From positions 1-64,000 of the forward strand of contig JAPPGG010000006.1 in assembly GCA_028875055.1 (NCBI GenBank): a DNA stretch of 64,000 nucleotides, given 5' to 3'. The stretch comes from Chloroflexota bacterium. GTDB lineage: Bacteria; Chloroflexota; Dehalococcoidia; Lucifugimonadales; UBA3495. Within the stretch, counting starts at the first letter, position 1, and every line of letters starts with the position of its first letter. Position numbers and translations under genes: made by a program. The notes under the pieces were generated by a model. It was given only the letters and a program-made list of their open reading frames with translations, did no database searches and had not been told where the DNA came from. Below are positions 1 to 64,000 of the stretch, in pieces.

Positions 1-23
1 CCGACGGAAAAGTGCGCCGCTAA

Positions 24-290
24 CGCGGCGTAACTCGCCGGCGGCCTACCCTACACTCGTCCATCGTCCGCCCTGCCGAGGTGTTCCGCCCGGCCATCGT
101 CGAGTCCGCGCCCAGCATCATCATCAGCCACAACCATCCGTCAAATGACCCGACGCCCAGCCCGGAGGACGTGAAGATCACCCGGGAGCTGGTGGAGGGC
201 GGCAGGCTGCTGGGCATTGACCTGATGGACCACATCGTCATCGCCGGCGACCGGTACGTCAGCCTCAAGGAAAAGAAGCTGATGGACTAG
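24..290 (+). pseudogene. radC: RadC-family JAB/MPN domain, C-terminal remnant
   Basis: RadC-like proteins carry a JAMM (JAB/MPN) metal-binding fold and are common on plasmids and integrative elements; their biochemical role is unsettled. The motif HNHPSNDPTPSPED fits H-x-H-x(7)-S-x2-D, so the metal site looks intact. The family ending (DP-x-PSPED, LLGIDLMDHIVIAGD, YVSLKEK) is clear. Family-like sequence (LHSSIVRPAEVFRPAI) reads back to base 24, but an in-frame TAA at 21-23 cuts it off from the N-terminal helix-hairpin-helix half, so this is a truncated or frameshifted remnant. A GTG at 81 could still start a 69-aa polypeptide. It lies at the head of the plasmid-like module, and its last bases recur in the tandem duplication that follows. 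Confidence 0.7.
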
Positions 291-388
291 CCCGGGGCCA
301 CCGAGACCGGCGCTTTGCCGCCGGTCCCCGACGCGGGAAGGCCAACCCCCACGCCTCTCCCAGCACCTTCATCTACAGGAGGCAACCC

Positions 389-652
389 ATGATTCCCAAC
401 GAACCCGCCGTGAACGGCGAGGATCCCGCGTCCAGTGCGGAGCAGGCGCTGTTCACCATCAGCGCGGGCGGCTACTCGGCCACCGCCGACGCCTTCGCCC
501 GCGACCCCGACACCGGCGGCCTCTGGTTCCTGTCCATGGTGGGGCCTCAGACCGCCCTCAAGGCCATCTGGGCCTCCCTACTGAAGCAACCTCCGGACGC
601 CGCCTACATCATCAGGGGCATCGAGGGGATGGCCCTGTCCGAAGGAAGCTGA
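389..652 (+). pseudogene. Truncated duplicate of the next gene (87 aa)
   Basis: This 87-aa frame is a near copy of the first part of the 209-aa gene at 767: both contain AGGYSATADAFARDP, then GLWFLSMVGPQTALKAIWAS and LLKQPPD. After GIEGMALS the frame runs into EGS and a stop. The sequence around that stop (gaaggaagctgatgga) matches the 3' end of the radC remnant (aaaagaagctgatgga at 271-286). This indicates unequal recombination that joined the middle of the gene to the end of radC. An RBS (caggagg) precedes the ATG, so it may still be translated. No function is known for the family. Confidence 0.6.
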
Positions 653-766
653 TGGACGCCTAGCCCGCTTCCCATTGCCGGAGCGCCGAGACCGGCGACA
701 CGCCGCCGGTCCTCACGGGGCATCCACCCCGCTTCCCACTCTTATCCCCACGAAAGGAGACCATCC

Positions 767-1396
767 ATGCTGGCAACCCAAGCCACCATCAACCCCGACG
801 ACCTCTTTACGGTAACGGCGGGCGGCTACTCGGCCACCGCTGACGCCTTCGCCCGGGATCCGGACACCGAGGGCCTCTGGTTCCTCTCCATGGTGGGACC
901 CCAGACGGCGCTGAAGGCGATCTGGGCCTCCCTGCTCAAGCAGCCCCCGGACCCCGCCTTCCTCATCCAGGGCACCGAGGGCATGGCCCTCACCGGCGGC
1001 TACCGCCGCTGCGTAGTCCCGCCGCCCACCATCGGCACCTGGACCACCCGCATCGCCCGCCTGCCCTCCTCCGGCGGATGGCACGCCCTGGTCTACACCA
1101 GGATGGCGGAGTTCGCCTTCGAGCGGGACTCCTTCCTGCTGCTGGCGCCCAGCGAGGAGGAGGCTCCGGCCCTCTACCACCGCTTCCTGGACAAGCGCAG
1201 CCCCCTGCCCCTGCACCACTCCTGGGCCAACTGGCTCTGGCGCAAGGGGCTGCGGGACGAAAGCATCAAGCCCCTCCAGTCGATGGGCGTCGTTGCCTAC
1301 TGGTGCGCCCCCGACGCCGAGAAGCTGCGGGACGACCTCTCCGACGCGGTGGCGATGGGCCTGCTCACGCTGCCCGAAGGCGCGGCCTGCGGATAG
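767..1396 (+). CDS. Conserved hypothetical protein of plasmid-like module (209 aa)
   Basis: I do not recognise the family. The protein is soluble, with no signal peptide or membrane segment. It has aromatic-rich blocks (GLWFLSMVGPQTALKAIWAS near the N-terminus; HSWANWLWRKG near residue 145) and ends in an acidic/helical stretch. It starts at an ATG behind a strong RBS (gaaaggaga). It is the full-length version of the truncated copy at 389-652 and lies 50 bp upstream of a small zinc protein. The run of short genes, each with its own RBS and a spacer of 50-70 bp, is typical of this module and suggests one long transcript from radC towards the helicase. Confidence 0.7.
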   Translation: MLATQATINPDDLFTVTAGGYSATADAFARDPDTEGLWFLSMVGPQTALKAIWASLLKQPPDPAFLIQGTEGMALTGGYRRCVVPPPTIGTWTTRIARLPSSGGWHALVYTRMAEFAFERDSFLLLAPSEEEAPALYHRFLDKRSPLPLHHSWANWLWRKGLRDESIKPLQSMGVVAYWCAPDAEKLRDDLSDAVAMGLLTLPEGAACG

Positions 1397-1446
1397 CGGG
1401 CGCGTCCGGTCAACGACAACCAGAAAGGAAAAGGAGAACGACGACT

Positions 1447-1836
1447 ATGGACAGGACGCTCAACCCGGTCAAGCGGGGCAACAAGCGCCGCCGGGCGCGC
1501 AACTGGAAAGCCTGGCAGCTCTACTCCCCGGACGGCGATACCTGCCGGTTCTGCCCCCACGGGGCCGCCGACCACCTGACCTCCAGCGGGCAGCCTCATT
1601 TCTACCGGCCCGCCACCGAGGAAGACTGGAACAACCCCGGCGAGAAGCTCTACCGCCACGAACTGCCCGACGGCTCGGAGGTGTTGGTCAAGCGTGTCAC
1701 CGTCGCCAACCGCGCTGAACTGCTCACCGCCTTCTGCGTCGAGTGCGCCAAAGCCAAGGATACCAGCCAGGTGCTTTGCTACCAGCGGACGCTCGCCAAG
1801 GGCGAGGTGGTGGGCCTGAAGACCTGCGGCCAATAG
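1447..1836 (+). CDS. Small cysteine-rich (zinc-binding?) protein, 129 aa
   Basis: Unrecognised basic protein. It opens with an Arg/Lys-rich stretch (KRGNKRRRARNWKAW), followed by CRFCPHGAADH (CxxC plus His, about residues 36-46) and later CVECAKAK (about residues 100-107). Together these would form a four-ligand zinc site. ATG 1447 was chosen because aaaggagaacgacgact precedes it; the same frame is open much further upstream, where it overlaps the previous gene. A small nucleic-acid-binding protein is a reasonable inference, but there is no direct evidence for it. It sits between the 209-aa unknown and the DNA methyltransferase. Confidence 0.65.
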   Translation: MDRTLNPVKRGNKRRRARNWKAWQLYSPDGDTCRFCPHGAADHLTSSGQPHFYRPATEEDWNNPGEKLYRHELPDGSEVLVKRVTVANRAELLTAFCVECAKAKDTSQVLCYQRTLAKGEVVGLKTCGQ

Positions 1837-1884
1837 ACAAGATGCCCCAGGCACAACGACAACCGAAAGGAAAGGAGAATTACC

Positions 1885-2919
1885 ATGAGACTGGCAGCCC
1901 AGGCGAAAGGCGGCTACTACCCCACTCCGCTGCGGGTGGTGGACCTGCTTGCCGAACTGATTGACAGCCCCGCCGCCTACGGCCGGCCGGGGCAGACCCT
2001 GCGCGTCCTGGACCCCTGCTGCGGGGGCGGCGACGCGCTGGCACAACTGGCCGACGGTCTGCGCCGGACCAACACCCTGCCCGTGGAGACCTACGGCGTG
2101 GAACTGCACCGGGACCGGGCGGAGGAAGCCCGGGATCTGCTGGACCGCTCCCTGGCCTGCGACCTGTTCGCCACCTCCATCGCCAACGGCGTCTTCGGCG
2201 TGCTGCTGCTCAATCCTCCCTATGACTACGATTCCGAAGACAAGCGTACCGAACACGCCTTTTTGACCCACTGCACCCGCTACCTGGTCGACGGCGGCCT
2301 GCTGGTGTTCATAGTTCCGAAACAGCGACTGGCGGTCTCGGCCCGCTACCTGGCCTCCCACTACCGGGAACTGCGCTGCTGGGCATTCCCCCACCCGGAG
2401 CGGGAAGCCTTCGACCAGGTGGTGCTGATGGGCTGTCGCAAGGCCGAACCCAGCCCCGACGCGCGGGCCGAGGGGCAGGTGCGGGCCTGGGCCGAGGAAG
2501 AGCCGGAGGAACTGTACCACGGGGCCTACCGGGTCTATGACCCGCCGGGCGCCGCCGGTGGGGACATCCTCTTCGCCACCCGCACCGTGGACCCGCTGGC
2601 GGCGGTGGCCGAGGCCCGGAAGAACGGCCTGTGGGCCAGCCCCGACGTGACCGACACCCTCTGGCCGGTGGGAGACCAGCGGACCCGCCCGCTGATGCCG
2701 CTGCGCCGGGGCCACCTGGCCATGCTGGTGGCGGCGGGGTTCCTGGACAACCTGGCGCTGGAGGCCGAAGGGCGGCGCGTCCTGGTCAAGGGGCGCACCG
2801 GCAAGGAGAAGGTGCTGGCCGAGGAGACCGAGAACACCGAGGTGTACCGGGAGAAGCTCAAGACCACCGTGGTGGCCCTGGACCTGAACAGCGGCGACAT
2901 CTCCGACATCTCCGCCTGA
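1885..2919 (+). CDS. DNA N6-adenine methyltransferase-like protein (DUF6094-like)
   Basis: 344-aa Rossmann-fold methyltransferase. Motif I (DPCCGGGDALAQL, about residues 41-53) would bind SAM, and motif IV is NPPY at 110-113, the catalytic signature of N6-adenine and N4-cytosine DNA methyltransferases. The opening AKGGYYPTPLRVVD resembles the PTP entry of plasmid-borne DUF6094 proteins. The C-terminal half is probably for target recognition or is family-specific. No restriction endonuclease gene lies next to it, so an orphan methyltransferase, or one linked to the SNF2 helicase 340 bp downstream, is more likely than a classical R-M system. The start ATG follows aaaggaaaggagaa. Substrate is inferred, not shown. 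Confidence 0.8.
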   Translation: MRLAAQAKGGYYPTPLRVVDLLAELIDSPAAYGRPGQTLRVLDPCCGGGDALAQLADGLRRTNTLPVETYGVELHRDRAEEARDLLDRSLACDLFATSIANGVFGVLLLNPPYDYDSEDKRTEHAFLTHCTRYLVDGGLLVFIVPKQRLAVSARYLASHYRELRCWAFPHPEREAFDQVVLMGCRKAEPSPDARAEGQVRAWAEEEPEELYHGAYRVYDPPGAAGGDILFATRTVDPLAAVAEARKNGLWASPDVTDTLWPVGDQRTRPLMPLRRGHLAMLVAAGFLDNLALEAEGRRVLVKGRTGKEKVLAEETENTEVYREKLKTTVVALDLNSGDISDISA

Positions 2920-2957
2920 CCCGGCGACAACAACACTACGCATAAAGGAAGGTTGCC

Positions 2958-3152
2958 ATGCAGATGAACCTGACCCTGGACGCCTGCGCCCGGTGCGGGC
3001 AGCCCATCCTGCCCGGCCAGCCGGTGAAGCAGACTGCCTCGGTGGACTTCTCCGGCGGGAGGGTGGTCGCTTCCACGCCTCGCTCCTGGCACCTCAACGG
3101 AGGCTGCCTCGGCGACACGGGCTACGCCAACCCCGTCCGGCCAACTGAATAG
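2958..3152 (+). CDS. Small zinc-ribbon-like protein (64 aa)
   Basis: 64-aa protein with a CxxC pair (CARCGQPILPGQ, about residues 10-21) and a later His/Cys pair (WHLNGGC, about residues 44-50) that could complete a zinc site. ATG 2958 follows aaaggaaggttgcc; another ATG lies two codons later. It is followed directly by a good hairpin terminator, which makes it the last gene of the first transcription unit. Function unknown. Confidence 0.55.
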   Translation: MQMNLTLDACARCGQPILPGQPVKQTASVDFSGGRVVASTPRSWHLNGGCLGDTGYANPVRPTE

Positions 3153-3176
3153 ACGGCTGCCAAATCAGCCGCGACA

Positions 3177-3225
3177 CGAAGGCCCCGCCCTTCCCTACCG
3201 GGAAACGGCGGGGCTTTCGCTTTTC
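3177..3225 (+). terminator. Rho-independent terminator
   Basis: A GC-rich stem pairs cgaaggccccgccc (3177-3190) with ggcggggctttcg (3207-3219), with a short loop and the T-rich tail ctttt. It separates the methyltransferase/zinc-protein unit from the helicase gene. Confidence 0.75.
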
Positions 3226-3259
3226 CAACCGCGCATCCCCCACATAAAGGAGAATACCC

Positions 3260-5632
3260 ATGAACCTGGGAGAGTTCATCGACACGTTCAAGGACGCCAT
3301 TTCCCGAAGGGTGGTGGAGTCCTACCCGCCCCTGTACCGACCCTCGGAAAACGAGGTCAACCTGCCCCACCTGCTGCGGACCCCCCTGGGGGCGCAGGCC
3401 GACGCCATCCGGGGCGCGGCCCTGTCCCTGCAAGCCCACCGGGGCACCACTGTCGTCGGCGAAATGGGGACGGGCAAGTCCTTCATCGGCGCGGCGGCGG
3501 CCCACGCCGCCGGTTTCCGGCGGGCGCTCATATTGTGCCCGCCCCACCTGACCAAGAAGTGGAAGCGGGAGGTGGAGCAGACGGTACCCCTGGCCCGCAC
3601 CGCCATCGTCGGCTCCATCACCGACCTGGAGCGGCTGCGCCTCTCCGCCGGGTCCGGGCCGCTGTTCGCGGTGATGAGCCGGGAGCGGGCCAAGCTGTCC
3701 TACCGCTGGCAGCCCTCGGTGGTCCGCCGCTGGGCCACGGAAAACGGACGGCTGGTGCGGGACGAGGAGACCGGGGAGCCCTTCCAGGTTCCCTGCTGCG
3801 CCACCTGCTACGGCCAGGTCACGGACAAGGACGGCGTACCATTGACCGACGCCGAGCTGCGCCGCCGCAAGCGCAACTGCGCCCGCTGCGGCGCTCCCCT
3901 GTGGCAGGCCGACGGAACCGGCCCCCGCCGCTACCCGCTGGCCGACTACGTGAAGAACCGGATGCGGGGCTTCTTCGACCTGCTGGTCGGAGACGAAATT
4001 CACGAGTATAAGGGGCGCGGTTCGGCCCAGGGCATCGCCGCCGGGGTGCTGGCCGACGTGATCGGCAAGTCCCTCAGCCTGTCGGGAACTCTGATGGGCG
4101 GGTATTCCAGCACGCTCTTTCACCTCCTTTACAGGTTCAGCCCGGAACTGCGCGCCGAGTTCGGCCACTCCGAGGAAGGCCGCTGGATACAGCGCTACGG
4201 CTTCCTGGAGGAGACCGTGCGCTACCCCGACGACGACAGCGCCTTCGAGGACGGGCGCACCAGCCGCCGCAAGGGGTTCCGCAAGACGGTCAGTGAGCGG
4301 CCCGGTCTGGTGCCGGCGGCCCTGTTCCACATCATCGGCAATAGCGTCTTCCTCAAGCTGGCGGACGTGGCTTCCGCCCTGCCGTCCTACGAGGAACAAA
4401 TACTCCTGTCGGGGATGGACTCCGAGCCGGACTACACCGGCCACTCCCAGCGCAGCGCCTACAACCACGTCTTCGCCGAACTGCACGAGGCCCTGGTCGA
4501 GGCGCTGAAGAAAGGTTCCAAGCGGCTGCTGGCGACGTATCTCCAAACCTTGCTCGCCTACCCCGATGGCTGCACCCACGGGGAGACGGTCTTCGACCCG
4601 GCCAGCGGCAAGCTCATCGTCCAGGTCCCGCCCCTGTCCGAGGAGAAGATCTATCCCAAGGAGCAGTCCCTGCTTGATCTGGTGGCGGCGGAGCGGCTGG
4701 CGGGGCGCCGGGTGCTGGTGTACGCCACCCATACCGGCACACGGGACATCACCGGCAGGATGGACGACATCCTGACCCGCCACGGGTTCAAGGTGGCGGT
4801 GATGAAGGCCGACGCCGTGGCCCCGGACCGCCGCGAAGCCTGGGTCGCCGATAGGGTCAAGGAGGGGGTGGACGTGGTGATCTGCCATCCCCGCCTGGTG
4901 CAGACCGGGTTGGACCTCATCGACTTCCCAACCCTGGTTTGGTTTGAAACAGATTACAGCGTCTACACCATGCGCCAGGCTTCGCGCCGCTCCTGGCGCA
5001 TCGGCCAGCGGCATCCGGTGAAGGTCATCTACATGGCCTACCGGGGGACGCTCCAGGCTGACGCGCTGAAACTGGTGGCCAAGAAGCTGCAATCGTCGTT
5101 GGCGGTGGAGGGTGAGTTGCCCGAGGATGGGCTGGCCGCCTACGGCGACGACGGCGACGACCTGATGATGGCGTTGGCCAGGCAGGTGGTCAGCGGGGAC
5201 GCCCAGGAGGAAACCGAGACCCTGGAAGCGGTCTTCGCCCAGGCCCGGGACGCCGAAATCGCTGCCGAGGAGTTGCTGGTGGATGACGGCTGGCAGGCGG
5301 TGGAAGTGGAACCGGAGCCTGAGCCGGTGGTGGTGGAAGTCCACGGCAACGGCAACGGGCACAACGGGCATCACGATGCCCTGGTTCCTACGGGGGAGCT
5401 GGTCCTGGGCGGCCACTACGCCAACGGCAACGGGAACGGTCACCACGCCGAGGAACCCGCCGCAGGGCAGCAGTCGCTGTTTTCCTGGGCCGAGTTCCTG
5501 GCCGAGGAACCGGCGCGGCCCAGCGGACGCAACGGCAAGGCGATGCCCGCTGCCACCTCCCTGTTCCAGTGGGCCTTGGACAAGGAACAGGAAGAGGAGC
5601 GGGAGAAGGAGCCGGTGGGCGCGGGGCGCTAG
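3260..5632 (+). CDS. SNF2/DEAD-type helicase with internal zinc ribbon (790 aa)
   Basis: Superfamily 2 ATPase. The Walker A loop is GEMGTGKSF (about residues 68-76), the Walker B region is LLVGDEIHEYKG (about 241-252) and motif VI is QASRRSWRIGQR (about 573-584), a form typical of SNF2-like translocases. Two CxxC pairs (CCATCYGQV and CARCGAPLW, about 178-215) form a zinc ribbon inserted between motifs I and II. The last ~150 residues are an acidic tail with His/Asn/Gly repeats (HGNGNGHNGHHD) and are probably disordered. Members of this family accompany plasmid and ICE PRTRC/DUF2958 modules. It probably translocates on or remodels DNA during element maintenance; no nuclease domain is visible. 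The ATG follows ataaaggagaatacc. Confidence 0.85.
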   Translation: MNLGEFIDTFKDAISRRVVESYPPLYRPSENEVNLPHLLRTPLGAQADAIRGAALSLQAHRGTTVVGEMGTGKSFIGAAAAHAAGFRRALILCPPHLTKKWKREVEQTVPLARTAIVGSITDLERLRLSAGSGPLFAVMSRERAKLSYRWQPSVVRRWATENGRLVRDEETGEPFQVPCCATCYGQVTDKDGVPLTDAELRRRKRNCARCGAPLWQADGTGPRRYPLADYVKNRMRGFFDLLVGDEIHEYKGRGSAQGIAAGVLADVIGKSLSLSGTLMGGYSSTLFHLLYRFSPELRAEFGHSEEGRWIQRYGFLEETVRYPDDDSAFEDGRTSRRKGFRKTVSERPGLVPAALFHIIGNSVFLKLADVASALPSYEEQILLSGMDSEPDYTGHSQRSAYNHVFAELHEALVEALKKGSKRLLATYLQTLLAYPDGCTHGETVFDPASGKLIVQVPPLSEEKIYPKEQSLLDLVAAERLAGRRVLVYATHTGTRDITGRMDDILTRHGFKVAVMKADAVAPDRREAWVADRVKEGVDVVICHPRLVQTGLDLIDFPTLVWFETDYSVYTMRQASRRSWRIGQRHPVKVIYMAYRGTLQADALKLVAKKLQSSLAVEGELPEDGLAAYGDDGDDLMMALARQVVSGDAQEETETLEAVFAQARDAEIAAEELLVDDGWQAVEVEPEPEPVVVEVHGNGNGHNGHHDALVPTGELVLGGHYANGNGNGHHAEEPAAGQQSLFSWAEFLAEEPARPSGRNGKAMPAATSLFQWALDKEQEEEREKEPVGAGR

Positions 5633-5660
5633 ACCGCAACCGCCGGACCCCAACCGACGA

Positions 5661-5695
5661 AGAGGGGACGCCGCAGCCAAAGCGGTGTCCCCTCT
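5661..5695 (+). terminator. Strong hairpin between helicase and PRTRC genes
   Basis: The inverted repeat agaggggacgccg (5661-5673) pairs with cggtgtcccctct (5683-5695) with one G-T wobble and a 9-nt loop. No T-run follows, so it may be a weak terminator or an mRNA-stability element. It lies about 80 bp before the next start codon. Confidence 0.55.
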
Positions 5696-5773
5696 CGCAT
5701 GAACGGCGCTCCCGGAACGGAACGCCGCCTACGGCAACAAACCGAAACAACCACCAACGCAAGGAGAAAAATC

Positions 5774-5989
5774 ATGGCACGCATCTTTGTCTATGACGAC
5801 CGCGAGTTCCCCGACCCGGACCCCGAAATGAGCGTGGAGCAGGTGAAATCGACGCTCGCCGACTTCTACGGCGAGATCGCTAACGCCTCGGTGAAGGAGA
5901 CCACTCGCGGTGAGGACACCATCATCGAGTTCCAGCGGCGGGTGGGCACCAAGGGCGTCGACGCCTCCGCCCACAGCCAGGGGAGGTAA
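5774..5989 (+). CDS. PRTRC system protein C (small, putative beta-grasp/ubiquitin-like)
   Basis: 71-aa protein that fits PRTRC protein C: REFPDPDPEMSVEQVKSTL near the start, an aromatic centre (DFYGEIANASV) and the hallmark RRVGTKG near residues 56-62. In the relatives I recall, the protein ends at or near GTKG. Here about ten more residues follow (VDASAHSQGR), which could be trimmed by the JAMM protein encoded downstream; that is inference. The ATG has a strong RBS (caaggagaaaaatc). Neighbouring B, A and ThiF genes complete the cassette. If it is the modifier of a ubiquitin-like pathway, the ThiF protein would adenylate its C-terminus, but no terminal GG is present. Confidence 0.85.
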   Translation: MARIFVYDDREFPDPDPEMSVEQVKSTLADFYGEIANASVKETTRGEDTIIEFQRRVGTKGVDASAHSQGR

Positions 5990-5993
5990 TCAG

Positions 5994-6224
5994 ATGGACA
6001 GCCAAACCCTGGCCGGTCTGCTGGCGGCAACCCCGCCGGCGGACCTCAAGATCATCGAGCTTGCGGCAGAGCTCACGCTTCCCGACGGCGGGCTGGACCT
6101 GGACGCGGCGGCGTCCCGGCAGGCCGACGTGGAACTGGCCTGCGCCCAGGCCGAGAGTTACGCCGCCGCCACCAAGCGGCTGCTGGAGGCGATGAAATGG
6201 CAACTGCGCCCCCGCCGCTCCTGA
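5994..6224 (+). CDS. Small helical protein of the PRTRC cassette (76 aa)
   Basis: Starts at ATG 5994, four bases after the stop of the C gene, with ggggaggtaatcag as RBS. The sequence is acidic and helical in the middle (ADLKIIELAAELTLPDGGLDL, then ADVELACAQAESYAAATKRL) and ends in a basic tail (RPRRS). Its 3' end overlaps the start of the 284-aa gene by 28 bases, so the two are translationally coupled. It could occupy the place of the small PRTRC F/E proteins, but I see no diagnostic motif. Confidence 0.55.
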   Translation: MDSQTLAGLLAATPPADLKIIELAAELTLPDGGLDLDAAASRQADVELACAQAESYAAATKRLLEAMKWQLRPRRS

Positions 6225-7051
6225 GCAACCTGGCCGAAACCCTCCTGCGGCGTCCGCCGTCGCTGCGGGAGCTGGTCACCCTGATCGGATACGCCGAGGA
6301 CTACGCCTGGTTCACCGCCCTGATGCGCCGCCTGTTTCCCGAAGAGGCGGCGGCTATGCTCTCCGCTCCCAACGTGGGGGCCAGGGTGGAAAACTTCGCC
6401 CGGCTGTTCCAGGAGCGCCACTTCCCACTCTATGCCCCCTACCTGGAGTTCTGCCTGGACGACGGGGACGACCCGCCCTGGACCTGGCTCCGGCGGGGCA
6501 TCCCCTTCCAGCTGATGGGCTTCGGCTACGACGGCCTGCACGAGATGTGGGAGGGCTACCGGGAGGGCCTCTCGGCCCTGGCGCTCCTGGCCGAACCCCC
6601 CGACGCCTACTACGACGAACCCGGCGGCTTGCGGACCGCCTGGCTGGAGTGCGCCGCCCAGCACATACCGCAGGAGACGCTGGAGCGCATTCCCCGGGGC
6701 GGCATAGCCCTGGAAGCGCTCACCCAAGCCGTTGAGGAAACCGAATGCCAGGGCGCGGCCCAGGCCGCCGCCTGGCTGCGGGCCGAGACCGGCAACTTCT
6801 TTCTCGACCATTGTTTTGACGATGGCGACTACGACGGCTTCTCCGACCCGTGGGACGAGGAAGTCATCGCCGAGGGAACGGAGGAGTGGCGCAAGGCGGA
6901 CCGGCTCATGGACTCGGTGCTCAAGCTGGCCGACTGGCTGGAGGGAGACCTGCCCAGCCGCTTTGCCGAGATGCTGGACTTCATCCTGCCCCGGCTGCCC
7001 GAACCGGAACAACTGCCTGAACAGGAGGAAAACGATGACGACGACCAATGA
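6197..7051 (+). CDS. Hypothetical acidic protein of the PRTRC cassette (284 aa)
   Basis: Soluble, Trp/Tyr-rich, strongly acidic protein with a poly-acidic C-terminus (EENDDDDQ). It overlaps the upstream gene by 28 bases and the PRTRC B gene by 17 bases, so the three are one translational unit. I cannot assign a family. It stands where PRTRC cassettes often carry the variable E/F genes, but no zinc or nucleotide motif is visible. Blocks such as LECAAQHIPQETLERIP and AEGTEEWRKADRLMDSVLK suggest an all-alpha fold. The ATG start at 6197 lacks a clear RBS and probably relies on coupling. Confidence 0.65.
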   Translation: MATAPPPLLSNLAETLLRRPPSLRELVTLIGYAEDYAWFTALMRRLFPEEAAAMLSAPNVGARVENFARLFQERHFPLYAPYLEFCLDDGDDPPWTWLRRGIPFQLMGFGYDGLHEMWEGYREGLSALALLAEPPDAYYDEPGGLRTAWLECAAQHIPQETLERIPRGGIALEALTQAVEETECQGAAQAAAWLRAETGNFFLDHCFDDGDYDGFSDPWDEEVIAEGTEEWRKADRLMDSVLKLADWLEGDLPSRFAEMLDFILPRLPEPEQLPEQEENDDDDQ

Positions 7052-7745
7052 CGCGGACTACACCGGCTGGTCCCCGCCGGGACCGGCGGACCTGCCCAAG
7101 GACGAACTCCAGGCCCAACTGGAGGTCTACTCCGAGACCATCCTGCTGCGGGGCTTCGAGGGCGACCGCACCTGGGTCAGGACCGTCTCGGCGGACGAGA
7201 TCGCCAACGTGTTCACCCGGCACCTGGGCTTCGCCTCGGGGCTGCTGCCCGAAAACGCCCTCTGGTGGAGCCAGGGGGAGACCGGCCAGATGGTGGCCCT
7301 GTGGCGTCCGCCCCAGGTCTGGCCGGTGGCACTGCAACGGGAGGCCTTCCAGCCTCCCGCCCGGCTCCGGCTACCCATGCCGGGGCTGGTCTTCATCTGC
7401 TCGCCGGCCCGGGCGCCCTGGGTGTACGCCGCCCTGGAACGGCCCACGGACCCGGAGCAACGGCTCTACCGCGCCCCCGCCTTCAACGTCTTCCAGGACG
7501 GGCGGACCTGCCCCGGCAGCCACCGCTTCCCTGAGGAGGTCGGAAACATACCCGAATCCTTCTTCCAGTCCTTTTTCTCCCTTACCGGAGACACCAGGGA
7601 CCGGTCGAAGAAGCATCCCGACAACCTGCAAGCCCTATGGGAGGAACTTGATGGACAAACTGACTACCCGGTTGAGGACCTGGTTCCCCAATGCACCGTG
7701 GGCCGCGTCATGGCGGCCAGCGAAGGGAGACGGGGCTACTACTAA
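7035..7745 (+). CDS. PRTRC system protein B
   Basis: 236-aa protein starting at ATG 7035 behind aggaggaaaacg, inside the end of the previous gene. It carries the family core: PGLVFICSPARAPWVYAALE, then RLYRAPAFNVFQDGRTCPGS and ESFFQSFFSLTGD. These match PRTRC B proteins, whose role is unknown; some authors place them near E2-like folds in bacterial ubiquitin-like operons, which I cannot test. Next to it are the 284-aa unknown (17-bp overlap) and the JAMM protein A, whose ATG lies inside the B gene (95-bp overlap). This tight overlap argues that B and A act together. Confidence 0.85.
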   Translation: MTTTNDADYTGWSPPGPADLPKDELQAQLEVYSETILLRGFEGDRTWVRTVSADEIANVFTRHLGFASGLLPENALWWSQGETGQMVALWRPPQVWPVALQREAFQPPARLRLPMPGLVFICSPARAPWVYAALERPTDPEQRLYRAPAFNVFQDGRTCPGSHRFPEEVGNIPESFFQSFFSLTGDTRDRSKKHPDNLQALWEELDGQTDYPVEDLVPQCTVGRVMAASEGRRGYY

Positions 7746-8367
7746 TCCGGCGCCCGCGCCGGTGGGATATCTGGTGAACCACCCCGGCGGACTCGCCGGT
7801 TCTCAGGGGATTGGGTTTGACTACGTTCTCGGATCGGCCGGCCTCTACGTCCAGTCCGAGAGCGCCCACCTGACGGCGCGGGTGCTGGTGGCTTCCGCCG
7901 GAGTGCGGGGTCTGGCTCCCGTAACCGAAAAGCTGACGCTCACCCACGGCCCGATACCGGCCCACGTCTTCGAGCTTGGCCTGGCCTGGATGCTGGCGGC
8001 GCCGGACACCGAACGGTTCTTCGCGGTGCGCTGGGACGGGAACGCCTACCGGCTGGTGGTGCCGCCGCAGGAGGGGACGCCTTCGTCCCTGTCCTACCAT
8101 CCTCCCAGCGGCGTCATCGCCGAGTTCCATTCCCACGCCAGCCACCGCGCCTTCTTCTCGGCCACCGACGACCGGGACGAGCAGGGCTTCAGGATTTACG
8201 GCGTCGTGGGACGCCTGGACACGCCTGCCCCCGAATTGACCCTGCGCCTCGGCATCTACGGCCACTTCGCTCCCCTCCGCTGGTCCCAGGTCTTCCACGG
8301 CCCGCCCCCTGGTCTCCGGCTGCCGAACGAAGATCCGGAACCAACACCAATCTACCCATTCCTGTAA
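7651..8367 (+). CDS. PRTRC system protein A (JAMM/MPN+ metallopeptidase)
   Basis: 238-aa protein with a complete JAMM site: EFHSHASHRAFFSATDD gives H160-x-H162-x(7)-S170-x2-D173, with Glu preceding at 158. This is the zinc-binding signature of deubiquitinase-like and Ubl-processing peptidases. FFSATDDRDEQGF and the following VVGRL are typical of PRTRC A. The ATG at 7651, inside the B gene, was chosen because gggaggaacttg precedes it; the frame is open further upstream but overlaps B completely. With the ThiF-like enzyme 13 bp downstream and the C protein upstream, it probably trims or removes the small modifier. That function is inferred from JAMM-E1 operons. Confidence 0.9.
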   Translation: MDKLTTRLRTWFPNAPWAASWRPAKGDGATTNPAPAPVGYLVNHPGGLAGSQGIGFDYVLGSAGLYVQSESAHLTARVLVASAGVRGLAPVTEKLTLTHGPIPAHVFELGLAWMLAAPDTERFFAVRWDGNAYRLVVPPQEGTPSSLSYHPPSGVIAEFHSHASHRAFFSATDDRDEQGFRIYGVVGRLDTPAPELTLRLGIYGHFAPLRWSQVFHGPPPGLRLPNEDPEPTPIYPFL

Positions 8368-8380
8368 GGAGGTAACAACC

Positions 8381-9178
8381 ATGCCCTACTACCTGGACAA
8401 CGAGTTCCTGCTGGACAATCCCTGGATCACTGTGGTGGGCTGCGGCGGAACCGGCGGCTTCGTCGCCGAGGGCCTCTGCCGCCTCTTCCAGGGCCGCGAC
8501 GCCACCATCGTCCTGGTGGACCACGACCGGGTGGAACCCCACAACCTGCTCCGCCAGAATTTCTATCCGGGCGATGTGGGCGAGTTCAAGAGCAAGGCCC
8601 TGGCCGACCGGCTGGCCAGGCACTTCCGGCGGCCCATCGGCTACTCGGTCTATCCCTTCCGGGAGGAGGCCCGGCCCCAGGGCAGCCGCTACCCCGGCCT
8701 GTCCTCCCACGAAGGCCTGGTAATCGGCTGCGCCGACAACGCCGCCGCCCGGCGGGCCATGGCCGATTGCCTGCCCTCGGACCCCTGCCGCTGGCTCATC
8801 GACGCCGGCAACGACACCAACTGGGGGCAGGTGCTGGTCGGGAATGTGGCCGAGCCGGTGTTCCTGGAGAAACCGCCCTTCACTGGCGAGACCTGCCACC
8901 TGGCTCCGGCGCCCACGCTCCAGCGCCCCGACCTGCTGACCGCCGTGTCCACCAGGCCGCCCGACGTGGACTGCGCGGCGGCCCTGGACCTCATCGACCA
9001 GGACCCCACCATCAACCAGATGATGGCGTCCCTGGTGTTGCAGGTGGTGCGCCGCATGGTGGCGGGCACCTGCCCCTTCCTGGCCCTCTACCTGGACATG
9101 GACCAGGGCACGGTCAGCCCCAGCTACGTAACCCCGGAGGCGGTGGCGCGGCTGGTGGGCCGTACCGACGCCGGGTGA
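8381..9178 (+). CDS. ThiF/E1-like adenylyltransferase (PRTRC ThiF)
   Basis: 265-aa Rossmann-fold E1-like enzyme. The ATP-binding glycine loop is VVGCGGTGGFVAEGLC (about residues 18-33), followed by LVDHDRVEPHNLLRQNFY, whose Asp and the Asn-Leu-x-Arg-Gln segment are the classic ThiF/MoeB/E1 signature, then GEFKSKALADRL. Such enzymes adenylate the C-terminal glycine of ThiS/MoaD/ubiquitin-like proteins. No CxxC zinc pairs are evident, as in other short PRTRC ThiF proteins. The catalytic cysteine cannot be fixed by eye; Cys near CHLAPAP (about residue 172) is one candidate. It follows the JAMM gene by 13 bp with an aaggaggtaac RBS, so both are cotranslated. Confidence 0.9.
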   Translation: MPYYLDNEFLLDNPWITVVGCGGTGGFVAEGLCRLFQGRDATIVLVDHDRVEPHNLLRQNFYPGDVGEFKSKALADRLARHFRRPIGYSVYPFREEARPQGSRYPGLSSHEGLVIGCADNAAARRAMADCLPSDPCRWLIDAGNDTNWGQVLVGNVAEPVFLEKPPFTGETCHLAPAPTLQRPDLLTAVSTRPPDVDCAAALDLIDQDPTINQMMASLVLQVVRRMVAGTCPFLALYLDMDQGTVSPSYVTPEAVARLVGRTDAG

Positions 9179-9227
9179 ACGGACATAAACCTGCATACGC
9201 AAAGAACCGACAAGGAGATGAACAACC

Positions 9228-10226
9228 ATGTCTGAACAGAAGGAAGCCACCGCCACGATGTGGCAGGATCAGCACAGCGGGAAGCGGGGCCACCAGCTGA
9301 TGACGCAGAAGCTGGCCGACACCATCCCCGCCCTCTACGCCAACGAGAACGTGGCCGACTACGATACCGTCCTCGCCCACGCCAAGCTCTTCAGCCCTTA
9401 CTCGAACTGGACCTGGTACATCACGGAAATGGACCCCGCTACCGGAACCTGCTTCGGCCTGGTGGAGGGGTTGGAACGCGAGATCGGCTACTTCGACCTG
9501 ACCGAGTTGGCCGAAACCACCGTCTTCGGCGACGTTCCCGCCGTGGAGCGCGACCTGTACTGGGAACCCAAGACCCTGGGCGAGATCAAGGACGGGTCCC
9601 GTGGGGACATGGGGCAAGGCGAAGAAACCGGGAAGGGGGAAACCATGACTGACGAAACCGGAACGGACATCCACCCCTCGGACGTGGTGAACGTCGAGGA
9701 GTTCCTCTTCGGCGGGGTGACCGAGGAAACGGCGGACAACGCCCCTGCCGAAGTTGGCGGGGAGCTGCCCGCCGGAGACGCAACGGACGACGCGGACGAC
9801 CAGGATATCGCCGGTGAGACCGACGCGGAGACGGTTGCCGTTGCCGGCGAACCTGACGTTGCCGATGATGCCGATGACGGCGGGGAACAGCCCACTCCGG
9901 CGGAGACGGAAGCCACCGATGAGTTGAAGGTGGTGCTGTCCATCCGGGGCAACCGGGCCACCATCGGCGTACAGCGGCCCTCGGCGGACCCCCACATCGA
10001 GTCCTTCGACGACCCGGACCTGTTCGGTCTGGCCGACGAGTTCCCGACAGTGGTGGCCAGGGCGAAAGCCAGGTGGGAGGAGGAACCCATGCACCCGGCC
10101 TACGTGAAACCCGCTCACTCTCCCAGACGGCGGGACCGTCGGGAACAGGCGTTGGCGACGGAGACTGCCACCGCCGAGGGAGAGGCAGAGCGGCAACAGC
10201 AGCCCGAAACGTTGCGATTGTTCTAA
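9228..10226 (+). CDS. DUF2958 domain protein with long acidic tail (332 aa)
   Basis: Residues ~20-130 match DUF2958: LADTIPALYANENVADYDT, KLFSPYSNWTWYITEMDP, FGLVEGLEREIGYFDLTEL and ERDLYWEPKTLGEI. DUF2958 proteins are common on plasmids and ICEs and have no known biochemical role. The remaining 200 residues are very acidic (repeated Asp/Glu/Ala/Thr) and end QQQPETLRLF. That ending is echoed by decayed sequence at 16.1 kb. It starts at ATG 9228 behind caaggagatgaacaacc and is the last gene of the module, followed by a hairpin. Confidence 0.85.
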   Translation: MSEQKEATATMWQDQHSGKRGHQLMTQKLADTIPALYANENVADYDTVLAHAKLFSPYSNWTWYITEMDPATGTCFGLVEGLEREIGYFDLTELAETTVFGDVPAVERDLYWEPKTLGEIKDGSRGDMGQGEETGKGETMTDETGTDIHPSDVVNVEEFLFGGVTEETADNAPAEVGGELPAGDATDDADDQDIAGETDAETVAVAGEPDVADDADDGGEQPTPAETEATDELKVVLSIRGNRATIGVQRPSADPHIESFDDPDLFGLADEFPTVVARAKARWEEEPMHPAYVKPAHSPRRRDRREQALATETATAEGEAERQQQPETLRLF

Positions 10227-10266
10227 AGGCCGGGCCGGCGGAGCGCGACTCTGGAGCGTAACACCT

Positions 10267-10297
10267 AGGGGGGATGCCGGGATTGGCATCTTCCCCT
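10267..10297 (+). terminator. Hairpin after the DUF2958 gene
   Basis: aggggggatgcc (10267-10278) pairs with ggcatcttcccct (10285-10297) around a short loop. It lies 40 bp after the stop codon and just before the lower-GC spacer leading to the Pycsar genes. It probably ends the PRTRC-module transcript. Confidence 0.5.
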
Positions 10298-10495
10298 GGG
10301 CATCGGTATATGCGGCCTTTTGCAGTTTCGGATGTGTCCCTTCGTCCATGTATGGGGGCTTTTTGCGTTTCTAACTTGGACATATCCGCTTTGTAACCTA
10401 TGCACCTCGGTTGTGGCTTGTGCCCGGTCTGGGCGTCGAGTTGGTCGCTCAGGGCGTTGGACCACAGCGCCACAAGCGGCCGGCCTTGAAGCGCC

Positions 10496-11386
10496 GTGCT
10501 ATGCTGTAAGACATACGTTTTTGAGACAACATCAGCCGAGGCAAGGGATTTGATACTCGACGAAGTTACGGCGTCCGTAGCGGCCCAGTTGGACGACCAG
10601 GCCAGGCTTGGCGTGCGGATTGTGAATCAAGGTGATGTACCGGAGACGGGGCCGGTTCACGGTGGAGTTTGGGTGCAGGTGCCTGAAGCAACAGCCGTCT
10701 TTGTGGACTTGAAGGGTTCCACTGGGCTCAACTCCCGGTTTGGCGCTGAGACCGCAGCCCACGCCTATAACTACTTCAACCGGGCGATGGCGGTAATCAT
10801 GAACGGGTTTCAGGCCCGGTACGTGGATGTGCAGGGGGATGGACTCTTCGGACTATTCAGCGGCAAGGGCTCCCGGTTTATGGCGGCAGCTTGCGCCATT
10901 ACCATGAAATCCCAGGTTGAGACGGTGATTGCAGAGCGGTTCCGGGGGGACGTTTCCATCGATTGGCAACTTAGAGCGGGAATAGGGGTCGACCGGGGCA
11001 AATTGTTGGTACGACAGTTGGGACTAAGGGGAACGGGCATCAACGAGGTCTGGGCTGGCACGCCGGTGAACACGGCCGCCAAGCTCAGCGGAGTTGCGGG
11101 CCCGAACGAGGTCGCGGTGTCGGAAAAGGTCTTCGCCGATTACCAACAGAGCGCGAAAATCAGGCAGCGAGCGCTGCTGTGGTCCTGCGGTTGCGAGGGA
11201 AACGCCCGAGGGGGAGGCCTGGACCTGCCCGCCGGGCGGTCGGAATATCTATGGCAGAGTATCGCCCTTACTGGGAACTTGGGGTTGGATTTCGACCATG
11301 CTTACCACTTGCGTCGGTCCTGGTGCCAGGTTCACGGCGCGGAGTTCTGTGAGGCGCTGGTTACCCGTCAGCGCAGGAAAGGATAA
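10496..11386 (+). CDS. pycC: Pycsar nucleotide cyclase PycC (class III cyclase domain)
   Basis: Class III nucleotidyl cyclase. The first metal-binding aspartate is in AVFVDLKGSTGLNSRF and the second in YVDVQGDGLFGLF; then comes LRAGIGVDRGKLLVRQLGL, and EVWAGTPVNTAAKLSG is the late-domain signature seen in Pycsar cyclases. PycC enzymes make cCMP or cUMP on phage infection. The next gene encodes a matching membrane effector, which is why I call this Pycsar rather than a housekeeping adenylate cyclase. Pyrimidine specificity is inferred. The start is uncertain: GTG 10496 gives the longest frame, TTG 10550 lies just behind gcaaggga, and several GTG codons follow. The C-terminal ~70 residues, with Cys and Trp, have no clear motif. 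Confidence 0.85.
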   Translation: MLCCKTYVFETTSAEARDLILDEVTASVAAQLDDQARLGVRIVNQGDVPETGPVHGGVWVQVPEATAVFVDLKGSTGLNSRFGAETAAHAYNYFNRAMAVIMNGFQARYVDVQGDGLFGLFSGKGSRFMAAACAITMKSQVETVIAERFRGDVSIDWQLRAGIGVDRGKLLVRQLGLRGTGINEVWAGTPVNTAAKLSGVAGPNEVAVSEKVFADYQQSAKIRQRALLWSCGCEGNARGGGLDLPAGRSEYLWQSIALTGNLGLDFDHAYHLRRSWCQVHGAEFCEALVTRQRRKG

Positions 11387-11387
11387 G

Positions 11388-11891
11388 TTGGAGGAGCGTC
11401 TCAGGTCCCATTACGAGTCGCTGACCCGGGCGATTGGGTTTACGAGAGCGGCGGACGGCAAGGCAGCGCCGGCATTGGCCCTCCAGGTCGCGTTGGCGGG
11501 AACTGTGGCCGCGCGATTCGAGAGACTGGCTTCCATAATCGGGCAGGAACCTTGGGGCCTAGAGTCGATTATGTTGGCGGTACTTCTCGCGCTCTACGCT
11601 ATTTCAGTCATCGGTGTTGTTGCGCTGGCCACCAGCGTTTACCTGCCCAGGAATCCCCGTACCGGCGAGTCCCTCATCTATTTTGAAGACATCGCGTCTA
11701 TGCCGTTGGAGTCTTTCCGGGAGCAAGCCAGACAAATGGACGCAAGCGCGATGGAACGCCAATTGCTGGGGCAGATTCACACCGTATCCGGAATAGCCAG
11801 CGCCAAGATGCGCCAAGTCCGGTGGGCATACTACATGAGCGTCCCTTCGGTTGTATTTTGGGTCATATTGCTGGGATGGGGTAGTTTCTGA
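11388..11891 (+). CDS. pycTM: Pycsar transmembrane effector PycTM
   Basis: 167-aa membrane protein with hydrophobic segments at about residues 26-45, 52-80 and 148-165. The cytoplasmic block NPRTGESLIYFEDIASMPLE and the following helix (RQLLGQIHTVSGIASAKM-like) are typical of Pycsar effectors, which sense cCMP/cUMP and damage the inner membrane. It starts at TTG 11388, one base after the cyclase stop, with aggaaagg at a spacing of six; the longer in-frame extension upstream overlaps the cyclase and is not needed. Cyclase plus adjacent small TM effector is the complete two-gene Pycsar layout. It faces the helicase-nuclease gene, with a 246-bp spacer that holds no evident gene. Confidence 0.85.
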   Translation: MEERLRSHYESLTRAIGFTRAADGKAAPALALQVALAGTVAARFERLASIIGQEPWGLESIMLAVLLALYAISVIGVVALATSVYLPRNPRTGESLIYFEDIASMPLESFREQARQMDASAMERQLLGQIHTVSGIASAKMRQVRWAYYMSVPSVVFWVILLGWGSF

Positions 11892-12137
11892 TTTCCGGTT
11901 GCTCCGGCGTTCGGAACGGCGCAATTGCAGGCTGAAGGCAGTGGGCAACATACATTGCGGCAAGGTTACAGGCCCGCAGCGCTACTTCAAAGGCCGACCC
12001 TGTATGCCGCCCTTTTTTCGTTTCGGGGACGGCAACTCGCTCGTGAGAGAAACCTGTGCGGGCTTTTCCTGGTGCAAAACGCCGCCGGGCGCTATGGCGC
12101 CTTGGAGAGCCAACGACGCTGGGTCAAATTGAACGGA

Positions 12138-14642
12138 TCAACCAGGCTGAATCTCCTGGAGGATTCTGGCGTCCAAGTTGGAGAAGACGCCGGGGTACAT
12201 GAGGCCCCGGTTCTTCATCACTTCATCCAAGTCGTGTTCAAGGCCCAATGGAAGCGCGGTTTGAGCCACGTCTTGCAATGCCGCCATCAGCCGTTCACCG
12301 AGTTCGTGGATTTGTTGCAATTCGCTTACCCGCATGTCCGGTGAAGGACTTGCCTCATTGGAAGCCGCCAGCAATGGCCCTACGAACACTGGAACTACCT
12401 CCGAGACCTCATGGTTGTCCTTCACCCATTGGACATGATTGTGCAACTGCCCCACATCGGCTTTGCGGTAAACCGTCTCCTGCTTGTTGGTCTTGACCTC
12501 GATGCATACAGCATAGCCGTCATTCCCGATCCAAAGAACATCGGGGCCGGTTCCAGATTCCTTGTCCGGTCTGCTGGACCTCAACCCGAGGTATTGACCA
12601 AGGCATCGTATGGATTCCTCCACCTGAGCCGAAGACCCGTTCCCATTGAGCGGCGTGAGGTCCTTGATGAGTGTTTTGGGGGTCTGAACAAGAGTGGAAC
12701 CCTGGCGTCCGATGCGCATCTGCGCCGCGACCCGGGTCACCTGATCGGGCACCGAGGCGTTCGCCTCAGCCGAGAACGACCTGGGCCGCGGCATGTTTGA
12801 CTGATTCGCGTAGGACTTCTGGTAGAAGTGAGAGGCATTTTCCTCGTCGCCGCTCATTTCCAGAGCGTAACCCAGCCACATACTCAGCCATGCTCCGCTG
12901 AATTGGCTGAAGTCAAAGGCGTCATCTATGACCGCGTTCAAAACACCGGCCGCACCCTCAAAGTCTCTCTCCCAAAGCGCTTTTCCGAAACGAGCTTCGG
13001 CGAGTGCAATGGCGAGGGCTTTGTCCTCGCCGGTCGGGCCGCTATCCGCAGGCAGGTCTCTCATGTTGCTGGTATAGAACTGGACCCATCCAGTGGACCG
13101 GGATAGGCAAGCGTCAGCGGCGGAACGCAGTTCGTCAGTATCCGACGCTCCTTTGGAAACGCTTTCCCCGACCTCTATCTGCTTTTGCAGGAACCTGGGC
13201 AACAGGCTGCGGTTGCGGGGAACGAGAAGCCACTCCACCAATCCCTTGCCCGTGAGCAACACCACACCGTGGTCGCTCATACCCCTGGAGATGCGTCCAA
13301 AACTCTGTACGATCCGCGATGCCAACAAGCTTCGCAGGCTGCTCTGCATATTCAGACGTTCCCATTGGAAGCGCTCCAACGGGCCTGCTCCCGCCGGAAG
13401 TTCGTCCAGCACCATCATCCGACAGGTATTCCCGGGCAGGTCGATTCCGTCGTACCGGGCAGCGAGAGCCAACTTTGCCGGAGGGGCAGACCCCCGAAAA
13501 GACTCCACGGCCCGGGATACGTCCTCTCTACCGGGTAGAACGGCTGTTTCGGCCCATTTCGCGCCCCTGGCAAAGCTCGGAACTAATATCAATGCCTTGC
13601 GGTCCCTGATTATCTCCTGGGCGGGCGCCACATCATCGTCCCCTTCCGCAACCGCAGACGGGATCAGTATCATCCTTTCACATTCCCCGGCAGTGGTGGA
13701 CGGGGCAACTATTTTTTCGGGCTGCCGTCCAAACGCTCTCACGAAGCTGTCGGGTGCGCTCAACGTCGCCGAAAGATAAACGCGCCTGACCCCATCGCCG
13801 AAACAGGGGAGCGAGGAAACGGGCACAACCGGAGGGGTAAGAGTCACTCGGCCATTGGAAATCAAAAGGCAGCACAGGTCCTCGCGGTCTCGGACGTGCT
13901 CCCAGGCAAACATCGTGTTGGTGAGTTCGCCAAGACCGGCCTGGAGTAGCAGCCGGCGCAGTTCAGCAGAATTAGCTGCCACCTCGGACGGGGGAACGAG
14001 GAACTCTCGGGAAGACTCACCGTTGATGACCTCACCGTAGCTGCTGGCTAGTCCTACCGCACTGTGATACGGTTGGAACAAGGCCAGTATCTGGTCGAAG
14101 GTGTCGGCCAGTTCGCTGCGGGTGATCGTAAGCGAGAATTGGTCTCGCAGAATCTGGTCGGCGGTGTGAGCGTCGTCAAATATGACGGCCGCTATGTCGT
14201 CGGACCGGAACCGGCTCCTGCCGTTAAACAATGCCTGGTAGGTGGTCACGCAAGGAGCCTCGGCGCGATGATACAATTCGCCGTGTAAGAAACCCTGCCG
14301 GAAATAAGTGGCCGCAGGCAAGCCGTAACCCTGGGCTTTGTCGGCAGTCTGTTCGACAAGTTGGATCGAACTACAGGCGTAAACTACTTGGCGTTGGGTC
14401 TCGTTGACCAACGATTGGGCGATGAGCAGCCCCACCAGTGTCTTCCCAGCCCCCGTGTTCAAGACAACGGCCACGTCTTTTTTGTCCCTATGGACGTTCC
14501 ACTCGCGCAGGGCATCCCCCTGGCCGAGCCATAGGTCGTTTATGTTGCCGTCAGTGATGGCGGCCCCTTGGAAGATTACAATGGGGTCTTCTGGTCTGGG
14601 TTGCTGGCTGGCTACGTTGAGCCGGGAAAAGTCGAATGACAT
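12138..14642 (-). CDS. DinG/XPD-like helicase fused to PD-(D/E)XK-like nuclease (834 aa)
   Basis: Helicase N-terminal half: Walker A LNTGAGKTLVGL (about residues 61-72), Walker B variant VIFDDAH (about 152-158), and late motifs IVQSFGRISRGMSDHG and VVLLTGKG (about 435-460), resembling helicase_C_2 proteins of the DinG/XPD type. No iron-sulfur cysteine cluster is evident. A C-terminal segment (about residues 700-730) has GPDVLWIGNDGYAVCIEVKTNK, a D...E-x-K pattern typical of restriction-endonuclease folds. A single-gene helicase-nuclease next to Pycsar suggests a defence protein related in logic, though not clearly in family, to Hachiman or other helicase-nuclease systems. The ATG has only a weak RBS. 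It is transcribed towards the Pycsar genes. Confidence 0.75.
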   Translation of the reverse strand: MSFDFSRLNVASQQPRPEDPIVIFQGAAITDGNINDLWLGQGDALREWNVHRDKKDVAVVLNTGAGKTLVGLLIAQSLVNETQRQVVYACSSIQLVEQTADKAQGYGLPAATYFRQGFLHGELYHRAEAPCVTTYQALFNGRSRFRSDDIAAVIFDDAHTADQILRDQFSLTITRSELADTFDQILALFQPYHSAVGLASSYGEVINGESSREFLVPPSEVAANSAELRRLLLQAGLGELTNTMFAWEHVRDREDLCCLLISNGRVTLTPPVVPVSSLPCFGDGVRRVYLSATLSAPDSFVRAFGRQPEKIVAPSTTAGECERMILIPSAVAEGDDDVAPAQEIIRDRKALILVPSFARGAKWAETAVLPGREDVSRAVESFRGSAPPAKLALAARYDGIDLPGNTCRMMVLDELPAGAGPLERFQWERLNMQSSLRSLLASRIVQSFGRISRGMSDHGVVLLTGKGLVEWLLVPRNRSLLPRFLQKQIEVGESVSKGASDTDELRSAADACLSRSTGWVQFYTSNMRDLPADSGPTGEDKALAIALAEARFGKALWERDFEGAAGVLNAVIDDAFDFSQFSGAWLSMWLGYALEMSGDEENASHFYQKSYANQSNMPRPRSFSAEANASVPDQVTRVAAQMRIGRQGSTLVQTPKTLIKDLTPLNGNGSSAQVEESIRCLGQYLGLRSSRPDKESGTGPDVLWIGNDGYAVCIEVKTNKQETVYRKADVGQLHNHVQWVKDNHEVSEVVPVFVGPLLAASNEASPSPDMRVSELQQIHELGERLMAALQDVAQTALPLGLEHDLDEVMKNRGLMYPGVFSNLDARILQEIQPG

Positions 14643-15317
14643 CTACCTATGCACCGTTCCTGTATTGCGATGGACCACCGCCCATCGTTCCTGTGTTGCA
14701 CACCCCGTCAATTTGGCCAAAGAATGTAGTTTCCCGCTGGCTGGGAATGCTGGAGAGCGTCTCCTATCGGTCTAGTACACAATTTGGTGAGCGGGAACCC
14801 GCCGCCGGTCCACCGGGTCCACCGCCAAGACCAGCCTTTCCAAGGGGTTGGCTCTCAGCGAAGGCGGTGGCTCTCATCCCGGAAAACCACTAAAGTTCCC
14901 AGGCTCTCGCCGCTCATGGCTGTCCGAAGTACATAGGGGCACCGGCCGACGGACGGCAGAAACCTGCGCTGGCTCGTCGGTTCTTCCAGCCCCCGTATCA
15001 ACCGTGGTCTCTGTTTCCCGGGTCTGCCGACTGTTCGTGCCGAAAATGCGCGATGTCCAGTAGAATGCTCCCACCTGCGGGATGCCGCGCCTTATGTTCT
15101 ATACCTGTCAATTATAACCGATGGGTTGTTTCTCCTACATCCGCCTTTCATCTCCCGCCCGTATCTGCGGTCCTTTCGTTTGTCGAAGATTCACCCGGTG
15201 ATGCTCAATGTCGTCGAGGACAGCGCCAGCACGGGGATCTTCGCTATGAAGGTGCCAACTCGTCGGAAAGCATACACTGCCCGTCTGCCCAAGGGGATTT
15301 ACGAACAGGACACCCGG
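14643..15317. other. Intergenic region without recognisable gene
   Basis: About 675 bp between the divergent start of the helicase-nuclease gene and the 3' end of the XRE regulator. Short frames exist on both strands but none has a family resemblance or a good RBS. It should hold the promoter of the helicase-nuclease gene. A segment near 15330-15400 (ccgccgttttttcatttg, then ggccttttttgcg) contains T-runs that resemble those near 10340 and 12000. Confidence 0.4.
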
Positions 15318-15653
15318 TCAAGAGTCGAAGGCGACCCCCTGTGCCGCCGTTTTTTCATTTGTGGGGCCTTTTTTGCGTTGAGGCGCGCCCGTTTCTTCGG
15401 GCCTGCGGCCTGCCACCTCCGGCGGCTCGGTGATGAACAGCAGGTCGAAGTCGTCCACCCCAAGCACCTCCATCAAGCGCCTCCGGGTGTGGGGCGACGG
15501 GCTGCGCTTGCCGTTCATCAACATCGAAAGGTGGCCCGGGGAGAACCCACACCGGCGGGCCAGCTCGTTCTGGGAGATGCCCAGCCGGTCCAGCAGCTCC
15601 CACACGGCAACGGGGTTGAGCCAGACCCGGGGAGCGCGGATGCTGCGTCTCAT
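15318..15653 (-). CDS. XRE-family HTH regulator (111 aa)
   Basis: Residues ~10-65 form a Cro/C1-type helix-turn-helix: WLNPVAVWELLDRLGISQNE, then LARRCGFSPGHLSMLMNGK and RRRLMEVLGVDDFDLLF. The start at 15653 was chosen because gggaaggagcccttgcc lies in front of it; the open frame extends to 16076 but the extension has no RBS and no family likeness. The tail is basic and probably disordered. Small XRE proteins often control mobile elements or defence genes; here it stands alone beside decayed element sequence. Confidence 0.75.
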   Translation of the reverse strand: MRRSIRAPRVWLNPVAVWELLDRLGISQNELARRCGFSPGHLSMLMNGKRSPSPHTRRRLMEVLGVDDFDLLFITEPPEVAGRRPEETGAPQRKKGPTNEKTAAQGVAFDS

Positions 15654-15918
15654 GGCAAGGGCTCCTTCCCGTCGGGCTGGTCGGGCACAACCCAATGGGA
15701 GGCAGGCATGAGCATACTCCTGCATTGCCCACCTCCGGCCTTCCAGGGCCGATGTCGGTGCGAGAAGTCGCCGAGGAAGTCGTAGGTGTCCCTGAAGTAA
15801 TTTGTGCGCTGTCGCGGCATGAAACGCGGGCCTCCCAACAGATTGAGGCAGTTTCTGATTCTCCTGCTGTTCCTGACGATTGGTGCAGTGCAAGGGCAGG
15901 TCTTGAGAGGCATTTGAG

Positions 15919-16134
15919 ATGCAGCACCCGTTTCGCCTACCGGAACACCCTTTGGCTGACGCACGGAAGTTCTTGGCCAAGAAGTTGCAAAGCGTGTCGG
16001 TGGCGGGGAGCATGTTTGCCGAGGACGGCCAGCACTCCCACCGGAATGACCACGCCGTTGTCACGGTCAACGGCAAATTTCACCGCGAGGATGCCGCGGA
16101 GCCATAGCAACCCGAGACGGTGCGCCTGTTCTGA
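15919..16134 (+). pseudogene. Small decayed ORF with DUF2958-gene-like tail
   Basis: ATG 15919 opens a 62-codon frame (MQHPFRLPEHPLADARKFL and onward) that ends at TAG 16105-16107. Read through that stop, the same frame continues QPETVRLF and stops at 16132-16134. This closely matches QQQPETLRLF, the end of the DUF2958 protein at 10.2 kb. As there, a strong hairpin follows about 120 bp later. It therefore looks like debris of a second, related element. No function can be claimed. Confidence 0.35.
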
Positions 16135-16256
16135 AGTACGTTGACGCAAGCCTCAATGCACCACCACACCCCCGGAGCAGGGGTGCTGACGCCGGGGTTG
16201 CATCCAGAGGCACAACCGGTCGGCGTGGGAAGCTAAACCGCATCAAAAATGGACAT

Positions 16257-16291
16257 AGGGACACTGCCACATCGTGCGTGGCGGTGTCCCT
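16257..16291 (+). terminator. Perfect-looking hairpin
   Basis: agggacactgccac (16257-16270) pairs with gtggcggtgtccct (16278-16291), 14 bp with one wobble, and a 7-nt loop. No long T-run follows and no intact gene precedes it. It may be the terminator of the decayed frame upstream or a relic of a mobile element. Confidence 0.55.
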
Positions 16292-16632
16292 CATTGCCGA
16301 TATGTGCGTTCCTTTCTATCGCCCGCAGACCCGTGCGGACACTGCCAAAGGTGAGTGGCCGGCTGCTACGGGGCCATCAGCGAGGTCAGCGCATACAGTT
16401 ACTTGCTCAATTCGTTGTTAGCGATACCGCTTGCCCATTAATCTCCCCTACCTTGGATAAGGGAGCCCTAGCGCACGTTGCCGACTAGCCGGTTCGAGTC
16501 CTCCGTACCATCGCCCACTGGCCAAGAATAGTGATGCCGCTCAAGTCTGCCTGGGTCAAATGGGCCAAAGCGCCGACGCCCTCCTGCGCGATGAGAATCT
16601 TACGCTGCACCTGCTCGGGTCTGGTTGCGCAT

Positions 16633-18762
16633 CTACGGCAGGACCAGTGGTGTACCCAGGCCAACCTGAACGCCGTTAAAGTTGTTCTCCAATGTCCCCA
16701 CCAGTTCTCTCAGGGAAATGGCGCCCGGGCCGATGTGATGATCGATGTACCGGTAACTGGCCGGGAAAGCGGCGCTCTGAACACTGACGGTAACCTCCTC
16801 CTGGCCGTTGGGGGTTGCGGTGATCTTTGCGCTGGTAGTCTCGCCGGCGGCAATGGTGACCGTCGTGTCGGACAGCGTGCCGCCCTGCGCCGACAAGGTT
16901 ACGTTTATCGGGAAGGGCGCGCCCTCGGCGACTGTGACCACTACGCCGTCGCTGCCGCTCAGCTCCAGCTGCGCGTTGAGGATAAAGGGCGAACCTGGGT
17001 TGCCATACAGATAAAGTTTCCGCAGGTTGGTGAGTCCGTCGAACATGCCCTCCGGCAACGCGTTCAACTCGTTCCCTTGTAGATCCAGTCGCCGCAGGCT
17101 GGCGAGTCCGTCGAACATGCCCTCCGGCAATGTGGTCAACTTGTTGCTTTGCAAGACCAACTGCTCCAGGTTGGTGAGTCCGTCGAACACGTCCTTCGGC
17201 AGCACGGTGAACTTGTTGCCATCCAGGCGTAGGTTTTGCAGATTAGTGAGTCCGTCGAACATGCCCTCCGGCAACGCTGACAGCCTCTTGTTTCCAACCA
17301 GGTATAGGACCCGTAGGTTGGGAAGGTCGTCGAACACATCCTCCGGCAGCGCTGACAGCCTCCTGTTTCCGAACAGGTACAGCTTCTGTAGGTTGGTAAG
17401 GTCGTCGAACACGTCCTCCGGCAACGCCTTCAGCTCGGTTTCAGACAGTGCCAAAGACTCCAAGCTCTCTAGGCCGTCAAACACACCCTCCGGCAACGCG
17501 GTCAGCTTGTTATCACTTAGGTTCAATGCCTCCAGGTTGGTGAGGCCGTCGAACACGTCCTGCTGCAACGCTTCCAGGCGATTTTCTTGGAGGGCCAGTA
17601 CCTCCAGGTTGGTGAGGCCGTCGAACACATCCTCCGGCAACGCGGTCAGCTTGTTATAACTTAGGTTCAATGTCTCCAGGTTGGTGAGGCCTTGCAAGTC
17701 GCCGGCCCTTAAGCTCGGTAAATCCCAAATAAGTTCGAGATAAGTTATGCTACTGAGGTCTTCCTGGGTTACCCGGGCGCAATTCCTTTCTGGGCGCAGC
17801 ATCGCGTCTAGTATCGCGTGCTGTACCCGTTCCGTCCGGTCGCACACCCCCTTGGAATCAGCCTGCTGCTCCTCGCCAGCGGAGCCGTCCACCTTGTGGG
17901 TCGGTCGATCCGCCACTGCCGGGTGTTTCAGGTCGGCGGCCTTGCCATCGCCGTCCTCGATGCTCCCGCCGTTGAGGCGCAGCGCGTTCTTCCCGATGCT
18001 GATGCCGTCGTCGTCCTGGTCGTCGGCTTTGACCTCATAGGCGAAGACCAGAGTCGCGCCATCCGTGGCGGTTTGTTCGTACTTGGCCCAGCGCCGGTTT
18101 TCGCCGATAATGAGACCCAGGCGCGGGTGGCCACTCACCGCGACCGACTCGCTGAAAGTCAGCGAAACCACGATCTCCTCGCCGACGCCGTAGGTCTCGC
18201 CGCTCTGAGGGTTGTTGAGGATGGGGCCTCGAGTGATTGACGGAGGCTCGTCCGGGGCGCCGTCCACCTTATGGGCGGCCTGGTCGGACAGCTTCGGGTG
18301 CTTCAGCTTGGCGGCGTTGCCGTCGGCGTCCTGGATGGTCCCTTTGTTCAGTTTCAGCTGGTTCTTGCCGACGGCGATGCCGTCGGCGTCCTGGTCGTCG
18401 GACTTGACGGTGTAGGCGAAGCTGAGGGTCGCGCCGTCTGCGCTGGCGTACTTGGCCCAGCGCTTGTTGTCGCCGATCTTGAGCCGCAGACGCGGCTTCT
18501 TGGTTACGGTAACCGCCTCGCTGAAGGTCAGGGAGACGGTGATGGTCTCGTCGGCTCGGTAGGTGTCCCCGCTGGCCGGGCTGGAGGTGATGGCGGGGCC
18601 GGCGGTGATCTTGGGACCGCCGTCGCCCTGGGCCCGGGCCGGGTCAGCGGGCGGCAGCCACAGCAGGGCGGCGGCCAGGGCCAGCAGTACTAAAACTGGC
18701 AGCAGGAATACGGGAAGCCCCCGTATCAAGTGCGGGGCAGGCTTGCGCGGCGCGGCCCGCAT
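16633..18762 (-). CDS. Secreted leucine-rich-repeat protein with Ig-like repeats (709 aa)
   Basis: An N-terminal signal or anchor (basic start, then a long Leu/Val-rich core, ending PADPARAQ) leads to two tandem ~105-residue Ig/cadherin-like modules. Each has TVSLTFSEAV-, RLRLKIG- and ADGATLSFAYTVK-type blocks and ends HKVDG. Residues ~337-590 form about ten LRRs of 23-25 residues (LTNLETLNLSYNKLTALPEDVFDG type), and a C-terminal beta domain follows. It is probably exported and mediates protein binding or adhesion. ATG 18762 gives the best signal peptide and has aggggg upstream; ATG 18876 (aggaacagag) would add 38 residues. The regularly repeating 72-bp units make recombination between LRRs likely. 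Confidence 0.85.
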   Translation of the reverse strand: MRAAPRKPAPHLIRGLPVFLLPVLVLLALAAALLWLPPADPARAQGDGGPKITAGPAITSSPASGDTYRADETITVSLTFSEAVTVTKKPRLRLKIGDNKRWAKYASADGATLSFAYTVKSDDQDADGIAVGKNQLKLNKGTIQDADGNAAKLKHPKLSDQAAHKVDGAPDEPPSITRGPILNNPQSGETYGVGEEIVVSLTFSESVAVSGHPRLGLIIGENRRWAKYEQTATDGATLVFAYEVKADDQDDDGISIGKNALRLNGGSIEDGDGKAADLKHPAVADRPTHKVDGSAGEEQQADSKGVCDRTERVQHAILDAMLRPERNCARVTQEDLSSITYLELIWDLPSLRAGDLQGLTNLETLNLSYNKLTALPEDVFDGLTNLEVLALQENRLEALQQDVFDGLTNLEALNLSDNKLTALPEGVFDGLESLESLALSETELKALPEDVFDDLTNLQKLYLFGNRRLSALPEDVFDDLPNLRVLYLVGNKRLSALPEGMFDGLTNLQNLRLDGNKFTVLPKDVFDGLTNLEQLVLQSNKLTTLPEGMFDGLASLRRLDLQGNELNALPEGMFDGLTNLRKLYLYGNPGSPFILNAQLELSGSDGVVVTVAEGAPFPINVTLSAQGGTLSDTTVTIAAGETTSAKITATPNGQEEVTVSVQSAAFPASYRYIDHHIGPGAISLRELVGTLENNFNGVQVGLGTPLVLP

Positions 18763-19131
18763 CAGTTTTGCCCCCTGGGAATCGGGGCTGGCTGCGGTAT
18801 CCTTATGGAAGGAAAATGGCACGGACGCCCGCAACACCCGGCTTATCTTTCTGCTGGCATGGGTCACGTCGAACATCTCTGTTCCTGCTCCTTGTGCGCC
18901 GCCGCAATACCGGGCGGCTCGTTGGTTATTCCGGCTGGTAAATCCGGGCTTCCCGGCACGGATATGGCCCGAGAAGCCACAGGACTTTACACCGCAATCC
19001 GTAGAATAGTTCATAAAATTGAGGGTCTATTTTGTCTGGTTTACTGTAGAATTGTGCCTGACTAACTATAGAATCAGGTTCCGACCCCGCGCCGCCGTTG
19101 TCCCAGAGGTTGCCGGGGCAGGGAGGGAGTG
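18763..19131. other. Divergent promoter region
   Basis: 369 bp between the divergent LRR and histidine-kinase genes. The AT-rich stretch 19010-19075 (containing tttactgtagaatt and ctatagaat) is the only part with promoter-like composition, but no well-spaced -35/-10 pair could be fixed. No gene is seen apart from possible N-terminal extension of the LRR protein to 18876. Confidence 0.35.
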
Positions 19132-21570
19132 ATGGACCAGCAAGACCGGCGGGACCGGGAGATAGAGGCCCTGCAAGAACGCCTGTCCCGCCTCAGTGCG
19201 GCCAGCCGGCGCATCAACGAGAGCCTGGACTTCGACCAGGTGCTCCAGGGGGTCCTGGACTCGGCCCGCTCCCTGACCGGCGCCCGCTACGGCGTGATGA
19301 CGCTGCTGGACGACAAGGGACAGGCGCAGGACTTCCTGTCCTCCGGGTTGACGGCCCAGGAGTCCGGGGCGGTCTGGCTGATGCCCGAGGGCCTGCGCAT
19401 CTTCCAGGCGCTGACCAACATCTCCGAACCCATGCGGGTCCCCGACCTGGCGGAGCACATGAGGGGCCTGGGCTTCGGCGACTTCACCGTCCCCCTGCCG
19501 GTGGGGGTCCTCTCCGCCCTGGCGGCGCCCATGTTCCACCGGGGCGTCCCGGTGGGCCACGTCTTCCTGGGGCACAAGGAGGACGGCGGGGCGGAGTTCA
19601 GCCTGGCCGACGAAGAGATCCTGGTGATGTTCGCCGCCCAGGCGGCCCTGGTCATCGCCAACGCCCGTACCCACCGAGAGGAGCGCCGGGCCCGCGCCGA
19701 CCTGGAGACCTTGGTCGACACCTCGCCGGTGGGGGTGGTGGTGCTGGACGCCCGGACGGGCGGGCTGGCGTCGGTCAACCGGGAGGCCCTGCGCATCGTG
19801 GACGGGCTTCGGGATGAGGGCCAGGCGGTGGCGGACCTGCTGGAGGCGGTCACCTGCGTGCGCTCCGACGGAAGGGAGTTCTCCCTGCGGGAGTTGCCCC
19901 TGGCGGAGCTGCTCAGTTCCGGGGAGACGGTGCGGGCCGAGGAGATCGCGCTCCGGGTCCCCGACGGGCGCAGCGTCTCCGCCCTGCTCAACGCCACGCC
20001 GATCCACTCCGAGGACGGACAGCTGGCGTCCTTCGTGGTGACCCTCCAGGACCTGGCGCCGCTGGAGGAGCAGGAGCGGTTGCGGGCCGAGTTCCTGGCC
20101 ATGGTGAGCCACGAGCTGCGGGTGCCCCTGTCCTCGGTCAAGGGGTCTATCACCACTCTGCTGGAGGCGGCGGGCCAGCTGGACCCGGCCGAGATCGCCC
20201 AGTTCCACCGCATCATCCGGGACCAGTCGGACCAGATGCGACACCTCATCGGCGACTTGCTGGACGTGGCCCGCATCGAGACCGGCGCATTGGCGGTGGC
20301 CCCGGAGCCGTCGGAGTTGCCCACGCTGGTGGCGGATACCGTGAGCCGGTACCTGGCCGGGGACGGCCGGAACCCCGTGGAGGTGGAACTGGCGGAGGAC
20401 CTGCCGATGGTGATGGCCGACCGGCGGCGCGTCGTCCAGGTGCTGGGCAACCTGCTCTCCAACGCCGCCGGGTACTCCCCCGAGGGGTCGCCCATCGTGG
20501 TGAGCGCCGTGCGGGACGGGGTGCACGTGGCGGTGTCCGTTACCGACCGGGGCCGGGGCATACCGGCGGAGCTATTGCCGGAGTTGTTCCGCAAGTTTTC
20601 GCGCGCGGCCGTCACCGATACCGCGTCGGGCGTGGACGGCTCAGGGCTGGGGCTGGCGATATGCAAGGGCATCGTTGAGGCCCACGGGGGTCGCATCCGG
20701 GCCGAGAGCGACGGCCCGGGCCTGGGGGCCCGGTTCACCTTCACGCTGCCTGCGGCGGAGACCGCGACGGGCGCCGATCCGGTTCCGGCATCTCCCCGCT
20801 CTCGTCGGGGGGCGGCGGCCCGGGGCCGGGTGCGGGTGCTGGCCGTGGACGACGACCCCCAGGCGCTGCGGTACATCCGGGACGTGCTCACCCGGTCCGG
20901 CTACGCGCCCGTCGCCACCGGCGACCCCGCCGACGTGCCCCGCCTGATGGCGGAACACCAGCCCCACCTGGCGCTCCTGGACCTGGTGCTGCCGGGCACC
21001 GACGGCATCGAGCTGATGAACGAAGTCCGCAGGATAGCGGAGGTGCCGGTGATCTTCCTGTCGGAATACGGCCAGGGCGAGACCGTGGCCAGGGCCTTCG
21101 ACATGGGGGCATCCGACTATCTGGTCAAGCCCTTCTCGCCCACGGAACTGGCGGCCCGCATCCGGGCGGCGCTGCGGAGACAATCGGAGCCCTCCCCGGG
21201 GGAGCCGACGGTATCCTTCGCCGTGGGAGAGTTGAGTATCGACTACGCCCAGCGCCGGGTGACGCTGGCGGGAGAGCCGGTGGAGCTGACCAACACGGAG
21301 TACGCCGTTCTCTACCAGTTGGCGGCGCAGGCCCCAAAGGTGCTGACCCACAGCCTGCTCCTCCAGCGGGTGTGGGGACCGGAGCGGGTGGGCGAGGGCT
21401 GGCTGCTGCGGGACGTGGTGATGCGGCTGCGCCGCAAGCTGGGGGACACCGCCGCCAACCCCAGGTACATCTTCACCGAGCCACGGGTGGGGTACCGGAT
21501 GGCGGTGGGGGAGGAAGCGTCGCCGGCTTCCCCGGGGACGGAGGCAACCGGCGCGGATGACGGCGGCTGA
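19132..21570 (+). CDS. Hybrid sensor histidine kinase fused to OmpR-type response regulator
   Basis: About 812 aa. Order: coiled N-terminus, GAF (about 35-185), PAS-like (about 190-310), HisKA with phospho-accepting His327 (MVSHELRVPLSSVKGS), HATPase (QVLGNLLSNAAGYSPEGS, DRGRGIP, GSGLGLAICKGIVEAHGG, about 425-540), receiver with phospho-acceptor Asp617 (LLDLVLPGTDG) and switch Lys (DYLVKPFSP), then a winged helix of the Trans_reg_C type (LTNTEYAVLYQLA, DVVMRLRRKLGD, VGYRM). Sensor, phosphorelay and DNA-binding output are thus in one soluble chain with no membrane segment, so it senses a cytoplasmic signal via GAF/PAS. Such fusions recur in Chloroflexota. GTG 19129 is an alternative start. Confidence 0.9.
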   Translation: MDQQDRRDREIEALQERLSRLSAASRRINESLDFDQVLQGVLDSARSLTGARYGVMTLLDDKGQAQDFLSSGLTAQESGAVWLMPEGLRIFQALTNISEPMRVPDLAEHMRGLGFGDFTVPLPVGVLSALAAPMFHRGVPVGHVFLGHKEDGGAEFSLADEEILVMFAAQAALVIANARTHREERRARADLETLVDTSPVGVVVLDARTGGLASVNREALRIVDGLRDEGQAVADLLEAVTCVRSDGREFSLRELPLAELLSSGETVRAEEIALRVPDGRSVSALLNATPIHSEDGQLASFVVTLQDLAPLEEQERLRAEFLAMVSHELRVPLSSVKGSITTLLEAAGQLDPAEIAQFHRIIRDQSDQMRHLIGDLLDVARIETGALAVAPEPSELPTLVADTVSRYLAGDGRNPVEVELAEDLPMVMADRRRVVQVLGNLLSNAAGYSPEGSPIVVSAVRDGVHVAVSVTDRGRGIPAELLPELFRKFSRAAVTDTASGVDGSGLGLAICKGIVEAHGGRIRAESDGPGLGARFTFTLPAAETATGADPVPASPRSRRGAAARGRVRVLAVDDDPQALRYIRDVLTRSGYAPVATGDPADVPRLMAEHQPHLALLDLVLPGTDGIELMNEVRRIAEVPVIFLSEYGQGETVARAFDMGASDYLVKPFSPTELAARIRAALRRQSEPSPGEPTVSFAVGELSIDYAQRRVTLAGEPVELTNTEYAVLYQLAAQAPKVLTHSLLLQRVWGPERVGEGWLLRDVVMRLRRKLGDTAANPRYIFTEPRVGYRMAVGEEASPASPGTEATGADDGG

Positions 21571-21637
21571 CCGCCAGTAGGGCATTCTTCGTCTCTATAG
21601 TAAGGGGAAGCCAAAGTCGAGGTTGAGGTTCGGGAGA

Positions 21638-22048
21638 ATGCGTCTACCAGGAATTCCAATCATCGGCGTGTTGGTACTGGTGGTATCCTGTACCGTCGTG
21701 GACGAATCCCTGTCGGGCACTTCCTGGACTCTGGCGGCGTTGGGTCCGGTCTCGGCCCCCCAACCGGCGCTGGAGGGCAGCGGGGCGGCCCTCTCTTTCT
21801 CCGAGGAAGGGAACGAGGTCACCGAAGACACCGGATGCAACTCCTATTGGGGCAGCTACGAGGCGGACGGGGAATCGTTCACCATCGCGGAGTTGTCCTG
21901 GCACGAGCGCGGCTGCCCATCTGACGGTCTGTTCCAGCAGGAGTCCGCAATGATAGACATCCTGGTTGGCGCGCATCGATACTCTTCAAGTGATTCTCGG
22001 CTGACCATCGAGAGCGCCGACGGGCGCGCCCTCGTGTTCAAGAGGTGA
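21638..22048 (+). CDS. META-domain (HslJ-like) lipoprotein
   Basis: 136 aa. A short hydrophobic signal (PIIGVLVLVVSC) ends in a lipobox cysteine, so the protein should be lipid-anchored. The rest is a META domain: LSGTSWTLAALGP near the start, GCNSYWGSYEADG in the middle and QQESAMIDILVGAHRYSSS near the end, as in HslJ-type heat-shock/novobiocin-resistance proteins. ATG 21638 gives the compact signal; TTG 21623 would add five residues. It follows the kinase gene by 67 bp in the same direction but no operon evidence beyond distance exists. Confidence 0.75.
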   Translation: MRLPGIPIIGVLVLVVSCTVVDESLSGTSWTLAALGPVSAPQPALEGSGAALSFSEEGNEVTEDTGCNSYWGSYEADGESFTIAELSWHERGCPSDGLFQQESAMIDILVGAHRYSSSDSRLTIESADGRALVFKR

Positions 22049-22144
22049 GCCTTCGGCGCTCCACGGCGTGGGAGAACTGAGCGTCGGTTACGCCCGGCGC
22101 GGGGTGACGCCGGCGGGGAGCCGATTCTTTAGGAAAGCAAGCGG

Positions 22145-22897
22145 TCAGTTGGTGGGAAAGGGCCAGATCAGAGTGCCGTCCTGCAAATAGCGCTCCAGGG
22201 TGTCGATTATAACTTCGGTATGGTCGATGCAGATTGGCAAGACTTCCAATACGTCTCGTGTGTCTTGGATGACCAGGCGGATTGCAGGGATCCGTGCCGT
22301 GTAAATGTGGCCACGACCTGCGGGGAACACCCACCAGTCGCTGCGCTCCCACTCACCCCGTGCTTTGTCTTCCCGGAGAACCACCTCCATTGAACCTCCG
22401 GGTTTAACCTGGAGAAGGTTACGGTGCTTCGAGACGCTACTCTCGTCGGAAATGAATTCCAGGACCTGGTTGCCGTTATAGGGTTGAAGCCGCTCAATGA
22501 AGTCTCTCAACTTCTGGTCGATTTGGGCTAGGCCACGCTTGGCGGTATCGTCGAATCCTTTCTTGTCACGTGCGATGACGAAACTTACCTGCCTCAACTC
22601 TCTCTCGTTCATGCCCGGGTTCGCGGCTTTGGAAGCTCCCATCATCCCGTAGTCAAGGGCGGACCGTAATTCTTCGACGACCCTGCCGCACGCTAACTTA
22701 ACTCTGTCGGGCGCCTCCGAGTCAGCCGGTGGCAGCTGTAGGTGGAAAGTGTTGTCTCGGTCTGACCACCCATTAACCATACCTTGCACGGTCTGCTTGG
22801 CAGCAAGGGAAACCTCAGCGTGCAGGATTTCCATATCTCTTCTTGCTTGGTCGATTCGCACGTAGGCGTCCCTTAATGTCCTCGCATCCTCGGGCAT
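22145..22897 (-). CDS. Hypothetical protein downstream of Septu genes (250 aa)
   Basis: Soluble, mostly helical N-terminal half (residues ~1-130, heptad-like) and a beta-rich C-terminal half with Trp/Phe (SDWWVFPAGRGHIYTARIPA). A central block reads SFVIARDKKGFDDTAKRGLA. I do not recognise the family. It lies 47 bp downstream of ptuB in the same direction, so it may be a third, accessory gene of that defence operon. ATG 22897 is preceded by gaggttttggaatatgcccgagg-like purine-rich sequence rather than a clear RBS. Confidence 0.6.
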   Translation of the reverse strand: MPEDARTLRDAYVRIDQARRDMEILHAEVSLAAKQTVQGMVNGWSDRDNTFHLQLPPADSEAPDRVKLACGRVVEELRSALDYGMMGASKAANPGMNERELRQVSFVIARDKKGFDDTAKRGLAQIDQKLRDFIERLQPYNGNQVLEFISDESSVSKHRNLLQVKPGGSMEVVLREDKARGEWERSDWWVFPAGRGHIYTARIPAIRLVIQDTRDVLEVLPICIDHTEVIIDTLERYLQDGTLIWPFPTN

Positions 22898-22944
22898 ATT
22901 CCAAAACCTCCATATACTTGGTCCAAAAGCCCTCTGGTACCCGG

Positions 22945-23679
22945 TTAAACTGAGGCAAACTCCGAGCCTGGAGTCCTGACATAGGCTTGGACAAAGCTGG
23001 AAAATGGGCTGTCCGGCAACATCAGGTCCTCGACAATCATAGCCGCCAGTTCATCATCGTCATGCGCGATTGTGGCCTCTCTCAGGAGGTCCAGTTGGGC
23101 CCGGCGCTGTCGCCACAGGTGGTTGGGGTCGTTCTCGCCCAATTGGCTGTCGTTCAAGTCTATGTCCGTGATCGTCCGCCGGGCCACTGACCATTCGATG
23201 GATGAAAGTTGGTCGGACGGCATTATCTCGCCCGTGTCAAAGTCGTAGGAGAAGAAATCGCTCGCTGGGCGCTGTTTCGCCGATGCGTTGGGGCTGACAT
23301 ACTCAGACACCGGCGTATATCTGGGGTCCTCTGCGGCGAGCAATAGATTGACGGACCCATCCTCAAATCCTGGCCAGCCGTCGGCTTTGGAGTGGTTGCA
23401 CCTATGGCAGGCGTAAACCAGATTAAGCCAATCGAAGGACAGGTCGGGAAACCGGCTGCGAGGGCGAAAATGCTCGATTTCTTCCCGATTCCTTGGATTG
23501 CCTGAAGAAGTCTGCGTCTCGCATTGACGTTCGCAGTAGGCGCATATACCTCTGAAGTCCTGGGCCAGGGCTGCGCGGATTTGAAGCCGGTCTTGCCAGT
23601 CAAGTTCGCCCCACTGAATTCGGGAGCGGCGAAGCGTAGTGACAAAGTCGGGTTCAGGGGTGCGGTGTACGGAATGAAT
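22945..23679 (-). CDS. ptuB: PtuB-like HNH endonuclease (Septu), probable ATT start
   Basis: The reading frame continues well upstream of any ATG/GTG/TTG. From ATT at 23679 it begins HSVHRTPEPDFVTTLRRSR, as TIGR02646-type HNH proteins do. Zinc/HNH elements follow: CAYC (about 46-49), EEIEHFRPRS (His70) and CHRCNHSKADGW (about 91-102). PtuB proteins are HNH nucleases that partner the PtuA ATPase. The ATT lies 3 bases past the ptuA stop and is preceded by gagggtgg at good spacing, so a rare ATT start with translational coupling is my reading; 244 aa suits the family. Automatic callers would take TTG 23343 and lose the whole catalytic domain. A base error in the start codon is the alternative. 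Confidence 0.75.
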   Translation of the reverse strand: MHSVHRTPEPDFVTTLRRSRIQWGELDWQDRLQIRAALAQDFRGICAYCERQCETQTSSGNPRNREEIEHFRPRSRFPDLSFDWLNLVYACHRCNHSKADGWPGFEDGSVNLLLAAEDPRYTPVSEYVSPNASAKQRPASDFFSYDFDTGEIMPSDQLSSIEWSVARRTITDIDLNDSQLGENDPNHLWRQRRAQLDLLREATIAHDDDELAAMIVEDLMLPDSPFSSFVQAYVRTPGSEFASV

Positions 23680-23681
23680 GG

Positions 23682-25016
23682 TTAGCCACCCTCTTCGTCG
23701 AGGTCCCGAGACTGCCGGTATCTTTTTAGCACCTTGGCGAATCGCTCCTCGAAAATCTCTCTTTGCCTTGCCATCGGGCCGCCCGCCAGCAGGTCCCGGT
23801 CTACTCGCTCCCGCAGTTCCTCGATTCGTCCCTGGCGCTGCTCCTCTTGTTCCGGAGTGGCTCGCGGCGGTTCCTGGCGAAGTTGGCGGAGTTCGTGGGC
23901 GGCAGCAGCGGTGGCTTCGTCGGTGGGGTCGTTAACGCCCATCATGGTGCGCAGTATTTCGTCAGCGGTCCAGCCGATTATGTCCTCGGTGTTGGTGGTG
24001 GCAGTTACAACGCCGTTCTCGTCGCGCTTCAGCAGCTGTACCTGTCCTGCACTCAGACCGGCTACGACAAAGGGGGAATGGGTGGTAGCGAAAATCTGCA
24101 AGCCGGGGAAATGTTCAAGCAGCGCGGGGATCACCCTACGCTGCCACGTGGGGTGCAGGTGATTTTCGATTTCGTCGATCAGGAGGATGGCTGGTCTCTC
24201 TTGCCATTTACCTTCCTGGGTCTTTGGCATCTCCGGTTGTTGGTAAGACCTCCAGATCTTGAGAGCGACATACAACACCCACAGGAACGTGCCTTGAGTG
24301 CCGGCACTCAGGTCTCCAACATATTGATGCAGGGATTTACTGCTGGCGCCGTATTTGGTCGAGACTCCCATTCCCGGATGGACGTACGGTTCGTCAAAGA
24401 GCGGTTCAAAGTCCTGGGGGTCCGCCAATAGTTCGTATGGATGAGATACGTAGTTGCTCGGCCTCCCGACCATGATTTCATTCGATATACTCTTGGTACA
24501 ACTGTAAGCAGTTCTCAATGCCTGTAGCAACCCGTAAAAGTCTCTTCCCCCCTCATCTAGTTGGCCCTTGAATCTGTCGTAAAAGACCTTGCAAACCCGT
24601 TCAACCCATCGGCCATCGAAAACACGGGCGTTGTCTTGCCAGTTAACTTCATCTATTTCACCATCCACTCCGACGTCCGCTTGAACGCCATCGTTCCAAT
24701 CGAGCCCGCTCGGCAGAATTAGGCGAATCGCGGGTATATAAATCCAGGGAACTCCCCATAGGAGGGAGTCATCGAATCCATCCCGGTCACCCAAAATTGC
24801 TTCCCAGTCCGGGCTTGGCCTAACCTCCTCTGCTGGGAATGGGGAAATAGCCGTCTTGTCAACAAATCCAGAATGGGCAAGGACGCGCAGCAGGCTGGTC
24901 TTTCCAGATGCATTCGGCCCAGCGAACAGGTTGACTCTCCTGTCAAACTCAAGCTGTAGCGGCTCTTGGAAGGCCGGATGTGAACTCGGACCCACGGTCA
25001 TGCCTACAATATGCAT
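23682..25016 (-). CDS. ptuA: PtuA-like AAA ATPase (Septu)
   Basis: 444-aa ABC/SMC-like ATPase. Walker A NLFAGPNASGKTS is at residues ~29-41, and the Walker B stretch AILLIDEIENHLHP at about 270-285, followed by QIFATTHSPFVVAGL (D-loop/His switch). The C-terminus is a helical, Arg/Glu-rich segment (TPEQEEQRQGRIEELRERVD). This is the PtuA layout: an ATPase that senses infection and drives the HNH partner. ptuB begins 3 bases downstream. ATG 25016 was preferred because ggggagctaccggt lies in front; TTG 25040 is the longer option. Lone AAA+HNH pairs also occur in retron and other systems, but no reverse transcriptase is present. Confidence 0.85.
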   Translation of the reverse strand: MHIVGMTVGPSSHPAFQEPLQLEFDRRVNLFAGPNASGKTSLLRVLAHSGFVDKTAISPFPAEEVRPSPDWEAILGDRDGFDDSLLWGVPWIYIPAIRLILPSGLDWNDGVQADVGVDGEIDEVNWQDNARVFDGRWVERVCKVFYDRFKGQLDEGGRDFYGLLQALRTAYSCTKSISNEIMVGRPSNYVSHPYELLADPQDFEPLFDEPYVHPGMGVSTKYGASSKSLHQYVGDLSAGTQGTFLWVLYVALKIWRSYQQPEMPKTQEGKWQERPAILLIDEIENHLHPTWQRRVIPALLEHFPGLQIFATTHSPFVVAGLSAGQVQLLKRDENGVVTATTNTEDIIGWTADEILRTMMGVNDPTDEATAAAAHELRQLRQEPPRATPEQEEQRQGRIEELRERVDRDLLAGGPMARQREIFEERFAKVLKRYRQSRDLDEEGG

Positions 25017-25729
25017 ACCGGTAGCTCCCCGATTGGTCAATGCCGATTGGATACTATGATGCCCATTAGGTTGCTGAGCGTCAATGACTCAATTGTAATC
25101 CAAAGAACATTTGGTTCCCCCTTCCCCCTTATCACTTCGACTCCTGGTATATTTGGAAGGGCCTGGATTGAGGAGTCTCACAGATCCCCCAACCACATCT
25201 CGAAGATGGTTCCACCTACCATTCAATGGGGCCTGCCCATACATCCAAGCTAGGCTAGTTGAGTGGCGGACGGCGAAGCCGGGATTCTGTCCCTGGTCCT
25301 CGCTACGCCGTACCCATACGTCCCATGGTTCCTTGGAAGGGTTTTCGTGAAACAAGCTGATCCGAAGCCAAGGTGAAGACTACCTACATTGACCGCCAAT
25401 TGCTGAGTGGTCACCGCCATGAATGCGAAAGTCGGTATCGAGTCGGGTTAACTGCATATCCCACCTTGGCTTAGTTTTGGTGCCTGAGGAACAGGGCAGC
25501 ATTACAGGAAAGGGTCAGCCAGTTGCCGGCTGGGCTGACCGACCGCAGAGACACGGTTAGACGGCGCTGCCGAACAGTCCTGCAGCCTAGAGCGGAGACG
25601 TTGCTACAAGACTCCCATCTCATTATGGTTGTCCGACAGATGCACATCCGACCTTGCCTTTGGTAGAGCTAGAACGTTCCGGCATCCCTGTCCTTCCGAT
25701 TCTCGCGTACGCTCTACTCAGGGACAAGA
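25017..25729. other. Lower-GC spacer with one arm of an inverted repeat
   Basis: About 710 bp. It contains one copy of the inverted repeat (25175-25227) and otherwise no convincing gene; the short frames here have no RBS or family likeness. It should hold the promoters of the divergent ptuA and glycosyltransferase genes. Confidence 0.4.
25175..25227 (-). repeat. Inverted repeat, left copy
   Basis: Read on the - strand this copy gives ggtaggtggaaccatcttcg followed by agatgtggttgggggatc. It matches the copy at 27238-27294 on the + strand at roughly 85% over 50 bp, with a shared core cttcgagatgtggttgggg. A short third piece (catcttcgagatgtggcag) lies near 27361. The two long copies bracket the glycosyltransferase and a decayed gene. 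Confidence 0.65.
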
Positions 25730-26536
25730 ATGCACTCGATGGAGTTCCCCATGCGCATATCTATAGTAACGTCAGTCAAAGATGATCCACGTGTAGGACG
25801 CGCCTTGTGCTCCGTTGTCAACCAAGTCCACCAACATGACCTGGAGATCGTGGTAATCAACGCGGGTTCGGATAAGAGGACATCGGAGATTTTGGACAGG
25901 TATCAGAGCCACATCACCTGCCGCGTCAACGAACCCGACAATGGCATCTACGACGGCATGAACAAAGGAATCAGCCTTTGCACTGGCGATGTGGTAGGGA
26001 TCTTGAATGCGGATGACCGGTACGCCGACGCCTATGTGCTCCAACGTGTGGCTAAGCAGTTCGAAGATCCCGATGTAGGCGTTTGCTACGGAGACGTCGT
26101 GATGGTGGACTGTCGGGACAGGGTGGTCCGATACTGCAAAGCAGGCGAATCCTCCAAAGGAAAGTGGCGCACTGGTTGGATGCCTCAACATCCAGGATTC
26201 TTTGTACGGCGCAGCCTGTACGAGCGTTGGGGGGATTTCGACACAGGACTGAAATTGGCAGCGGACTATGAGTTGATGATAAGGTACATATACGTTAATG
26301 ATACGAAAACGGCGCATATAGAGGATGTGCTGGTCCTCATGGCCACTCGGGGTGCATCCCACAAGAACCTGTGGGCCCAAATGAGATCCGCGCAAGAAAT
26401 GTGCGTTGCTTGGCGCCGAAACAAAAAATGCTGGTGGGGTCCAATTGCGACTTTTCTGAGATGCATTAGAGTAGGGGGCCAATTTTTGTCGAATATGTTT
26501 CGAGGTTCTGGTCGGCATTACGAAAAAAATCGCTGA
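25730..26536 (+). CDS. Family 2 glycosyltransferase
   Basis: 268 aa. The GT-A core is plain: ISIVTSVKDDPRVGRALCSV at the start, LEIVVINAGSDKRTSEIL, RVNEPDNGIYDGMNKGI and GDVVGILNADDRYADAY, where the DD is the nucleotide-sugar/metal motif. The C-terminal part contains WMPQHPGFFVRRSLYERWG and LAADYELMIRY, typical of WcaA-like transferases for surface polysaccharide. No membrane segment is evident. Start options are ATG 25730 (agggac RBS) or ATG 25751 (gatggag). It is isolated from other sugar genes and lies between inverted repeats in lower-GC DNA, so it was probably acquired. Confidence 0.85.
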   Translation: MHSMEFPMRISIVTSVKDDPRVGRALCSVVNQVHQHDLEIVVINAGSDKRTSEILDRYQSHITCRVNEPDNGIYDGMNKGISLCTGDVVGILNADDRYADAYVLQRVAKQFEDPDVGVCYGDVVMVDCRDRVVRYCKAGESSKGKWRTGWMPQHPGFFVRRSLYERWGDFDTGLKLAADYELMIRYIYVNDTKTAHIEDVLVLMATRGASHKNLWAQMRSAQEMCVAWRRNKKCWWGPIATFLRCIRVGGQFLSNMFRGSGRHYEKNR

Positions 26537-26783
26537 CTACCCTCAGTACGTGGAGGAATGCTACTCGATCCGACCGGCGTCCCGTGTCAAGCATTCTTGC
26601 CGGTCTGGCGTCAACCGGGTTTGTCGGTTCATCTCCCGTTCCTGTCCCCGCTGCCGGACAGCGGAGGCATGGAAGCCGGGGACGTCGAACCCGAGGATGA
26701 CACGGTGATGCGCCACACGGCCGATGGCAGCGCCGCTGGGCATAGTCTTTGTCGAGGTGGAATGACGGGCGAATGGCCCTTGC

Positions 26784-27008
26784 CTACCGGCAGTGCAGCG
26801 CCGCCGGAATCCCGTCCCGGCTCCACACCGTAAACGCCCCGGTTACCGGTCCTTCCAGCGCCCGCTCCAGGGTGGCGGTGAGCATGGGCAGAGTACCGGC
26901 GGCGTTTCGGAAGCTCCGCATCCCCTGGGCCGTCTCGCAGACCATCAGCAGCGGCAGGGGGCGGCCCAACGCCGCCAACCGGCGGTAGTGTCCCAGCTTG
27001 AGGTCCAC
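26784..27008 (-). pseudogene. C-terminal fragment resembling replication-relaxation proteins
   Basis: 74-codon frame starting after an in-frame TAG: DLKLGHYRRLAALGRPLPLL, then VCETAQGMRSFRNAAGTLP, ending in VWSRDGIPAALHCR. The pattern (K-x-x-x-Y-x-x-L, then a hydrophobic strand and C-x-T-x-x-R/G-x-R-x-x-R-x-A) resembles the C-terminus of plasmid replication-relaxation/mobilisation proteins. The N-terminal winged-helix part is missing. The GC content is high, unlike its surroundings, suggesting a remnant of a plasmid-like element. Assignment is tentative. Confidence 0.35.
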
Positions 27009-27237
27009 CTAACTGGTCATAATCAAGACCCTCGACTCGGCGGACACAATAACTACGGAAGACTACGCTACTCCTGAATGGTCGATTTGGGCCCATTCAA
27101 GCCAGATCAAATTCCTAGACATTAACTTGCCTGACAACAGCCCGCCCGATAGAAAATGGTACCTCAGGCAATGGGAGTGAAGAATCGCTGCTTTGCCAGA
27201 CGGCTCTCAACCGGCCTACTTTTGAGGGACAGTTGGA

Positions 27238-27294
27238 TTTGAGTTACGGTAGGTTGAACCGTCTTCGAGATGTGGTTGGGGGCTCCGTGATCCT
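27238..27294 (+). repeat. Inverted repeat, right copy
   Basis: Contains ggtaggttgaaccgtcttcg followed by agatgtggttgggggctc, the partner of the copy at 25175-25227 in opposite orientation. The pair brackets about 2.1 kb with a glycosyltransferase gene and a decayed plasmid gene. No transposase lies between them. Confidence 0.65.
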
Positions 27295-27564
27295 TGCTAG
27301 CACGACCCTTACCAGTAGTTCGAGCCTCGGCGGCAGGCCGAAGGGGCCGGCAAATGACGCCATCTTCGAGATGTGGCAGAGGAGCCTTGGAGTCTTCAGT
27401 ACCTATGGCCTTCAGTGATGACAGCTAACTTGCTTGCCCTACGTTGCTCAGTATCCCCGAACCGATCTGCGAAGAGGTTGCGTATCCCAGGCTTGGTTGC
27501 TATCCTTGGATGGATCCAAGGATGCCGTCCAAGAATGTGGTGCGAGCCTTCAAGGGAGTCCGTA

Positions 27565-27807
27565 ATGAGCAATCGAATACTGCCTACCGGACGGTGCTGG
27601 TGTGGCTGTGGCGAAGATGCAGCCCGGGGTTCCTTCTTCCTTCCTGGCCACGATAAGAAGGCTGAATCAGCAGTCATTCTCGTGGAGTATGGAGGGGTCC
27701 CCGAATTTCTCCAGCAACACGGCTATGGGCCGGGTGGAAAAGAGCCTATGGTCGTGCTGAAGAAGTGGCGCGAGACGACGAAACGATTGCAAGATGGCAA
27801 AAAGTAG
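27565..27807 (+). CDS. Small Cys-rich FLPGHD-motif protein (80 aa)
   Basis: Begins MSNRILPTGRCWCGCGEDAA and continues SFFLPGHDKKAESAV, a small treble-clef-like pattern (CxCGCG plus a conserved GHD) that I have seen in proteins from mobile and defence loci but cannot name. ATG 27565 sits behind cctcaagggagtccgta (good RBS, spacing 6). It is the first small gene of a run leading to the ParB/DruA/DruE operon, with only 10 bp to the next start, so it may belong to that system. Function unknown. Confidence 0.6.
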   Translation: MSNRILPTGRCWCGCGEDAARGSFFLPGHDKKAESAVILVEYGGVPEFLQQHGYGPGGKEPMVVLKKWRETTKRLQDGKK

Positions 27808-27817
27808 GGAGGAAACC

Positions 27818-27925
27818 ATGGTCTCCAAGTGCCTCATAGGACTCACAATACCGAATCCGAATCAACCCCTTCCGTTAGAAGACAGGCAGAAACTGGGAAA
27901 GCCCATTGAGGCAGATGTAAGATGA
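27818..27925 (+). CDS. Short peptide gene coupled to next ORF (35 aa)
   Basis: ATG 27818 is preceded by tagggaggaaacc, an excellent RBS. The peptide reads MVSKCLIGLTIPNPNQPLPL and ends PIEADVR. Its TGA overlaps the ATG of the next frame (ATGA at 27922-27925), a hallmark of translational coupling. Too short to classify; it could be a leader or a genuine small component. Confidence 0.4.
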   Translation: MVSKCLIGLTIPNPNQPLPLEDRQKLGKPIEADVR

Positions 27926-28170
27926 CCGCCTACGCAGGGGACACAGCAGGCCGAGTTGGCCGTGGGTTTTGGCTAGATGGGCAGTACTATTCGTCCATCA
28001 GAGAGTGGTGTTCGACAGTTTATCGCCCTGTATGGCACAAGGGTGATGGCTCGGTTGAAGCCGGTCACATTCATAGCTGTAGCAAAGAGATGGCAAGAGC
28101 ACTATATCGCAGACAAGAAATTGGCGCACCTCAGTTTGATGATGGAGGTCCTCCGCCTTCAGTTACATAG
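27922..28170 (+). CDS. Hypothetical 82-aa protein before parB-like gene
   Basis: Coupled by ATGA to the 35-aa frame. The sequence GRGFWLDGQYYSSIREWCST is plausible protein, but the C-terminus turns Pro-rich and an alternative +1 frame (27977-28207, containing VTFIAVAKRWQEHYIADKK) also looks coding. A frameshift joining the two is possible, giving one protein of roughly 95 residues that ends 26 bp before the ParB-like start. No family is recognised. Confidence 0.4.
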   Translation: MTAYAGDTAGRVGRGFWLDGQYYSSIREWCSTVYRPVWHKGDGSVEAGHIHSCSKEMARALYRRQEIGAPQFDDGGPPPSVT

Positions 28171-28232
28171 GTCGGTAACTATCAAGCACCTGCAGCTTCA
28201 TCCGTGATTCTATACCAAGGAGACCGATTGCC

Positions 28233-29573
28233 TTGCCACACATGACTGCCAATGGCCAGATAAAGCACATCCCTCTGGACGCGTTGAGGCCTGGTCCTTG
28301 GCAACCAAGGAAGGCGTTTAGCGAGGAGGAACTGGCAGAGCTTGCAGATTCGATCAAGTCGTTTGGTGTGTTAACTCCCCTAAGAGTAGTGGCCGATCAG
28401 AAATCCCAATCCTACCTGGTCGTTGCAGGCGAACGCCGCTGGCGTGCGGCTACAGAACTAGGTCTCGCCACTTTGCCCTGCATCGTGATGGATGAGGGTA
28501 TGAACGATGAGCTACTCCACGAATTGGCAATCTTGGACAATCTCCACCGTGCCAACCTTCTTCCTGCTGAAGAGGCACGCGCGGTTGCCTACCTTGATCG
28601 TCTTGGGGTCAAGCAACAGGAGATCGCATCAAGACTTGGGAAGAGCCCTTCGTGGGTAAGTCAACGCTTAGCATTATCTCGGCTCCCTGAAATTGTCCTT
28701 CGCCACCTTGACAACGGAACCGTTACACGTGAGGAGGCTCTCGCACTCACTAAGCTACAGGAATACCCAGATATCATAGAAGAATGTCTAGAACCCGCGG
28801 GTAACCTGTTAAAGGCTAGGTTGGGCGCCCACGTACCAAGTTCTATCGGCCCTCGTGTTCAAGCGGTCATGCGTCTCTTTGAACTTCAACGCCAACAGAA
28901 GGATTGGGCGATTAAGATGAAGGGAGCCGGGCATCACGTCCTTGAACAAGCACCTAAGGACGGTGACCACCGCTACGTCGAACTAGTGCAGGGATCTGAG
29001 ATGGCCCGAGTGCATCAGAACGCAAGACTATCATGCGAAGCTTGGGCCTGGAAAAACTATCGGCCGCAAAGATATTGCAATAATCCCCAAGCATTGCACG
29101 CGGCGATAGTGGAAGCTCCCTCAACCGATCCGTGGGAACGAGCTAGACAAGAGGAAAGCCTAAGGGTCCTCGACCGTGAGGCATCTCGTGATGCGGTAAT
29201 CAAAGCTTGGCTTGCAACAACCCGTGGTTTATCGTCGACAGAACTGGGAATCCTCGCGAGAGAGAGAATAGACGCGATTATCGAGATTGATAGCCGCCTT
29301 CTCGCTAGGATCGGAAGCTGGCTCGGTGCTGAAGGGGACCGACCCAAGCAAGCCGAGATTGCCCAAAGGGAACTTGACACCGCCAGTGAGCGCCGTTTGA
29401 TCCAGATATGGTTTCTCCTTGAGGCGGCTCACTCTATGTCTTATTCCGTCGTTCCCAATTGGCTTGCCCCGTGGCTTCAAGACCTTGGGTTCATCGAACC
29501 GGATCGTTCTGATCGACTGGGAGGGGACAAGTCCAGCGAGAATGGTCTGGGTTCCGATGAAGGTGTGGCTTAG
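28233..29573 (+). CDS. ParB/RepB/Spo0J-like protein heading defence operon (446 aa)
   Basis: The N-terminal ParB/sulfiredoxin domain starts IPLDALRPGPWQPRKAFSEE, continues LADSIKSFGVLTPLRVV and has the nucleotide-binding GERRWRAATELGL; in chromosomal ParB this site binds and hydrolyses CTP. A KorB-like helix-turn-helix follows (LGVKQQEIASRLGKSPSWVS, about residues 127-146). The remaining 270 residues are unlike partition ParB and have no known motif. No parA lies nearby. Instead, the DUF4338 gene starts 18 bp downstream, so it is probably the DNA-loading or regulatory subunit of the system. TTG 28233 was chosen for its RBS (ccaaggaga, spacing about 10); ATG 28242 is the alternative. Confidence 0.85.
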   Translation: MPHMTANGQIKHIPLDALRPGPWQPRKAFSEEELAELADSIKSFGVLTPLRVVADQKSQSYLVVAGERRWRAATELGLATLPCIVMDEGMNDELLHELAILDNLHRANLLPAEEARAVAYLDRLGVKQQEIASRLGKSPSWVSQRLALSRLPEIVLRHLDNGTVTREEALALTKLQEYPDIIEECLEPAGNLLKARLGAHVPSSIGPRVQAVMRLFELQRQQKDWAIKMKGAGHHVLEQAPKDGDHRYVELVQGSEMARVHQNARLSCEAWAWKNYRPQRYCNNPQALHAAIVEAPSTDPWERARQEESLRVLDREASRDAVIKAWLATTRGLSSTELGILARERIDAIIEIDSRLLARIGSWLGAEGDRPKQAEIAQRELDTASERRLIQIWFLLEAAHSMSYSVVPNWLAPWLQDLGFIEPDRSDRLGGDKSSENGLGSDEGVA

Positions 29574-29591
29574 ATCTGGGAGGGGCTCAAC

Positions 29592-30815
29592 GTGCAACGA
29601 TTGACAGAAAAACAGGAGGTCTTGCCAGGTTTTGAGGAGCTGTATTCCTCACAGCCTCCTCAAATGGACATCGATTCGCTAAGGGAGGATATCCTGAAGC
29701 ATGTGGAGGCATTGAGGCTGCCGAGCTGGGCAGGTCTCGGCGATCCCTCTGCCTTAACAAAGGATGGAATCAGGGCAATGCACGGAGCGCAGCGCGGCGA
29801 CATCCAAGCGCGTGAAATGGCTGCCATAGGAGCAAAGGTAGAAGATCTGATGCAGCATTTCGCGAACGGCGAAGACATCCGTCCTGATGCCATTGATCCC
29901 GAGCTAGTTGCGGTTCGGGGTGACGGACTGAATTCCAAACTCTTTAGATTGGCCACGCTATTATGGTCCGTGCCGGTTTCTAAGGGGTACGGGCGGAGGA
30001 TGCGTTATCTGGTTCGCGATAGAAGTAATGGCAAGGTGATCGGAGTGTTCGGTCTTACAGACCCCGTATTCAACCTTCGCGCACGGGACGTTTGGATAGG
30101 TTGGAACGAGCAGCAGAGGCGTGCTGCATTAGTGCATTGCATGGACGCATACGTTGTTGGCGCGGTTCCGCCGTATTCTTATCTCCTGGGAGGAAAGCTC
30201 GTAGCGTCCCTCATAGGCTCAGCCGAGGTGGGTGAGGCTTTTGCAAGGCGATACGCCGCAACCAAAGGCCAGATAAGCAAGAGCCACAAGGCTGCGAGAC
30301 TTGTCTTGGTCACGGTCACATCGGCTCTTGGTCGGTCCTCGCTCTACAATCGGCTCAAGCTGATAGAACAAGGTGTTGAGAATCCGAGGCTACTTGTGGA
30401 ACTCATTCGTGTAGGAGCCACAGTAGGGTTTGGCCACTTCCACTTGTCAGAGAGCCTGTTCACTCAACTCCGTGAAGTTGTGAAAGCAAATGGCCACGAA
30501 TACGCTGACGCCCATCAATATGGTGATGGACCTAATTGGAGGATTCGCCTGTCGAGAGTAGGATTGGCGATGCTTGGTCTGGACCCGGACTTGCTCCGTC
30601 ATGGAATCACAAGGGAGATTTTTGTGATGCCTCTAGCCCTAAACTACAGGGATTTCTTGCTCGGGGAGGCTGAGGAAGCTTATCTCGACCGTCCTACGAT
30701 TCGAGAGATATCCTTGGCGGCACAAAGGCGCTGGATCTTGCCTAGGGCGAATAGGTGTCCAGACTACGCCGCGTTCCGCAAGACCCAGATTCTCGATGAA
30801 CTCCGCAAATACTAG
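29592..30815 (+). CDS. druA: DruA-like DUF4338 protein
   Basis: 407 aa. The DUF4338 (Druantia DruA) signature is clear: RRMRYLVRDRSNGKVIGVFG, LTDPVFNLRARDVWIGWN, MDAYVVGAVPPYSYLLGGKL and SALGRSSLYNRLKL, followed by GFGHFHLSESLF. In Druantia type I, druA accompanies the giant DUF1998 helicase druE; the biochemical role of DruA is unknown. Some DUF4338 proteins also occur alone or near transposases. Here it sits between the ParB-like gene (18 bp) and the DruE-like helicase (20 bp), as an operon member. GTG 29592 follows ctgggaggggctcaac. Assignment to the family is firm; transfer of Druantia function is inference. Confidence 0.85.
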   Translation: MQRLTEKQEVLPGFEELYSSQPPQMDIDSLREDILKHVEALRLPSWAGLGDPSALTKDGIRAMHGAQRGDIQAREMAAIGAKVEDLMQHFANGEDIRPDAIDPELVAVRGDGLNSKLFRLATLLWSVPVSKGYGRRMRYLVRDRSNGKVIGVFGLTDPVFNLRARDVWIGWNEQQRRAALVHCMDAYVVGAVPPYSYLLGGKLVASLIGSAEVGEAFARRYAATKGQISKSHKAARLVLVTVTSALGRSSLYNRLKLIEQGVENPRLLVELIRVGATVGFGHFHLSESLFTQLREVVKANGHEYADAHQYGDGPNWRIRLSRVGLAMLGLDPDLLRHGITREIFVMPLALNYRDFLLGEAEEAYLDRPTIREISLAAQRRWILPRANRCPDYAAFRKTQILDELRKY

Positions 30816-30835
30816 GCATACCTTGGGAGGGCGAA

Positions 30836-33800
30836 ATGCCTGTCTCGCCTTTCGAGAGTTTTCAACAAGCCAAAGAGAGCATCTGTTCCTATCTGGAAAC
30901 GGCCTATAAGATATCCGACCAGGCTGTCTTTGCGGAACGGGCACTTCTGCTACGCGAGGAGGTCCGTCCTCCTCTTACTCCGGCCGTAGCTCAAGAACCC
31001 TTCATTGAGTCGACACCGGCGTTTCCAGGGTCCAGATTCCTTGCAGACTTGGCGAAGGCGGTGCACCAGATGCCTGCCGAGTTGTCCGACTTAGCCTCAT
31101 TCGGGATGCCTGTCCGTCATTTTCCTCTTTACGACCACCAAGCCAAGGCACTTGAGCAGACCTACGGCACAACGCCAAACTTGGTTGTCGCCACGGGCAC
31201 CGGCTCAGGAAAGACCGAGATTTTCTTGTTGAGTGTTCTGGGAGACATACTCCGAGAGGCTTTATCAACTCCATGGGCAGCTCCTGTAAGAACCGCCGAG
31301 GCCGGCACATTCAACTCGACACAGCAACAGTGGCTGCATAGCCGCCGCCACGAACGGCGCCAAGCCGCAGCCCGAGCCATCATCTTGTACCCGATGAACG
31401 CACTGGTCAACGATCAGGTTCAGCGGTTGAGGCGCGTATTGGCCGACCCGGCTGCTGAAACTTGGCAGAAGGCATCGCTCCAAGGGAACCTCATCTACTT
31501 TGGAATGTACACCGGGGACACCGAGCCAACAGGGCACTGGTTACGGCCGGGTCCCCGAAGCAGGTGGGACCGGTATGTCAATGAGGTCACGTCGACTTGG
31601 AATCAGCTTTCTCAGGAACATCGCATGCGTGGAAACTGGCCTCGCATCGATGGTCCTGAAATGCTCTGCCGTTGGGATATGCACAAGGCACCCCCTGACA
31701 TCTTGGTAACGAACTATTCAATGCTGGAGTACATGCTCGCCCGAGCAATTGAGGCACCGATTTTTGAGCTCACTAAGAGGTGGCTGAAGACAACACCAGG
31801 AGCGCGACTGACCCTCATCTTGGACGAGGCCCACACGTACACCGGTGCACGGGGCACCGAGATTGCCTATCTCATCCGACGGCTCAAAGAGCGCCTGGAT
31901 ATTCGACCCGGTGACGGTAAGCTTCGCTGCATAGCTACGAGTGCCAGTCTTCCAATGCATCAGAATGCGCAGCAGGAGATTTCGCAGTTCGTTGCCGACC
32001 TGTTTGGTGAGCCTATCGCCTCGTTCTCTCCGATCATTGCCTCTTCTCCCCCGCCGGTTCCAAGCCACACCCCCTCGCTTCAGGAGTTGGATGCGTTTGC
32101 CACGTTCGGTGAAGCATTCGACCCAGAGTACCCGGAACCAGCGATTGGCGCGCTCCTTAACGCTCTTTCACTCGGTCCCCTCGATTCCAACATCAGTCCT
32201 GAGGTTTCTTTATACCGAGCGGTCAGGCAACAGCCACAGATCATCCGGGCTAGAACGCTTACGACTCGAAACGCTAAGCAACTTGACGCGTTGGCGCACG
32301 AACTCTGGGGGTCGGTCGGTACGTCATCCCAACGGAGGCAGGCTACTACGGGTCTGTTTGCCGCTGGAGCCTATGCTCGGGAGAAAACTGTACAAGACGC
32401 GCCTCCGCTCATATCGAGCCGAGTGCACATGATGTTTCGCGGTATTCCTGGGCTGTGGGCTTGTATGGATCCCAATTGCTCGGAGATACCGCAACCCTTT
32501 GGAGTCCCCGCCGTGCCAAGTCGACCAGTAGGGCGCCTCTACAAAGAGCCCGCTCCGTGGTGCGAGTGTGGAGCAAGAGTTCTAGAGGTCTTTACATGTC
32601 GCGTATGCGGGCTCATGTTCCTCGGAGGCATTCCCGACCAAGCGACCGGCAGCTTGTGGCCGTGGGCCAACGACCTAGAGGGAGGACGTCCTGATCTTAA
32701 CGACTTCGTGCTCTTCGGCGTCGAACCGCCGGGATCTCAAGTAGAGTACAGGTCGATTAGAACAACGCTTCCCATTGCAGCCGGTCACCCGGAGGCTCGG
32801 CTTGGGTACCAGGTCCGCGGAGCGGTGGTCGGAGGCGTTCAAACGCCTTTCCCAAACGAATGCCCTCGGTGTCACAACAGGCGAGGGCGGGGTGCCGAAG
32901 GGCGAGAGATTGTTGAGCCACTACGGACCAAGGGGTCAAAGTCGTTTTCGGTACTAGTCGAGGATGCCTTTCGTTTGCAGCCTCCTACACCTAGCGTAGA
33001 CACAGCAAACAAGGGACGCAAGTCATTGACGTTTAGTGACAGCCGCCAGGACGCGGCAATGTTGGCAGGCGACTTGGAAATAGACCACAACCGTGATCTC
33101 TTCCGGCAGATGGCTTACCGTTTGTTGACAGGTTGTGGTCGATGCTTGGGTTTCGGAACCCTCCAGCCTGGCCCAGGTCCGCTGGTTGGAAATACAGGCG
33201 CACAACCTAGCGGTCCCCAAACTTGCTCCGACTGTGGAGGTTCAGGCTCGCTCCCAGGTCATGCCTCCCCCATACCAGTCGGTGATTTGCGCCAGAGAAT
33301 CCTACACCTTGCCCACAGGGCACGGATCAATCCTACCTTGGATGACCTGCCAGCTTACTTTGCTCAACTCACCCCTTTCTATAACCCCAACGATGGCTCA
33401 GCTCAACAGCACATCAATGCGTCCATAAGAAACGAGATCGCCGCACCCGATTTCGGCCTGGAACCCATGGGACTAGCTGCGTGGCGCGCAACTTTTCCTC
33501 CGCAAGCGGCGGGTGCGCTTCCTGGACTGTCCTCGCAGGAGACTGATGAACTCATCGATGCGGTTATGCGCCTACTTGCGACTGAGGACGTGTTGCTCCC
33601 CCCATCACTTGACCCAAGGGACTGGGGCGAGCTGGTGCCATATTGGGACCGTAGGTTGCTGGTATTGCCACCAAGCGGGGGTAACCACCTAGTTGTATTT
33701 GACCCCAGCCGCCGGACCAAACTCGGTAGGTTTCTCAGGTCGGTGGCTGAAACGCTCGCCAACCGAGGCAGGATTCAGGGGCCCAGCGCAGTCGACCAGT

Positions 33801-36253
33801 GGCTTGCAGCATTGACGGCGCCGCTCTTCACCATATTGCAGCAGTTCGGGCTTGTTACAGTTGACGCCAACAGTATCGGCTACGGAATCAACATTGACAG
33901 GTTCCAACTGGAGTTGGTCGACGATCAAGTCCAAGTGTGTCATGCCTGTGCTTATATAACCAACAGGGCCGTCTTGAATGTATGCCTCCGTTGTGGGGAC
34001 GAAACAGAGCTCCGTTCCACAACGCAGATTCAAAACTATTACCGAAGGTCTGTGGGATTTGCTCGACCGGGTAGCCTACATCCTGACCCCTTCGCGCTCC
34101 GAGTTCTTGAACACAGCGGGCAAATAGAGAAGCCTGAAGCCCGTCGCTACGAATTGCAATTTCAGGATGTCTTTCTTGCTAACGAGAATCCCGACGACGT
34201 ACGTGTAGATGCCCTAAGCGTTACGACCACTATGGAAATGGGCATCGATATCGGCAACCTTCTCAGCGTCGGGCTCAGAAACGTACCTCCCACGGTTGCA
34301 AACTATCAGCAGCGTGCTGGAAGGGCGGGCCGACGAAGCAGTGGAGTAGCCACTGTGTTGACCTTCGCCCAGAACCGAAGCCACGACCAGTTCTACTTCG
34401 CTGAGCCACCCAAGATTGTTTCCGATCCACCCAGGATCCCAAAGGTGTATGTTGACAACCGAGTTATAGTCCAGCGGCACGCCCGGGCCTTGGTGCTTCA
34501 GCGCTTCTTCCATCAGTGGTCCCCTACTGCATCCGGCCAAGTCATCGGGGGAACCCTCAACGCTTGGGGAAGTGTGAATCAGTTCCGCCAGAACAACGGC
34601 CCACAAGAATTAGCGAACTGGGTTAGGGCAAATCAGATTCCACTCGTTGACCGCTGTAAGCTCGTAGTTGAGCCATCGTTCCACCAAGAAGTCAACAGTT
34701 GGGTTTCTTCCATTCCGGCCGAGGTTACACAGCATATTCAACCCAGACCACCTGGAGAGGACGTACTAGGTAGCCTTCTGGACGTTGGCTATTTGCCTAG
34801 GCACGCCTTCCCGCTTGACGTGGTTTCGCTCTGGACAGAGCCTCCTCCGATTGGAGCCAACTACCGGGAGCGTGGGGTGCAGCGCGATCTGGGCATCGCA
34901 CTGTCGGAATTCGCCCCTGGAGCCGAGATCGTTAGGAAAAAACGTATCCACAGAGTAGTTGGCCTGTACAACCAAGATAACTTCCACCCCGACTACCAGC
35001 CTGAGGGAAGGTTTGTTGAGTGTCGTGACTGCCATTCGGTTCATTTGTCCGGGATGGGTGGAGCGGCTCCGGCCCATTGTAACGTCTGTCAGGGAGCAAG
35101 GCTTTCAAGTATGCCCGTTGTTCGCCCACCGGGGCTCTGCACCGAGTGGTCAGGTCCAGACGCTGGAGGGCGTCGGTACCTTGGAGGGGGCCGAGAGCGT
35201 GCCGGCTCAGCAACTCCTGCTAGGTTAGCCATTGGAGACGATTCGTACACATCGCCGAACAATGTGCAGCCTGGCTTCGCGCCCAATCTTCATGTACTCG
35301 TCAGAGTTGGTGACCTGCATGTTGTCAATCGAGGCCCGGACATCAATCAACCTGGCTTCCGTATCTGCCCTCATTGCGGTCGGGCTCTCGGCGACGGAGA
35401 GACGGTACACACTTACCCTGCCCACATACCGCCGTATGACGGTCCCAATAGAGGGGCACGGGCGGGGCAGCAGTGCCCCAACGTCAATCCTTCTGCCAAT
35501 AGAGTCTTGCTAAGCCATAGGTTCCCGAGCGAGGTAGTGTTACTTGGCACGGATCTCCCACAGTCTATGGATGCCGATGTCCGGGGTGCGAGTGGACTGG
35601 CGGTGTGGCTTTCCTTTGGTACGGTTGTGCTGAATGCGGCTTCTCGCGTACTTCAAATCAATCCCGAGGAGCTTAGAGTCGACGTGCGGTCTGCACGACG
35701 TCCCGGAGGCCGAATACATGGCGAAGTGTACATGTACGACACCTTGCCTGGAGGTGCTGGTTACGCCCGCGACGTCGAAAGCAACCTTGAACCAATCTTA
35801 AGACAGGCACTCGCTGATAGTCAGACATGTACCGACTCTCAGTGCACCAGTGCTTGCTATAGCTGCCTTCTAGACTACCAAAACCAGTTTCACCATGCGT
35901 CGCTGGATAGGCGGCTAGGTCATGCCGTCTTGGATTTCCTACTCAATGGCGCTCAGCCGTCTCTAACTCAGTTGGAGGTTGATTTGGCAGCCTCTCGGCT
36001 TATTCCATACCTGCCAAGTGGTTGGACGTCACTAGGGCAAGCAACCGTAGCAGGACAGTATTTCCCCCTTACAGTCACAGATGCCCGCGGGGACCAAATC
36101 GGGATACTGCCAAGGCACGCACTCGAGGCTGAACCTGACTTAAGCCTGTTGCAACAGCTTCAAGCAAGTGGAATTCGCTGCTGCTCTTATACGGACTTCG
36201 ACATGATTCGCCGCCCATTCTGGGTAATTGACCAGATAGCCTCACAGCCATAG
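30836..36253 (+). CDS. druE: DruE-like giant DEAD/DEAH helicase with DUF1998 (1,805 aa)
   Basis: SF2 helicase of the Lhr/DruE/BrxHI class. Walker A VVATGTGSGKTEIF (about residues 116-129), motif II LILDEAHTYTGARGTE (about 325-340), motif VI YQQRAGRAGRRSSGVA (about 1156-1171). Several CxxC pairs lie between and after the motor lobes (CECG/CRVCG near 575-590, CPRCHNRRG near 680, CGRCLGFG near 765, CHACAY and CLRCGD near 1034-1055). The C-terminal DUF1998 region has YDTLPGGAGYARDVE and the four-Cys cluster CTDSQCTSACYSCLLDYQNQ (about 1663-1682). DruE-type helicases are core parts of Druantia; BrxHI is a relative in BREX. ATG behind cttgggagggcgaa. DNA translocation is expected; no nuclease domain is seen. 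Confidence 0.9.
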   Translation: MPVSPFESFQQAKESICSYLETAYKISDQAVFAERALLLREEVRPPLTPAVAQEPFIESTPAFPGSRFLADLAKAVHQMPAELSDLASFGMPVRHFPLYDHQAKALEQTYGTTPNLVVATGTGSGKTEIFLLSVLGDILREALSTPWAAPVRTAEAGTFNSTQQQWLHSRRHERRQAAARAIILYPMNALVNDQVQRLRRVLADPAAETWQKASLQGNLIYFGMYTGDTEPTGHWLRPGPRSRWDRYVNEVTSTWNQLSQEHRMRGNWPRIDGPEMLCRWDMHKAPPDILVTNYSMLEYMLARAIEAPIFELTKRWLKTTPGARLTLILDEAHTYTGARGTEIAYLIRRLKERLDIRPGDGKLRCIATSASLPMHQNAQQEISQFVADLFGEPIASFSPIIASSPPPVPSHTPSLQELDAFATFGEAFDPEYPEPAIGALLNALSLGPLDSNISPEVSLYRAVRQQPQIIRARTLTTRNAKQLDALAHELWGSVGTSSQRRQATTGLFAAGAYAREKTVQDAPPLISSRVHMMFRGIPGLWACMDPNCSEIPQPFGVPAVPSRPVGRLYKEPAPWCECGARVLEVFTCRVCGLMFLGGIPDQATGSLWPWANDLEGGRPDLNDFVLFGVEPPGSQVEYRSIRTTLPIAAGHPEARLGYQVRGAVVGGVQTPFPNECPRCHNRRGRGAEGREIVEPLRTKGSKSFSVLVEDAFRLQPPTPSVDTANKGRKSLTFSDSRQDAAMLAGDLEIDHNRDLFRQMAYRLLTGCGRCLGFGTLQPGPGPLVGNTGAQPSGPQTCSDCGGSGSLPGHASPIPVGDLRQRILHLAHRARINPTLDDLPAYFAQLTPFYNPNDGSAQQHINASIRNEIAAPDFGLEPMGLAAWRATFPPQAAGALPGLSSQETDELIDAVMRLLATEDVLLPPSLDPRDWGELVPYWDRRLLVLPPSGGNHLVVFDPSRRTKLGRFLRSVAETLANRGRIQGPSAVDQWLAALTAPLFTILQQFGLVTVDANSIGYGINIDRFQLELVDDQVQVCHACAYITNRAVLNVCLRCGDETELRSTTQIQNYYRRSVGFARPGSLHPDPFALRVLEHSGQIEKPEARRYELQFQDVFLANENPDDVRVDALSVTTTMEMGIDIGNLLSVGLRNVPPTVANYQQRAGRAGRRSSGVATVLTFAQNRSHDQFYFAEPPKIVSDPPRIPKVYVDNRVIVQRHARALVLQRFFHQWSPTASGQVIGGTLNAWGSVNQFRQNNGPQELANWVRANQIPLVDRCKLVVEPSFHQEVNSWVSSIPAEVTQHIQPRPPGEDVLGSLLDVGYLPRHAFPLDVVSLWTEPPPIGANYRERGVQRDLGIALSEFAPGAEIVRKKRIHRVVGLYNQDNFHPDYQPEGRFVECRDCHSVHLSGMGGAAPAHCNVCQGARLSSMPVVRPPGLCTEWSGPDAGGRRYLGGGRERAGSATPARLAIGDDSYTSPNNVQPGFAPNLHVLVRVGDLHVVNRGPDINQPGFRICPHCGRALGDGETVHTYPAHIPPYDGPNRGARAGQQCPNVNPSANRVLLSHRFPSEVVLLGTDLPQSMDADVRGASGLAVWLSFGTVVLNAASRVLQINPEELRVDVRSARRPGGRIHGEVYMYDTLPGGAGYARDVESNLEPILRQALADSQTCTDSQCTSACYSCLLDYQNQFHHASLDRRLGHAVLDFLLNGAQPSLTQLEVDLAASRLIPYLPSGWTSLGQATVAGQYFPLTVTDARGDQIGILPRHALEAEPDLSLLQQLQASGIRCCSYTDFDMIRRPFWVIDQIASQP

Positions 36254-36278
36254 GTATCCTAGCGGGAGAGGTGAGCAC

Positions 36279-37100
36279 ATGGAGCATGAAGTAGAGGGGT
36301 TTGTCGCTGGCGACCAACCGGGAAACACAGATCTCACACGGTTGCACAGTGCCTTGGTTGGGCTGAAGAAACAGCTAGATAGGTACAGTCGACTCACGTC
36401 ACTCGCGGTTGAAGGACGAGATCTGGACGCCAAACAGATGCTGAGCAGGACTGGAAACCCAGCCCCCGAGTTACTTGAAAACTTGGCGGCTACCAAAGCG
36501 GCCATCGAGTCATTTCCCCTTCAGTCGCACATTCAGGAAGCTGCCAATTGGAGCAGACTACACTACCACGATACACTCGAGAGGGTGCTTGATGAGTCAG
36601 GACTACGACGGAACGGGCAGTGGCCCAGCTATGTCATTGAGGACGTTGTCCGACTGGAACTGAATCTGGAACGCTATGAGGCTCTGATAGACGGCAAGGG
36701 GGCGGGTAGTCTAGAACCAACTCGCATCGTCGACAGAATCAAAGCCCGGCTCAACGAGTTGTTCGACAAGTCCCTCGATGTTGTGGTGTTCCTAGGGTCG
36801 TTGCAGAGTGCTCAGGAGAAGGTTGCGGCAGACCAGGGCCAATCGCCAACAGACTATGTGGACATTCGCAAGGTTTACGGGGTACTTCGCTCCCAACGCG
36901 GCATAGGGCAGTATTCGGAGGATAAGTTTGGGGCTAATGTGTATCGGCTCTTTCTCGAAGGAAGACCCAAAACCACTGATGGAATGACGTTAGAATTAAG
37001 CCCGGCCCAAAGTGCCTCCGGCGGCATATATATCCCATCTCCGGGTGGTGGTAACTACATCGCGGCGTTGCGCTTCGTTGACGGAGAGCCCGGTGGTTAA
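36279..37100 (+). CDS. Coiled-coil protein between helicase and BrxD-like ATPases (273 aa)
   Basis: Unrecognised soluble protein. Residues ~15-70 and ~125-190 are charged helices with heptad character (LHSALVGLKKQLDRYSRLTS; RIKARLNELFDKSLDVVVFL). The C-terminal ~60 residues are Gly-rich with beta strands (SGGIYIPSPGGGNYIAALRF). It lies 25 bp after the helicase (RBS gcgggagaggtgagcac) and its last 8 bases overlap the GTG start of the first BrxD-like gene, so it is part of the same translational unit. The position, just upstream of a DUF2791 ATPase, suggests a structural partner of that ATPase. Confidence 0.65.
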   Translation: MEHEVEGFVAGDQPGNTDLTRLHSALVGLKKQLDRYSRLTSLAVEGRDLDAKQMLSRTGNPAPELLENLAATKAAIESFPLQSHIQEAANWSRLHYHDTLERVLDESGLRRNGQWPSYVIEDVVRLELNLERYEALIDGKGAGSLEPTRIVDRIKARLNELFDKSLDVVVFLGSLQSAQEKVAADQGQSPTDYVDIRKVYGVLRSQRGIGQYSEDKFGANVYRLFLEGRPKTTDGMTLELSPAQSASGGIYIPSPGGGNYIAALRFVDGEPGG

Positions 37101-38328
37101 CCCGGCCGGGTCGGTCCCTCCGCTAAATCGAACCACCGCCAGGGCGATTATTGGTAGTCTGGCTGATGGTGTAGTCCCCCGTGTAGGGGCCCATCTGTTC
37201 ACGGCGGGACGAGAGCGTTGGCTACAAAGCCTCGAAGAAGACTTGGAGGACTTGGCAGACGAGGCCTCTCTAGACGGGCGCCTACGAATCATCAATGGTC
37301 GGAATGGTGACGGAAAGACTCACCTCATGCACCTCCTCCGACAGCGAGCCTTGGACGCTGAGTTTGTAGTCAGCTACGTCGTGATATCGGATCAGGTCCC
37401 ACTCCACCGTTGGGATCTTGTGTACAGTGAAATTGTAAGGAATCTGGCTACTCGAACTCAGCCCGACGCTCCGGGCCTCAGGGCTATTCTCAATCCACGC
37501 TCCCCTGATCCCGATGTGGCGACGGATTTCACGCAGAAAGCGATCTCAGCAAGAGCGTTGGGAGGGATACACCCTAGCTTTGCCGAGGCGATCTATCGAT
37601 ATTGCACTGAGCAGACCGTGAATGTCGACGCCGAGCAGGACATGCTCTTACTTGGCTCTTGGCTCGAGGGTCATGGCCATCGGCTAGCGGGCATGGGTGT
37701 CGGGGGCGTAGTTGATCGGACCAACGGTGCCGCTATGCTCCGGTCACTGGCGCTTACCCTCCAACATTTCGGTTTTCACGGCTTAGTGATCTTGGTGGAT
37801 GAGGTCGAAAGTGTTCTCAATCAGACCACGCCACGTCGACGCGAGTCATACCAGACACTGAGGCTACTCGTAGATCGCGAGAGCATGCCTGTCCGGACGC
37901 TGCTCGCCGCATCGACCACTCCCCCCATGTACACGGACCCGCAACGTGGCATGTCGACGTATCCCGCGCTTTGGAGTCGAGTTAGGATCGAATCATCTTC
38001 AGATTTTATCAACTACAATTCCACTCTAATTGATTTGACTCGCACGCCCTTATCCGAATCGGATTACGTTGCCATAGCTAGTTCCATTCGTTCGATACAT
38101 GCCCGGGCTAGGAACTGGGAACCCGTGGAGGAAGGAACGGAAGATTTCATCGCCGGTGCCGTTAAGATAGCCGCTAGTGGACGTCTAACACTCACATATT
38201 CTCCGACAAGGGTTTTCGTAAAGATGATTGCTGATACGCTAGAGCGGATGTATCAGCATGCCGACTTCCGACCTTCGACTGAGAGCTTGGTTCAACAGTT
38301 CGGCAGTACTGACCAACTCCTAGGCTAG
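37093..38328 (+). CDS. BrxD-like DUF2791 P-loop ATPase, copy 1 (411 aa)
   Basis: AAA-type ATPase: RIINGRNGDGKTHLMHLLRQ (Walker A at ~69-76) and GLVILVDEVESVLNQ (Walker B at ~231-245) match DUF2791/BrxD of BREX systems, which form complexes with other BREX proteins. The sequence opens NRTTARAIIGSLADGVVPR, also typical of the family. GTG 37093 overlaps the previous stop by 8 bp and has acggagagcc in front; the longer frame upstream of it has no RBS. A second DUF2791 protein follows 38 bp downstream. No pglZ, brxC/pglY or pglX methyltransferase gene is present, so this is not a complete BREX locus. Confidence 0.85.
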   Translation: MVNPAGSVPPLNRTTARAIIGSLADGVVPRVGAHLFTAGRERWLQSLEEDLEDLADEASLDGRLRIINGRNGDGKTHLMHLLRQRALDAEFVVSYVVISDQVPLHRWDLVYSEIVRNLATRTQPDAPGLRAILNPRSPDPDVATDFTQKAISARALGGIHPSFAEAIYRYCTEQTVNVDAEQDMLLLGSWLEGHGHRLAGMGVGGVVDRTNGAAMLRSLALTLQHFGFHGLVILVDEVESVLNQTTPRRRESYQTLRLLVDRESMPVRTLLAASTTPPMYTDPQRGMSTYPALWSRVRIESSSDFINYNSTLIDLTRTPLSESDYVAIASSIRSIHARARNWEPVEEGTEDFIAGAVKIAASGRLTLTYSPTRVFVKMIADTLERMYQHADFRPSTESLVQQFGSTDQLLG

Positions 38329-38366
38329 GCCGGCAATTCTCGGACCCATCGAATAAGGGACTAGGC

Positions 38367-39575
38367 TTGAAAGCTTTCAGTAAGCTAGAGGTTACACGCT
38401 CGCAAGCACGGCTGTTTCTAAAGGCGTTGTTGGACGGGGTACCCCCACACAGCCTCTTGACCAGCTGGCTGACTGTCGGCCAAGAGCAGTTGATGACTAC
38501 GTTTGATGACGACCTCAAATCTGTTGCAGATGGAGGTTTCCGCAGCCTCTTCCTATTGGGCAACCCCGGCTCCGGAAAGTCCCAGCTGCTGATTACCTTA
38601 GAGCACCTGGCCATGCAGCAGGGTTTTGTGTCTGCGTATTTCTCGCAAGATGTGCCGGGCAGGTTAGCATTCAATCGGCCAGACCAGATATACCGACGCA
38701 TCATGGAAACGATGCGACTGCCCGGAAACCCTAAAGGCAATGTGGATGTCCTCCAAGATGTTCTTGATGAATGGACCAACCGGTCTCTGCCGAGACTCAG
38801 GCATACAAATAGATCCATGGCAATCATGTACCAACTCTCTGAAGCTGGACTGCTGCCAGGCAGTGTAGAACAGATCCATCGAAGAACGAGCCTCGCACTG
38901 GTAGGTTACATTGTGGCGACAGAGCGGCAGGACGAAGATGCGAGGATGCAGTTCCTAAGTGCATTGAAGGGCCCAGGGCTTACCAACAGCCGGCTCATAG
39001 AGATCGCTAAAGACATTGAACTACGTATACCCAGATATGTGGGTTATACACCCAGTCAATATGATGCTGACTACTACTTCAGCCAATTACGAACGCTCAT
39101 CTTCATCTTCAAATCTCTCGGGTACAAAGGTATGGCCGTGCTCTTTGACGAGGTAACCGCTATCATTGACCTTGGTTCTCGAAGCCGGGAGAAGGCGTAC
39201 AAGGTACTTGATTCGCTCTTGGTAGACAGTTACCGTTTTCGTGGGTTGTACACGGTCTTTGCCTACATGCCGCCCTTTATGACTCAACTGCGCGCCGATC
39301 GCGGGATCATGGGTCATGAACACCTTGAACGATGGAGACATTTGGTCGACGACAGAATGATCGAACTATCGCCCTTGAGTAGAGCAGATCAAGAGGAACT
39401 GCTGCGCCGACTTTCTTACCTGCATGGCGTTGCATATGATTGGCCTGCAACGGAGGTTGTCGGGCCGCGTGCAGGATCCTTGGCGAGGGCGTATCAAGAA
39501 AGCGGGCTCCCCACGAGAGAATTCGTTAGAATGGCAATTGACTCATTGGACCTCCTATACGAGACACACAGATGA
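38367..39575 (+). CDS. BrxD-like DUF2791 P-loop ATPase, copy 2 (402 aa)
   Basis: Paralogous in layout to the preceding gene: RSQARLFLKALLDGVPPHSL at the start, Walker A LFLLGNPGSGKSQLL (~61-75), and Walker B GMAVLFDEVTAIIDLGSRSR (~254-273) with AYKVLDSLLVDSYRFRG following, as in DUF2791 proteins. Identity with copy 1 is low by eye, so the duplication is old or the genes were recruited separately. It probably forms a hetero-oligomeric ATPase with copy 1. TTG 38367 is the likely start (aagggactagg in front). It ends the operon; its TGA overlaps an ATG of a 19-codon frame that soon stops. Confidence 0.8.
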   Translation: MKAFSKLEVTRSQARLFLKALLDGVPPHSLLTSWLTVGQEQLMTTFDDDLKSVADGGFRSLFLLGNPGSGKSQLLITLEHLAMQQGFVSAYFSQDVPGRLAFNRPDQIYRRIMETMRLPGNPKGNVDVLQDVLDEWTNRSLPRLRHTNRSMAIMYQLSEAGLLPGSVEQIHRRTSLALVGYIVATERQDEDARMQFLSALKGPGLTNSRLIEIAKDIELRIPRYVGYTPSQYDADYYFSQLRTLIFIFKSLGYKGMAVLFDEVTAIIDLGSRSREKAYKVLDSLLVDSYRFRGLYTVFAYMPPFMTQLRADRGIMGHEHLERWRHLVDDRMIELSPLSRADQEELLRRLSYLHGVAYDWPATEVVGPRAGSLARAYQESGLPTREFVRMAIDSLDLLYETHR

Positions 39576-40020
39576 TTCCGCCAATCAAGATCCCGCCCAC
39601 CTCGACGTTAGGCGCATTTGGGGATGCCTAGTGAATGACCTTGGGTTCCATCGTGTGAAGGCCGAGAATCTTGGAGGACAAACTAGCTTCGCCTCCCACA
39701 GGTCCAGTATAGCCTTGATGAACGCCCGCGCATCCTTAACAGACCATTGCGCCTGTCACGGCCCGAACAGGTCCACCAAATCGGATTCTTCATAGCCGGA
39801 CAATCCAGCGAAAAGTTCGCAATTCGGTACGCCCAGGCCCACTTTTTTGCCATTTAGGATTCCATTAACATTTCGTGCCGAAACGGTGGTGTTGGGCGAG
39901 GCCACAAGTTTGTTTCCCGAGGTCACCAAAACGAGCACGCAGGTGGCTCTTTAGCTGATCCGGAAATTAGAACCGGGATACGAGGGGAGCGGATGATTCA
40001 ATCCTGGATGAGGGAGACGG
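39576..40020. other. Degraded spacer after the Druantia/BREX-like operon
   Basis: A frame coupled by ATGA to the last ATPase (ATG 39572) reads MIPPIKIPPTSTLGAFGDA and stops after 19 codons. It looks like the beginning of a seventh operon gene that has been truncated. The rest of the spacer has only short frames without RBS, including one of 60 codons on the - strand (39756-39938). It separates two convergent defence loci. Confidence 0.4.
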
Positions 40021-40635
40021 TTAGAGATCTTTGAGGAACTGGGTAAGGTCAGTGAAGGCAGCATTGGTCCAGGGGATGTATCCCTTTGCAGCCGCTATTC
40101 CCAGGCGGGTGTCGGGTTCATCTCGAGAAGCAAGGAAGGAGTTCATGCGGGCTTTGGCCAAACGGTTCTCAGGGGGTAATATACCCTTGCCGCTTAGACA
40201 CTCCATGAACTCGTTCACACACTCCATGGCAGTATCTTCGGCCAGCGCTGCCAGGCAAAGATTCTCCAGAGCGCCGTTGGACTCATTATCGGGCATCACG
40301 AAAATCTGAACCTTGATTGTCTCCCCTGCCGGCTGTAGGTATGTTAGTGGGACAGGCAACTTCGCGTTCCGAAGACGGCTTCTTACGCTTTGAAGGGCCG
40401 ACTGAGCACTTTCGTCCGCATCCTGAACAACGCCAATGGACTCCACGCTGTCAAATCCCACCACGTCCACGAAGTTGTTGATGAAGTTCCCCAGATTATC
40501 TTTGCCGTCATAGGCGTGTATCTGTATGTCATCAATGGCCAGGAACCTTAACAACTCTCTAAAAAATTCTTGCTCATCCCGTCCTTCGACCAGCAATTGC
40601 CTGGGAGTGTCAATACCAACCGTACGTTGCAGCAC
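40021..40635 (-). CDS. DUF3226 TOPRIM-like nuclease subunit (204 aa)
   Basis: TOPRIM-type fold: QLLVEGRDEQEFFRELLRFL carries the conserved Glu near residue 18, and ESIGVVQDADESAQSALQ the DxD-like acidic motif near 70. KVQIFVMPDNESNGALENLC is typical of DUF3226. TOPRIM domains cut DNA or RNA, or bind nucleotides, with Mg2+. The gene follows the AAA ATPase by 3 bp, an arrangement seen in split OLD-like, Gabija-like and PARIS-like defence pairs (in PARIS the TOPRIM protein is DUF4435). It starts at GTG 40635 with a ggaggtcat purine tract 11 bases upstream. It is a likely toxic effector released or activated by the ATPase. Confidence 0.75.
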   Translation of the reverse strand: MLQRTVGIDTPRQLLVEGRDEQEFFRELLRFLAIDDIQIHAYDGKDNLGNFINNFVDVVGFDSVESIGVVQDADESAQSALQSVRSRLRNAKLPVPLTYLQPAGETIKVQIFVMPDNESNGALENLCLAALAEDTAMECVNEFMECLSGKGILPPENRLAKARMNSFLASRDEPDTRLGIAAAKGYIPWTNAAFTDLTQFLKDL

Positions 40636-40638
40636 GAG

Positions 40639-41748
40639 TCAGATGACCTCCATGTTGAAGTCAAGGACGCTTTTCAATCTCTCGCGGTCAAATTTTACGG
40701 CCTTGTATTCGCCCTGCCCATTCTTCTCAATACGAAAGAGGCGGAGTTCATCCTCCTCGTCGGCTTCAAAGGCCCGGTACGCCGCACTGATGCACTCGTA
40801 GCTGTGGGTGGTGGCAAACAACTGCACGTCGTAGCTGCGGGCAAATGCGCCAATGGCCTTCCACACCTTTTCCATTACCGAGTGGTGGATTCCGTTTTCT
40901 ATTTCGTCCACGAGGACTATGCCGCCGGGGGCAGATGCGATGGCAAGGGCAAATGAAAATATCCGGGACATCCCGTCACCCAGAAGTTGCAGCGGTATCA
41001 ATCTTCCTATTCCAGTTTCCGCGTAGATGGTGGGGGTTACCCCGATAGATACGACAGCCAATCTCTTAAGCTTAGGCTCTACCTCTTGCAGGATTTCTAC
41101 TATGCTATTCTGAGAATTTTGGACCTCCAGGTCACTGAAGCGTTTAACGTCTTCGTTGCTGACGCTCGGACGCCGACCAGTCAACAAAACTCCGGTGGGG
41201 TGCCCATTTGAAGGCTGACCCTCTTGGTAAAACATCTCTATCCCAACTTCTCGGGTTCTGTGGTCAGGTTGCCTTTCAACCAATCGCCCTTTGCTTCTGA
41301 TCGGTACTTCCGATGCAGTGGAATACTCCATAACGACCACATCACTGGACCTCAATATCCTCGAAGCACTCGTTTGCGTGTCTAGGTGGCTGCCCTCGGT
41401 GTCCCGCAACGGGATTTCGAAGCTCGACGGGTCTTCAATCCACATCGTGAGATCTCGCGGTGTATCCTGCCAGCTACCCTCTGCGGACAAGACTATGGAC
41501 AATCTGCGATCAAAGCTGTAAAAGATGTTCGCCAGAAATCTCTCTGGATTTAATTGCTCCAACCCCCGGAAACTTTCGATCCTCGAGCACAAATCTGGAT
41601 TCACCTTTCCGTGATGCACCCACAACGCTTCCAACAACGCCGTCTTGCCTACGTTGTTCTTGCCCGCGATCAGGTTTATCCGGCCCATGCCTTCAACGGT
41701 AAGTTCGTCGAAGCACCGGAAGTTCTTGATGGTGAAGCTGCGGTACAT
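40639..41748 (-). CDS. AAA ATPase (OLD/PARIS-like AAA_15/21), partner of TOPRIM gene
   Basis: 369-aa SMC/ABC-like ATPase: FTIKNFRCFDELTVEGMGRI, Walker A LIAGKNNVGKTALLEALW (~27-44), signature region LLGDGMSRIFSFALAIASA (~253-271), Walker B GGIVLVDEIENGIHHSVMEK (~273-292) and QLFATTHSYECISA. This is the layout of AAA_15/AAA_21 defence ATPases that sense phage proteins. Met at 41748 is supported by aggagcaaaggaa; the frame extends 41 codons further without need. With the DUF3226 gene it forms a two-gene module oriented against the preceding operon. It lies at the edge of the defence island; valS begins 218 bp away, divergently. Confidence 0.85.
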   Translation of the reverse strand: MYRSFTIKNFRCFDELTVEGMGRINLIAGKNNVGKTALLEALWVHHGKVNPDLCSRIESFRGLEQLNPERFLANIFYSFDRRLSIVLSAEGSWQDTPRDLTMWIEDPSSFEIPLRDTEGSHLDTQTSASRILRSSDVVVMEYSTASEVPIRSKGRLVERQPDHRTREVGIEMFYQEGQPSNGHPTGVLLTGRRPSVSNEDVKRFSDLEVQNSQNSIVEILQEVEPKLKRLAVVSIGVTPTIYAETGIGRLIPLQLLGDGMSRIFSFALAIASAPGGIVLVDEIENGIHHSVMEKVWKAIGAFARSYDVQLFATTHSYECISAAYRAFEADEEDELRLFRIEKNGQGEYKAVKFDRERLKSVLDFNMEVI

Positions 41749-41966
41749 TTCCTTTGCTCCTGCCCGGGAGTCTGCCGGAAAGCCAGCGGTGTGCCTGCCG
41801 TCGGGTCCTGATTTCACACCATAGTTTAACATTGGGCCTATCTCCCCCAATAGACGCCCCTGCTGCCACAATGGTATATTTTCCCTACCTTGTTACGAAA
41901 CTGGGCTAATCCGTAACGGATTCGATATACCCGACACTCAGTCAGCCATAACCAGGGAGAGTTTTT

Positions 41967-44660
41967 ATGACCTCCAGCGCTCCCGCCGAGATTCCCCGTG
42001 CCTATGATCCCGCGTCCGTGGAACAGCGCACCTACCAGGAGTGGCAGGCCGCCGGTTACTTTACTCCGGAGATACGCCAGGGCCGCCAGCCCTTCGTTAT
42101 TATCATGCCGCCGCCCAACGTTACGGGTGAACTGCACCTGGGCCACGCGCTGACGGCGACCATTGAGGACGCGTTGACGCGGTGGCGGCGGATGTGCGGG
42201 GACGACACCCTGTGGCTGCCAGGCAAGGACCATGCAGGCATCGCCACCCAGTGGGTGGTGGAACGTCTGCTGGCGGAGGAGGGCACCAACCGCCACGAAC
42301 TGGGACGGGAGAAGTTCCAGGAACGGGTGTGGGAGTGGGTGGCCCGCTACGGCAATACCATTGACGAACAGCACAAGCGGCTGGGCACGTCCTGCGACTG
42401 GACGCGGCTGAGGTTCACGCTGGACCCGGGGCCGGCCAAGGCGGTCCGCAGCACATTCGTCAACCTGTACCGGAAGGGGCTGATTTACCGCCACGAGCGC
42501 ATTATCAACTGGTGCCCGCGCTGCGCCACGGCCCTCTCCGACCTGGAGGTTGAGTACCAGGAGCAGGACGGCAAGCTGTATTACATCCGCTATCCCCTGG
42601 CCGATGGGGGCGGGCACATTACCGTGGCGACAACGCGGCCGGAGTCGATGCTGGGCGATACGGGCGTGGCGGTGCATCCGGAGGACCCGCGCTACTCAGC
42701 CCAGGTTGGAAAGCAGGCTATACTGCCCATTATGGACCGGCCCATACCCATAGTTGGCGATGAGGCCATAGAGATGGAGTTCGGGACGGGCGCGCTGAAA
42801 GTGACCCCGGGGCACGACGTGACGGACTTTGAGATTGGTGAGCGCCACGGGCTGGAAATAATCAACGTTATTGGCTTTGACGGGAATATGACTGCGGTGG
42901 CGGGCAAGTACGAGGGCCGGGAGCGGTTCGACACCCGCCGCGCCGTGGCCGAGGAACTGGACGGGCTGGGCCTGCTGGAGAAGGTGGAAGATTACCGCCA
43001 CTCGGTAGGCCACTGCCAGCGCTGCGACGCGGTGGTGGAACCCCTGATCAGCCTGCAGTGGTTCCTGAAGGTGGGCAACCACCAGGAGCGGGACAGCATC
43101 GCGGGACGGGCCCACGCCGCGGTGGCCAACGGCGACATTTCTATCGTCCCTGACCGGTTCTCGCGGGTCTATCTGAACTGGCTGGAGAACATCAGGGACT
43201 GGTGTATCAGCCGGCAGCTATGGTGGGGGCACCGGATTCCGGTGTGGTATTGCCAGGCCTGCGGGGAACTCGTGGTGGACACGGAGGATCCCACGGCGTG
43301 CACGGCCTGCGGGTCGGACCGGCTGCTGCAGGACGAAGACGTGCTGGACACCTGGTTCAGTTCGGGCCTGTGGCCCCATTCCACCCTGGGCTGGCCGGAC
43401 GATACGGAGGACCTGAGCTACTTCTATCCCACCGCCGTCATGGAGACGGGCTACGACATCCTGTTTTTCTGGGTGGCCCGCATGATAATGATGGGCATTG
43501 AGAATACGGGGGAGATTCCCTTCCGAACCGTGTACCTCCACGGCCTCATAAGGGATGCCAACGGCGACAAGATGAGCAAGACCCGGGGGAATACCATGGA
43601 CCCCCTGGACCTGATTGACCGCTACGGCACGGACGCCCTGCGGTTTGCCCTGTCCACCGGCACGGCCCCGGGCAACGACCTGCGCATAACCGAGGGCAAG
43701 CTGGAGGCGGCCCGCAATTTTGCCAACAAGGTCTGGAACGCCGCCCGCTTCGTTATAACCTCGCTGGAGGGGCAGGATGACCTGGACGGCTGGCGGGAAT
43801 TGTCCAGCCTGGAGCACCGGGAAGACCGGTGGATTGTCAGCCTGCTGGACCGGGTTACCGCCGACGTGAACAACTCGCTGGCCACCTTTGAACTGGGTGA
43901 GGCCCAGCAAACGCTGTACGACTTCATCTGGAACGAGTTCTGCGACTGGTATATCGAGATGGCCAAGGTTCGGATGCGGTCGGGTGAGGGCCCGTCGCCC
44001 AGGCCGGTGCTGGCCCACGTGCTGGAGCGGACACTGCGCCTGCTGCATCCCTTTATGCCGTTCATTACCGAGGAAATCTGGCAGAACCTGACTTCGCGGC
44101 TGCCCGAGGAAGGCGGATTCGCGGCATCCATTATGATAGCCGACTACCCGCAGGTGGAGGCGCCGCGGCACGACCGGCAGGCCGAGGAGGAAATCTCCCT
44201 GGTGATGCAGACCATCCGGGCGGTGAGGAACACCCGGGCCCAGCTGCGCATTCCGGCCAACCAGCGGCTTGAGGCGCAGGTTGAGGCCAACGGGCTGCGG
44301 GGGGCCATGGAGGAGGAAGCGGAGGTAATCCGCGCCCTGTCCCGGGTGGAGCCCCTGAGCATCACATCGGGGGCGCCGGAGGGTTCGGAGCAGACCCGGG
44401 GAGTGACCCTGGTGGTGAACCCCCTGGTGGTTCGGCTGCCCCTGGAGGGGGTGGTGGACCTGGCCGCCGAGCAGGACCGGCTGCGGGAGGAACTGGACAA
44501 CTGCCAGCGGGAACTGGAGCGTAAGGAGAAGCTGGTCAACAACCCCAACTTCCGCGCCAAGGCCCGCCCCGACGTGGTGGAAACCGAGGAAGACCGCCTG
44601 CGCAACCTGCAGGAACAGCAGCAGCGCCTGGGAGAAATTCTCGCGCAGCTGGGGGGATAG
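41967..44660 (+). CDS. valS: Valyl-tRNA synthetase
   Basis: 897-aa class I aminoacyl-tRNA synthetase that charges tRNA-Val in the cytoplasm. PPPNVTGELHLGHA carries the HIGH motif (HLGH, 57-60). A long editing domain (CP1) follows, with TTRPESMLGDTGVAVHP. ISRQLWWGHRIPVWYC is characteristic of ValRS, and the KMSKS loop reads KMSKT at 535-539. Zinc-like CxxC pairs are seen near 415-445. The C-terminal coiled-coil arm (AAEQDRLREELDNCQRELER) is present. ATG 41967 follows accagggagagttttt. No T-box leader was found. It is the first core gene after the defence island. Confidence 0.97.
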   Translation: MTSSAPAEIPRAYDPASVEQRTYQEWQAAGYFTPEIRQGRQPFVIIMPPPNVTGELHLGHALTATIEDALTRWRRMCGDDTLWLPGKDHAGIATQWVVERLLAEEGTNRHELGREKFQERVWEWVARYGNTIDEQHKRLGTSCDWTRLRFTLDPGPAKAVRSTFVNLYRKGLIYRHERIINWCPRCATALSDLEVEYQEQDGKLYYIRYPLADGGGHITVATTRPESMLGDTGVAVHPEDPRYSAQVGKQAILPIMDRPIPIVGDEAIEMEFGTGALKVTPGHDVTDFEIGERHGLEIINVIGFDGNMTAVAGKYEGRERFDTRRAVAEELDGLGLLEKVEDYRHSVGHCQRCDAVVEPLISLQWFLKVGNHQERDSIAGRAHAAVANGDISIVPDRFSRVYLNWLENIRDWCISRQLWWGHRIPVWYCQACGELVVDTEDPTACTACGSDRLLQDEDVLDTWFSSGLWPHSTLGWPDDTEDLSYFYPTAVMETGYDILFFWVARMIMMGIENTGEIPFRTVYLHGLIRDANGDKMSKTRGNTMDPLDLIDRYGTDALRFALSTGTAPGNDLRITEGKLEAARNFANKVWNAARFVITSLEGQDDLDGWRELSSLEHREDRWIVSLLDRVTADVNNSLATFELGEAQQTLYDFIWNEFCDWYIEMAKVRMRSGEGPSPRPVLAHVLERTLRLLHPFMPFITEEIWQNLTSRLPEEGGFAASIMIADYPQVEAPRHDRQAEEEISLVMQTIRAVRNTRAQLRIPANQRLEAQVEANGLRGAMEEEAEVIRALSRVEPLSITSGAPEGSEQTRGVTLVVNPLVVRLPLEGVVDLAAEQDRLREELDNCQRELERKEKLVNNPNFRAKARPDVVETEEDRLRNLQEQQQRLGEILAQLGG

Positions 44661-44661
44661 T

Positions 44662-44695
44662 TTATCCACGAATACACACGAATAGTCACTAATGG
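44662..44695 (+). repeat. Half copy of a dispersed hairpin repeat
   Basis: ttatccacgaatacacacga, then atagtcactaatgg. This matches one arm of the larger hairpin at 46319-46405. It begins directly after the valS stop codon. Confidence 0.7.
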
Positions 44696-44737
44696 TCTTA
44701 ATCCCCTGTCTCTGTTCGGGGAAAAGCCGGAGTGGTC

Positions 44738-45631
44738 ATGACCACACATTCCTATTGGTGGACGAATAAGAAAACCATGGACACCCCGCTTGGCATCATC
44801 GGCTATCCCATCGGGCATTCGATGTCGCCGGTGTTTCAGCAGGCGGCGCTGGATGCCTGCGGGGTTGACGCACGGTACGTGGCTTACCAGGTGGCGCCGG
44901 ACGAGGTGGAGGAGTTCATCAACGGCCTGAGGCAGCCGGGCATCAGGGGGATCAACGTAACCGTCCCCCACAAGCTGGCGGTGATGCCTTTCCTTGACGA
45001 GATTGATGACTGGGCTACCGAGGCGGGCGCGGTCAACACCATTGTCAATCGTGATGGGCGGCTGATGGGGCACAATACGGACGGGTACGGCTTTTTGCGG
45101 GCATTGCGGGAAGGGGCAGGGTTTGAGCCTCAGGGTCGCCGTACCCTGATTTTGGGGGCGGGCGGCGCGGCCAGGGGCGTGGTACTGGCACTGGCGCGGG
45201 AGGGCGTTGGTGAACTGACCATCGCCAACCGGACCCCGGAACGGGCGGAAAACCTGGCGCTGCTCGGCCAGAACCGGGGGGTAACCGCGCGGGCGATACC
45301 GCTGGAAGGGGGCGACCTGAGCGGGGCTGCCGCCAGCGCGGAACTCATCGTCAACTGCACCTCCATTGGCATGACCCACGGGCCCGGCGAGGATGAAACA
45401 CCGCTGCCCGGCGACGCCATTCCGGCAACGGCCCTGGTCAATGACCTGGTGTATAATCCCCTTCAAACCCGCCTGCTGCGGGAAGCGGCCCGGGCCGGGG
45501 CCACAACCCTGGGGGGCATTCAGATGCTGGTGTACCAGGGCGCGGCCTCCTTCGAAATGTGGCTGGAACGGCCCGCCCCGGTGCCCGTAATGCTGGAAGC
45601 GGCCACCCGGGCCATGCGGTCCCAACACTGA
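44738..45631 (+). CDS. aroE: Shikimate dehydrogenase
   Basis: 297 aa; reduces 3-dehydroshikimate to shikimate with NADPH. Signatures: GIIGYPIGHSMSPVFQ (substrate serines), NVTVPHKLAV with the catalytic Lys, NTDGYGFLRAL with the catalytic Asp, LILGAGGAARGVVLAL and the NADPH motif NRTPERAE; near the C-terminus GIQMLVYQGAASFEMW. ATG 44738 follows gaaaagccggag; GTG 44732 or ATG 44777 (giving MDTPLGIIGY, the usual family start) are alternatives. It shares the neighbourhood with aroC 800 bp downstream, so shikimate genes are loosely grouped but interrupted by a protease gene and a hairpin repeat. Confidence 0.95.
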   Translation: MTTHSYWWTNKKTMDTPLGIIGYPIGHSMSPVFQQAALDACGVDARYVAYQVAPDEVEEFINGLRQPGIRGINVTVPHKLAVMPFLDEIDDWATEAGAVNTIVNRDGRLMGHNTDGYGFLRALREGAGFEPQGRRTLILGAGGAARGVVLALAREGVGELTIANRTPERAENLALLGQNRGVTARAIPLEGGDLSGAAASAELIVNCTSIGMTHGPGEDETPLPGDAIPATALVNDLVYNPLQTRLLREAARAGATTLGGIQMLVYQGAASFEMWLERPAPVPVMLEAATRAMRSQH

Positions 45632-45814
45632 ACGCTCAGTGAATTTCCAAGACCTTCCGCATTGAATGCTTTCCTGCGGGCGCAGCATTTGCGATAGCGG
45701 TCTGTGCTTGTAGTGAAAACATTTACCGTGATTTGTTGTAACAGACTTTATCCGAAACATAGAAATTGCGAACCGCCTTTCCGGGCCAGGCAATATCGCA
45801 CAGGATGACCAAAA

Positions 45815-46216
45815 ATGGGAACGGTAACCGCGACAATGGAAGTAGGAGACCCCCAAGGGCGAAATTTCCAGGAAGTAAATCTGGAAGTGGACACCGGCTC
45901 CACTTTCACGGCTCTGCCCCGGGAACTGTTGCAGGCCCTGGGAGTACCGGTTAGCCGTACCGAGCAGTCACGGCTGGCCGACGGCAGTAGGCAACCTGTA
46001 GAACTGGGCGACACCGCGGTCAGGCTGGCAGGCAAAGAGTTCATGACCACGGTCATTTTCGCTGAAGAAGGAGAACCCAGCCTACTGGGCGTGGTCACCC
46101 TGGAACAAGCCCTGTTGGCTGTGGATCCAGTGAACAATGAGCTCATACCAGTGGAGGCCAAGCGATACTGGACCGGTTTAGCCCTTGAACAGGTGCGGCT
46201 GACAGGGATAGCTTGA
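45815..46216 (+). CDS. Retropepsin-like clan AA aspartic protease (133 aa)
   Basis: Small single-domain protein with VNLEVDTGSTFTALPRELLQ, the catalytic D-T-G-S loop (Asp near residue 31) of retropepsin-like proteases, and a C-terminal GVVTLEQALLAVDPVNNELI that matches the LLG...LE...L-x-V-D-P block of prokaryotic clan AA proteins. These act as dimers, each giving one Asp. No signal peptide is evident, so it should be cytoplasmic. Substrate unknown. It stands alone between aroE and aroC, 183 bp after aroE, with ATG behind cacaggatgacc. Confidence 0.8.
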   Translation: MGTVTATMEVGDPQGRNFQEVNLEVDTGSTFTALPRELLQALGVPVSRTEQSRLADGSRQPVELGDTAVRLAGKEFMTTVIFAEEGEPSLLGVVTLEQALLAVDPVNNELIPVEAKRYWTGLALEQVRLTGIA

Positions 46217-46318
46217 ATCAAGCCTGCCGGAAAGGGAAACGGTTGTGCTGGAAGCAGCCACACGGGCGATGAAGTCGCGCAGCTGAGCAACAAGCATCTC
46301 ACTTCAACTCTTCCTTCC

Positions 46319-46405
46319 TTATCCACGAATAGTCACGAATAAGCGCTAATGGAATATTTGCCATTAAAGACCCATTAGTGAATATTCGTGGGAATTCGTG
46401 GATAA
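46319..46405 (+). repeat. MITE/REP-like hairpin repeat upstream of aroC
   Basis: Left arm 46319-46352 (ttatccacgaatagtcacga, then ataagcgctaatgg) pairs with right arm 46371-46405 (cccattagtgaatattcgtg, then ggaattcgtggataa) as an imperfect 34-bp stem. A half copy lies at 44662-44695. It ends 24 bp before the aroC start, within its probable leader, so it could affect aroC transcription or mRNA stability. No coding capacity. Confidence 0.8.
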
Positions 46406-46428
46406 ATCAACATTAGAGGTAATTGAAA

Positions 46429-47619
46429 ATGATCCGGTGGTTTACGGCGGGTGAGTCCCATGGCCAGGGGTTGGTGATAATTATGGAGGGCGTGCCGGCT
46501 GCCCTGTCCATCAGCGAGGAATATATCGGGACCCAGTTGGCCCGGCGACAGCGTGGTTACGGGAGAGGGGGACGCCAGCTCATTGAGCAGGACTGGGCCC
46601 ACATAATGACGGGTGTCCGCCACGGCCTCACGCTGGGCAGTCCCATCGGAATGACCATCGAGAACAAGGACTGGGCCAACTGGACCGAGGCCATGGCCGT
46701 CGAATACGTGGAGAATCCTTCGCAGGAAGGGCGCAACCGCCGGGTTACGAGAATACGGCCGGGCCACGCCGACCTGCCCGGGACGATGAAGTACGGGTTC
46801 TCCGACGTGCGCAACGTTCTGGAGCGGGCCAGCGCCCGGGAGACGGCGGCGCGGGTGGCCGCGGGGGCTATCGCCATGCGACTGCTGGAGGAGTTCGGCA
46901 TCAAGCTGCACAGCCACGTCATTTCCATCGGCGGGGTGTGGGCGGATACCCCGGACTCCCACGATGCCATTGACTGGAACGCAGTAGAGGAGTCTCCGGT
47001 GCGTTGCGCCGACCCGGAAGCCACCCAGAAGATGATCGCCGAGGTTGACGCCGCCCGGGATGCGGGAGACACGGTGGGCGGCACCGTAGAAGTTATCGCC
47101 GAGCACGTGCCAATTGGACTGGGGTCGCACATCCAGTGGGACAAGAAGATTGACGGCCGGATTGCCCAGGCCCTGATGTCCATCAATGCTGTCAAGGACG
47201 TCTCCATCGGGCCTGGCTGGGAAGTGGTAAACAAGCGGGGATCGGAAGTTCACGACGTCATCGAGCCGGTAACCGACCCCGACAACCCGTGGCAGCGCAA
47301 GACCAACCGGGCCGGCGGCACCGAGGGCGGAATGACCGACGGCATGCCCCTGGTAGCGCGGTTTGGAATCAAGCCCATTGCCACCCTGCACCAGCCCCTG
47401 CCCTCGGTGGACCTGGACACGGGGGAACCGGTGCAGGCCCACTTTGAGCGGTCCGACGTCTGCCAGGCGCCTCCAGCCGGAGTAATCGGCGAGGCCATGG
47501 TAGCCCTGGTGCTGGCCGACGCCTTCATGGAAAAATTCGGCGGCGACTCTATCCCCGAAACCCGCCACAATTATGAGGGGTACATGAGGACGGTGGGGCC
47601 AAGGAAGGTGTACCGGTAG
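46429..47619 (+). CDS. aroC: Chorismate synthase
   Basis: 396 aa; FMN-dependent 1,4-elimination of phosphate from EPSP to chorismate, last step of the shikimate pathway. FTAGESHGQGLVIIMEG, RRQRGYGRGGRQ and the RPGHADLPGTMKYGF, NVLERASARETAARVAAGA signature blocks are intact, as is IKPIATLHQPLPSVDLDTG-like sequence near the end. ATG 46429 follows gaggtaattgaaa; TTG 46423 is a poorer start. Its upstream spacer is occupied by the hairpin repeat. Confidence 0.96.
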   Translation: MIRWFTAGESHGQGLVIIMEGVPAALSISEEYIGTQLARRQRGYGRGGRQLIEQDWAHIMTGVRHGLTLGSPIGMTIENKDWANWTEAMAVEYVENPSQEGRNRRVTRIRPGHADLPGTMKYGFSDVRNVLERASARETAARVAAGAIAMRLLEEFGIKLHSHVISIGGVWADTPDSHDAIDWNAVEESPVRCADPEATQKMIAEVDAARDAGDTVGGTVEVIAEHVPIGLGSHIQWDKKIDGRIAQALMSINAVKDVSIGPGWEVVNKRGSEVHDVIEPVTDPDNPWQRKTNRAGGTEGGMTDGMPLVARFGIKPIATLHQPLPSVDLDTGEPVQAHFERSDVCQAPPAGVIGEAMVALVLADAFMEKFGGDSIPETRHNYEGYMRTVGPRKVYR

Positions 47620-47653
47620 GGGTTAGTTAGGGAAGGGAACCGGAGAAATCAGT

Positions 47654-48826
47654 ATGGCTATATACAAGATGGTGGGGGATAAGGAGCGTCTGGAAGCGGT
47701 AGCTGCCACTTCTTTCGGGCAGGAGGGGGTGCTGGAACGGTCTGACCTGCAGCGTATTTTGAGAGACCAGCCGGAAGTACTGGAAGACGGGTTGCTGGTC
47801 ATTGCCGAGGAATTTGGAAACTGGGAGGATTCCAACCGGAGAATTGATTTACTGGCCCTGGATTCTGTTGGTCGGTTAGTGGTTATCGAGCTAAAGCGTG
47901 GCGAGACTGGCGGGCACATGGATTTGCAGGCCATCCGGTATGCCGCGATGGTTGCAAATGTGACGTATGAGCAGATTGTCGAATATTACCAGTCATACCT
48001 GGTTAGAAGGGCCACGGACGGCCAGGAAGTGGAGGAAGACGCTGCGGAGAGCCTTATTAGGGACCATTTGGCTGGCACTGATGTAGATGTTCCGACAGTT
48101 CACTCTGAGATTCCCCGCATAATTCTGGATTCGGAGAATTTTAGCAAGGAATTAACCACGTGCGTAATGTGGCTCAACGATTCATGGCTGAGCAGTGAGA
48201 AACTGGATATCAAATGCGTTCGACTGCAGCCTCATCGGAATGGGGAGGAGATTCTGCTGGAAGCTAGTGTAGTCGTCCCATTGCCCGAGGCTTCTGATTA
48301 TCAGATTCGGCTTGCTCAAAGGGAGCGGGAATCAAGAGCTCAGTATGCGGTGCTCGGGCAGAACGCAGGTAGGGGACAGCATTTCGATGGGTCCGAGGTC
48401 TTTTTGAAGAGCATAGCCAGCTCTCAAGAGAGATTTCATTCGGGTTTGAATCTACTCTACGAGTCTGCAATTGATCTCCAAAGAACCGGACTAGCCGAAC
48501 TCTCCACTTACGTTAATGCAAAGGGGGATCTCCTCAGGCTGGAGCTCGGCATACCGGGCCAGAGCAAATACCTGGTGTCGTTTAACAATCTCTTGCACAA
48601 AGGTGGGAGAGGCGGAGAAATCAGCTTTTGGCCAGACTGGGAAAGTGTCGCACCCGAATGGCGACTTCGCATGAACGAGGTAATTGGTCAACCTACTTCA
48701 AAGAATGGTGTGCAACATCGAAGGTTATCCAGATTACCCAACGTGACAGAGGTTCTTAGGGCCATTCACGAAGCCTACCGCGAGGCCAATGGCCTCTTAA
48801 TCGGCCAAGAGGACGCGCAGGCCTGA
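47654..48826 (+). CDS. PD-(D/E)XK nuclease-like protein (NucS/DUF91-like N-terminus), 390 aa
   Basis: The N-terminal third has RRIDLLALDSVGRLVVIELK, then RGETGGHMDLQAIRYAAMV: D...E-x-K plus a following Q, the catalytic core of restriction-like and NucS-like nucleases. The C-terminal two thirds are helical/beta with no known domain (GIPGQSKYLVSFNNLLHKGG; a DUF4268-like layout is possible). No methyltransferase is adjacent. It lies 34 bp after aroC in a lower-GC patch, followed 46 bp later by a PaREP1-like gene, suggesting a small inserted cassette between core genes. Target unknown. Confidence 0.7.
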   Translation: MAIYKMVGDKERLEAVAATSFGQEGVLERSDLQRILRDQPEVLEDGLLVIAEEFGNWEDSNRRIDLLALDSVGRLVVIELKRGETGGHMDLQAIRYAAMVANVTYEQIVEYYQSYLVRRATDGQEVEEDAAESLIRDHLAGTDVDVPTVHSEIPRIILDSENFSKELTTCVMWLNDSWLSSEKLDIKCVRLQPHRNGEEILLEASVVVPLPEASDYQIRLAQRERESRAQYAVLGQNAGRGQHFDGSEVFLKSIASSQERFHSGLNLLYESAIDLQRTGLAELSTYVNAKGDLLRLELGIPGQSKYLVSFNNLLHKGGRGGEISFWPDWESVAPEWRLRMNEVIGQPTSKNGVQHRRLSRLPNVTEVLRAIHEAYREANGLLIGQEDAQA

Positions 48827-48872
48827 TTAGGGCCTGTGTTAGAATAGCAGCAAACGCTAATAGGGAATTCCC

Positions 48873-49415
48873 ATGACCCTGCCCTTGAACACCGCCCCCG
48901 GCCCCTCTCCCGACGAAGAGTCGGAGCGCCACGCTCTGATAAGCCGTGACTTTCTGGTCAAGGCCCGAGAGGAACTGGATAAGGGAGATCTGCTTCAAGC
49001 TTCCGAGAAAGCCTGGGGCGCCGCCGCCCATGCCATCAAGGCAGTGGCCGAAAAGCGTCGCTGGTTCAGCGAGGCAGACTGGAAGCTGCGACAGGTGGCT
49101 CTAATAGTAGAGGACGAGCTTGATGACCGGTTCATCATGGGATCATACTCGGTAGCTCGGGAGGCCCATTACAACTTCTACCTTCACCATTACACGGTTC
49201 GCGAAGTTGAACGCTCTGTTGAAGCCGCGGAAGACCTGATTACCCGATTGACGCCAGCTCTGGCTTCTGATTATGTTCCTCCCTATGTGAGCGAGTCAGT
49301 GGAATCAAGAATTCGCTCCCTGGAACAGCCCACCAGCGTCCCTGACCGGGACAGGCTATCCAATGGCCGCCCTCCCATGGACTACCGCCCTCCGGCGGTG
49401 CCGGCCCAGGAATAG
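48873..49415 (+). CDS. PaREP1/HEPN-like protein (180 aa)
   Basis: The central block SRDFLVKAREELDKGDLLQA, then SEKAWGAAAHAIKAVAEKRRW, matches PaREP1-family helical proteins, related to HEPN folds. The HEPN R-x4-6-H RNase motif is not evident, so nuclease activity should not be assumed. The tail is Pro-rich and probably disordered. It follows the PD-(D/E)XK gene and precedes metF by 15 bp. PaREP1/HEPN proteins often pair with nucleotidyltransferases in toxin-antitoxin loci; none is present here. Confidence 0.65.
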   Translation: MTLPLNTAPGPSPDEESERHALISRDFLVKAREELDKGDLLQASEKAWGAAAHAIKAVAEKRRWFSEADWKLRQVALIVEDELDDRFIMGSYSVAREAHYNFYLHHYTVREVERSVEAAEDLITRLTPALASDYVPPYVSESVESRIRSLEQPTSVPDRDRLSNGRPPMDYRPPAVPAQE

Positions 49416-49430
49416 AAGGACCACCCATCC

Positions 49431-50318
49431 GTGAAAATTAAAGACATCCTCCAACAAAAACGTACCGTTTCCTGCGAGTTCTTCCCGCCCCGGGAGGAGG
49501 GCGGCATACCGGCGGTTTTTCGCGCCATTGACCGGGTTGGGACTTTCAACCCTGACTTTATTTCCGTTACCTACGGCGCCGGTGGGTCCACCCGCGCCTT
49601 CACCGAGCGCATTACCATGCAGGTGAAGCAGGAAACGGACCTGGAGGTTATGGCGCACCTGACCTGCGTGGCCCAGACCCGCAAGGAGGTCCACGGCGTC
49701 CTGGAGCGGCTGAACGAGGCCGGTGTGGAGAACGTCATTGCCCTGCGGGGCGACCCACCCCGGGGCCAGGAGAACTTCGTGCCGGTGGACGGCGGGTTCG
49801 GGCATGCCACCGAGCTTATCGACCATATACGGGCCAACTTCGATTTTGGGCTGGCCGCCGCCTGCTATCCCGAGGGGCATACCGAGTCGCCGGACCTGGA
49901 CTCGGACATCCACTACGCCAGGGAGAAGGTGGACCGGGGGGCCGACTTCCTGATCACCCAGCTCTTCTACGACAACGGATACTTCTTTGATTTCATGGAC
50001 CGGGCGCACCAGGCAGGCATTGACGTACCCATCATTCCCGGGGTGCTGCCGATTTTGAACACGGCCCAGATACGGCGGTTTACGTCGCTCTGCGGCGCGA
50101 CCATCCCGTCGGAACTGGACCGGAAGCTGGAAGATTACTCGGAAGACGACAATGCGGTGCGGGAACTGGGCGTGGAATATGCCTCGAGACAGGTGGAAGA
50201 CCTCTGGGAGAACGGTGTCCCGGGCATTCACTTCTACGTTCTGAACCGCAGCTACTCGGTGTCACGGATCCTGTCCAACCTGAATCTGCCCGGTCATGTA
50301 ACGGCGGACCAGAACTGA
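49431..50318 (+). CDS. metF: Methylenetetrahydrofolate reductase
   Basis: 295 aa; FAD-dependent reduction of 5,10-methylene-THF to 5-methyl-THF, supplying methionine synthesis. TIM-barrel signature: RTVSCEFFPPREEGG with the catalytic Glu, FISVTYGAGGSTR, VMAHLTCVAQTRKEV, IALRGDPPRG, and GADFLITQLFYDNGYFFDF. The C-terminus GIHFYVLNRSYSVSRIL is typical. GTG 49431 is the only sensible start (agaaggaccacc in front). It is followed by acpS and nnr in the same direction. Confidence 0.95.
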   Translation: MKIKDILQQKRTVSCEFFPPREEGGIPAVFRAIDRVGTFNPDFISVTYGAGGSTRAFTERITMQVKQETDLEVMAHLTCVAQTRKEVHGVLERLNEAGVENVIALRGDPPRGQENFVPVDGGFGHATELIDHIRANFDFGLAAACYPEGHTESPDLDSDIHYAREKVDRGADFLITQLFYDNGYFFDFMDRAHQAGIDVPIIPGVLPILNTAQIRRFTSLCGATIPSELDRKLEDYSEDDNAVRELGVEYASRQVEDLWENGVPGIHFYVLNRSYSVSRILSNLNLPGHVTADQN

Positions 50319-50372
50319 GCTCCCCCTCTTTGCCCTCCCCTTCAAGAAAGGGGCAAAGATAAGGGCAACCGC

Positions 50373-50828
50373 ATGACAAGCAACCTGACCACCGGCGTAG
50401 ATATCATAGAAATTCCACGCATTGCGAGGGTGCTGGAGCAATACGGTCAGCGCTTTCTTCGCCGTATCTACACGGCGGGGGAGATTGAGTACTGCCGGGA
50501 CCGCCCTCCGAACCTGGCGGGACGCTTTGCCGCCAAGGAAGCCACCATGAAGGCCCTGGGCACCGGCGTTCGGGGCGTGGCGTGGAAGGACATCGAGGTT
50601 ATTCGGGCTCCCAGCGGCGCCCCCTCCATCCGGCTGCACGGCCGGGCCAAGGCCAGGGCCGAAAGGCTGGGCGTCCAGCATATCTCCCTGAGCATGTCCC
50701 ATTCCCGCGAGTACGCCGTGGCCTTCGTGGTGACCCAGTGCGCCCCCTCCCCTACTTGCGACTCCACCAAGCCCCCTGACAGCGCGCAAGCTTCTCCTCT
50801 CTCCGATGGGGAAGCCGCCCAGCGGTGA
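50373..50828 (+). CDS. acpS: Holo-[acyl-carrier-protein] synthase
   Basis: 151 aa; transfers 4'-phosphopantetheine from CoA to acyl carrier protein. GVDIIEIPRIARVLEQYG contains the Mg-binding Asp, and RFAAKEATMKALGTG the catalytic Glu-Lys; SMSHSREYAVAFVV is the family ending. An extra Ser/Pro-rich tail of about 28 residues follows, longer than typical AcpS (about 120-130). Its stop overlaps the GTG start of nnr by four bases (GTGA). AcpS and Nnr are neighbours in many bacteria. Confidence 0.95.
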   Translation: MTSNLTTGVDIIEIPRIARVLEQYGQRFLRRIYTAGEIEYCRDRPPNLAGRFAAKEATMKALGTGVRGVAWKDIEVIRAPSGAPSIRLHGRAKARAERLGVQHISLSMSHSREYAVAFVVTQCAPSPTCDSTKPPDSAQASPLSDGEAAQR

Positions 50829-52435
50829 CGACCTTGCCCGACAACCTCAAGGTCGTGACCGCGGCCCAGATGACGGCCCTGGAGCAGGAATCGGAGCGTC
50901 AAGGCGCCAGCACCGATACCCTGATGGAAAACGCCGGGCTGGCGGTGGCCGAGTATGCCCGACGGCGGCTGGGGATGATGGCAGGCTCGCGGGCAGTCAT
51001 ACTGGTGGGGCCCGGCAACAACGGGGCGGACGGACTGGTGGCAGCCCGTCACCTGAGAAGATGGGGGGCCGAGGTAACCGCCTGTATCCTGACCCGGCGG
51101 CCGGATGTGGACCCCAAGCTGATGGCGGCCAGGGAGTACGGGGTAGCAATCCTGGACCTCTTCCACGACGGGGATATGGGACGGTATGAGACCATACTTT
51201 CCCGCTGCGACCTGGTTATCGACGCCATCCTGGGTACCGGCCGGTCGCGACCCCTGGAGGGCCTGACTCGGGAAGCGCTCACCTGCGTTTCCGCACTCCG
51301 GGAGGGCGGTCGGGGGCCCCTGCTGCTGGCGCTGGACCTGCCCACCGGACTGGATGCGGATACGGGCGGGGTTGATGATGCTACGCCGGTTATGGATGCC
51401 ACCCTGGCCCTGGGATTTCCCAAGGCAGGACTTCTGGCGTTTCCGGGCGCGGAACGGGTGGGGGAACTGGAAACGCTGGGCATCGGGCTGCCTGATGGTG
51501 TGGGCCAGGACGGTTTGGCCCTGGAACTGCTTATACCAGGGTGGGTAGGTAGCCAGCTGCCGCCCCGGCCCCTGGATTCCCATAAGGGCACATACGGTCA
51601 CCTGCTGGTGGTGGCGGGTTCGCGAAACTACGTGGGGGCAGCCTGTCTGGCAGCGAGGGCGGCGCACCGTTCGGGGGTTGGCCTGGTGACCCTGGCTACG
51701 CCCCGGAGCGTCTATCCCCTGGCGGCGTCTCATTTGACGGAGACGATTCACCTGCCTCTGCCGGAGGACGGGGAAGGGCGCGTCCACCCGGACGCGGCCA
51801 ACGTTATCTTAGAAATTATGCCCCGTTTCGATGCCATGGCCGTGGGCAGCGGGCTTGGTCAGTCGGAGAATGTCTGCAGATTCATGGAGAACCTGTTGCT
51901 GACGGGAAGAATTCCGGAACTGCCCGTGCTGGTGGATGCCGACGGGTTGAACAGCCTGTCCCAATGTCGCAACTGGTGGCAGCGAAGTCCAGGCCCGATG
52001 GCGCTTACGCCCCATCCCGGAGAGATGGCCACCCTGACGGGACTGACTACAGCGGATGTGCAACAGGACCGGGTGAATACGGCGCGGGAATGGGCGGCAA
52101 GGTGGCAAACGGTAGTAGTCCTCAAAGGAGCATTTACAGCTGTGGCGGAGCCCGCACTGTCACCAGCCAGGGGCGATAAAGGGGAGAGCAGGGTGCGGCT
52201 GGCTCCATTCGCCAACCCCGGGCTGGCCTCGGGTGGCACGGGGGACGTGCTTACCGGGGTTATTGGCAGCCTGCTGACCCAGGGCATGGACCCATTCGAC
52301 GCCGCCAGCTGCGGGGTTTACCTGCATGGTGCGGCGGCGGAGATGATAACGAGGGAACGGGGCATCACCGGCCTGCTGGCCTCAGAGGTGGCGGAAGCTC
52401 TGCCCCGTGCAGTCAGGCGACTGTCACCCGAATGA
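50825..52435 (+). CDS. nnr: Bifunctional NAD(P)H-hydrate epimerase / ADP-dependent dehydratase
   Basis: 536 aa; repairs hydrated NADH and NADPH. The N-terminal YjeF/epimerase half has TDTLMENAGLAVAEYARRRL, VILVGPGNNGADGLVAARHL and LDLPTGLDADTG. The C-terminal ribokinase-like dehydratase half has HKGTYGHLLVVAGS, AVGSGLG, LTPHPGEMATLTG, VVVLKGAFT and the catalytic NPGLASGGTGDVLTGVIGSL. It starts at GTG 50825, overlapping the acpS stop, so translation is coupled. Both halves look complete. Confidence 0.95.
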   Translation: MTTLPDNLKVVTAAQMTALEQESERQGASTDTLMENAGLAVAEYARRRLGMMAGSRAVILVGPGNNGADGLVAARHLRRWGAEVTACILTRRPDVDPKLMAAREYGVAILDLFHDGDMGRYETILSRCDLVIDAILGTGRSRPLEGLTREALTCVSALREGGRGPLLLALDLPTGLDADTGGVDDATPVMDATLALGFPKAGLLAFPGAERVGELETLGIGLPDGVGQDGLALELLIPGWVGSQLPPRPLDSHKGTYGHLLVVAGSRNYVGAACLAARAAHRSGVGLVTLATPRSVYPLAASHLTETIHLPLPEDGEGRVHPDAANVILEIMPRFDAMAVGSGLGQSENVCRFMENLLLTGRIPELPVLVDADGLNSLSQCRNWWQRSPGPMALTPHPGEMATLTGLTTADVQQDRVNTAREWAARWQTVVVLKGAFTAVAEPALSPARGDKGESRVRLAPFANPGLASGGTGDVLTGVIGSLLTQGMDPFDAASCGVYLHGAAAEMITRERGITGLLASEVAEALPRAVRRLSPE

Positions 52436-52786
52436 GGCGCTTTACCGGTTCCGGATTACTGGTAGTCCTCAACCTGCAGTGTCACCCATCATTTGCCAAT
52501 ATCGCCTTCGCCGGGGCGGCGGCTTCCAAGCTCAGCGAAATCAGCTGGAGTCGGCCCAGTTCTCCAGAGATGGCCTGGAAGCGTCGCGGAGGAAGTGCTT
52601 CACCCGGGAAGGCAGCCACGCTTGACGTATGCCCGTAAAATGCCTGAAACTCGTCCCCGCTACGGCTGTTGAAAGGAAACGTTATGTTATACTCTAAAAA
52701 CATCCTCAGATACGAAATACAGTCTAATTGAAGGTGGCTGACCAGCAGGTACAGCTGCGCAAGACCGCGTGATGTGAGGGGGTGTT
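52436..52786. other. Intergenic region before HEAT-repeat gene
   Basis: 351 bp. A frame coupled by ATGA to the nnr stop (52432-52638, 68 codons) and a - strand frame (52482-52703) have no recognised family and are probably not genes. AT-rich sequence near 52665-52700 (ttgaaaggaaacgttatgtt and atactct) could hold the promoter of the next gene, though the spacing of ttgaaa to tatact is only 13 bp. Confidence 0.35.
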
Positions 52787-53710
52787 ATGTCCCTGGAACA
52801 ATTCCTCGAAAACCTTTCCGATCCAGCCATCCCCCTGGGCAATTCCGACTTTATTGAGCTTTCCGACCTGTCACCTTCCGAGCTGGGCATCTTCGCCCGG
52901 GCGTGGTTTTCCCTGTCCCTGGAGCGCAAGAGGGAAATCCTGGTAACCCTGGTTGAGCTGGCCGAGGACAGTCCGGAACTGGATTTCTGCACCATCTACA
53001 AGATGTGCCTCAAAGACGAGGACGAGTGGATGCAGGAAAAGGCCATTGACGGTCTCTGGGAGTACGAGGACCGCTCGGTGCTGCCCGGGCTGATGCAGGT
53101 CCTGACGTCTCGCAGGGGTCCGGCGGTGAGGTCGGCTGCAGCTTCGGCGCTGGGCAAGTTTTCCATCCTGGCGCAGGAGGGTCAGCTGCTTTCGCGGGAC
53201 GCCAGCAGCATTCACACCACTCTCATGGAGGTGCTGCAGGACCCGGACGAAAACCTGGATGTCCGCCGCCGCAGCCTGGAAGCGGTGGCCCCCTTCAACA
53301 CACCGGGCATTCGCGACTACGTGTGCTGGGCGTACCAGAGCGACGACCTGGACCTGAAGGCCAGCGCCATCTTTGCCATGGGCCGTACCGGAGAAGTGAG
53401 CTGGCTGCCTACCCTCATCCGGGAGCTGGACAACCGGGAGCCGGCCCTGCGGTACGAGACGGCCAACGCCTGCGGCGACCTGGGGGAAGAGGACGTGGTG
53501 CCTTATTTGCTGGACCTGCTGGAGGACGAGGACTACCAGGTGCAGATAGCCACCCTCAATGCCCTGGGCAAGATCGGCGGCTCCCTTGCCAAGCGGGCAC
53601 TGGTGCGGTGCATTGAGGAGGGCGACGCCTCCCTGGAAGAGGCGGCCCGTTCCGCACTGGATAACGTGGAATTCCTGGAAGACCCCATGGCTTTTTCCGC
53701 GGAGACTTAG
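52787..53710 (+). CDS. HEAT-repeat protein (307 aa)
   Basis: Alpha-solenoid protein. At least five HEAT/PBS-lyase-type repeats of about 30 residues are visible: KAIDGLWEYEDRSVLPGLMQ, AVRSAAASALGKFSILAQEG, DVRRRSLEAVAPF, LKASAIFAMGRTGEVSWLPT and RYETANACGDLGEEDVVPYL, then QIATLNALGKIGGSLAKRAL. No enzymatic motif is present; these proteins act as scaffolds or phycobilin-lyase-like binding modules. It is cytoplasmic and very acidic. ATG behind gtgagggggtgtt. It has its own transcription unit between nnr and the MetE-like gene. Confidence 0.85.
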   Translation: MSLEQFLENLSDPAIPLGNSDFIELSDLSPSELGIFARAWFSLSLERKREILVTLVELAEDSPELDFCTIYKMCLKDEDEWMQEKAIDGLWEYEDRSVLPGLMQVLTSRRGPAVRSAAASALGKFSILAQEGQLLSRDASSIHTTLMEVLQDPDENLDVRRRSLEAVAPFNTPGIRDYVCWAYQSDDLDLKASAIFAMGRTGEVSWLPTLIRELDNREPALRYETANACGDLGEEDVVPYLLDLLEDEDYQVQIATLNALGKIGGSLAKRALVRCIEEGDASLEEAARSALDNVEFLEDPMAFSAET

Positions 53711-53877
53711 CGGTAGCTTCGTCGTCGGGAGCCCTGGCGGCAATCAGGTTCTCGCGGCAAGGTTTCCATCAACCGGTCTTGTTGCCCTCTATAACTCTGA
53801 CGGCGCTGCCCCGTTTGGCGCTAGTGAAATTCCGTCCTGGGGAGCCTGCGGTTTCTGATCGAAAGCGTCCCAATTCA

Positions 53878-53953
53878 GGTGGTATCGCACCGGCAGAACG
53901 GTTGAAGTGTAGCCAGGGCGGGTTTCAAACCCACCCCTACCTGTAATACCACC
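53878..53953 (+). repeat. Nested inverted repeat in spacer
   Basis: An inner REP-like hairpin (gtagccagggcgggttt, then caaacccacccctac, 53908-53940) is enclosed by outer arms aggtggtat (53878-53886) and ataccacc (53946-53953). The inner arm resembles intergenic GGGCGGGTTT-type repeats common in environmental genomes. The rest of the 410-bp spacer 53711-54120 holds no gene; only the MetE-like gene's RBS is clear. Confidence 0.6.
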
Positions 53954-54120
53954 GGAATCCGCAACCTGACGTTCTGCCTCCGCTACTTCCCTTACCTATG
54001 CCCATGCCGTATGATTGGTGCGCTTTCCCTGATAGGGAGGAAGGCCGCATTCCCAGCGGTTTTGAACTGTCCTTTCGTACTTCAACATGCATCTCGTGCA
54101 GACTAAAAGGGGGCGCAATC

Positions 54121-55269
54121 ATGAAGCAAAGCACCGACCGGATTCTGACCACCCACACTGGAAGCCTGCCACGTCCACCGGGGATGCTGGGTCTGCTGGT
54201 GGAGGAACAGCAGGCGCGCCTGTCGGAACGCACGCAACTGGACGATTCGGTCCGCGCTGCGGTCAGAGACGTTTACAACCAGCAGGTGGAGACGGGACTG
54301 GACGTGGTGAACGACGGCGAACAGGGACGGGTGGACTACACAGTCTATGTGAAGGACCGGCTGACCGGCTACGAGGGAGAGAACGTTCCCCTGGGCGGGA
54401 TGACCAGCGACGAGGAGTTTCCGGAGCTGGCGGAGCTGCTGAAACCCTTCGCGTCGCCTTTCCAGGTGCGGCCCAAGTGCGTCGGGCCCATAGACTGGAT
54501 GGACTGGCCGGCGGTGGAGACGGATATCGAGAACCTGCGGGCGGCGGCCTCCGGGGCGGGCGCTGAGGAGGTATTCATGACCTCGCCCTCGCCCGGGCAG
54601 ATTTCCCGCTTCCTGCACAACGACTATTATCCCTCGGACGAGGCCTACATCTACGCCCTGGCCAATGCGATGAAGCGGCAGTATAACGCCATCCACGAGG
54701 CTGGCTTCCTGCTGCAACTGGACTGTCCGGACCTGGCGCTGGGGCGTCACCAGCTCTTTTCGCACCTGACGCTGGAGGAGTTCCGGGCGGTTGCCGAAAT
54801 GCACGTGGAGGCGCTGAACTATTCGGTGGCGGATATACCAGCCGACCGGATGCGGATGCATATCTGCTGGGGCAGCACCCTGGGGCCGCACCACACCGAC
54901 GTGCCCATCATTGACGTCATTGACATTGTCCTGAAGGCCAAACCCTGCGCCGTGGCCTTTCCCGGGGCCAACCCCCGCCACGAGCACGAGTGGAAGGTGT
55001 GGCGAGACTCAATGAAGCTGCCCGAGGGAAAAGTGATCATCCCGGGGGTTATTGACTCCACCTCCAACTTTGTGGAACACCCGGAGGTGGTTTGTGACCG
55101 CATAGTCCGTTATGCCGAAGTTGTGGGGCGGGAGAGCATGATTGCCGGTGTGGACTGCGGGTTCGGCACTTTCGCCGGCCGACTGCAGGTGGACTCCAAG
55201 ATTGTATGGATGAAACTGGCGTCGCTGGTGGAAGGGGCGAGGATGGCCTCGGAGCAGCTCTGGGACTAG
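54121..55269 (+). CDS. MetE C-terminal-like methyltransferase (UROD/MetE superfamily)
   Basis: 382 aa TIM-barrel related to the catalytic half of cobalamin-independent methionine synthase and to epoxyalkane:coenzyme M transferases. It has TTHTGSLPRPPGMLGLLVEE at the start, GLDVVNDGEQGRVDYTVYV, and zinc-ligand segments RMRMHICWGS (His/Cys) and IAGVDCGFGTFAGR (Cys). The N-terminal MetE half is absent, so it is a stand-alone zinc-dependent alkyl transferase whose substrate may not be homocysteine. ATG 54121 (agggggcgcaatc in front) was chosen over the long upstream extension. It precedes a BNR-repeat gene and a flavin oxidoreductase, possibly part of a degradation pathway. Confidence 0.85.
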   Translation: MKQSTDRILTTHTGSLPRPPGMLGLLVEEQQARLSERTQLDDSVRAAVRDVYNQQVETGLDVVNDGEQGRVDYTVYVKDRLTGYEGENVPLGGMTSDEEFPELAELLKPFASPFQVRPKCVGPIDWMDWPAVETDIENLRAAASGAGAEEVFMTSPSPGQISRFLHNDYYPSDEAYIYALANAMKRQYNAIHEAGFLLQLDCPDLALGRHQLFSHLTLEEFRAVAEMHVEALNYSVADIPADRMRMHICWGSTLGPHHTDVPIIDVIDIVLKAKPCAVAFPGANPRHEHEWKVWRDSMKLPEGKVIIPGVIDSTSNFVEHPEVVCDRIVRYAEVVGRESMIAGVDCGFGTFAGRLQVDSKIVWMKLASLVEGARMASEQLWD

Positions 55270-55378
55270 CTCCGGTAGCAATCGCCGTCCGCCGGTAGTA
55301 TGATACCGCCAAATTCCCCCTGGGCGCTGAAGGAATGGGACCGTTCCGGACTCCAAAGTAAGATCAGGAGGCAAGGCA

Positions 55379-56365
55379 ATGGCAGACAAGATGACAATGC
55401 TGGTGGGCACCGTGGGCCAGGGAATTATCCGCAGTGGCGACGGCGGCGAAAGCTGGCAGCGGGTAGGCATTAACCAGGGGCTGCACTCCGATGCGCTGGT
55501 GCGCTGCGTGGTCAACCATCCGGGGCAACCCGAGGTGCTGTTCAGCGGCACCGACAAGGGGCTTTATCGCAGCGAGGACGCCGGAATGACGTGGAAACTG
55601 GTGGACTCACCCCTGAGCGAGTACTGCGTCTGGGCGGTTGCCATTGATGAATCGGACCCCCAGACCATGTATGCGGGCACAGGCACTCCTGACCCCGCTA
55701 CTATTTTCCGGTCCAGCGACGGTGGCAAGACGTGGGAAAAGAGGCCGGTGGAAGTGGCAGAGACCTGCCCGGCAGTGGGCATTCCTCGCGTCACGGGCAT
55801 TGCCATTGACCCCCAGGACCGGCAGGACATCTGGGTGGGCTTCGAGGTGGACGGCGTCCGGCGCAGCACCAACGGGGGCGACAGCTGGGACAAGGTCAAC
55901 CACGGCTCGATCCCGAATCTGGACATCCACAACGTGGCCGTGGCCGGCGGGCCGCCCAAAACGGTGGTGGTGCTGGTCAACGACGACGTCTATACCAGCC
56001 AGGATGGCGATAACTGGACCGCGCTGAACGTCAAGCAGAACTTCCCCTACGGCTACCCCCGGGGCGTCAAGGTGCAGCCCGACGACCCCCAGACAGTGTT
56101 TGTGACCGTGGGCGATACCACGCCTGGCAGGGTTGGAGCCATCATGCGGTCAAGGGATACGGGCAAGACCTGGGAGCAGCTTTCGCTGCCAGTGGACCCG
56201 AATACGGCCATGTGGGTGGTGAACATCCAGCCCTTCGACCCCAAGGTGGTCCTGGCGGGCAGCCGGTACGGTTACATGTATCGCAGCGACGACGGGGGCG
56301 ACTCGTGGGAGAAGCTGTGGCGCGAGTTCAGCGAGATTTCGTCCATAACCTGGATTCCCGCCTAG
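55379..56365 (+). CDS. BNR/sialidase-fold beta-propeller protein (328 aa)
   Basis: Repeated Asp-box motifs S-x-D-x-G-x-(S/T)-W: RSGDGGESWQRV, RSEDAGMTWKLV, RSSDGGKTWEKR, RSTNGGDSWDKV, RSRDTGKTWEQL and RSDDGGDSWEKL, spaced about 45-60 residues, define a seven-bladed propeller of the BNR/YCF48 type. No signal peptide is present, so the protein is probably cytoplasmic unless exported otherwise. No glycosidase catalytic residues are evident. Such proteins are abundant in Chloroflexota. The ATG follows caggaggcaagg. It lies 110 bp after the MetE-like gene. Confidence 0.85.
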   Translation: MADKMTMLVGTVGQGIIRSGDGGESWQRVGINQGLHSDALVRCVVNHPGQPEVLFSGTDKGLYRSEDAGMTWKLVDSPLSEYCVWAVAIDESDPQTMYAGTGTPDPATIFRSSDGGKTWEKRPVEVAETCPAVGIPRVTGIAIDPQDRQDIWVGFEVDGVRRSTNGGDSWDKVNHGSIPNLDIHNVAVAGGPPKTVVVLVNDDVYTSQDGDNWTALNVKQNFPYGYPRGVKVQPDDPQTVFVTVGDTTPGRVGAIMRSRDTGKTWEQLSLPVDPNTAMWVVNIQPFDPKVVLAGSRYGYMYRSDDGGDSWEKLWREFSEISSITWIPA

Positions 56366-56393
56366 ATTCACTTTCACCCGGGCAATTCAAACG

Positions 56394-56454
56394 TGGATGG
56401 ACAGGATATACAGGATGAGGTCAGGTAAATTGTCCTGTATGCCTTGTCCATCCA
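56394..56454 (+). repeat. REP-like inverted repeat
   Basis: tggatggacaggatatacag (arm 56394-56416) pairs with tcctgtatgccttgtccatc (arm 56432-56454) at about 19 of 23 positions around a 15-bp loop. It occupies the spacer between the BNR gene and the flavin oxidoreductase and ends 23 bp before the latter's ATG; it could serve as terminator of the former. Confidence 0.75.
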
Positions 56455-56477
56455 TTAATTTTTGAGGCAGAAAATCC

Positions 56478-57518
56478 ATGAAGTTCGCTTTCTTCAGCCA
56501 CGTTCCCTGGCCCGAGGGCACCGAGCCCCAGCAGTTAATCGAGGAAATAACTGAGCAGGTGCAGTACGCCGAAGAACTGGGGTTCGTCAGCGCCTGGCTG
56601 GCCGAGCACCATTTTACTCGTTACAGCATGGTACCTTCTTCCCTCATTCTGGCCACACATATTGCGGCTCGAACCAGCAAGATTCGCGTTGGGACAGCGG
56701 TGCTGGTTTCACCTTTGCATAACCCCATGCGCCTGGCTGAAGATGCGGCGATGCTGGACATTATCAGCAACGGCCGCCTGGATGTGGGCTTTGGGCGCGG
56801 TTCCGGGGGCTATGAGTACACCGGTTACGGCCTGGACCCGGCGGAGAGCGCGGGCCGCTTCCAGGACTCCGTCAAGATCATCGAGGGTTTGTGGACCACT
56901 CCGGGGTTCAGCTATGAGAGCCCATACAACAAGCTGGAGGACATTAACCTGGTGCCTCCTCCGCTGCAGCAGCCCCACCCGCCCATATACATCGCCGCGA
57001 CGCGCACCCAGGCTACGCTGGATTTCCTGGTGGCCACCGGACATAACCTTTGCGTTGCGGTGGTGCAGGACACCAGCCTGGCGCTGGACCTGTGCCACCG
57101 ATTTGTGGAGCAGTCCAGGGCGGCCGGAAATGATCGGCCCATGTCGGAGATACCATTCTTCCGGTATTTCTACGTTGCCGAAACCGAGGAAGAGGTGGTT
57201 CGGGATACGGAAGACCGCATTAACTGGGTGGCGGACATTATGCAGTGGCGCCGGTTTATCCCCACGGGTAGCGAGGTGTACCGGAGAATGGACGACTGGC
57301 GGCGGGAGCGGACGGAGCTGCCGGACAGCTATGAATACCTGGCGGCCAACCGGGCCATCATTGGCACGCCCGACCAGTGTGTGGCTCAGATCAAGGAACT
57401 TCAGTCTCACGGCATAGACTACTTCGGGTGCAATTTTGACTTTGGGGGCATGGGCCGGGAGAAGGTGCTGCGGTCAATGAAGCTGTTCAGCGAGGAAGTG
57501 ATGCCAAGGCTGGGGTAG
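56478..57518 (+). CDS. LLM-class flavin-dependent oxidoreductase, copy 1
   Basis: 346-aa bacterial-luciferase-like TIM barrel using reduced F420 or FMN. FVSAWLAEHHFTRYSMVPSS, RTSKIRVGTAVLVSPLHNPM, LDIISNGRLDVGFGRGSGGY and GTPDQCVAQIKELQSHGIDY are the family landmarks. Such enzymes oxidise sulfonates, heterocycles or alkanes; the substrate cannot be told. It is expected to need a flavin reductase encoded elsewhere. ATG behind tttgaggcagaaaatcc. The window has a second, divergent family member at 60321. Confidence 0.92.
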   Translation: MKFAFFSHVPWPEGTEPQQLIEEITEQVQYAEELGFVSAWLAEHHFTRYSMVPSSLILATHIAARTSKIRVGTAVLVSPLHNPMRLAEDAAMLDIISNGRLDVGFGRGSGGYEYTGYGLDPAESAGRFQDSVKIIEGLWTTPGFSYESPYNKLEDINLVPPPLQQPHPPIYIAATRTQATLDFLVATGHNLCVAVVQDTSLALDLCHRFVEQSRAAGNDRPMSEIPFFRYFYVAETEEEVVRDTEDRINWVADIMQWRRFIPTGSEVYRRMDDWRRERTELPDSYEYLAANRAIIGTPDQCVAQIKELQSHGIDYFGCNFDFGGMGREKVLRSMKLFSEEVMPRLG

Positions 57519-57537
57519 GGGCAGCAAGGGCCAGATA

Positions 57538-57735
57538 ATGCCCAAGGTCAGGGATGCAATAAGGCTCGTGGAAAGAGAGGGCTGGTTCCACGCCCGTACA
57601 AACGGAAGCCACAGGATATATGCCCACCCCGATAAACCTGGAAGAGTAGTCATAGCCGGCCGCCCCAGCAAAGACTAGCCTACGGGTACTTGGCAAAGTA
57701 TTCTGAAACAAGCTGGTGTTAACTTCAGGGGTTAG
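57538..57735 (+). pseudogene. hicA: HicA toxin with in-frame amber codon
   Basis: ATG 57538 (caagggccagata in front) opens MPKVRDAIRLVEREGWFHAR, then TNGSHRIYAHPDKPGRVVIA and GRPSKD, a clear HicA fold with the catalytic His in GSHR. Codon 47 is TAG (57676-57678), where HicA normally has Leu in K-D-L-P. The frame then resumes PTGTWQSILKQAGV, the usual family ending, up to TAG 57733-57735. A single T-to-A change at the second base of a TTG codon would explain it. So the mRNA-interferase toxin is either inactivated, made by readthrough, or mis-sequenced. hicB starts two bases after the second stop, as in normal hicAB operons. Too short before the stop to be found by length cut-offs. Confidence 0.8.
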
Positions 57736-57737
57736 TC

Positions 57738-57944
57738 ATGCAATACAGTTATGTCATAGAAAAGTCCGACAACGGCTACGCTGCCTATGTACCCGATTTG
57801 CCCGGATGCATAGCTGCGGGGGACACTCGCGAAGAAACGGAAGGTCTTATCCGGCAGGGAATAATTTACTATTTGCAATCTCTCAAGGAACATGGAGAAC
57901 CTGTTCCAGAACCTCAAGCCTCCACCGGTTTGGTTGAAGTATAA
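57738..57944 (+). CDS. hicB: HicB-type antitoxin
   Basis: 68 aa. YVIEKSDNGYAAYVPDLPGC, then IAAGDTREETEGLIRQGI, is the HicB degenerate RNase-H-like fold that binds and masks HicA. The short form lacks the C-terminal ribbon-helix-helix or HTH domain, so direct autoregulation is uncertain. It begins two bases after the hicA frame. With hicA broken by an amber codon, hicB may now be free of selection as an antitoxin, or the pair may be active through readthrough. Downstream is mnmA after a 147-bp spacer. Confidence 0.9.
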   Translation: MQYSYVIEKSDNGYAAYVPDLPGCIAAGDTREETEGLIRQGIIYYLQSLKEHGEPVPEPQASTGLVEV

Positions 57945-58091
57945 GTAACCTGACCCTCTGAATAGGTCAACAAGGTTTTTGCCAAGTCCCAAGGTCCGAC
58001 TATCTTTGCTTGAGTTCGCGGAAAAGGTTTTTTCGCCCACTGACACCCCGTCCTTGTCCCCTTCATCCCCGTATGCTACGCTAGCCCAACT

Positions 58092-59165
58092 ATGGCAAGT
58101 ACAAATGATAACCGCGTGGTTGTCGCCATGAGCGGCGGCGTGGATTCGTCGGTGGCTGCCCTGCTGCTGCAGCGGCAGGGCTACGATGTGGTCGGCGTCA
58201 CCATGAAGCTCTACAGCCTGGATGAGGCGGACCTGCCCGATTATTACCGGGGCTGCTGCACCGTGGATGACGTGGAAGACGCCCGGATGGTCTGCCACCG
58301 CCTGGGAATTCCGCACTACGTTTTGAACGTACAGCGGGAGTTCCAGGAGCACGTTATAGACTACTTCTGTAATGAGTATCAGCAGGGCCGTACGCCGCAT
58401 CCCTGCATTGCCTGCAACGACAAGATCAAGTTCAATTTCCTCTCCACTCGCGCCTCCATCCTGGACGCCCACTACGTGGCGACCGGCCACTACGCCCGCA
58501 TCGAGGAAGGACCCGAGGGATTTGCCCTGAAGAAGGGTCTGGACACGACAAAAGACCAGTCCTACGTGCTTTTTGGTATGGGTCAGGAGGAACTGGGCCG
58601 TACTCTAATGCCCGTGGGGTCTTACCGCAAGGAAGACATCCGCCAACTAGCGCTGGAGGCTGATTTTCCCAACGCGGAAAAGCCGGATAGCCAGGACATT
58701 TGCTTTATTCCCTTTGGCGACTACAAGGCCTTTCTGGAGGAGCGGATAACGACAACCAGCGGGGATATGGTGGACCAGGAAGGCAAGGTGCTGGGCCAGC
58801 ATAAGGGGATTGAGTTTTTTACCGTGGGCCAGCGCCGCGGCCTGGGTATTGCTGGCGGCGAGCCGATGTATGTGACAAAGGTCGAGCCTGATACCAACCG
58901 TGTCGTTGTGGGGCCTGAATCGGCGCTGTATCGGGATTCCTTTGTCGCGTCTCGGGTGAATTACGTTACGGGCCATCCTCCCGCAGGGCCGGCGGCCGTA
59001 AATGTGAAGATACGCTACAAGTTTGAAGAGGCTCCAGCGGTTCTTCATCCCCAGACCGAGGGAGCGCTGGTCTGCTTTGAAAGGCCGCAACGTGCCATTA
59101 CCCCGGGGCAAGCGGCAGTCTTCTACAAGGGTGATACGGTGTTGGGAGGCGGGTTTATTGATTAG
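58092..59165 (+). CDS. mnmA: tRNA-specific 2-thiouridylase
   Basis: 357 aa; ATP-dependent thiolation of U34 in tRNA-Lys, -Glu and -Gln. The PP-loop AMSGGVDSSVAALLLQRQGY is at the N-terminus; the catalytic cysteines are in TPHPCIACNDKIKF and DSQDICFIPFGDY; VATGHYARIE and TTKDQSYVLFGM are further signature blocks. The barrel ends in FERPQRAITPGQAAVFYKGD and VLGGGFID. ATG 58092 lies in ccaactATG without a strong RBS. It is followed by rnhB and yraN, a common RNA/DNA housekeeping run. Confidence 0.96.
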   Translation: MASTNDNRVVVAMSGGVDSSVAALLLQRQGYDVVGVTMKLYSLDEADLPDYYRGCCTVDDVEDARMVCHRLGIPHYVLNVQREFQEHVIDYFCNEYQQGRTPHPCIACNDKIKFNFLSTRASILDAHYVATGHYARIEEGPEGFALKKGLDTTKDQSYVLFGMGQEELGRTLMPVGSYRKEDIRQLALEADFPNAEKPDSQDICFIPFGDYKAFLEERITTTSGDMVDQEGKVLGQHKGIEFFTVGQRRGLGIAGGEPMYVTKVEPDTNRVVVGPESALYRDSFVASRVNYVTGHPPAGPAAVNVKIRYKFEEAPAVLHPQTEGALVCFERPQRAITPGQAAVFYKGDTVLGGGFID

Positions 59166-59209
59166 TGGAGCAACCAGCCAGGCGCTAGAGTTAGTTCAGC
59201 GGCATTGCC

Positions 59210-59845
59210 GTGCCTGACTTTTCCCATGAACTTCGGCTGTTTGGCCAGGGGTTGAAGGTAGTGGCAGGGGTGGATGAGGCAGGACGGGGGCCGCTGGCCG
59301 GGCCGGTGGTAGCCGCGGCGGTGGCGCTGCCTGCCTCATTGACGGGTGAAGAAGAGTGGCTGGGGGCGCTGGATGACAGCAAGCGACTTTCCGCCGCACA
59401 GCGGGAGGCGGCCTTCAAGCTGATTCAGCAGCATGCCCTGGCGGTTTCAGTGGTGGAAGAGTCGCCGGCCGATATTGATCGCATCGGGATTGGGAAGGCC
59501 GTGATTCTGGCCATGATGCGAGCGGTGGAAGGGCTTCAAACCGTACCGGAGCACCTACTGCTGGACTACGTGCCTATCAAGGAGTGTCCCTTCCCCTTTG
59601 ACGCATTGGTGAAAGGGGACGCCAGCAGTTACTCCATTGCGGCCGCATCAATAGTAGCCAAAGTTACCAGGGACCGGATGATGGAACGGGCAGATTCCTT
59701 GTATCCGGGTTACGGATTTGCCAGGCACAAGGGCTATGGCACCGCATTGCATCGCGAACAATTGGAGAGGCTGGGGCCCTGCCCCCTGCACCGCCGGTCC
59801 TTTTCCCCGCTGCGGCAGGGAGCTCTAAAGCTGGGAGACGACTGA
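59210..59845 (+). CDS. rnhB: Ribonuclease HII
   Basis: 211 aa; removes ribonucleotides and RNA primers from DNA. VVAGVDEAGRGPLAGPVV carries the first catalytic Asp-Glu, LLLDYVPI the third acidic residue and VKGDASSYSIAAASIVAKVT the fourth plus family signature; the C-terminal YPGYGFARHKGYGT matches. GTG 59210 gives MPDFSHELRLFGQGL; no ATG is available close by. yraN follows with ATG one base after the rnhB stop, so they are cotranslated. Confidence 0.96.
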   Translation: MPDFSHELRLFGQGLKVVAGVDEAGRGPLAGPVVAAAVALPASLTGEEEWLGALDDSKRLSAAQREAAFKLIQQHALAVSVVEESPADIDRIGIGKAVILAMMRAVEGLQTVPEHLLLDYVPIKECPFPFDALVKGDASSYSIAAASIVAKVTRDRMMERADSLYPGYGFARHKGYGTALHREQLERLGPCPLHRRSFSPLRQGALKLGDD

Positions 59846-59846
59846 A

Positions 59847-60227
59847 ATGACAATGACGAGAGTGCGGCTGGGCAGGCAAGGAGAGGAACTGGCGGCCGGG
59901 TTTCTCCAGTCGGAGGGTTGCGGAATCGTCGCTTCCAACTATCGCTGCCCATGGGGAGAGATAGACCTGGTGGCCTGGGACGGCGAGGAACTGGCCTTCG
60001 TGGAAGTCCGGACCCGCAGTTCCGACAAATTTGGCATGCCCCAGGAATCCATCACCCGCCGCAAGGCTGACCACTTGACTGCGGCTGCCCAGCACTTCCT
60101 CCAGAACCATTACCCCGAGAACGATGGAGAGGAACTGCCGTGGCGCATAGACCTGGTCAGCATCCGTTTGCCGGGCGGACACGGTTCCCCCCAAATTGAC
60201 CACATCAAGTACGCCGTACAGGGTTGA
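59847..60227 (+). CDS. yraN: YraN/UPF0102 nuclease-fold protein
   Basis: 126 aa. LGRQGEELAAGFLQSEG, then YRCPWGEIDLVAWDGEELAF and VEVRTRSSDKFGMPQESI, is the UPF0102 core, a Holliday-junction-resolvase-like PD-(D/E)XK fold in which the usual E-V-K is E-V-R. Its cellular role is unknown though it is nearly universal beside rnhB. ATG 59847 or 59853 both fit; the first lies one base after the rnhB stop. Confidence 0.92.
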   Translation: MTMTRVRLGRQGEELAAGFLQSEGCGIVASNYRCPWGEIDLVAWDGEELAFVEVRTRSSDKFGMPQESITRRKADHLTAAAQHFLQNHYPENDGEELPWRIDLVSIRLPGGHGSPQIDHIKYAVQG

Positions 60228-60320
60228 CCGGCCTCCCGCCCGGATTGTGGGTTCATACCCTCCGTCCTGACCCGATCCTGACCCTCATTTGGCTGGTCCT
60301 GGACCCACCAGGGTGACGAC

Positions 60321-61430
60321 ATGAAGGCTTCTTATTTCGGCTGCATGGGCTACCTGGAAAGGGACAAGTTTCCCGCCGGCTGGCCCGTGCCTGCAGCGTA
60401 TTACGACCCGGACGTTGCCATGCAGTCGTACCGGGATGGAATGGCGGAATGCCGGCTGGCGGAAGAGGCAGGTTTCGACTGGGTGAGTTTGTCCGAGCAC
60501 CACTACTCGGGAAACCGGACCACCCCGAACCCGGCAGTAATGGCCGCGGCAGTGGCCCAGCAATGCCAGCGGGTCAAGATTGCGCTCCTGGGGCAACTTT
60601 TGCCAATCCTTAACCCGATTAGAGCGGCCGAGGAAATCGGGATGCTGGACAACCTCACCGAGGGAAGGCTGGTGGTGGCCTTTATGCGGGGCACCCTCAG
60701 CGAAGACCAGGTGTACGACCTCAATCCGGTTGAGGGTCGGGACAAACTGCTTGAGGGGATGGACCTGGTGCTGCGGGCCCTCACCGAGTCCCAGCCCTTT
60801 GCCTGGGAAGGTCGTTACTACAACTACCGGACGGTATCCGTATGGCCCAAGCCGGTCCAACGACCCATGCCTCCGGCCATAGTGGCTACCCGCAGCGAGG
60901 ATACCATCAAGTATGCCGCTGAAAACGGGCTGGGCCTGGGCATCGCTTACGAAAGCGTTGACGCCACTGCCGGCATTGTGGAGAAGTACCGGACCTGGTG
61001 CAGGGACGCCGGCTGGGAGCCGTCACCAGACAACATCGTTTATCGCGGCGGCATTTGCCTGGCTAAATCCGATGGCGAAGCCAATGACTTTCTGAATAGT
61101 CTTCATGCACGGGGAGTCGAACGGGGCCTTTCCATCAGTTCATCCCTGGCACGGGCGGTGGTGGCGGCACGAAGCGGTTCAAGGTATGACTCTCGAGCCA
61201 ACAGCGACCCACCCTCCTCAGCACCCCGTCCACCCCGGGCCCAGTTGAACTTCGTGGGCGGGCCGGACACGGTGGCCGGTCAACTGGAAGAACTGCATCA
61301 CCGATGCGGCGTGGGCGTGGTGGACCTGGCGTTCCAGCAGCCGGGGATGTCCCACGAGGGAGTTATGGAGCAGGTGGAGCTGTTTGGACGCCGGGTGCTG
61401 CCCCATATGAAGGAACTGGTCCGCCACTAG
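60321..61430 (+). CDS. LLM-class flavin-dependent oxidoreductase, copy 2
   Basis: 369-aa luciferase-like monooxygenase: AEEAGFDWVSLSEHHYSGNR, RVKIALLGQLLPILNPIRAA, EEIGMLDNLTEGRLVVAFMR, and GGPDTVAGQLEELHHRCGVG. It differs from copy 1 in the N-terminal insert (YLERDKFPAGWPVPAAYYDP) and the absence of the GFGRGSG flavin loop, so it is a different subfamily with a different substrate. ATG 60321 follows caccagggtgacgac. It stands after yraN with a 93-bp spacer and is followed by a long gene-free region. Confidence 0.92.
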   Translation: MKASYFGCMGYLERDKFPAGWPVPAAYYDPDVAMQSYRDGMAECRLAEEAGFDWVSLSEHHYSGNRTTPNPAVMAAAVAQQCQRVKIALLGQLLPILNPIRAAEEIGMLDNLTEGRLVVAFMRGTLSEDQVYDLNPVEGRDKLLEGMDLVLRALTESQPFAWEGRYYNYRTVSVWPKPVQRPMPPAIVATRSEDTIKYAAENGLGLGIAYESVDATAGIVEKYRTWCRDAGWEPSPDNIVYRGGICLAKSDGEANDFLNSLHARGVERGLSISSSLARAVVAARSGSRYDSRANSDPPSSAPRPPRAQLNFVGGPDTVAGQLEELHHRCGVGVVDLAFQQPGMSHEGVMEQVELFGRRVLPHMKELVRH

Positions 61431-62910
61431 CAGTCCAAAGAGCTTACGGTTACAAGGGCGCAGACCGTATTGTCGTTTCTGCCTTGAGCGGGCATCCGGG
61501 GAGGCGGCCAGGGGTCAACCGTACTGGATCGGAACAGGTGCGGGATTCCCTCGGAATCCGGAATGACGGTCGATACCCAGCCCAGCGTTTCGGATGAGCT
61601 GTCCGGATAGCCAGGGCGCCCCTTTCCGTCCCCCTCCGAGCCTTGGGCAACCCCACGGGAGAGGGTGAACCGTCCCGCTTCCATGCTGCCTTTGTCCGGT
61701 GATGAAGCTCCGGCGACCTGCTGGGACGACTGGCCCGCCGGCGGACACCGGACTCACTGAGCGCGCACAGGCATCCTTCCTTGATGGCCTCCTTTTGAAC
61801 GCCGCCTCATGGAACACCTCCACGGGTAAACCGCTGCGAGATAGTCGGCAACCGTTGACTTTGGCTATGACAAAGCCGGGCTGGTCATAAATCACCAGCG
61901 CCAGCAGGCCCCGCCGCAGCACTCCTCCATTCAGGCCTTGAATGCTGGCGCTAAAGTCCTCTCCGCCAATTCGTTCTGTGGTATGGCTGTGGTGGGATGG
62001 TCAAACGCCTGGGCGTTTCCAACCTGGGGCATTTGGACGGGCTTTGCGGGGCGTTATTGACAAATACCTAGCATATCTATGTATAGTAGGCACGCCCGGG
62101 AAAAGCTCGATGGTGGCTTTGGCCCTCCAAAGCTGGATATCCCGCACTTGGATAGGGAAGAGAGTACAGGTTGGCCCAGCCCTCGATTGTCGCCAAAAGA
62201 ACCGGCTGGGGCAGATCGGGGCCCCGAATATTCGGCTTTCAAACCATGTTTGTGGCAGGGAGCCCAGGATGGCGTGGCCAGGGCGTCAGGAGAATTGCCC
62301 GCAGGTAAGAGAGTCCTTGCCGGCCCTGCCTTTGTCGGTCAGGGTGAGGTCGGAGGCCAAAGGTTGCTCTCACGCCTGAAAAGCCTGTGGGCAGATGAGC
62401 TCGATCTTAGAGGAACATGCCAACGGGATTGCAATGAATCGAGACGCGCTTGCTGATATCCCGCCGGCACAGTTTGGGGGAAGGGCCCATGCAGAAACCT
62501 CGCATCAGGACATTGTTGGCCGGCCGTCGACACTTCGGGAGTGGTCGTTCCGGAAGGTTCAGCCCATGACGAACCGGTGAGAAGCTGGCATTGCCCGATG
62601 ATCTGTTCCGGCAGGCTTCAGGTATTGTCGGTACTTTTCCAGTACCCAGTCCATTACTTTCTTAGACCCATAGTCATCTTTTTATTGTGAGGTTTCCTCA
62701 TATAAGTTATGAACCTGTCGTGAGGCTGGTTCGCACGAGTGATATGCCGTTAATCAGGGGCTGATTCGACTCCTCCGGCTCATGCGCTGGAGCCCAAGCG
62801 CAAGGGCCCATAACAAGTCTGGGGTTACTTTTCCGGTTTTGAAGGTCAATTGGTCAGGGCGCTGGCAGCAATGGGACGGGTTTGGCGATTCAACGGGAGA
62901 CCTATCAGGT
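61431..62910. other. Long gene-poor region
   Basis: About 1.5 kb without a convincing gene. Several frames of 60-145 codons exist on both strands but lack RBS, family likeness or consistent codon use. A dispersed-repeat-like motif (ggattccctcggaatccgga, 61551-61570 region) forms a short inverted repeat. An AT-rich patch near 62660-62720 and near 62060-62090 could hold promoters. The response-regulator gene begins at 62911, and its upstream frame back to 62782 is probably leader. Confidence 0.4.
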
Positions 62911-63597
62911 ATGGGCACCGAAAGAGCGACACCTACAATTGAAATAGGAATCGTTCATCAGGTCAGGGTAATCAGGGAGGGGTTGACCCATTGCCTGCGG
63001 GAGGAAGACGGCTTTTGCGTTACTCCCGTTTCTTACGACGATGGCTTCCCCACGGGTGAAATCCAGCAGCCAAGCCTGGACCTGGCATTGCTGGAGGTCT
63101 ATTCGGAATCGGAGAGCCTCGAAGCGCGCATCCAAAATGTCAAGAGGCGATTCTCTGACCCAAAGGTGGTCGCCCTGGGAGTGGCAAACACAAACGGCGA
63201 CATCCTGGCTTGTATCGAGGCGGGGGCCGCGGGATATACGCTGGAAAACGACTCAATGGCGGAGCTGGTAGAAACTATACGCAGTGTTCACGTCGGGGGA
63301 ATGCACTGTCCACCCGAAATATCTGCCCTGTTGTTTGAACGGCTGGCATCCTTCAGGCGCGAGCTGGGACCCAGGCAGGACCATAAGTTGAAGAATTTCA
63401 CACGCCGGGAGACCGAAATTCTCCAGTTGGTTGCCGATGACCTGAGCAACAAGGAAATCGCGTCTCTCCTGGGGCTGGAAGTGCAGACCGTCAAGAATTA
63501 CGTGCACAATATCCTTGAAAAGCTTCGAGTTCAGAACCGGCGCGACGCCGCCACGTACGCCCGCAGCTGCGGCCTGGTCGAAGCTCCCACCCGATAA
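62911..63597 (+). CDS. LuxR-type regulator with degenerate receiver domain
   Basis: 228 aa in NarL/FixJ layout. The C-terminal LuxR HTH is intact: NFTRRETEILQLVADDLSNK, then EIASLLGLEVQTVKNYVHNI and LEKLRVQNRRDAA. The receiver half is degenerate: the acidic pair near the start is replaced (IGIVHQVRVIREG where IVDDH is usual), the phospho-acceptor Asp is Glu (ALLEVYSES), and the conserved Lys is replaced (GYTLENDS where Y-L-x-K is usual). It is therefore probably not controlled by phosphorylation and may act as a constitutive or ligand-dependent regulator. ATG 62911 was preferred over the longer frame from 62782. Confidence 0.8.
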   Translation: MGTERATPTIEIGIVHQVRVIREGLTHCLREEDGFCVTPVSYDDGFPTGEIQQPSLDLALLEVYSESESLEARIQNVKRRFSDPKVVALGVANTNGDILACIEAGAAGYTLENDSMAELVETIRSVHVGGMHCPPEISALLFERLASFRRELGPRQDHKLKNFTRRETEILQLVADDLSNKEIASLLGLEVQTVKNYVHNILEKLRVQNRRDAATYARSCGLVEAPTR

Positions 63598-64000
63598 CCC
63601 GAACCCTTTCCAACTGGGCGCATGCTGCCGCCCCGGTACTGTGCTTCCGCAACTCGCCCCCAAAGTTGCTTAACGCTGGGAAATTAACCCACCAATCTCC
63701 CATTGCCTCCTCCCTCTCCGGCTGCTACGACTAGCTGGTAAGCCCATGACTCGGGCTCCGCCTGGCCCATTCGCTCTTCAGGCCACCTCTCAAACTGTCC
63801 GGACCCTGGCCGTGATTCATTGTGTGGAGGCCGGGCGGCCCCCTGGTGGTTGACATCAGGGACCGGCGCCAGAAAGTTCCAGGTACCGCTTGCCGTACTT
63901 TTCAGGAACCGAGGGTCTCTGCACATCCCGGGAGCGGTGTGGTTTGATTTTCATGTCTGGGACCCCACAGCCTGATCCGGGAGTTTTAGATGGCCCGAGC
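63598..64000. other. Window end, no gene recognised
   Basis: The last 400 bp hold only short frames without RBS or family likeness. No promoter or terminator could be fixed. Confidence 0.4.

What the first reader, a model, noticed from the sequence alone, without database searches (positions are those of the whole stretch)
27565..39575. Candidate new defence system: ParB + DruA + DruE-like helicase + coiled-coil protein + two BrxD-like ATPases
Seen: six adjacent same-strand genes (18, 20, 25, -8 and 38 bp spacings) encode a ParB-like protein, DUF4338 (DruA), an 1,805-aa DEAD/DUF1998 helicase, an unknown 273-aa protein and two DUF2791 ATPases, preceded by three tiny genes. Known: DUF4338 and DUF1998 helicases are Druantia parts; DUF2791 (BrxD) belongs to BREX. 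Missing: DruB-D, PglZ, BrxC/PglY and the PglX methyltransferase. Inference: a Druantia/BREX hybrid in which ParB and the BrxD pair supply DNA loading and sensing. I cannot check whether this arrangement is already described.
Basis: partly seen in the sequence, partly recalled or inferred. Interest (0 to 1): 0.9.

Follow-up and report, generated by a model that had tools for sequence, protein, structure and literature searches.

The report
Compact Druantia variant with ATPase pair
A foreign gene cluster in a Chloroflexota bacterium joins the core of a known phage-defence system (Druantia) to a small ATPase module that elsewhere partners other helicases, in a combination found in no other genome examined; this suggests that such modules are interchangeable, but nothing has been tested in cells.

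Summary
Six same-strand genes (ParB, DruA, DruE helicase, an unknown 273-aa protein, two BrxD-like AAA+ ATPases) at 28233-39575 have the stated spacings, good ribosome-binding sites and one uniform foreign composition (GC3 0.52-0.58; next host genes 0.78-0.84).

The 'Druantia/BREX hybrid' label is half right. DruE sits in a well-supported clade of 12 separate from canonical type I Druantia; 10 of its members lie next to DruA and lack DruB-D. Others in the clade partner a PD-(D/E)XK nuclease, BrxHII+PglZ or methyltransferases. The ATPases are not BREX BrxD by NCBI's cut-off (147 and 78 bits against 350), and no PglZ, PglX or BrxC is present. The 273-aa protein founds an unnamed family. At all 20 other loci in Chloroflexota where it was found, BrxD-like ATPases follow it (two of them unless the contig ends), then usually an SNF2 or Lhr-like helicase; the host carries one such operon elsewhere. 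In this window DruE is the only helicase. DruA is predicted to be a GNAT acyltransferase; its top structural match, tied with other GNATs, is phage Mu's DNA-modifying Mom.

The exact combination occurs once in what I searched, and ParB's association is not conserved. Verdict: real, new variant of a known kind; mechanism inferred.

The parts
27565..27807 (+). small ORF, 80 aa (Cys-rich start); possible first gene of the operon
   Evidence: ORF inside 27373-27807; RBS-like AAGGGAG upstream; no homologue in fetched loci; no Pfam match
27794..27925 (+). small ORF, 43 aa; doubtful gene
   Evidence: no homologue in fetched loci
27922..28170 (+). small ORF, 82 aa, overlapping the previous one by 4 bp; doubtful gene
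   Evidence: no Pfam match; no homologue in fetched loci
28233..29573 (+). ParB-family protein, 446 aa: ParB_N, HTH_ParB/KorB domains, GERR and NLxRxxL motifs; C-terminal 266 aa without relatives
   Evidence: Pfam, NCBIfam parB_part 130 bits over cut-off 58; C-terminal part has no plasmid match and only marginal matches in 250 genomes
29592..30815 (+). DruA (DUF4338), 407 aa; predicted GNAT acyltransferase fold
   Evidence: Pfam DruA 268.7 bits, PADLOC DruA 442 bits; AF2 model pLDDT 82.7; GNAT matches incl. Mu Mom Z 10.1
30836..36253 (+). DruE, YprA-family SF2 helicase, 1805 aa, with GTGSGKT, DEAH, QQRAGRAGRR motifs and MrfA Zn-binding (MZB) domain
   Evidence: PADLOC DruE1 933 bits; Pfam; invariant motifs in alignment; tree
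36279..37100 (+). 273-aa protein, founder of an unnamed family; helical N-terminal half, C-terminal half of unknown fold
   Evidence: homologues precede BrxD-like ATPases at all 20 other loci examined, two of them wherever the contig allows; low-confidence model
37093..38328 (+). BrxD-like AAA+ ATPase 1; Walker A GRNGDGKT and Walker B LVILVDE intact (start GTG 37093 or later; longest ORF from 37012)
   Evidence: Pfam BrxC_BrxD 190 bits; motifs
38367..39575 (+). BrxD-like AAA+ ATPase 2; Walker A GNPGSGKS and Walker B MAVLFDE intact
   Evidence: Pfam BrxC_BrxD 115 bits; motifs

Best explanation
The cluster is a horizontally acquired, DNA-targeting phage-defence operon: a compact Druantia core (DruA + DruE) driven by a helicase-control module (273-aa protein + two BrxD-like AAA+ ATPases). 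Most likely working: DruE is the effector helicase acting on infection-associated DNA; the 273-aa protein and the ATPase pair bind DNA or a phage trigger and load or license DruE by ATP hydrolysis, as the same trio presumably does for SNF2 or Lhr-like helicases elsewhere; DruA, a predicted GNAT acyltransferase, marks DNA (self-protection) or processes a nucleotide; ParB is a CTP-clamp DNA binder used for regulation or recruitment, and may be a passenger. Shown: gene content, operon-like layout, uniform foreign composition, intact helicase and ATPase motifs, recurrence of each half in other genomes, predicted DruA fold. Inferred: defence activity, loading, DNA marking, any role of ParB.
For: DruA and DruE profiles of a validated defence system. 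DruE lies in a clade of 12 (support 1.0; 0.999 for 11) in which 10, window included, have DruA next to DruE without DruB-D and other defence modules are plugged in: PD-(D/E)XK nuclease, BrxHII+PglZ, DrmD-like helicase with a IIG-type methyltransferase, a methyltransferase-like protein. The 273-aa family is followed by BrxD-like ATPases at 20 of 20 other loci (two of them at 18; the other two are cut by contig ends) and then by a helicase at 12 (SNF2 at 8, Lhr/BrxHI-like at 4); one SNF2 is fused to an Mrr nuclease. In the window the trio has no helicase of its own but follows DruE by 25 bp. Walker A and B intact in both ATPases. GC3 0.52-0.58 across the six genes against 0.78-0.84 in valS, aroE, aroC. 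In same-genus genomes with a contig reaching far enough (G400, G401, G403) the cluster is absent beside valS while the neighbouring ATPase/DUF3226 pair remains. Related DruE (type III) is reported to be a helicase-nuclease engaging ssDNA-containing replication intermediates, partner proteins being thought to set the trigger (PMC13192584).
Against: The full combination was found once only. In 400 Chloroflexota genomes DruA occurs in 30 and a strong 273-aa-family hit in 18, sharing two genomes (the window's and G033, there on different contigs), about what chance gives, so there is no statistical link. No nuclease is recognisable in the operon although close relatives carry one. ParB has no conserved association. 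No experiment.
Confidence: 0.5

Rival explanations
1. Two independent defence cassettes landed next to each other: a complete compact DruA-DruE system and a degraded 273-aa/BrxD/BrxD system that lost its helicase, sharing only a transcript.
For: Each half exists without the other elsewhere; no association beyond chance in the phylum; the surroundings are a defence hot spot (ATPase + DUF3226 TOPRIM pair next door).
Against: Genes are tightly spaced with their own ribosome-binding sites, all frames intact, both ATPases keep Walker A and B, composition is uniform; a decaying cassette would be expected to show damage.
Confidence: 0.3
2. DNA repair, replication or maintenance module of a mobile element (ParB partitioning plus helicase and loader), not defence.
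For: ParB is canonical in its N-terminal half; DruE belongs to the YprA family, which includes repair helicases (PMC12458937); BrxD-like proteins are AAA+ ATPases (one search shows weak DnaA-type P-loop similarity).
Against: No ParA-type gene, replication initiator, integrase or conjugation gene was recognised among the cluster ORFs; DruA/DruE match defence profiles and the DruE lies in the Druantia part of the family.
Confidence: 0.1
3. A plain member of an already named Druantia or BREX subtype.
For: DruE1 and DruA are the best PADLOC profiles.
Against: DruB-D and the partners of types II-IV not detected; BrxD cut-off not reached; no paper in the held library joins these parts.
Confidence: 0.07

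Closest known systems
Druantia type I (DruABCDE)
   Same: DruA and DruE present; DruE1 is the best PADLOC profile
   Different: No DruB-D; DruA touches DruE; DruE 1805 aa in a separate clade, scoring 933 bits against 2331 for a canonical type I DruE (L159); extra ParB, 273-aa protein and ATPase pair
Compact DruA-DruE loci, e.g. Meiothermus taiwanensis pMtWR-220 (46% DruE identity) and several Chloroflexota MAGs
   Same: Same DruE clade, adjacent DruA
   Different: Those carry a PD-(D/E)XK nuclease, other modules or nothing recognisable in place of the 273-aa/ATPase trio; no ParB
273-aa family + two BrxD-like ATPases + SNF2 helicase operon of Chloroflexota (also in this genome, contig C14)
   Same: Same order of the 273-aa protein and two BrxD-like ATPases
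   Different: Helicase is SNF2 with an extra 160-230 aa protein; first ATPase lacks Walker A there but is intact in the window
Shango (SngABC) and BREX BrxD-BrxHI
   Same: BrxD-family ATPase working beside an SF2 helicase
   Different: One ATPase, TerB-domain SngA or PglZ/PglX partners; helicase is Lhr-like, not DruE
ARMADA (YprA helicase with BrxHII and PglX)
   Same: YprA-family helicase combined with BREX-type parts
   Different: No BrxHII or PglX here; DruA present

Membership tests
Druantia (broad sense) | DruE-type YprA helicase, the one component shared by all types | tested here: met
   PADLOC DruE1 933 bits, Pfam DEAD and MZB; grouped among Druantia helicases
Druantia type I | DruB, DruC and DruD between DruA and DruE | tested here: not met
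   DruA and DruE are 20 bp apart; no DruB-D profile match among the cluster and flanking proteins scanned
Druantia types II, III, IV | DruM/F/G, DruH, or DruF+DruL | tested here: not met
   No such PADLOC match in the six proteins or the three neighbours scanned; type IV definition from PMC8565338
BREX | PglZ, BrxC/PglY and PglX | tested here: not met
   No match in cluster; BrxC_BrxD family occurs in the genome only here and in the C14 operon
BREX BrxD (NF033438) | score over the equivalog cut-off of 350 bits | tested here: not met
   147 and 78.5 bits; broader Pfam family cut-off 22 is met
Shango | SngA (TerB) with SngB and SngC | tested here: not met
   ATPases match SngB at 120 and 65 bits, but no SngA and no SngC-type Lhr helicase; the 273-aa family shows no profile similarity to SngA
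ARMADA | BrxHII-type helicase and PglX-type methyltransferase beside the YprA helicase | tested here: not met
   Neither found in the cluster; definition from PMC12458937
273-aa + BrxD-pair module | 273-aa-family protein directly followed by two BrxD-like ATPases | tested here: met
   Window 36279-39575; same order at 18 other loci, 2 more cut by contig end
GNAT acyltransferases (DruA) | GNAT fold | tested here: met
   AF2 model, top VIA-align matches all GNAT-fold, Z 8.9-10.1; a prediction, not a solved structure
Mom-like DNA modifiers (DruA) | sequence relationship to Mom beyond the shared fold | tested here: inconclusive
   Mom 8bv8 ranks first (Z 10.1) but within 1 Z of other GNATs; hhalign finds only a short hairpin, probability 0.9%
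Antiphage defence system | protection against phage in cells | not testable with these tools
   needs expression and phage challenge

The most novel reading that the evidence does not exclude
A modular helicase-control system: the 273-aa protein and a pair of BrxD-like AAA+ ATPases form an exchangeable loader that has been fitted to three unrelated defence helicases (SNF2, Lhr-like, DruE), and in this operon it works with a DruA that modifies DNA as a GNAT enzyme, making compact Druantia a restriction-modification-like system whose mark is an acyl-type modification rather than methylation.
Probability: 0.15. Interest if true: 0.85.

Novelty: new variant of a known kind. Interest (0 to 1): 0.58.

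Why it matters
How Druantia senses infection and what DruA does are open questions; the mechanistic work found covers type III, which has no DruA. A compact DruA-DruE core that takes different partner modules would let the core and its triggers be separated experimentally. The predicted GNAT fold of DruA gives a direct, testable enzymatic hypothesis for all DUF4338 proteins. The 273-aa/BrxD-pair module, present in about 1 in 20 Chloroflexota genomes sampled and absent from the family libraries searched, is a candidate general helicase loader in defence.

Tried and rejected
Plasmid search with the 273-aa relative and with the ParB C-terminus: no match. Similarity of the 273-aa family to Shango SngA: rejected by hhalign. 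PDB profile hits of that family fall on its helical N-terminus, mostly designed bundles and H-NS coiled coils, and are probably compositional. The single-sequence model of the 273-aa protein (pLDDT 56) was too poor for a fold search. Direct DruA-Mom sequence homology: not supported. Promoter and terminator scans were no better than shuffles. No Rfam family. Mixed-term literature searches found no description of this combination, in open-licence papers only.

Full report
Observation. Pfam and PADLOC confirm ParB, DruA (DUF4338), DruE with the MrfA zinc-binding domain that replaced DUF1998, and two BrxC/BrxD-family ATPases; the 273-aa protein matches nothing in Pfam, NCBIfam, PADLOC or PHROGs. 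Each of the six starts has a purine-rich ribosome-binding site upstream, and the two longest gaps are 38 and 25 bp. GC3 is 0.52-0.58 in all six, while the next conserved genes (valS, aroE, aroC) are at 0.78-0.84. The three tiny genes are possible but unsupported by homologues.

Host and island. The window is contig C42 of a 3.75-Mb, 75-contig assembly. The phylum is Chloroflexota: genome G110, listed as same phylum, has a contig of the same length (6,346,587 bases) as Herpetosiphon aurantiacus CP000875. The class is probably Dehalococcoidia, from the small single-contig genomes listed as same class (inference). In congeners with enough sequence beside valS (G400, G401, G403) the ATPase + DUF3226 pair next to valS is kept but the six-gene cluster is absent; a fourth (G402) differs directly upstream of valS on a short contig. 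A search of 58 relatives (four same-genus, the rest same family or order) found no close homologue of ATPase 2. The cluster is thus a patchy island in a variable, defence-rich spot.

The Druantia half. The DruE of the window is 40-48% identical to a small set from Chloroflexota, Meiothermus plasmid pMtWR-220 and a Chitinophagales MAG. In a FastTree tree of 96 DruE proteins these form a clade of 12 (support 1.0), the window being sister to ten others once Herpetosiphon is set aside (support 0.999). Ten of the 12, window included, have DruA adjacent to DruE without DruB-D; canonical type I loci have DruA 4-6 kb away. Four add a PD-(D/E)XK nuclease resembling PADLOC's DruK and Cas4. L084 has BrxHII and PglZ in front; L083 has a DrmD-like helicase and a IIG-type methyltransferase; L091 has a methyltransferase-like protein. 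The core therefore takes varied partners. PADLOC gives DruE1 933 bits for the window against 2331 for a canonical type I protein. The published YprA-family survey reports inactivated Vsr nuclease domains at the C-terminus of Druantia I/II helicases (PMC12458937); I did not test this for the window.

The ATPase half. A profile of the 273-aa family finds 19 strong loci in 18 of 400 Chloroflexota genomes, the window's genome having two. With two further weak relatives (L061, L063), I examined 20 loci besides the window. All 20 have a BrxD-like gene directly after; 18 have two, and the other two contigs end there. Eight continue with a 160-230 aa protein and an SNF2 helicase, one of them fused to an Mrr nuclease; a ninth shows the small protein at a contig edge; four continue with an Lhr/BrxHI/SngC-like helicase. 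In the SNF2 type the first ATPase lacks Walker A (the second also fails the pattern in one case, L209); in the Lhr type, in L064 and in the window, both have it. The window's own genome carries the SNF2 type on contig C14. NCBI's BrxD equivalog cut-off is not reached by either window ATPase, so 'BREX part' is too specific: they are members of the broader BrxC/BrxD family.

Are the halves one system? For: an operon-like layout, uniform composition, intact motifs, and a trio normally followed by a helicase that here lacks its own but follows DruE. Against: no second instance among the DruE loci or genomes searched, and in 400 genomes DruA (30) and the 273-aa family (18) coincide in two, near chance expectation. 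The genome-wide DruE scan kept only the best 80 loci, so distant instances may have been missed.

DruA. A model from 27 homologues (pLDDT 82.7) has a GNAT fold; phage Mu Mom, which modifies adenine in DNA, ranks first by VIA-align (Z 10.1, 185 residues, 4.1 A) but is tied with other GNATs at Z 9-9.8; Foldseek alone gave only weak matches (best E 0.024), again acetyltransferases. Profile comparison gives no specific link to Mom. DruA relatives occur in Pelagibacter and Synechococcus phages and, by fold, in giant-virus proteins. A DNA- or nucleotide-modifying role is plausible, not shown. Searches for Druantia with Mom or GNAT in the held literature gave nothing.

ParB. Its N-terminal half is canonical, its C-terminal 266 aa have no real relatives in plasmids or 250 genomes. 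ParB-like proteins sit beside Mom-like acetyltransferases in two actinophages, a suggestive but weak parallel to ParB-DruA.

Conclusion. A real, intact, horizontally acquired cluster and a new variant of Druantia-type defence, combining a compact DruA-DruE core with an unnamed ATPase module. The name 'Druantia/BREX hybrid' should be dropped. Function is inferred throughout.

Noticed in passing
L060:9398-14849 (own genome, contig C14); also L206-L211, L213: Conserved five-gene operon in Chloroflexota: 273-aa-family protein, Walker-A-less BrxD-like protein, BrxD-like ATPase, 160-230 aa protein, SNF2 helicase (with Mrr nuclease in L211). Looks like an undescribed defence system.
   Followed up: partly
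L053:8615-14066, L054:5510-10961, L061:8661-13721, L063:122-6793: 273-aa-family protein, two BrxD-like ATPases and an Lhr/SngC-like helicase, a second recurrent arrangement.
   Followed up: partly
   Followed up: partly
window 40021-41871 (-): AAA ATPase (AbiL/AriA-like) plus DUF3226 TOPRIM protein beside valS, kept in same-genus genomes G400, G401, G403; resembles PARIS-type pairs and PADLOC candidate PDC-M38.
   Followed up: partly
window 23682-25040 (-): Second AAA_21/AAA_15 ATPase in the same low-GC stretch, next to a 140-aa ORF.
   Followed up: no
L247:2740-4038 and L248:2878-3990: DruA-like (DUF4338) proteins in Pelagibacter phage Mosig (beside 2OG-Fe(II) oxygenase and MazG genes) and Synechococcus phage S-T4.
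   Followed up: no
L243:2469-3621 and L244:2178-3561: ParB-like protein next to, or one small gene away from, a Mom-like acetyltransferase in Microbacterium phage Dropshot and Arthrobacter phage LeeroyJ.
   Followed up: no
L204:10567-12624 and L061:13740-15719: Convergent PLD/NgoFVII-like nuclease proteins directly downstream of two of the 273-aa/BrxD modules.
   Followed up: no
L037:15001-22826: Meiothermus plasmid DruE, nuclease and DruA lie between two transposase genes, so the compact system may move as a composite element; the nuclease gene is unannotated in the plasmid table.
   Followed up: no
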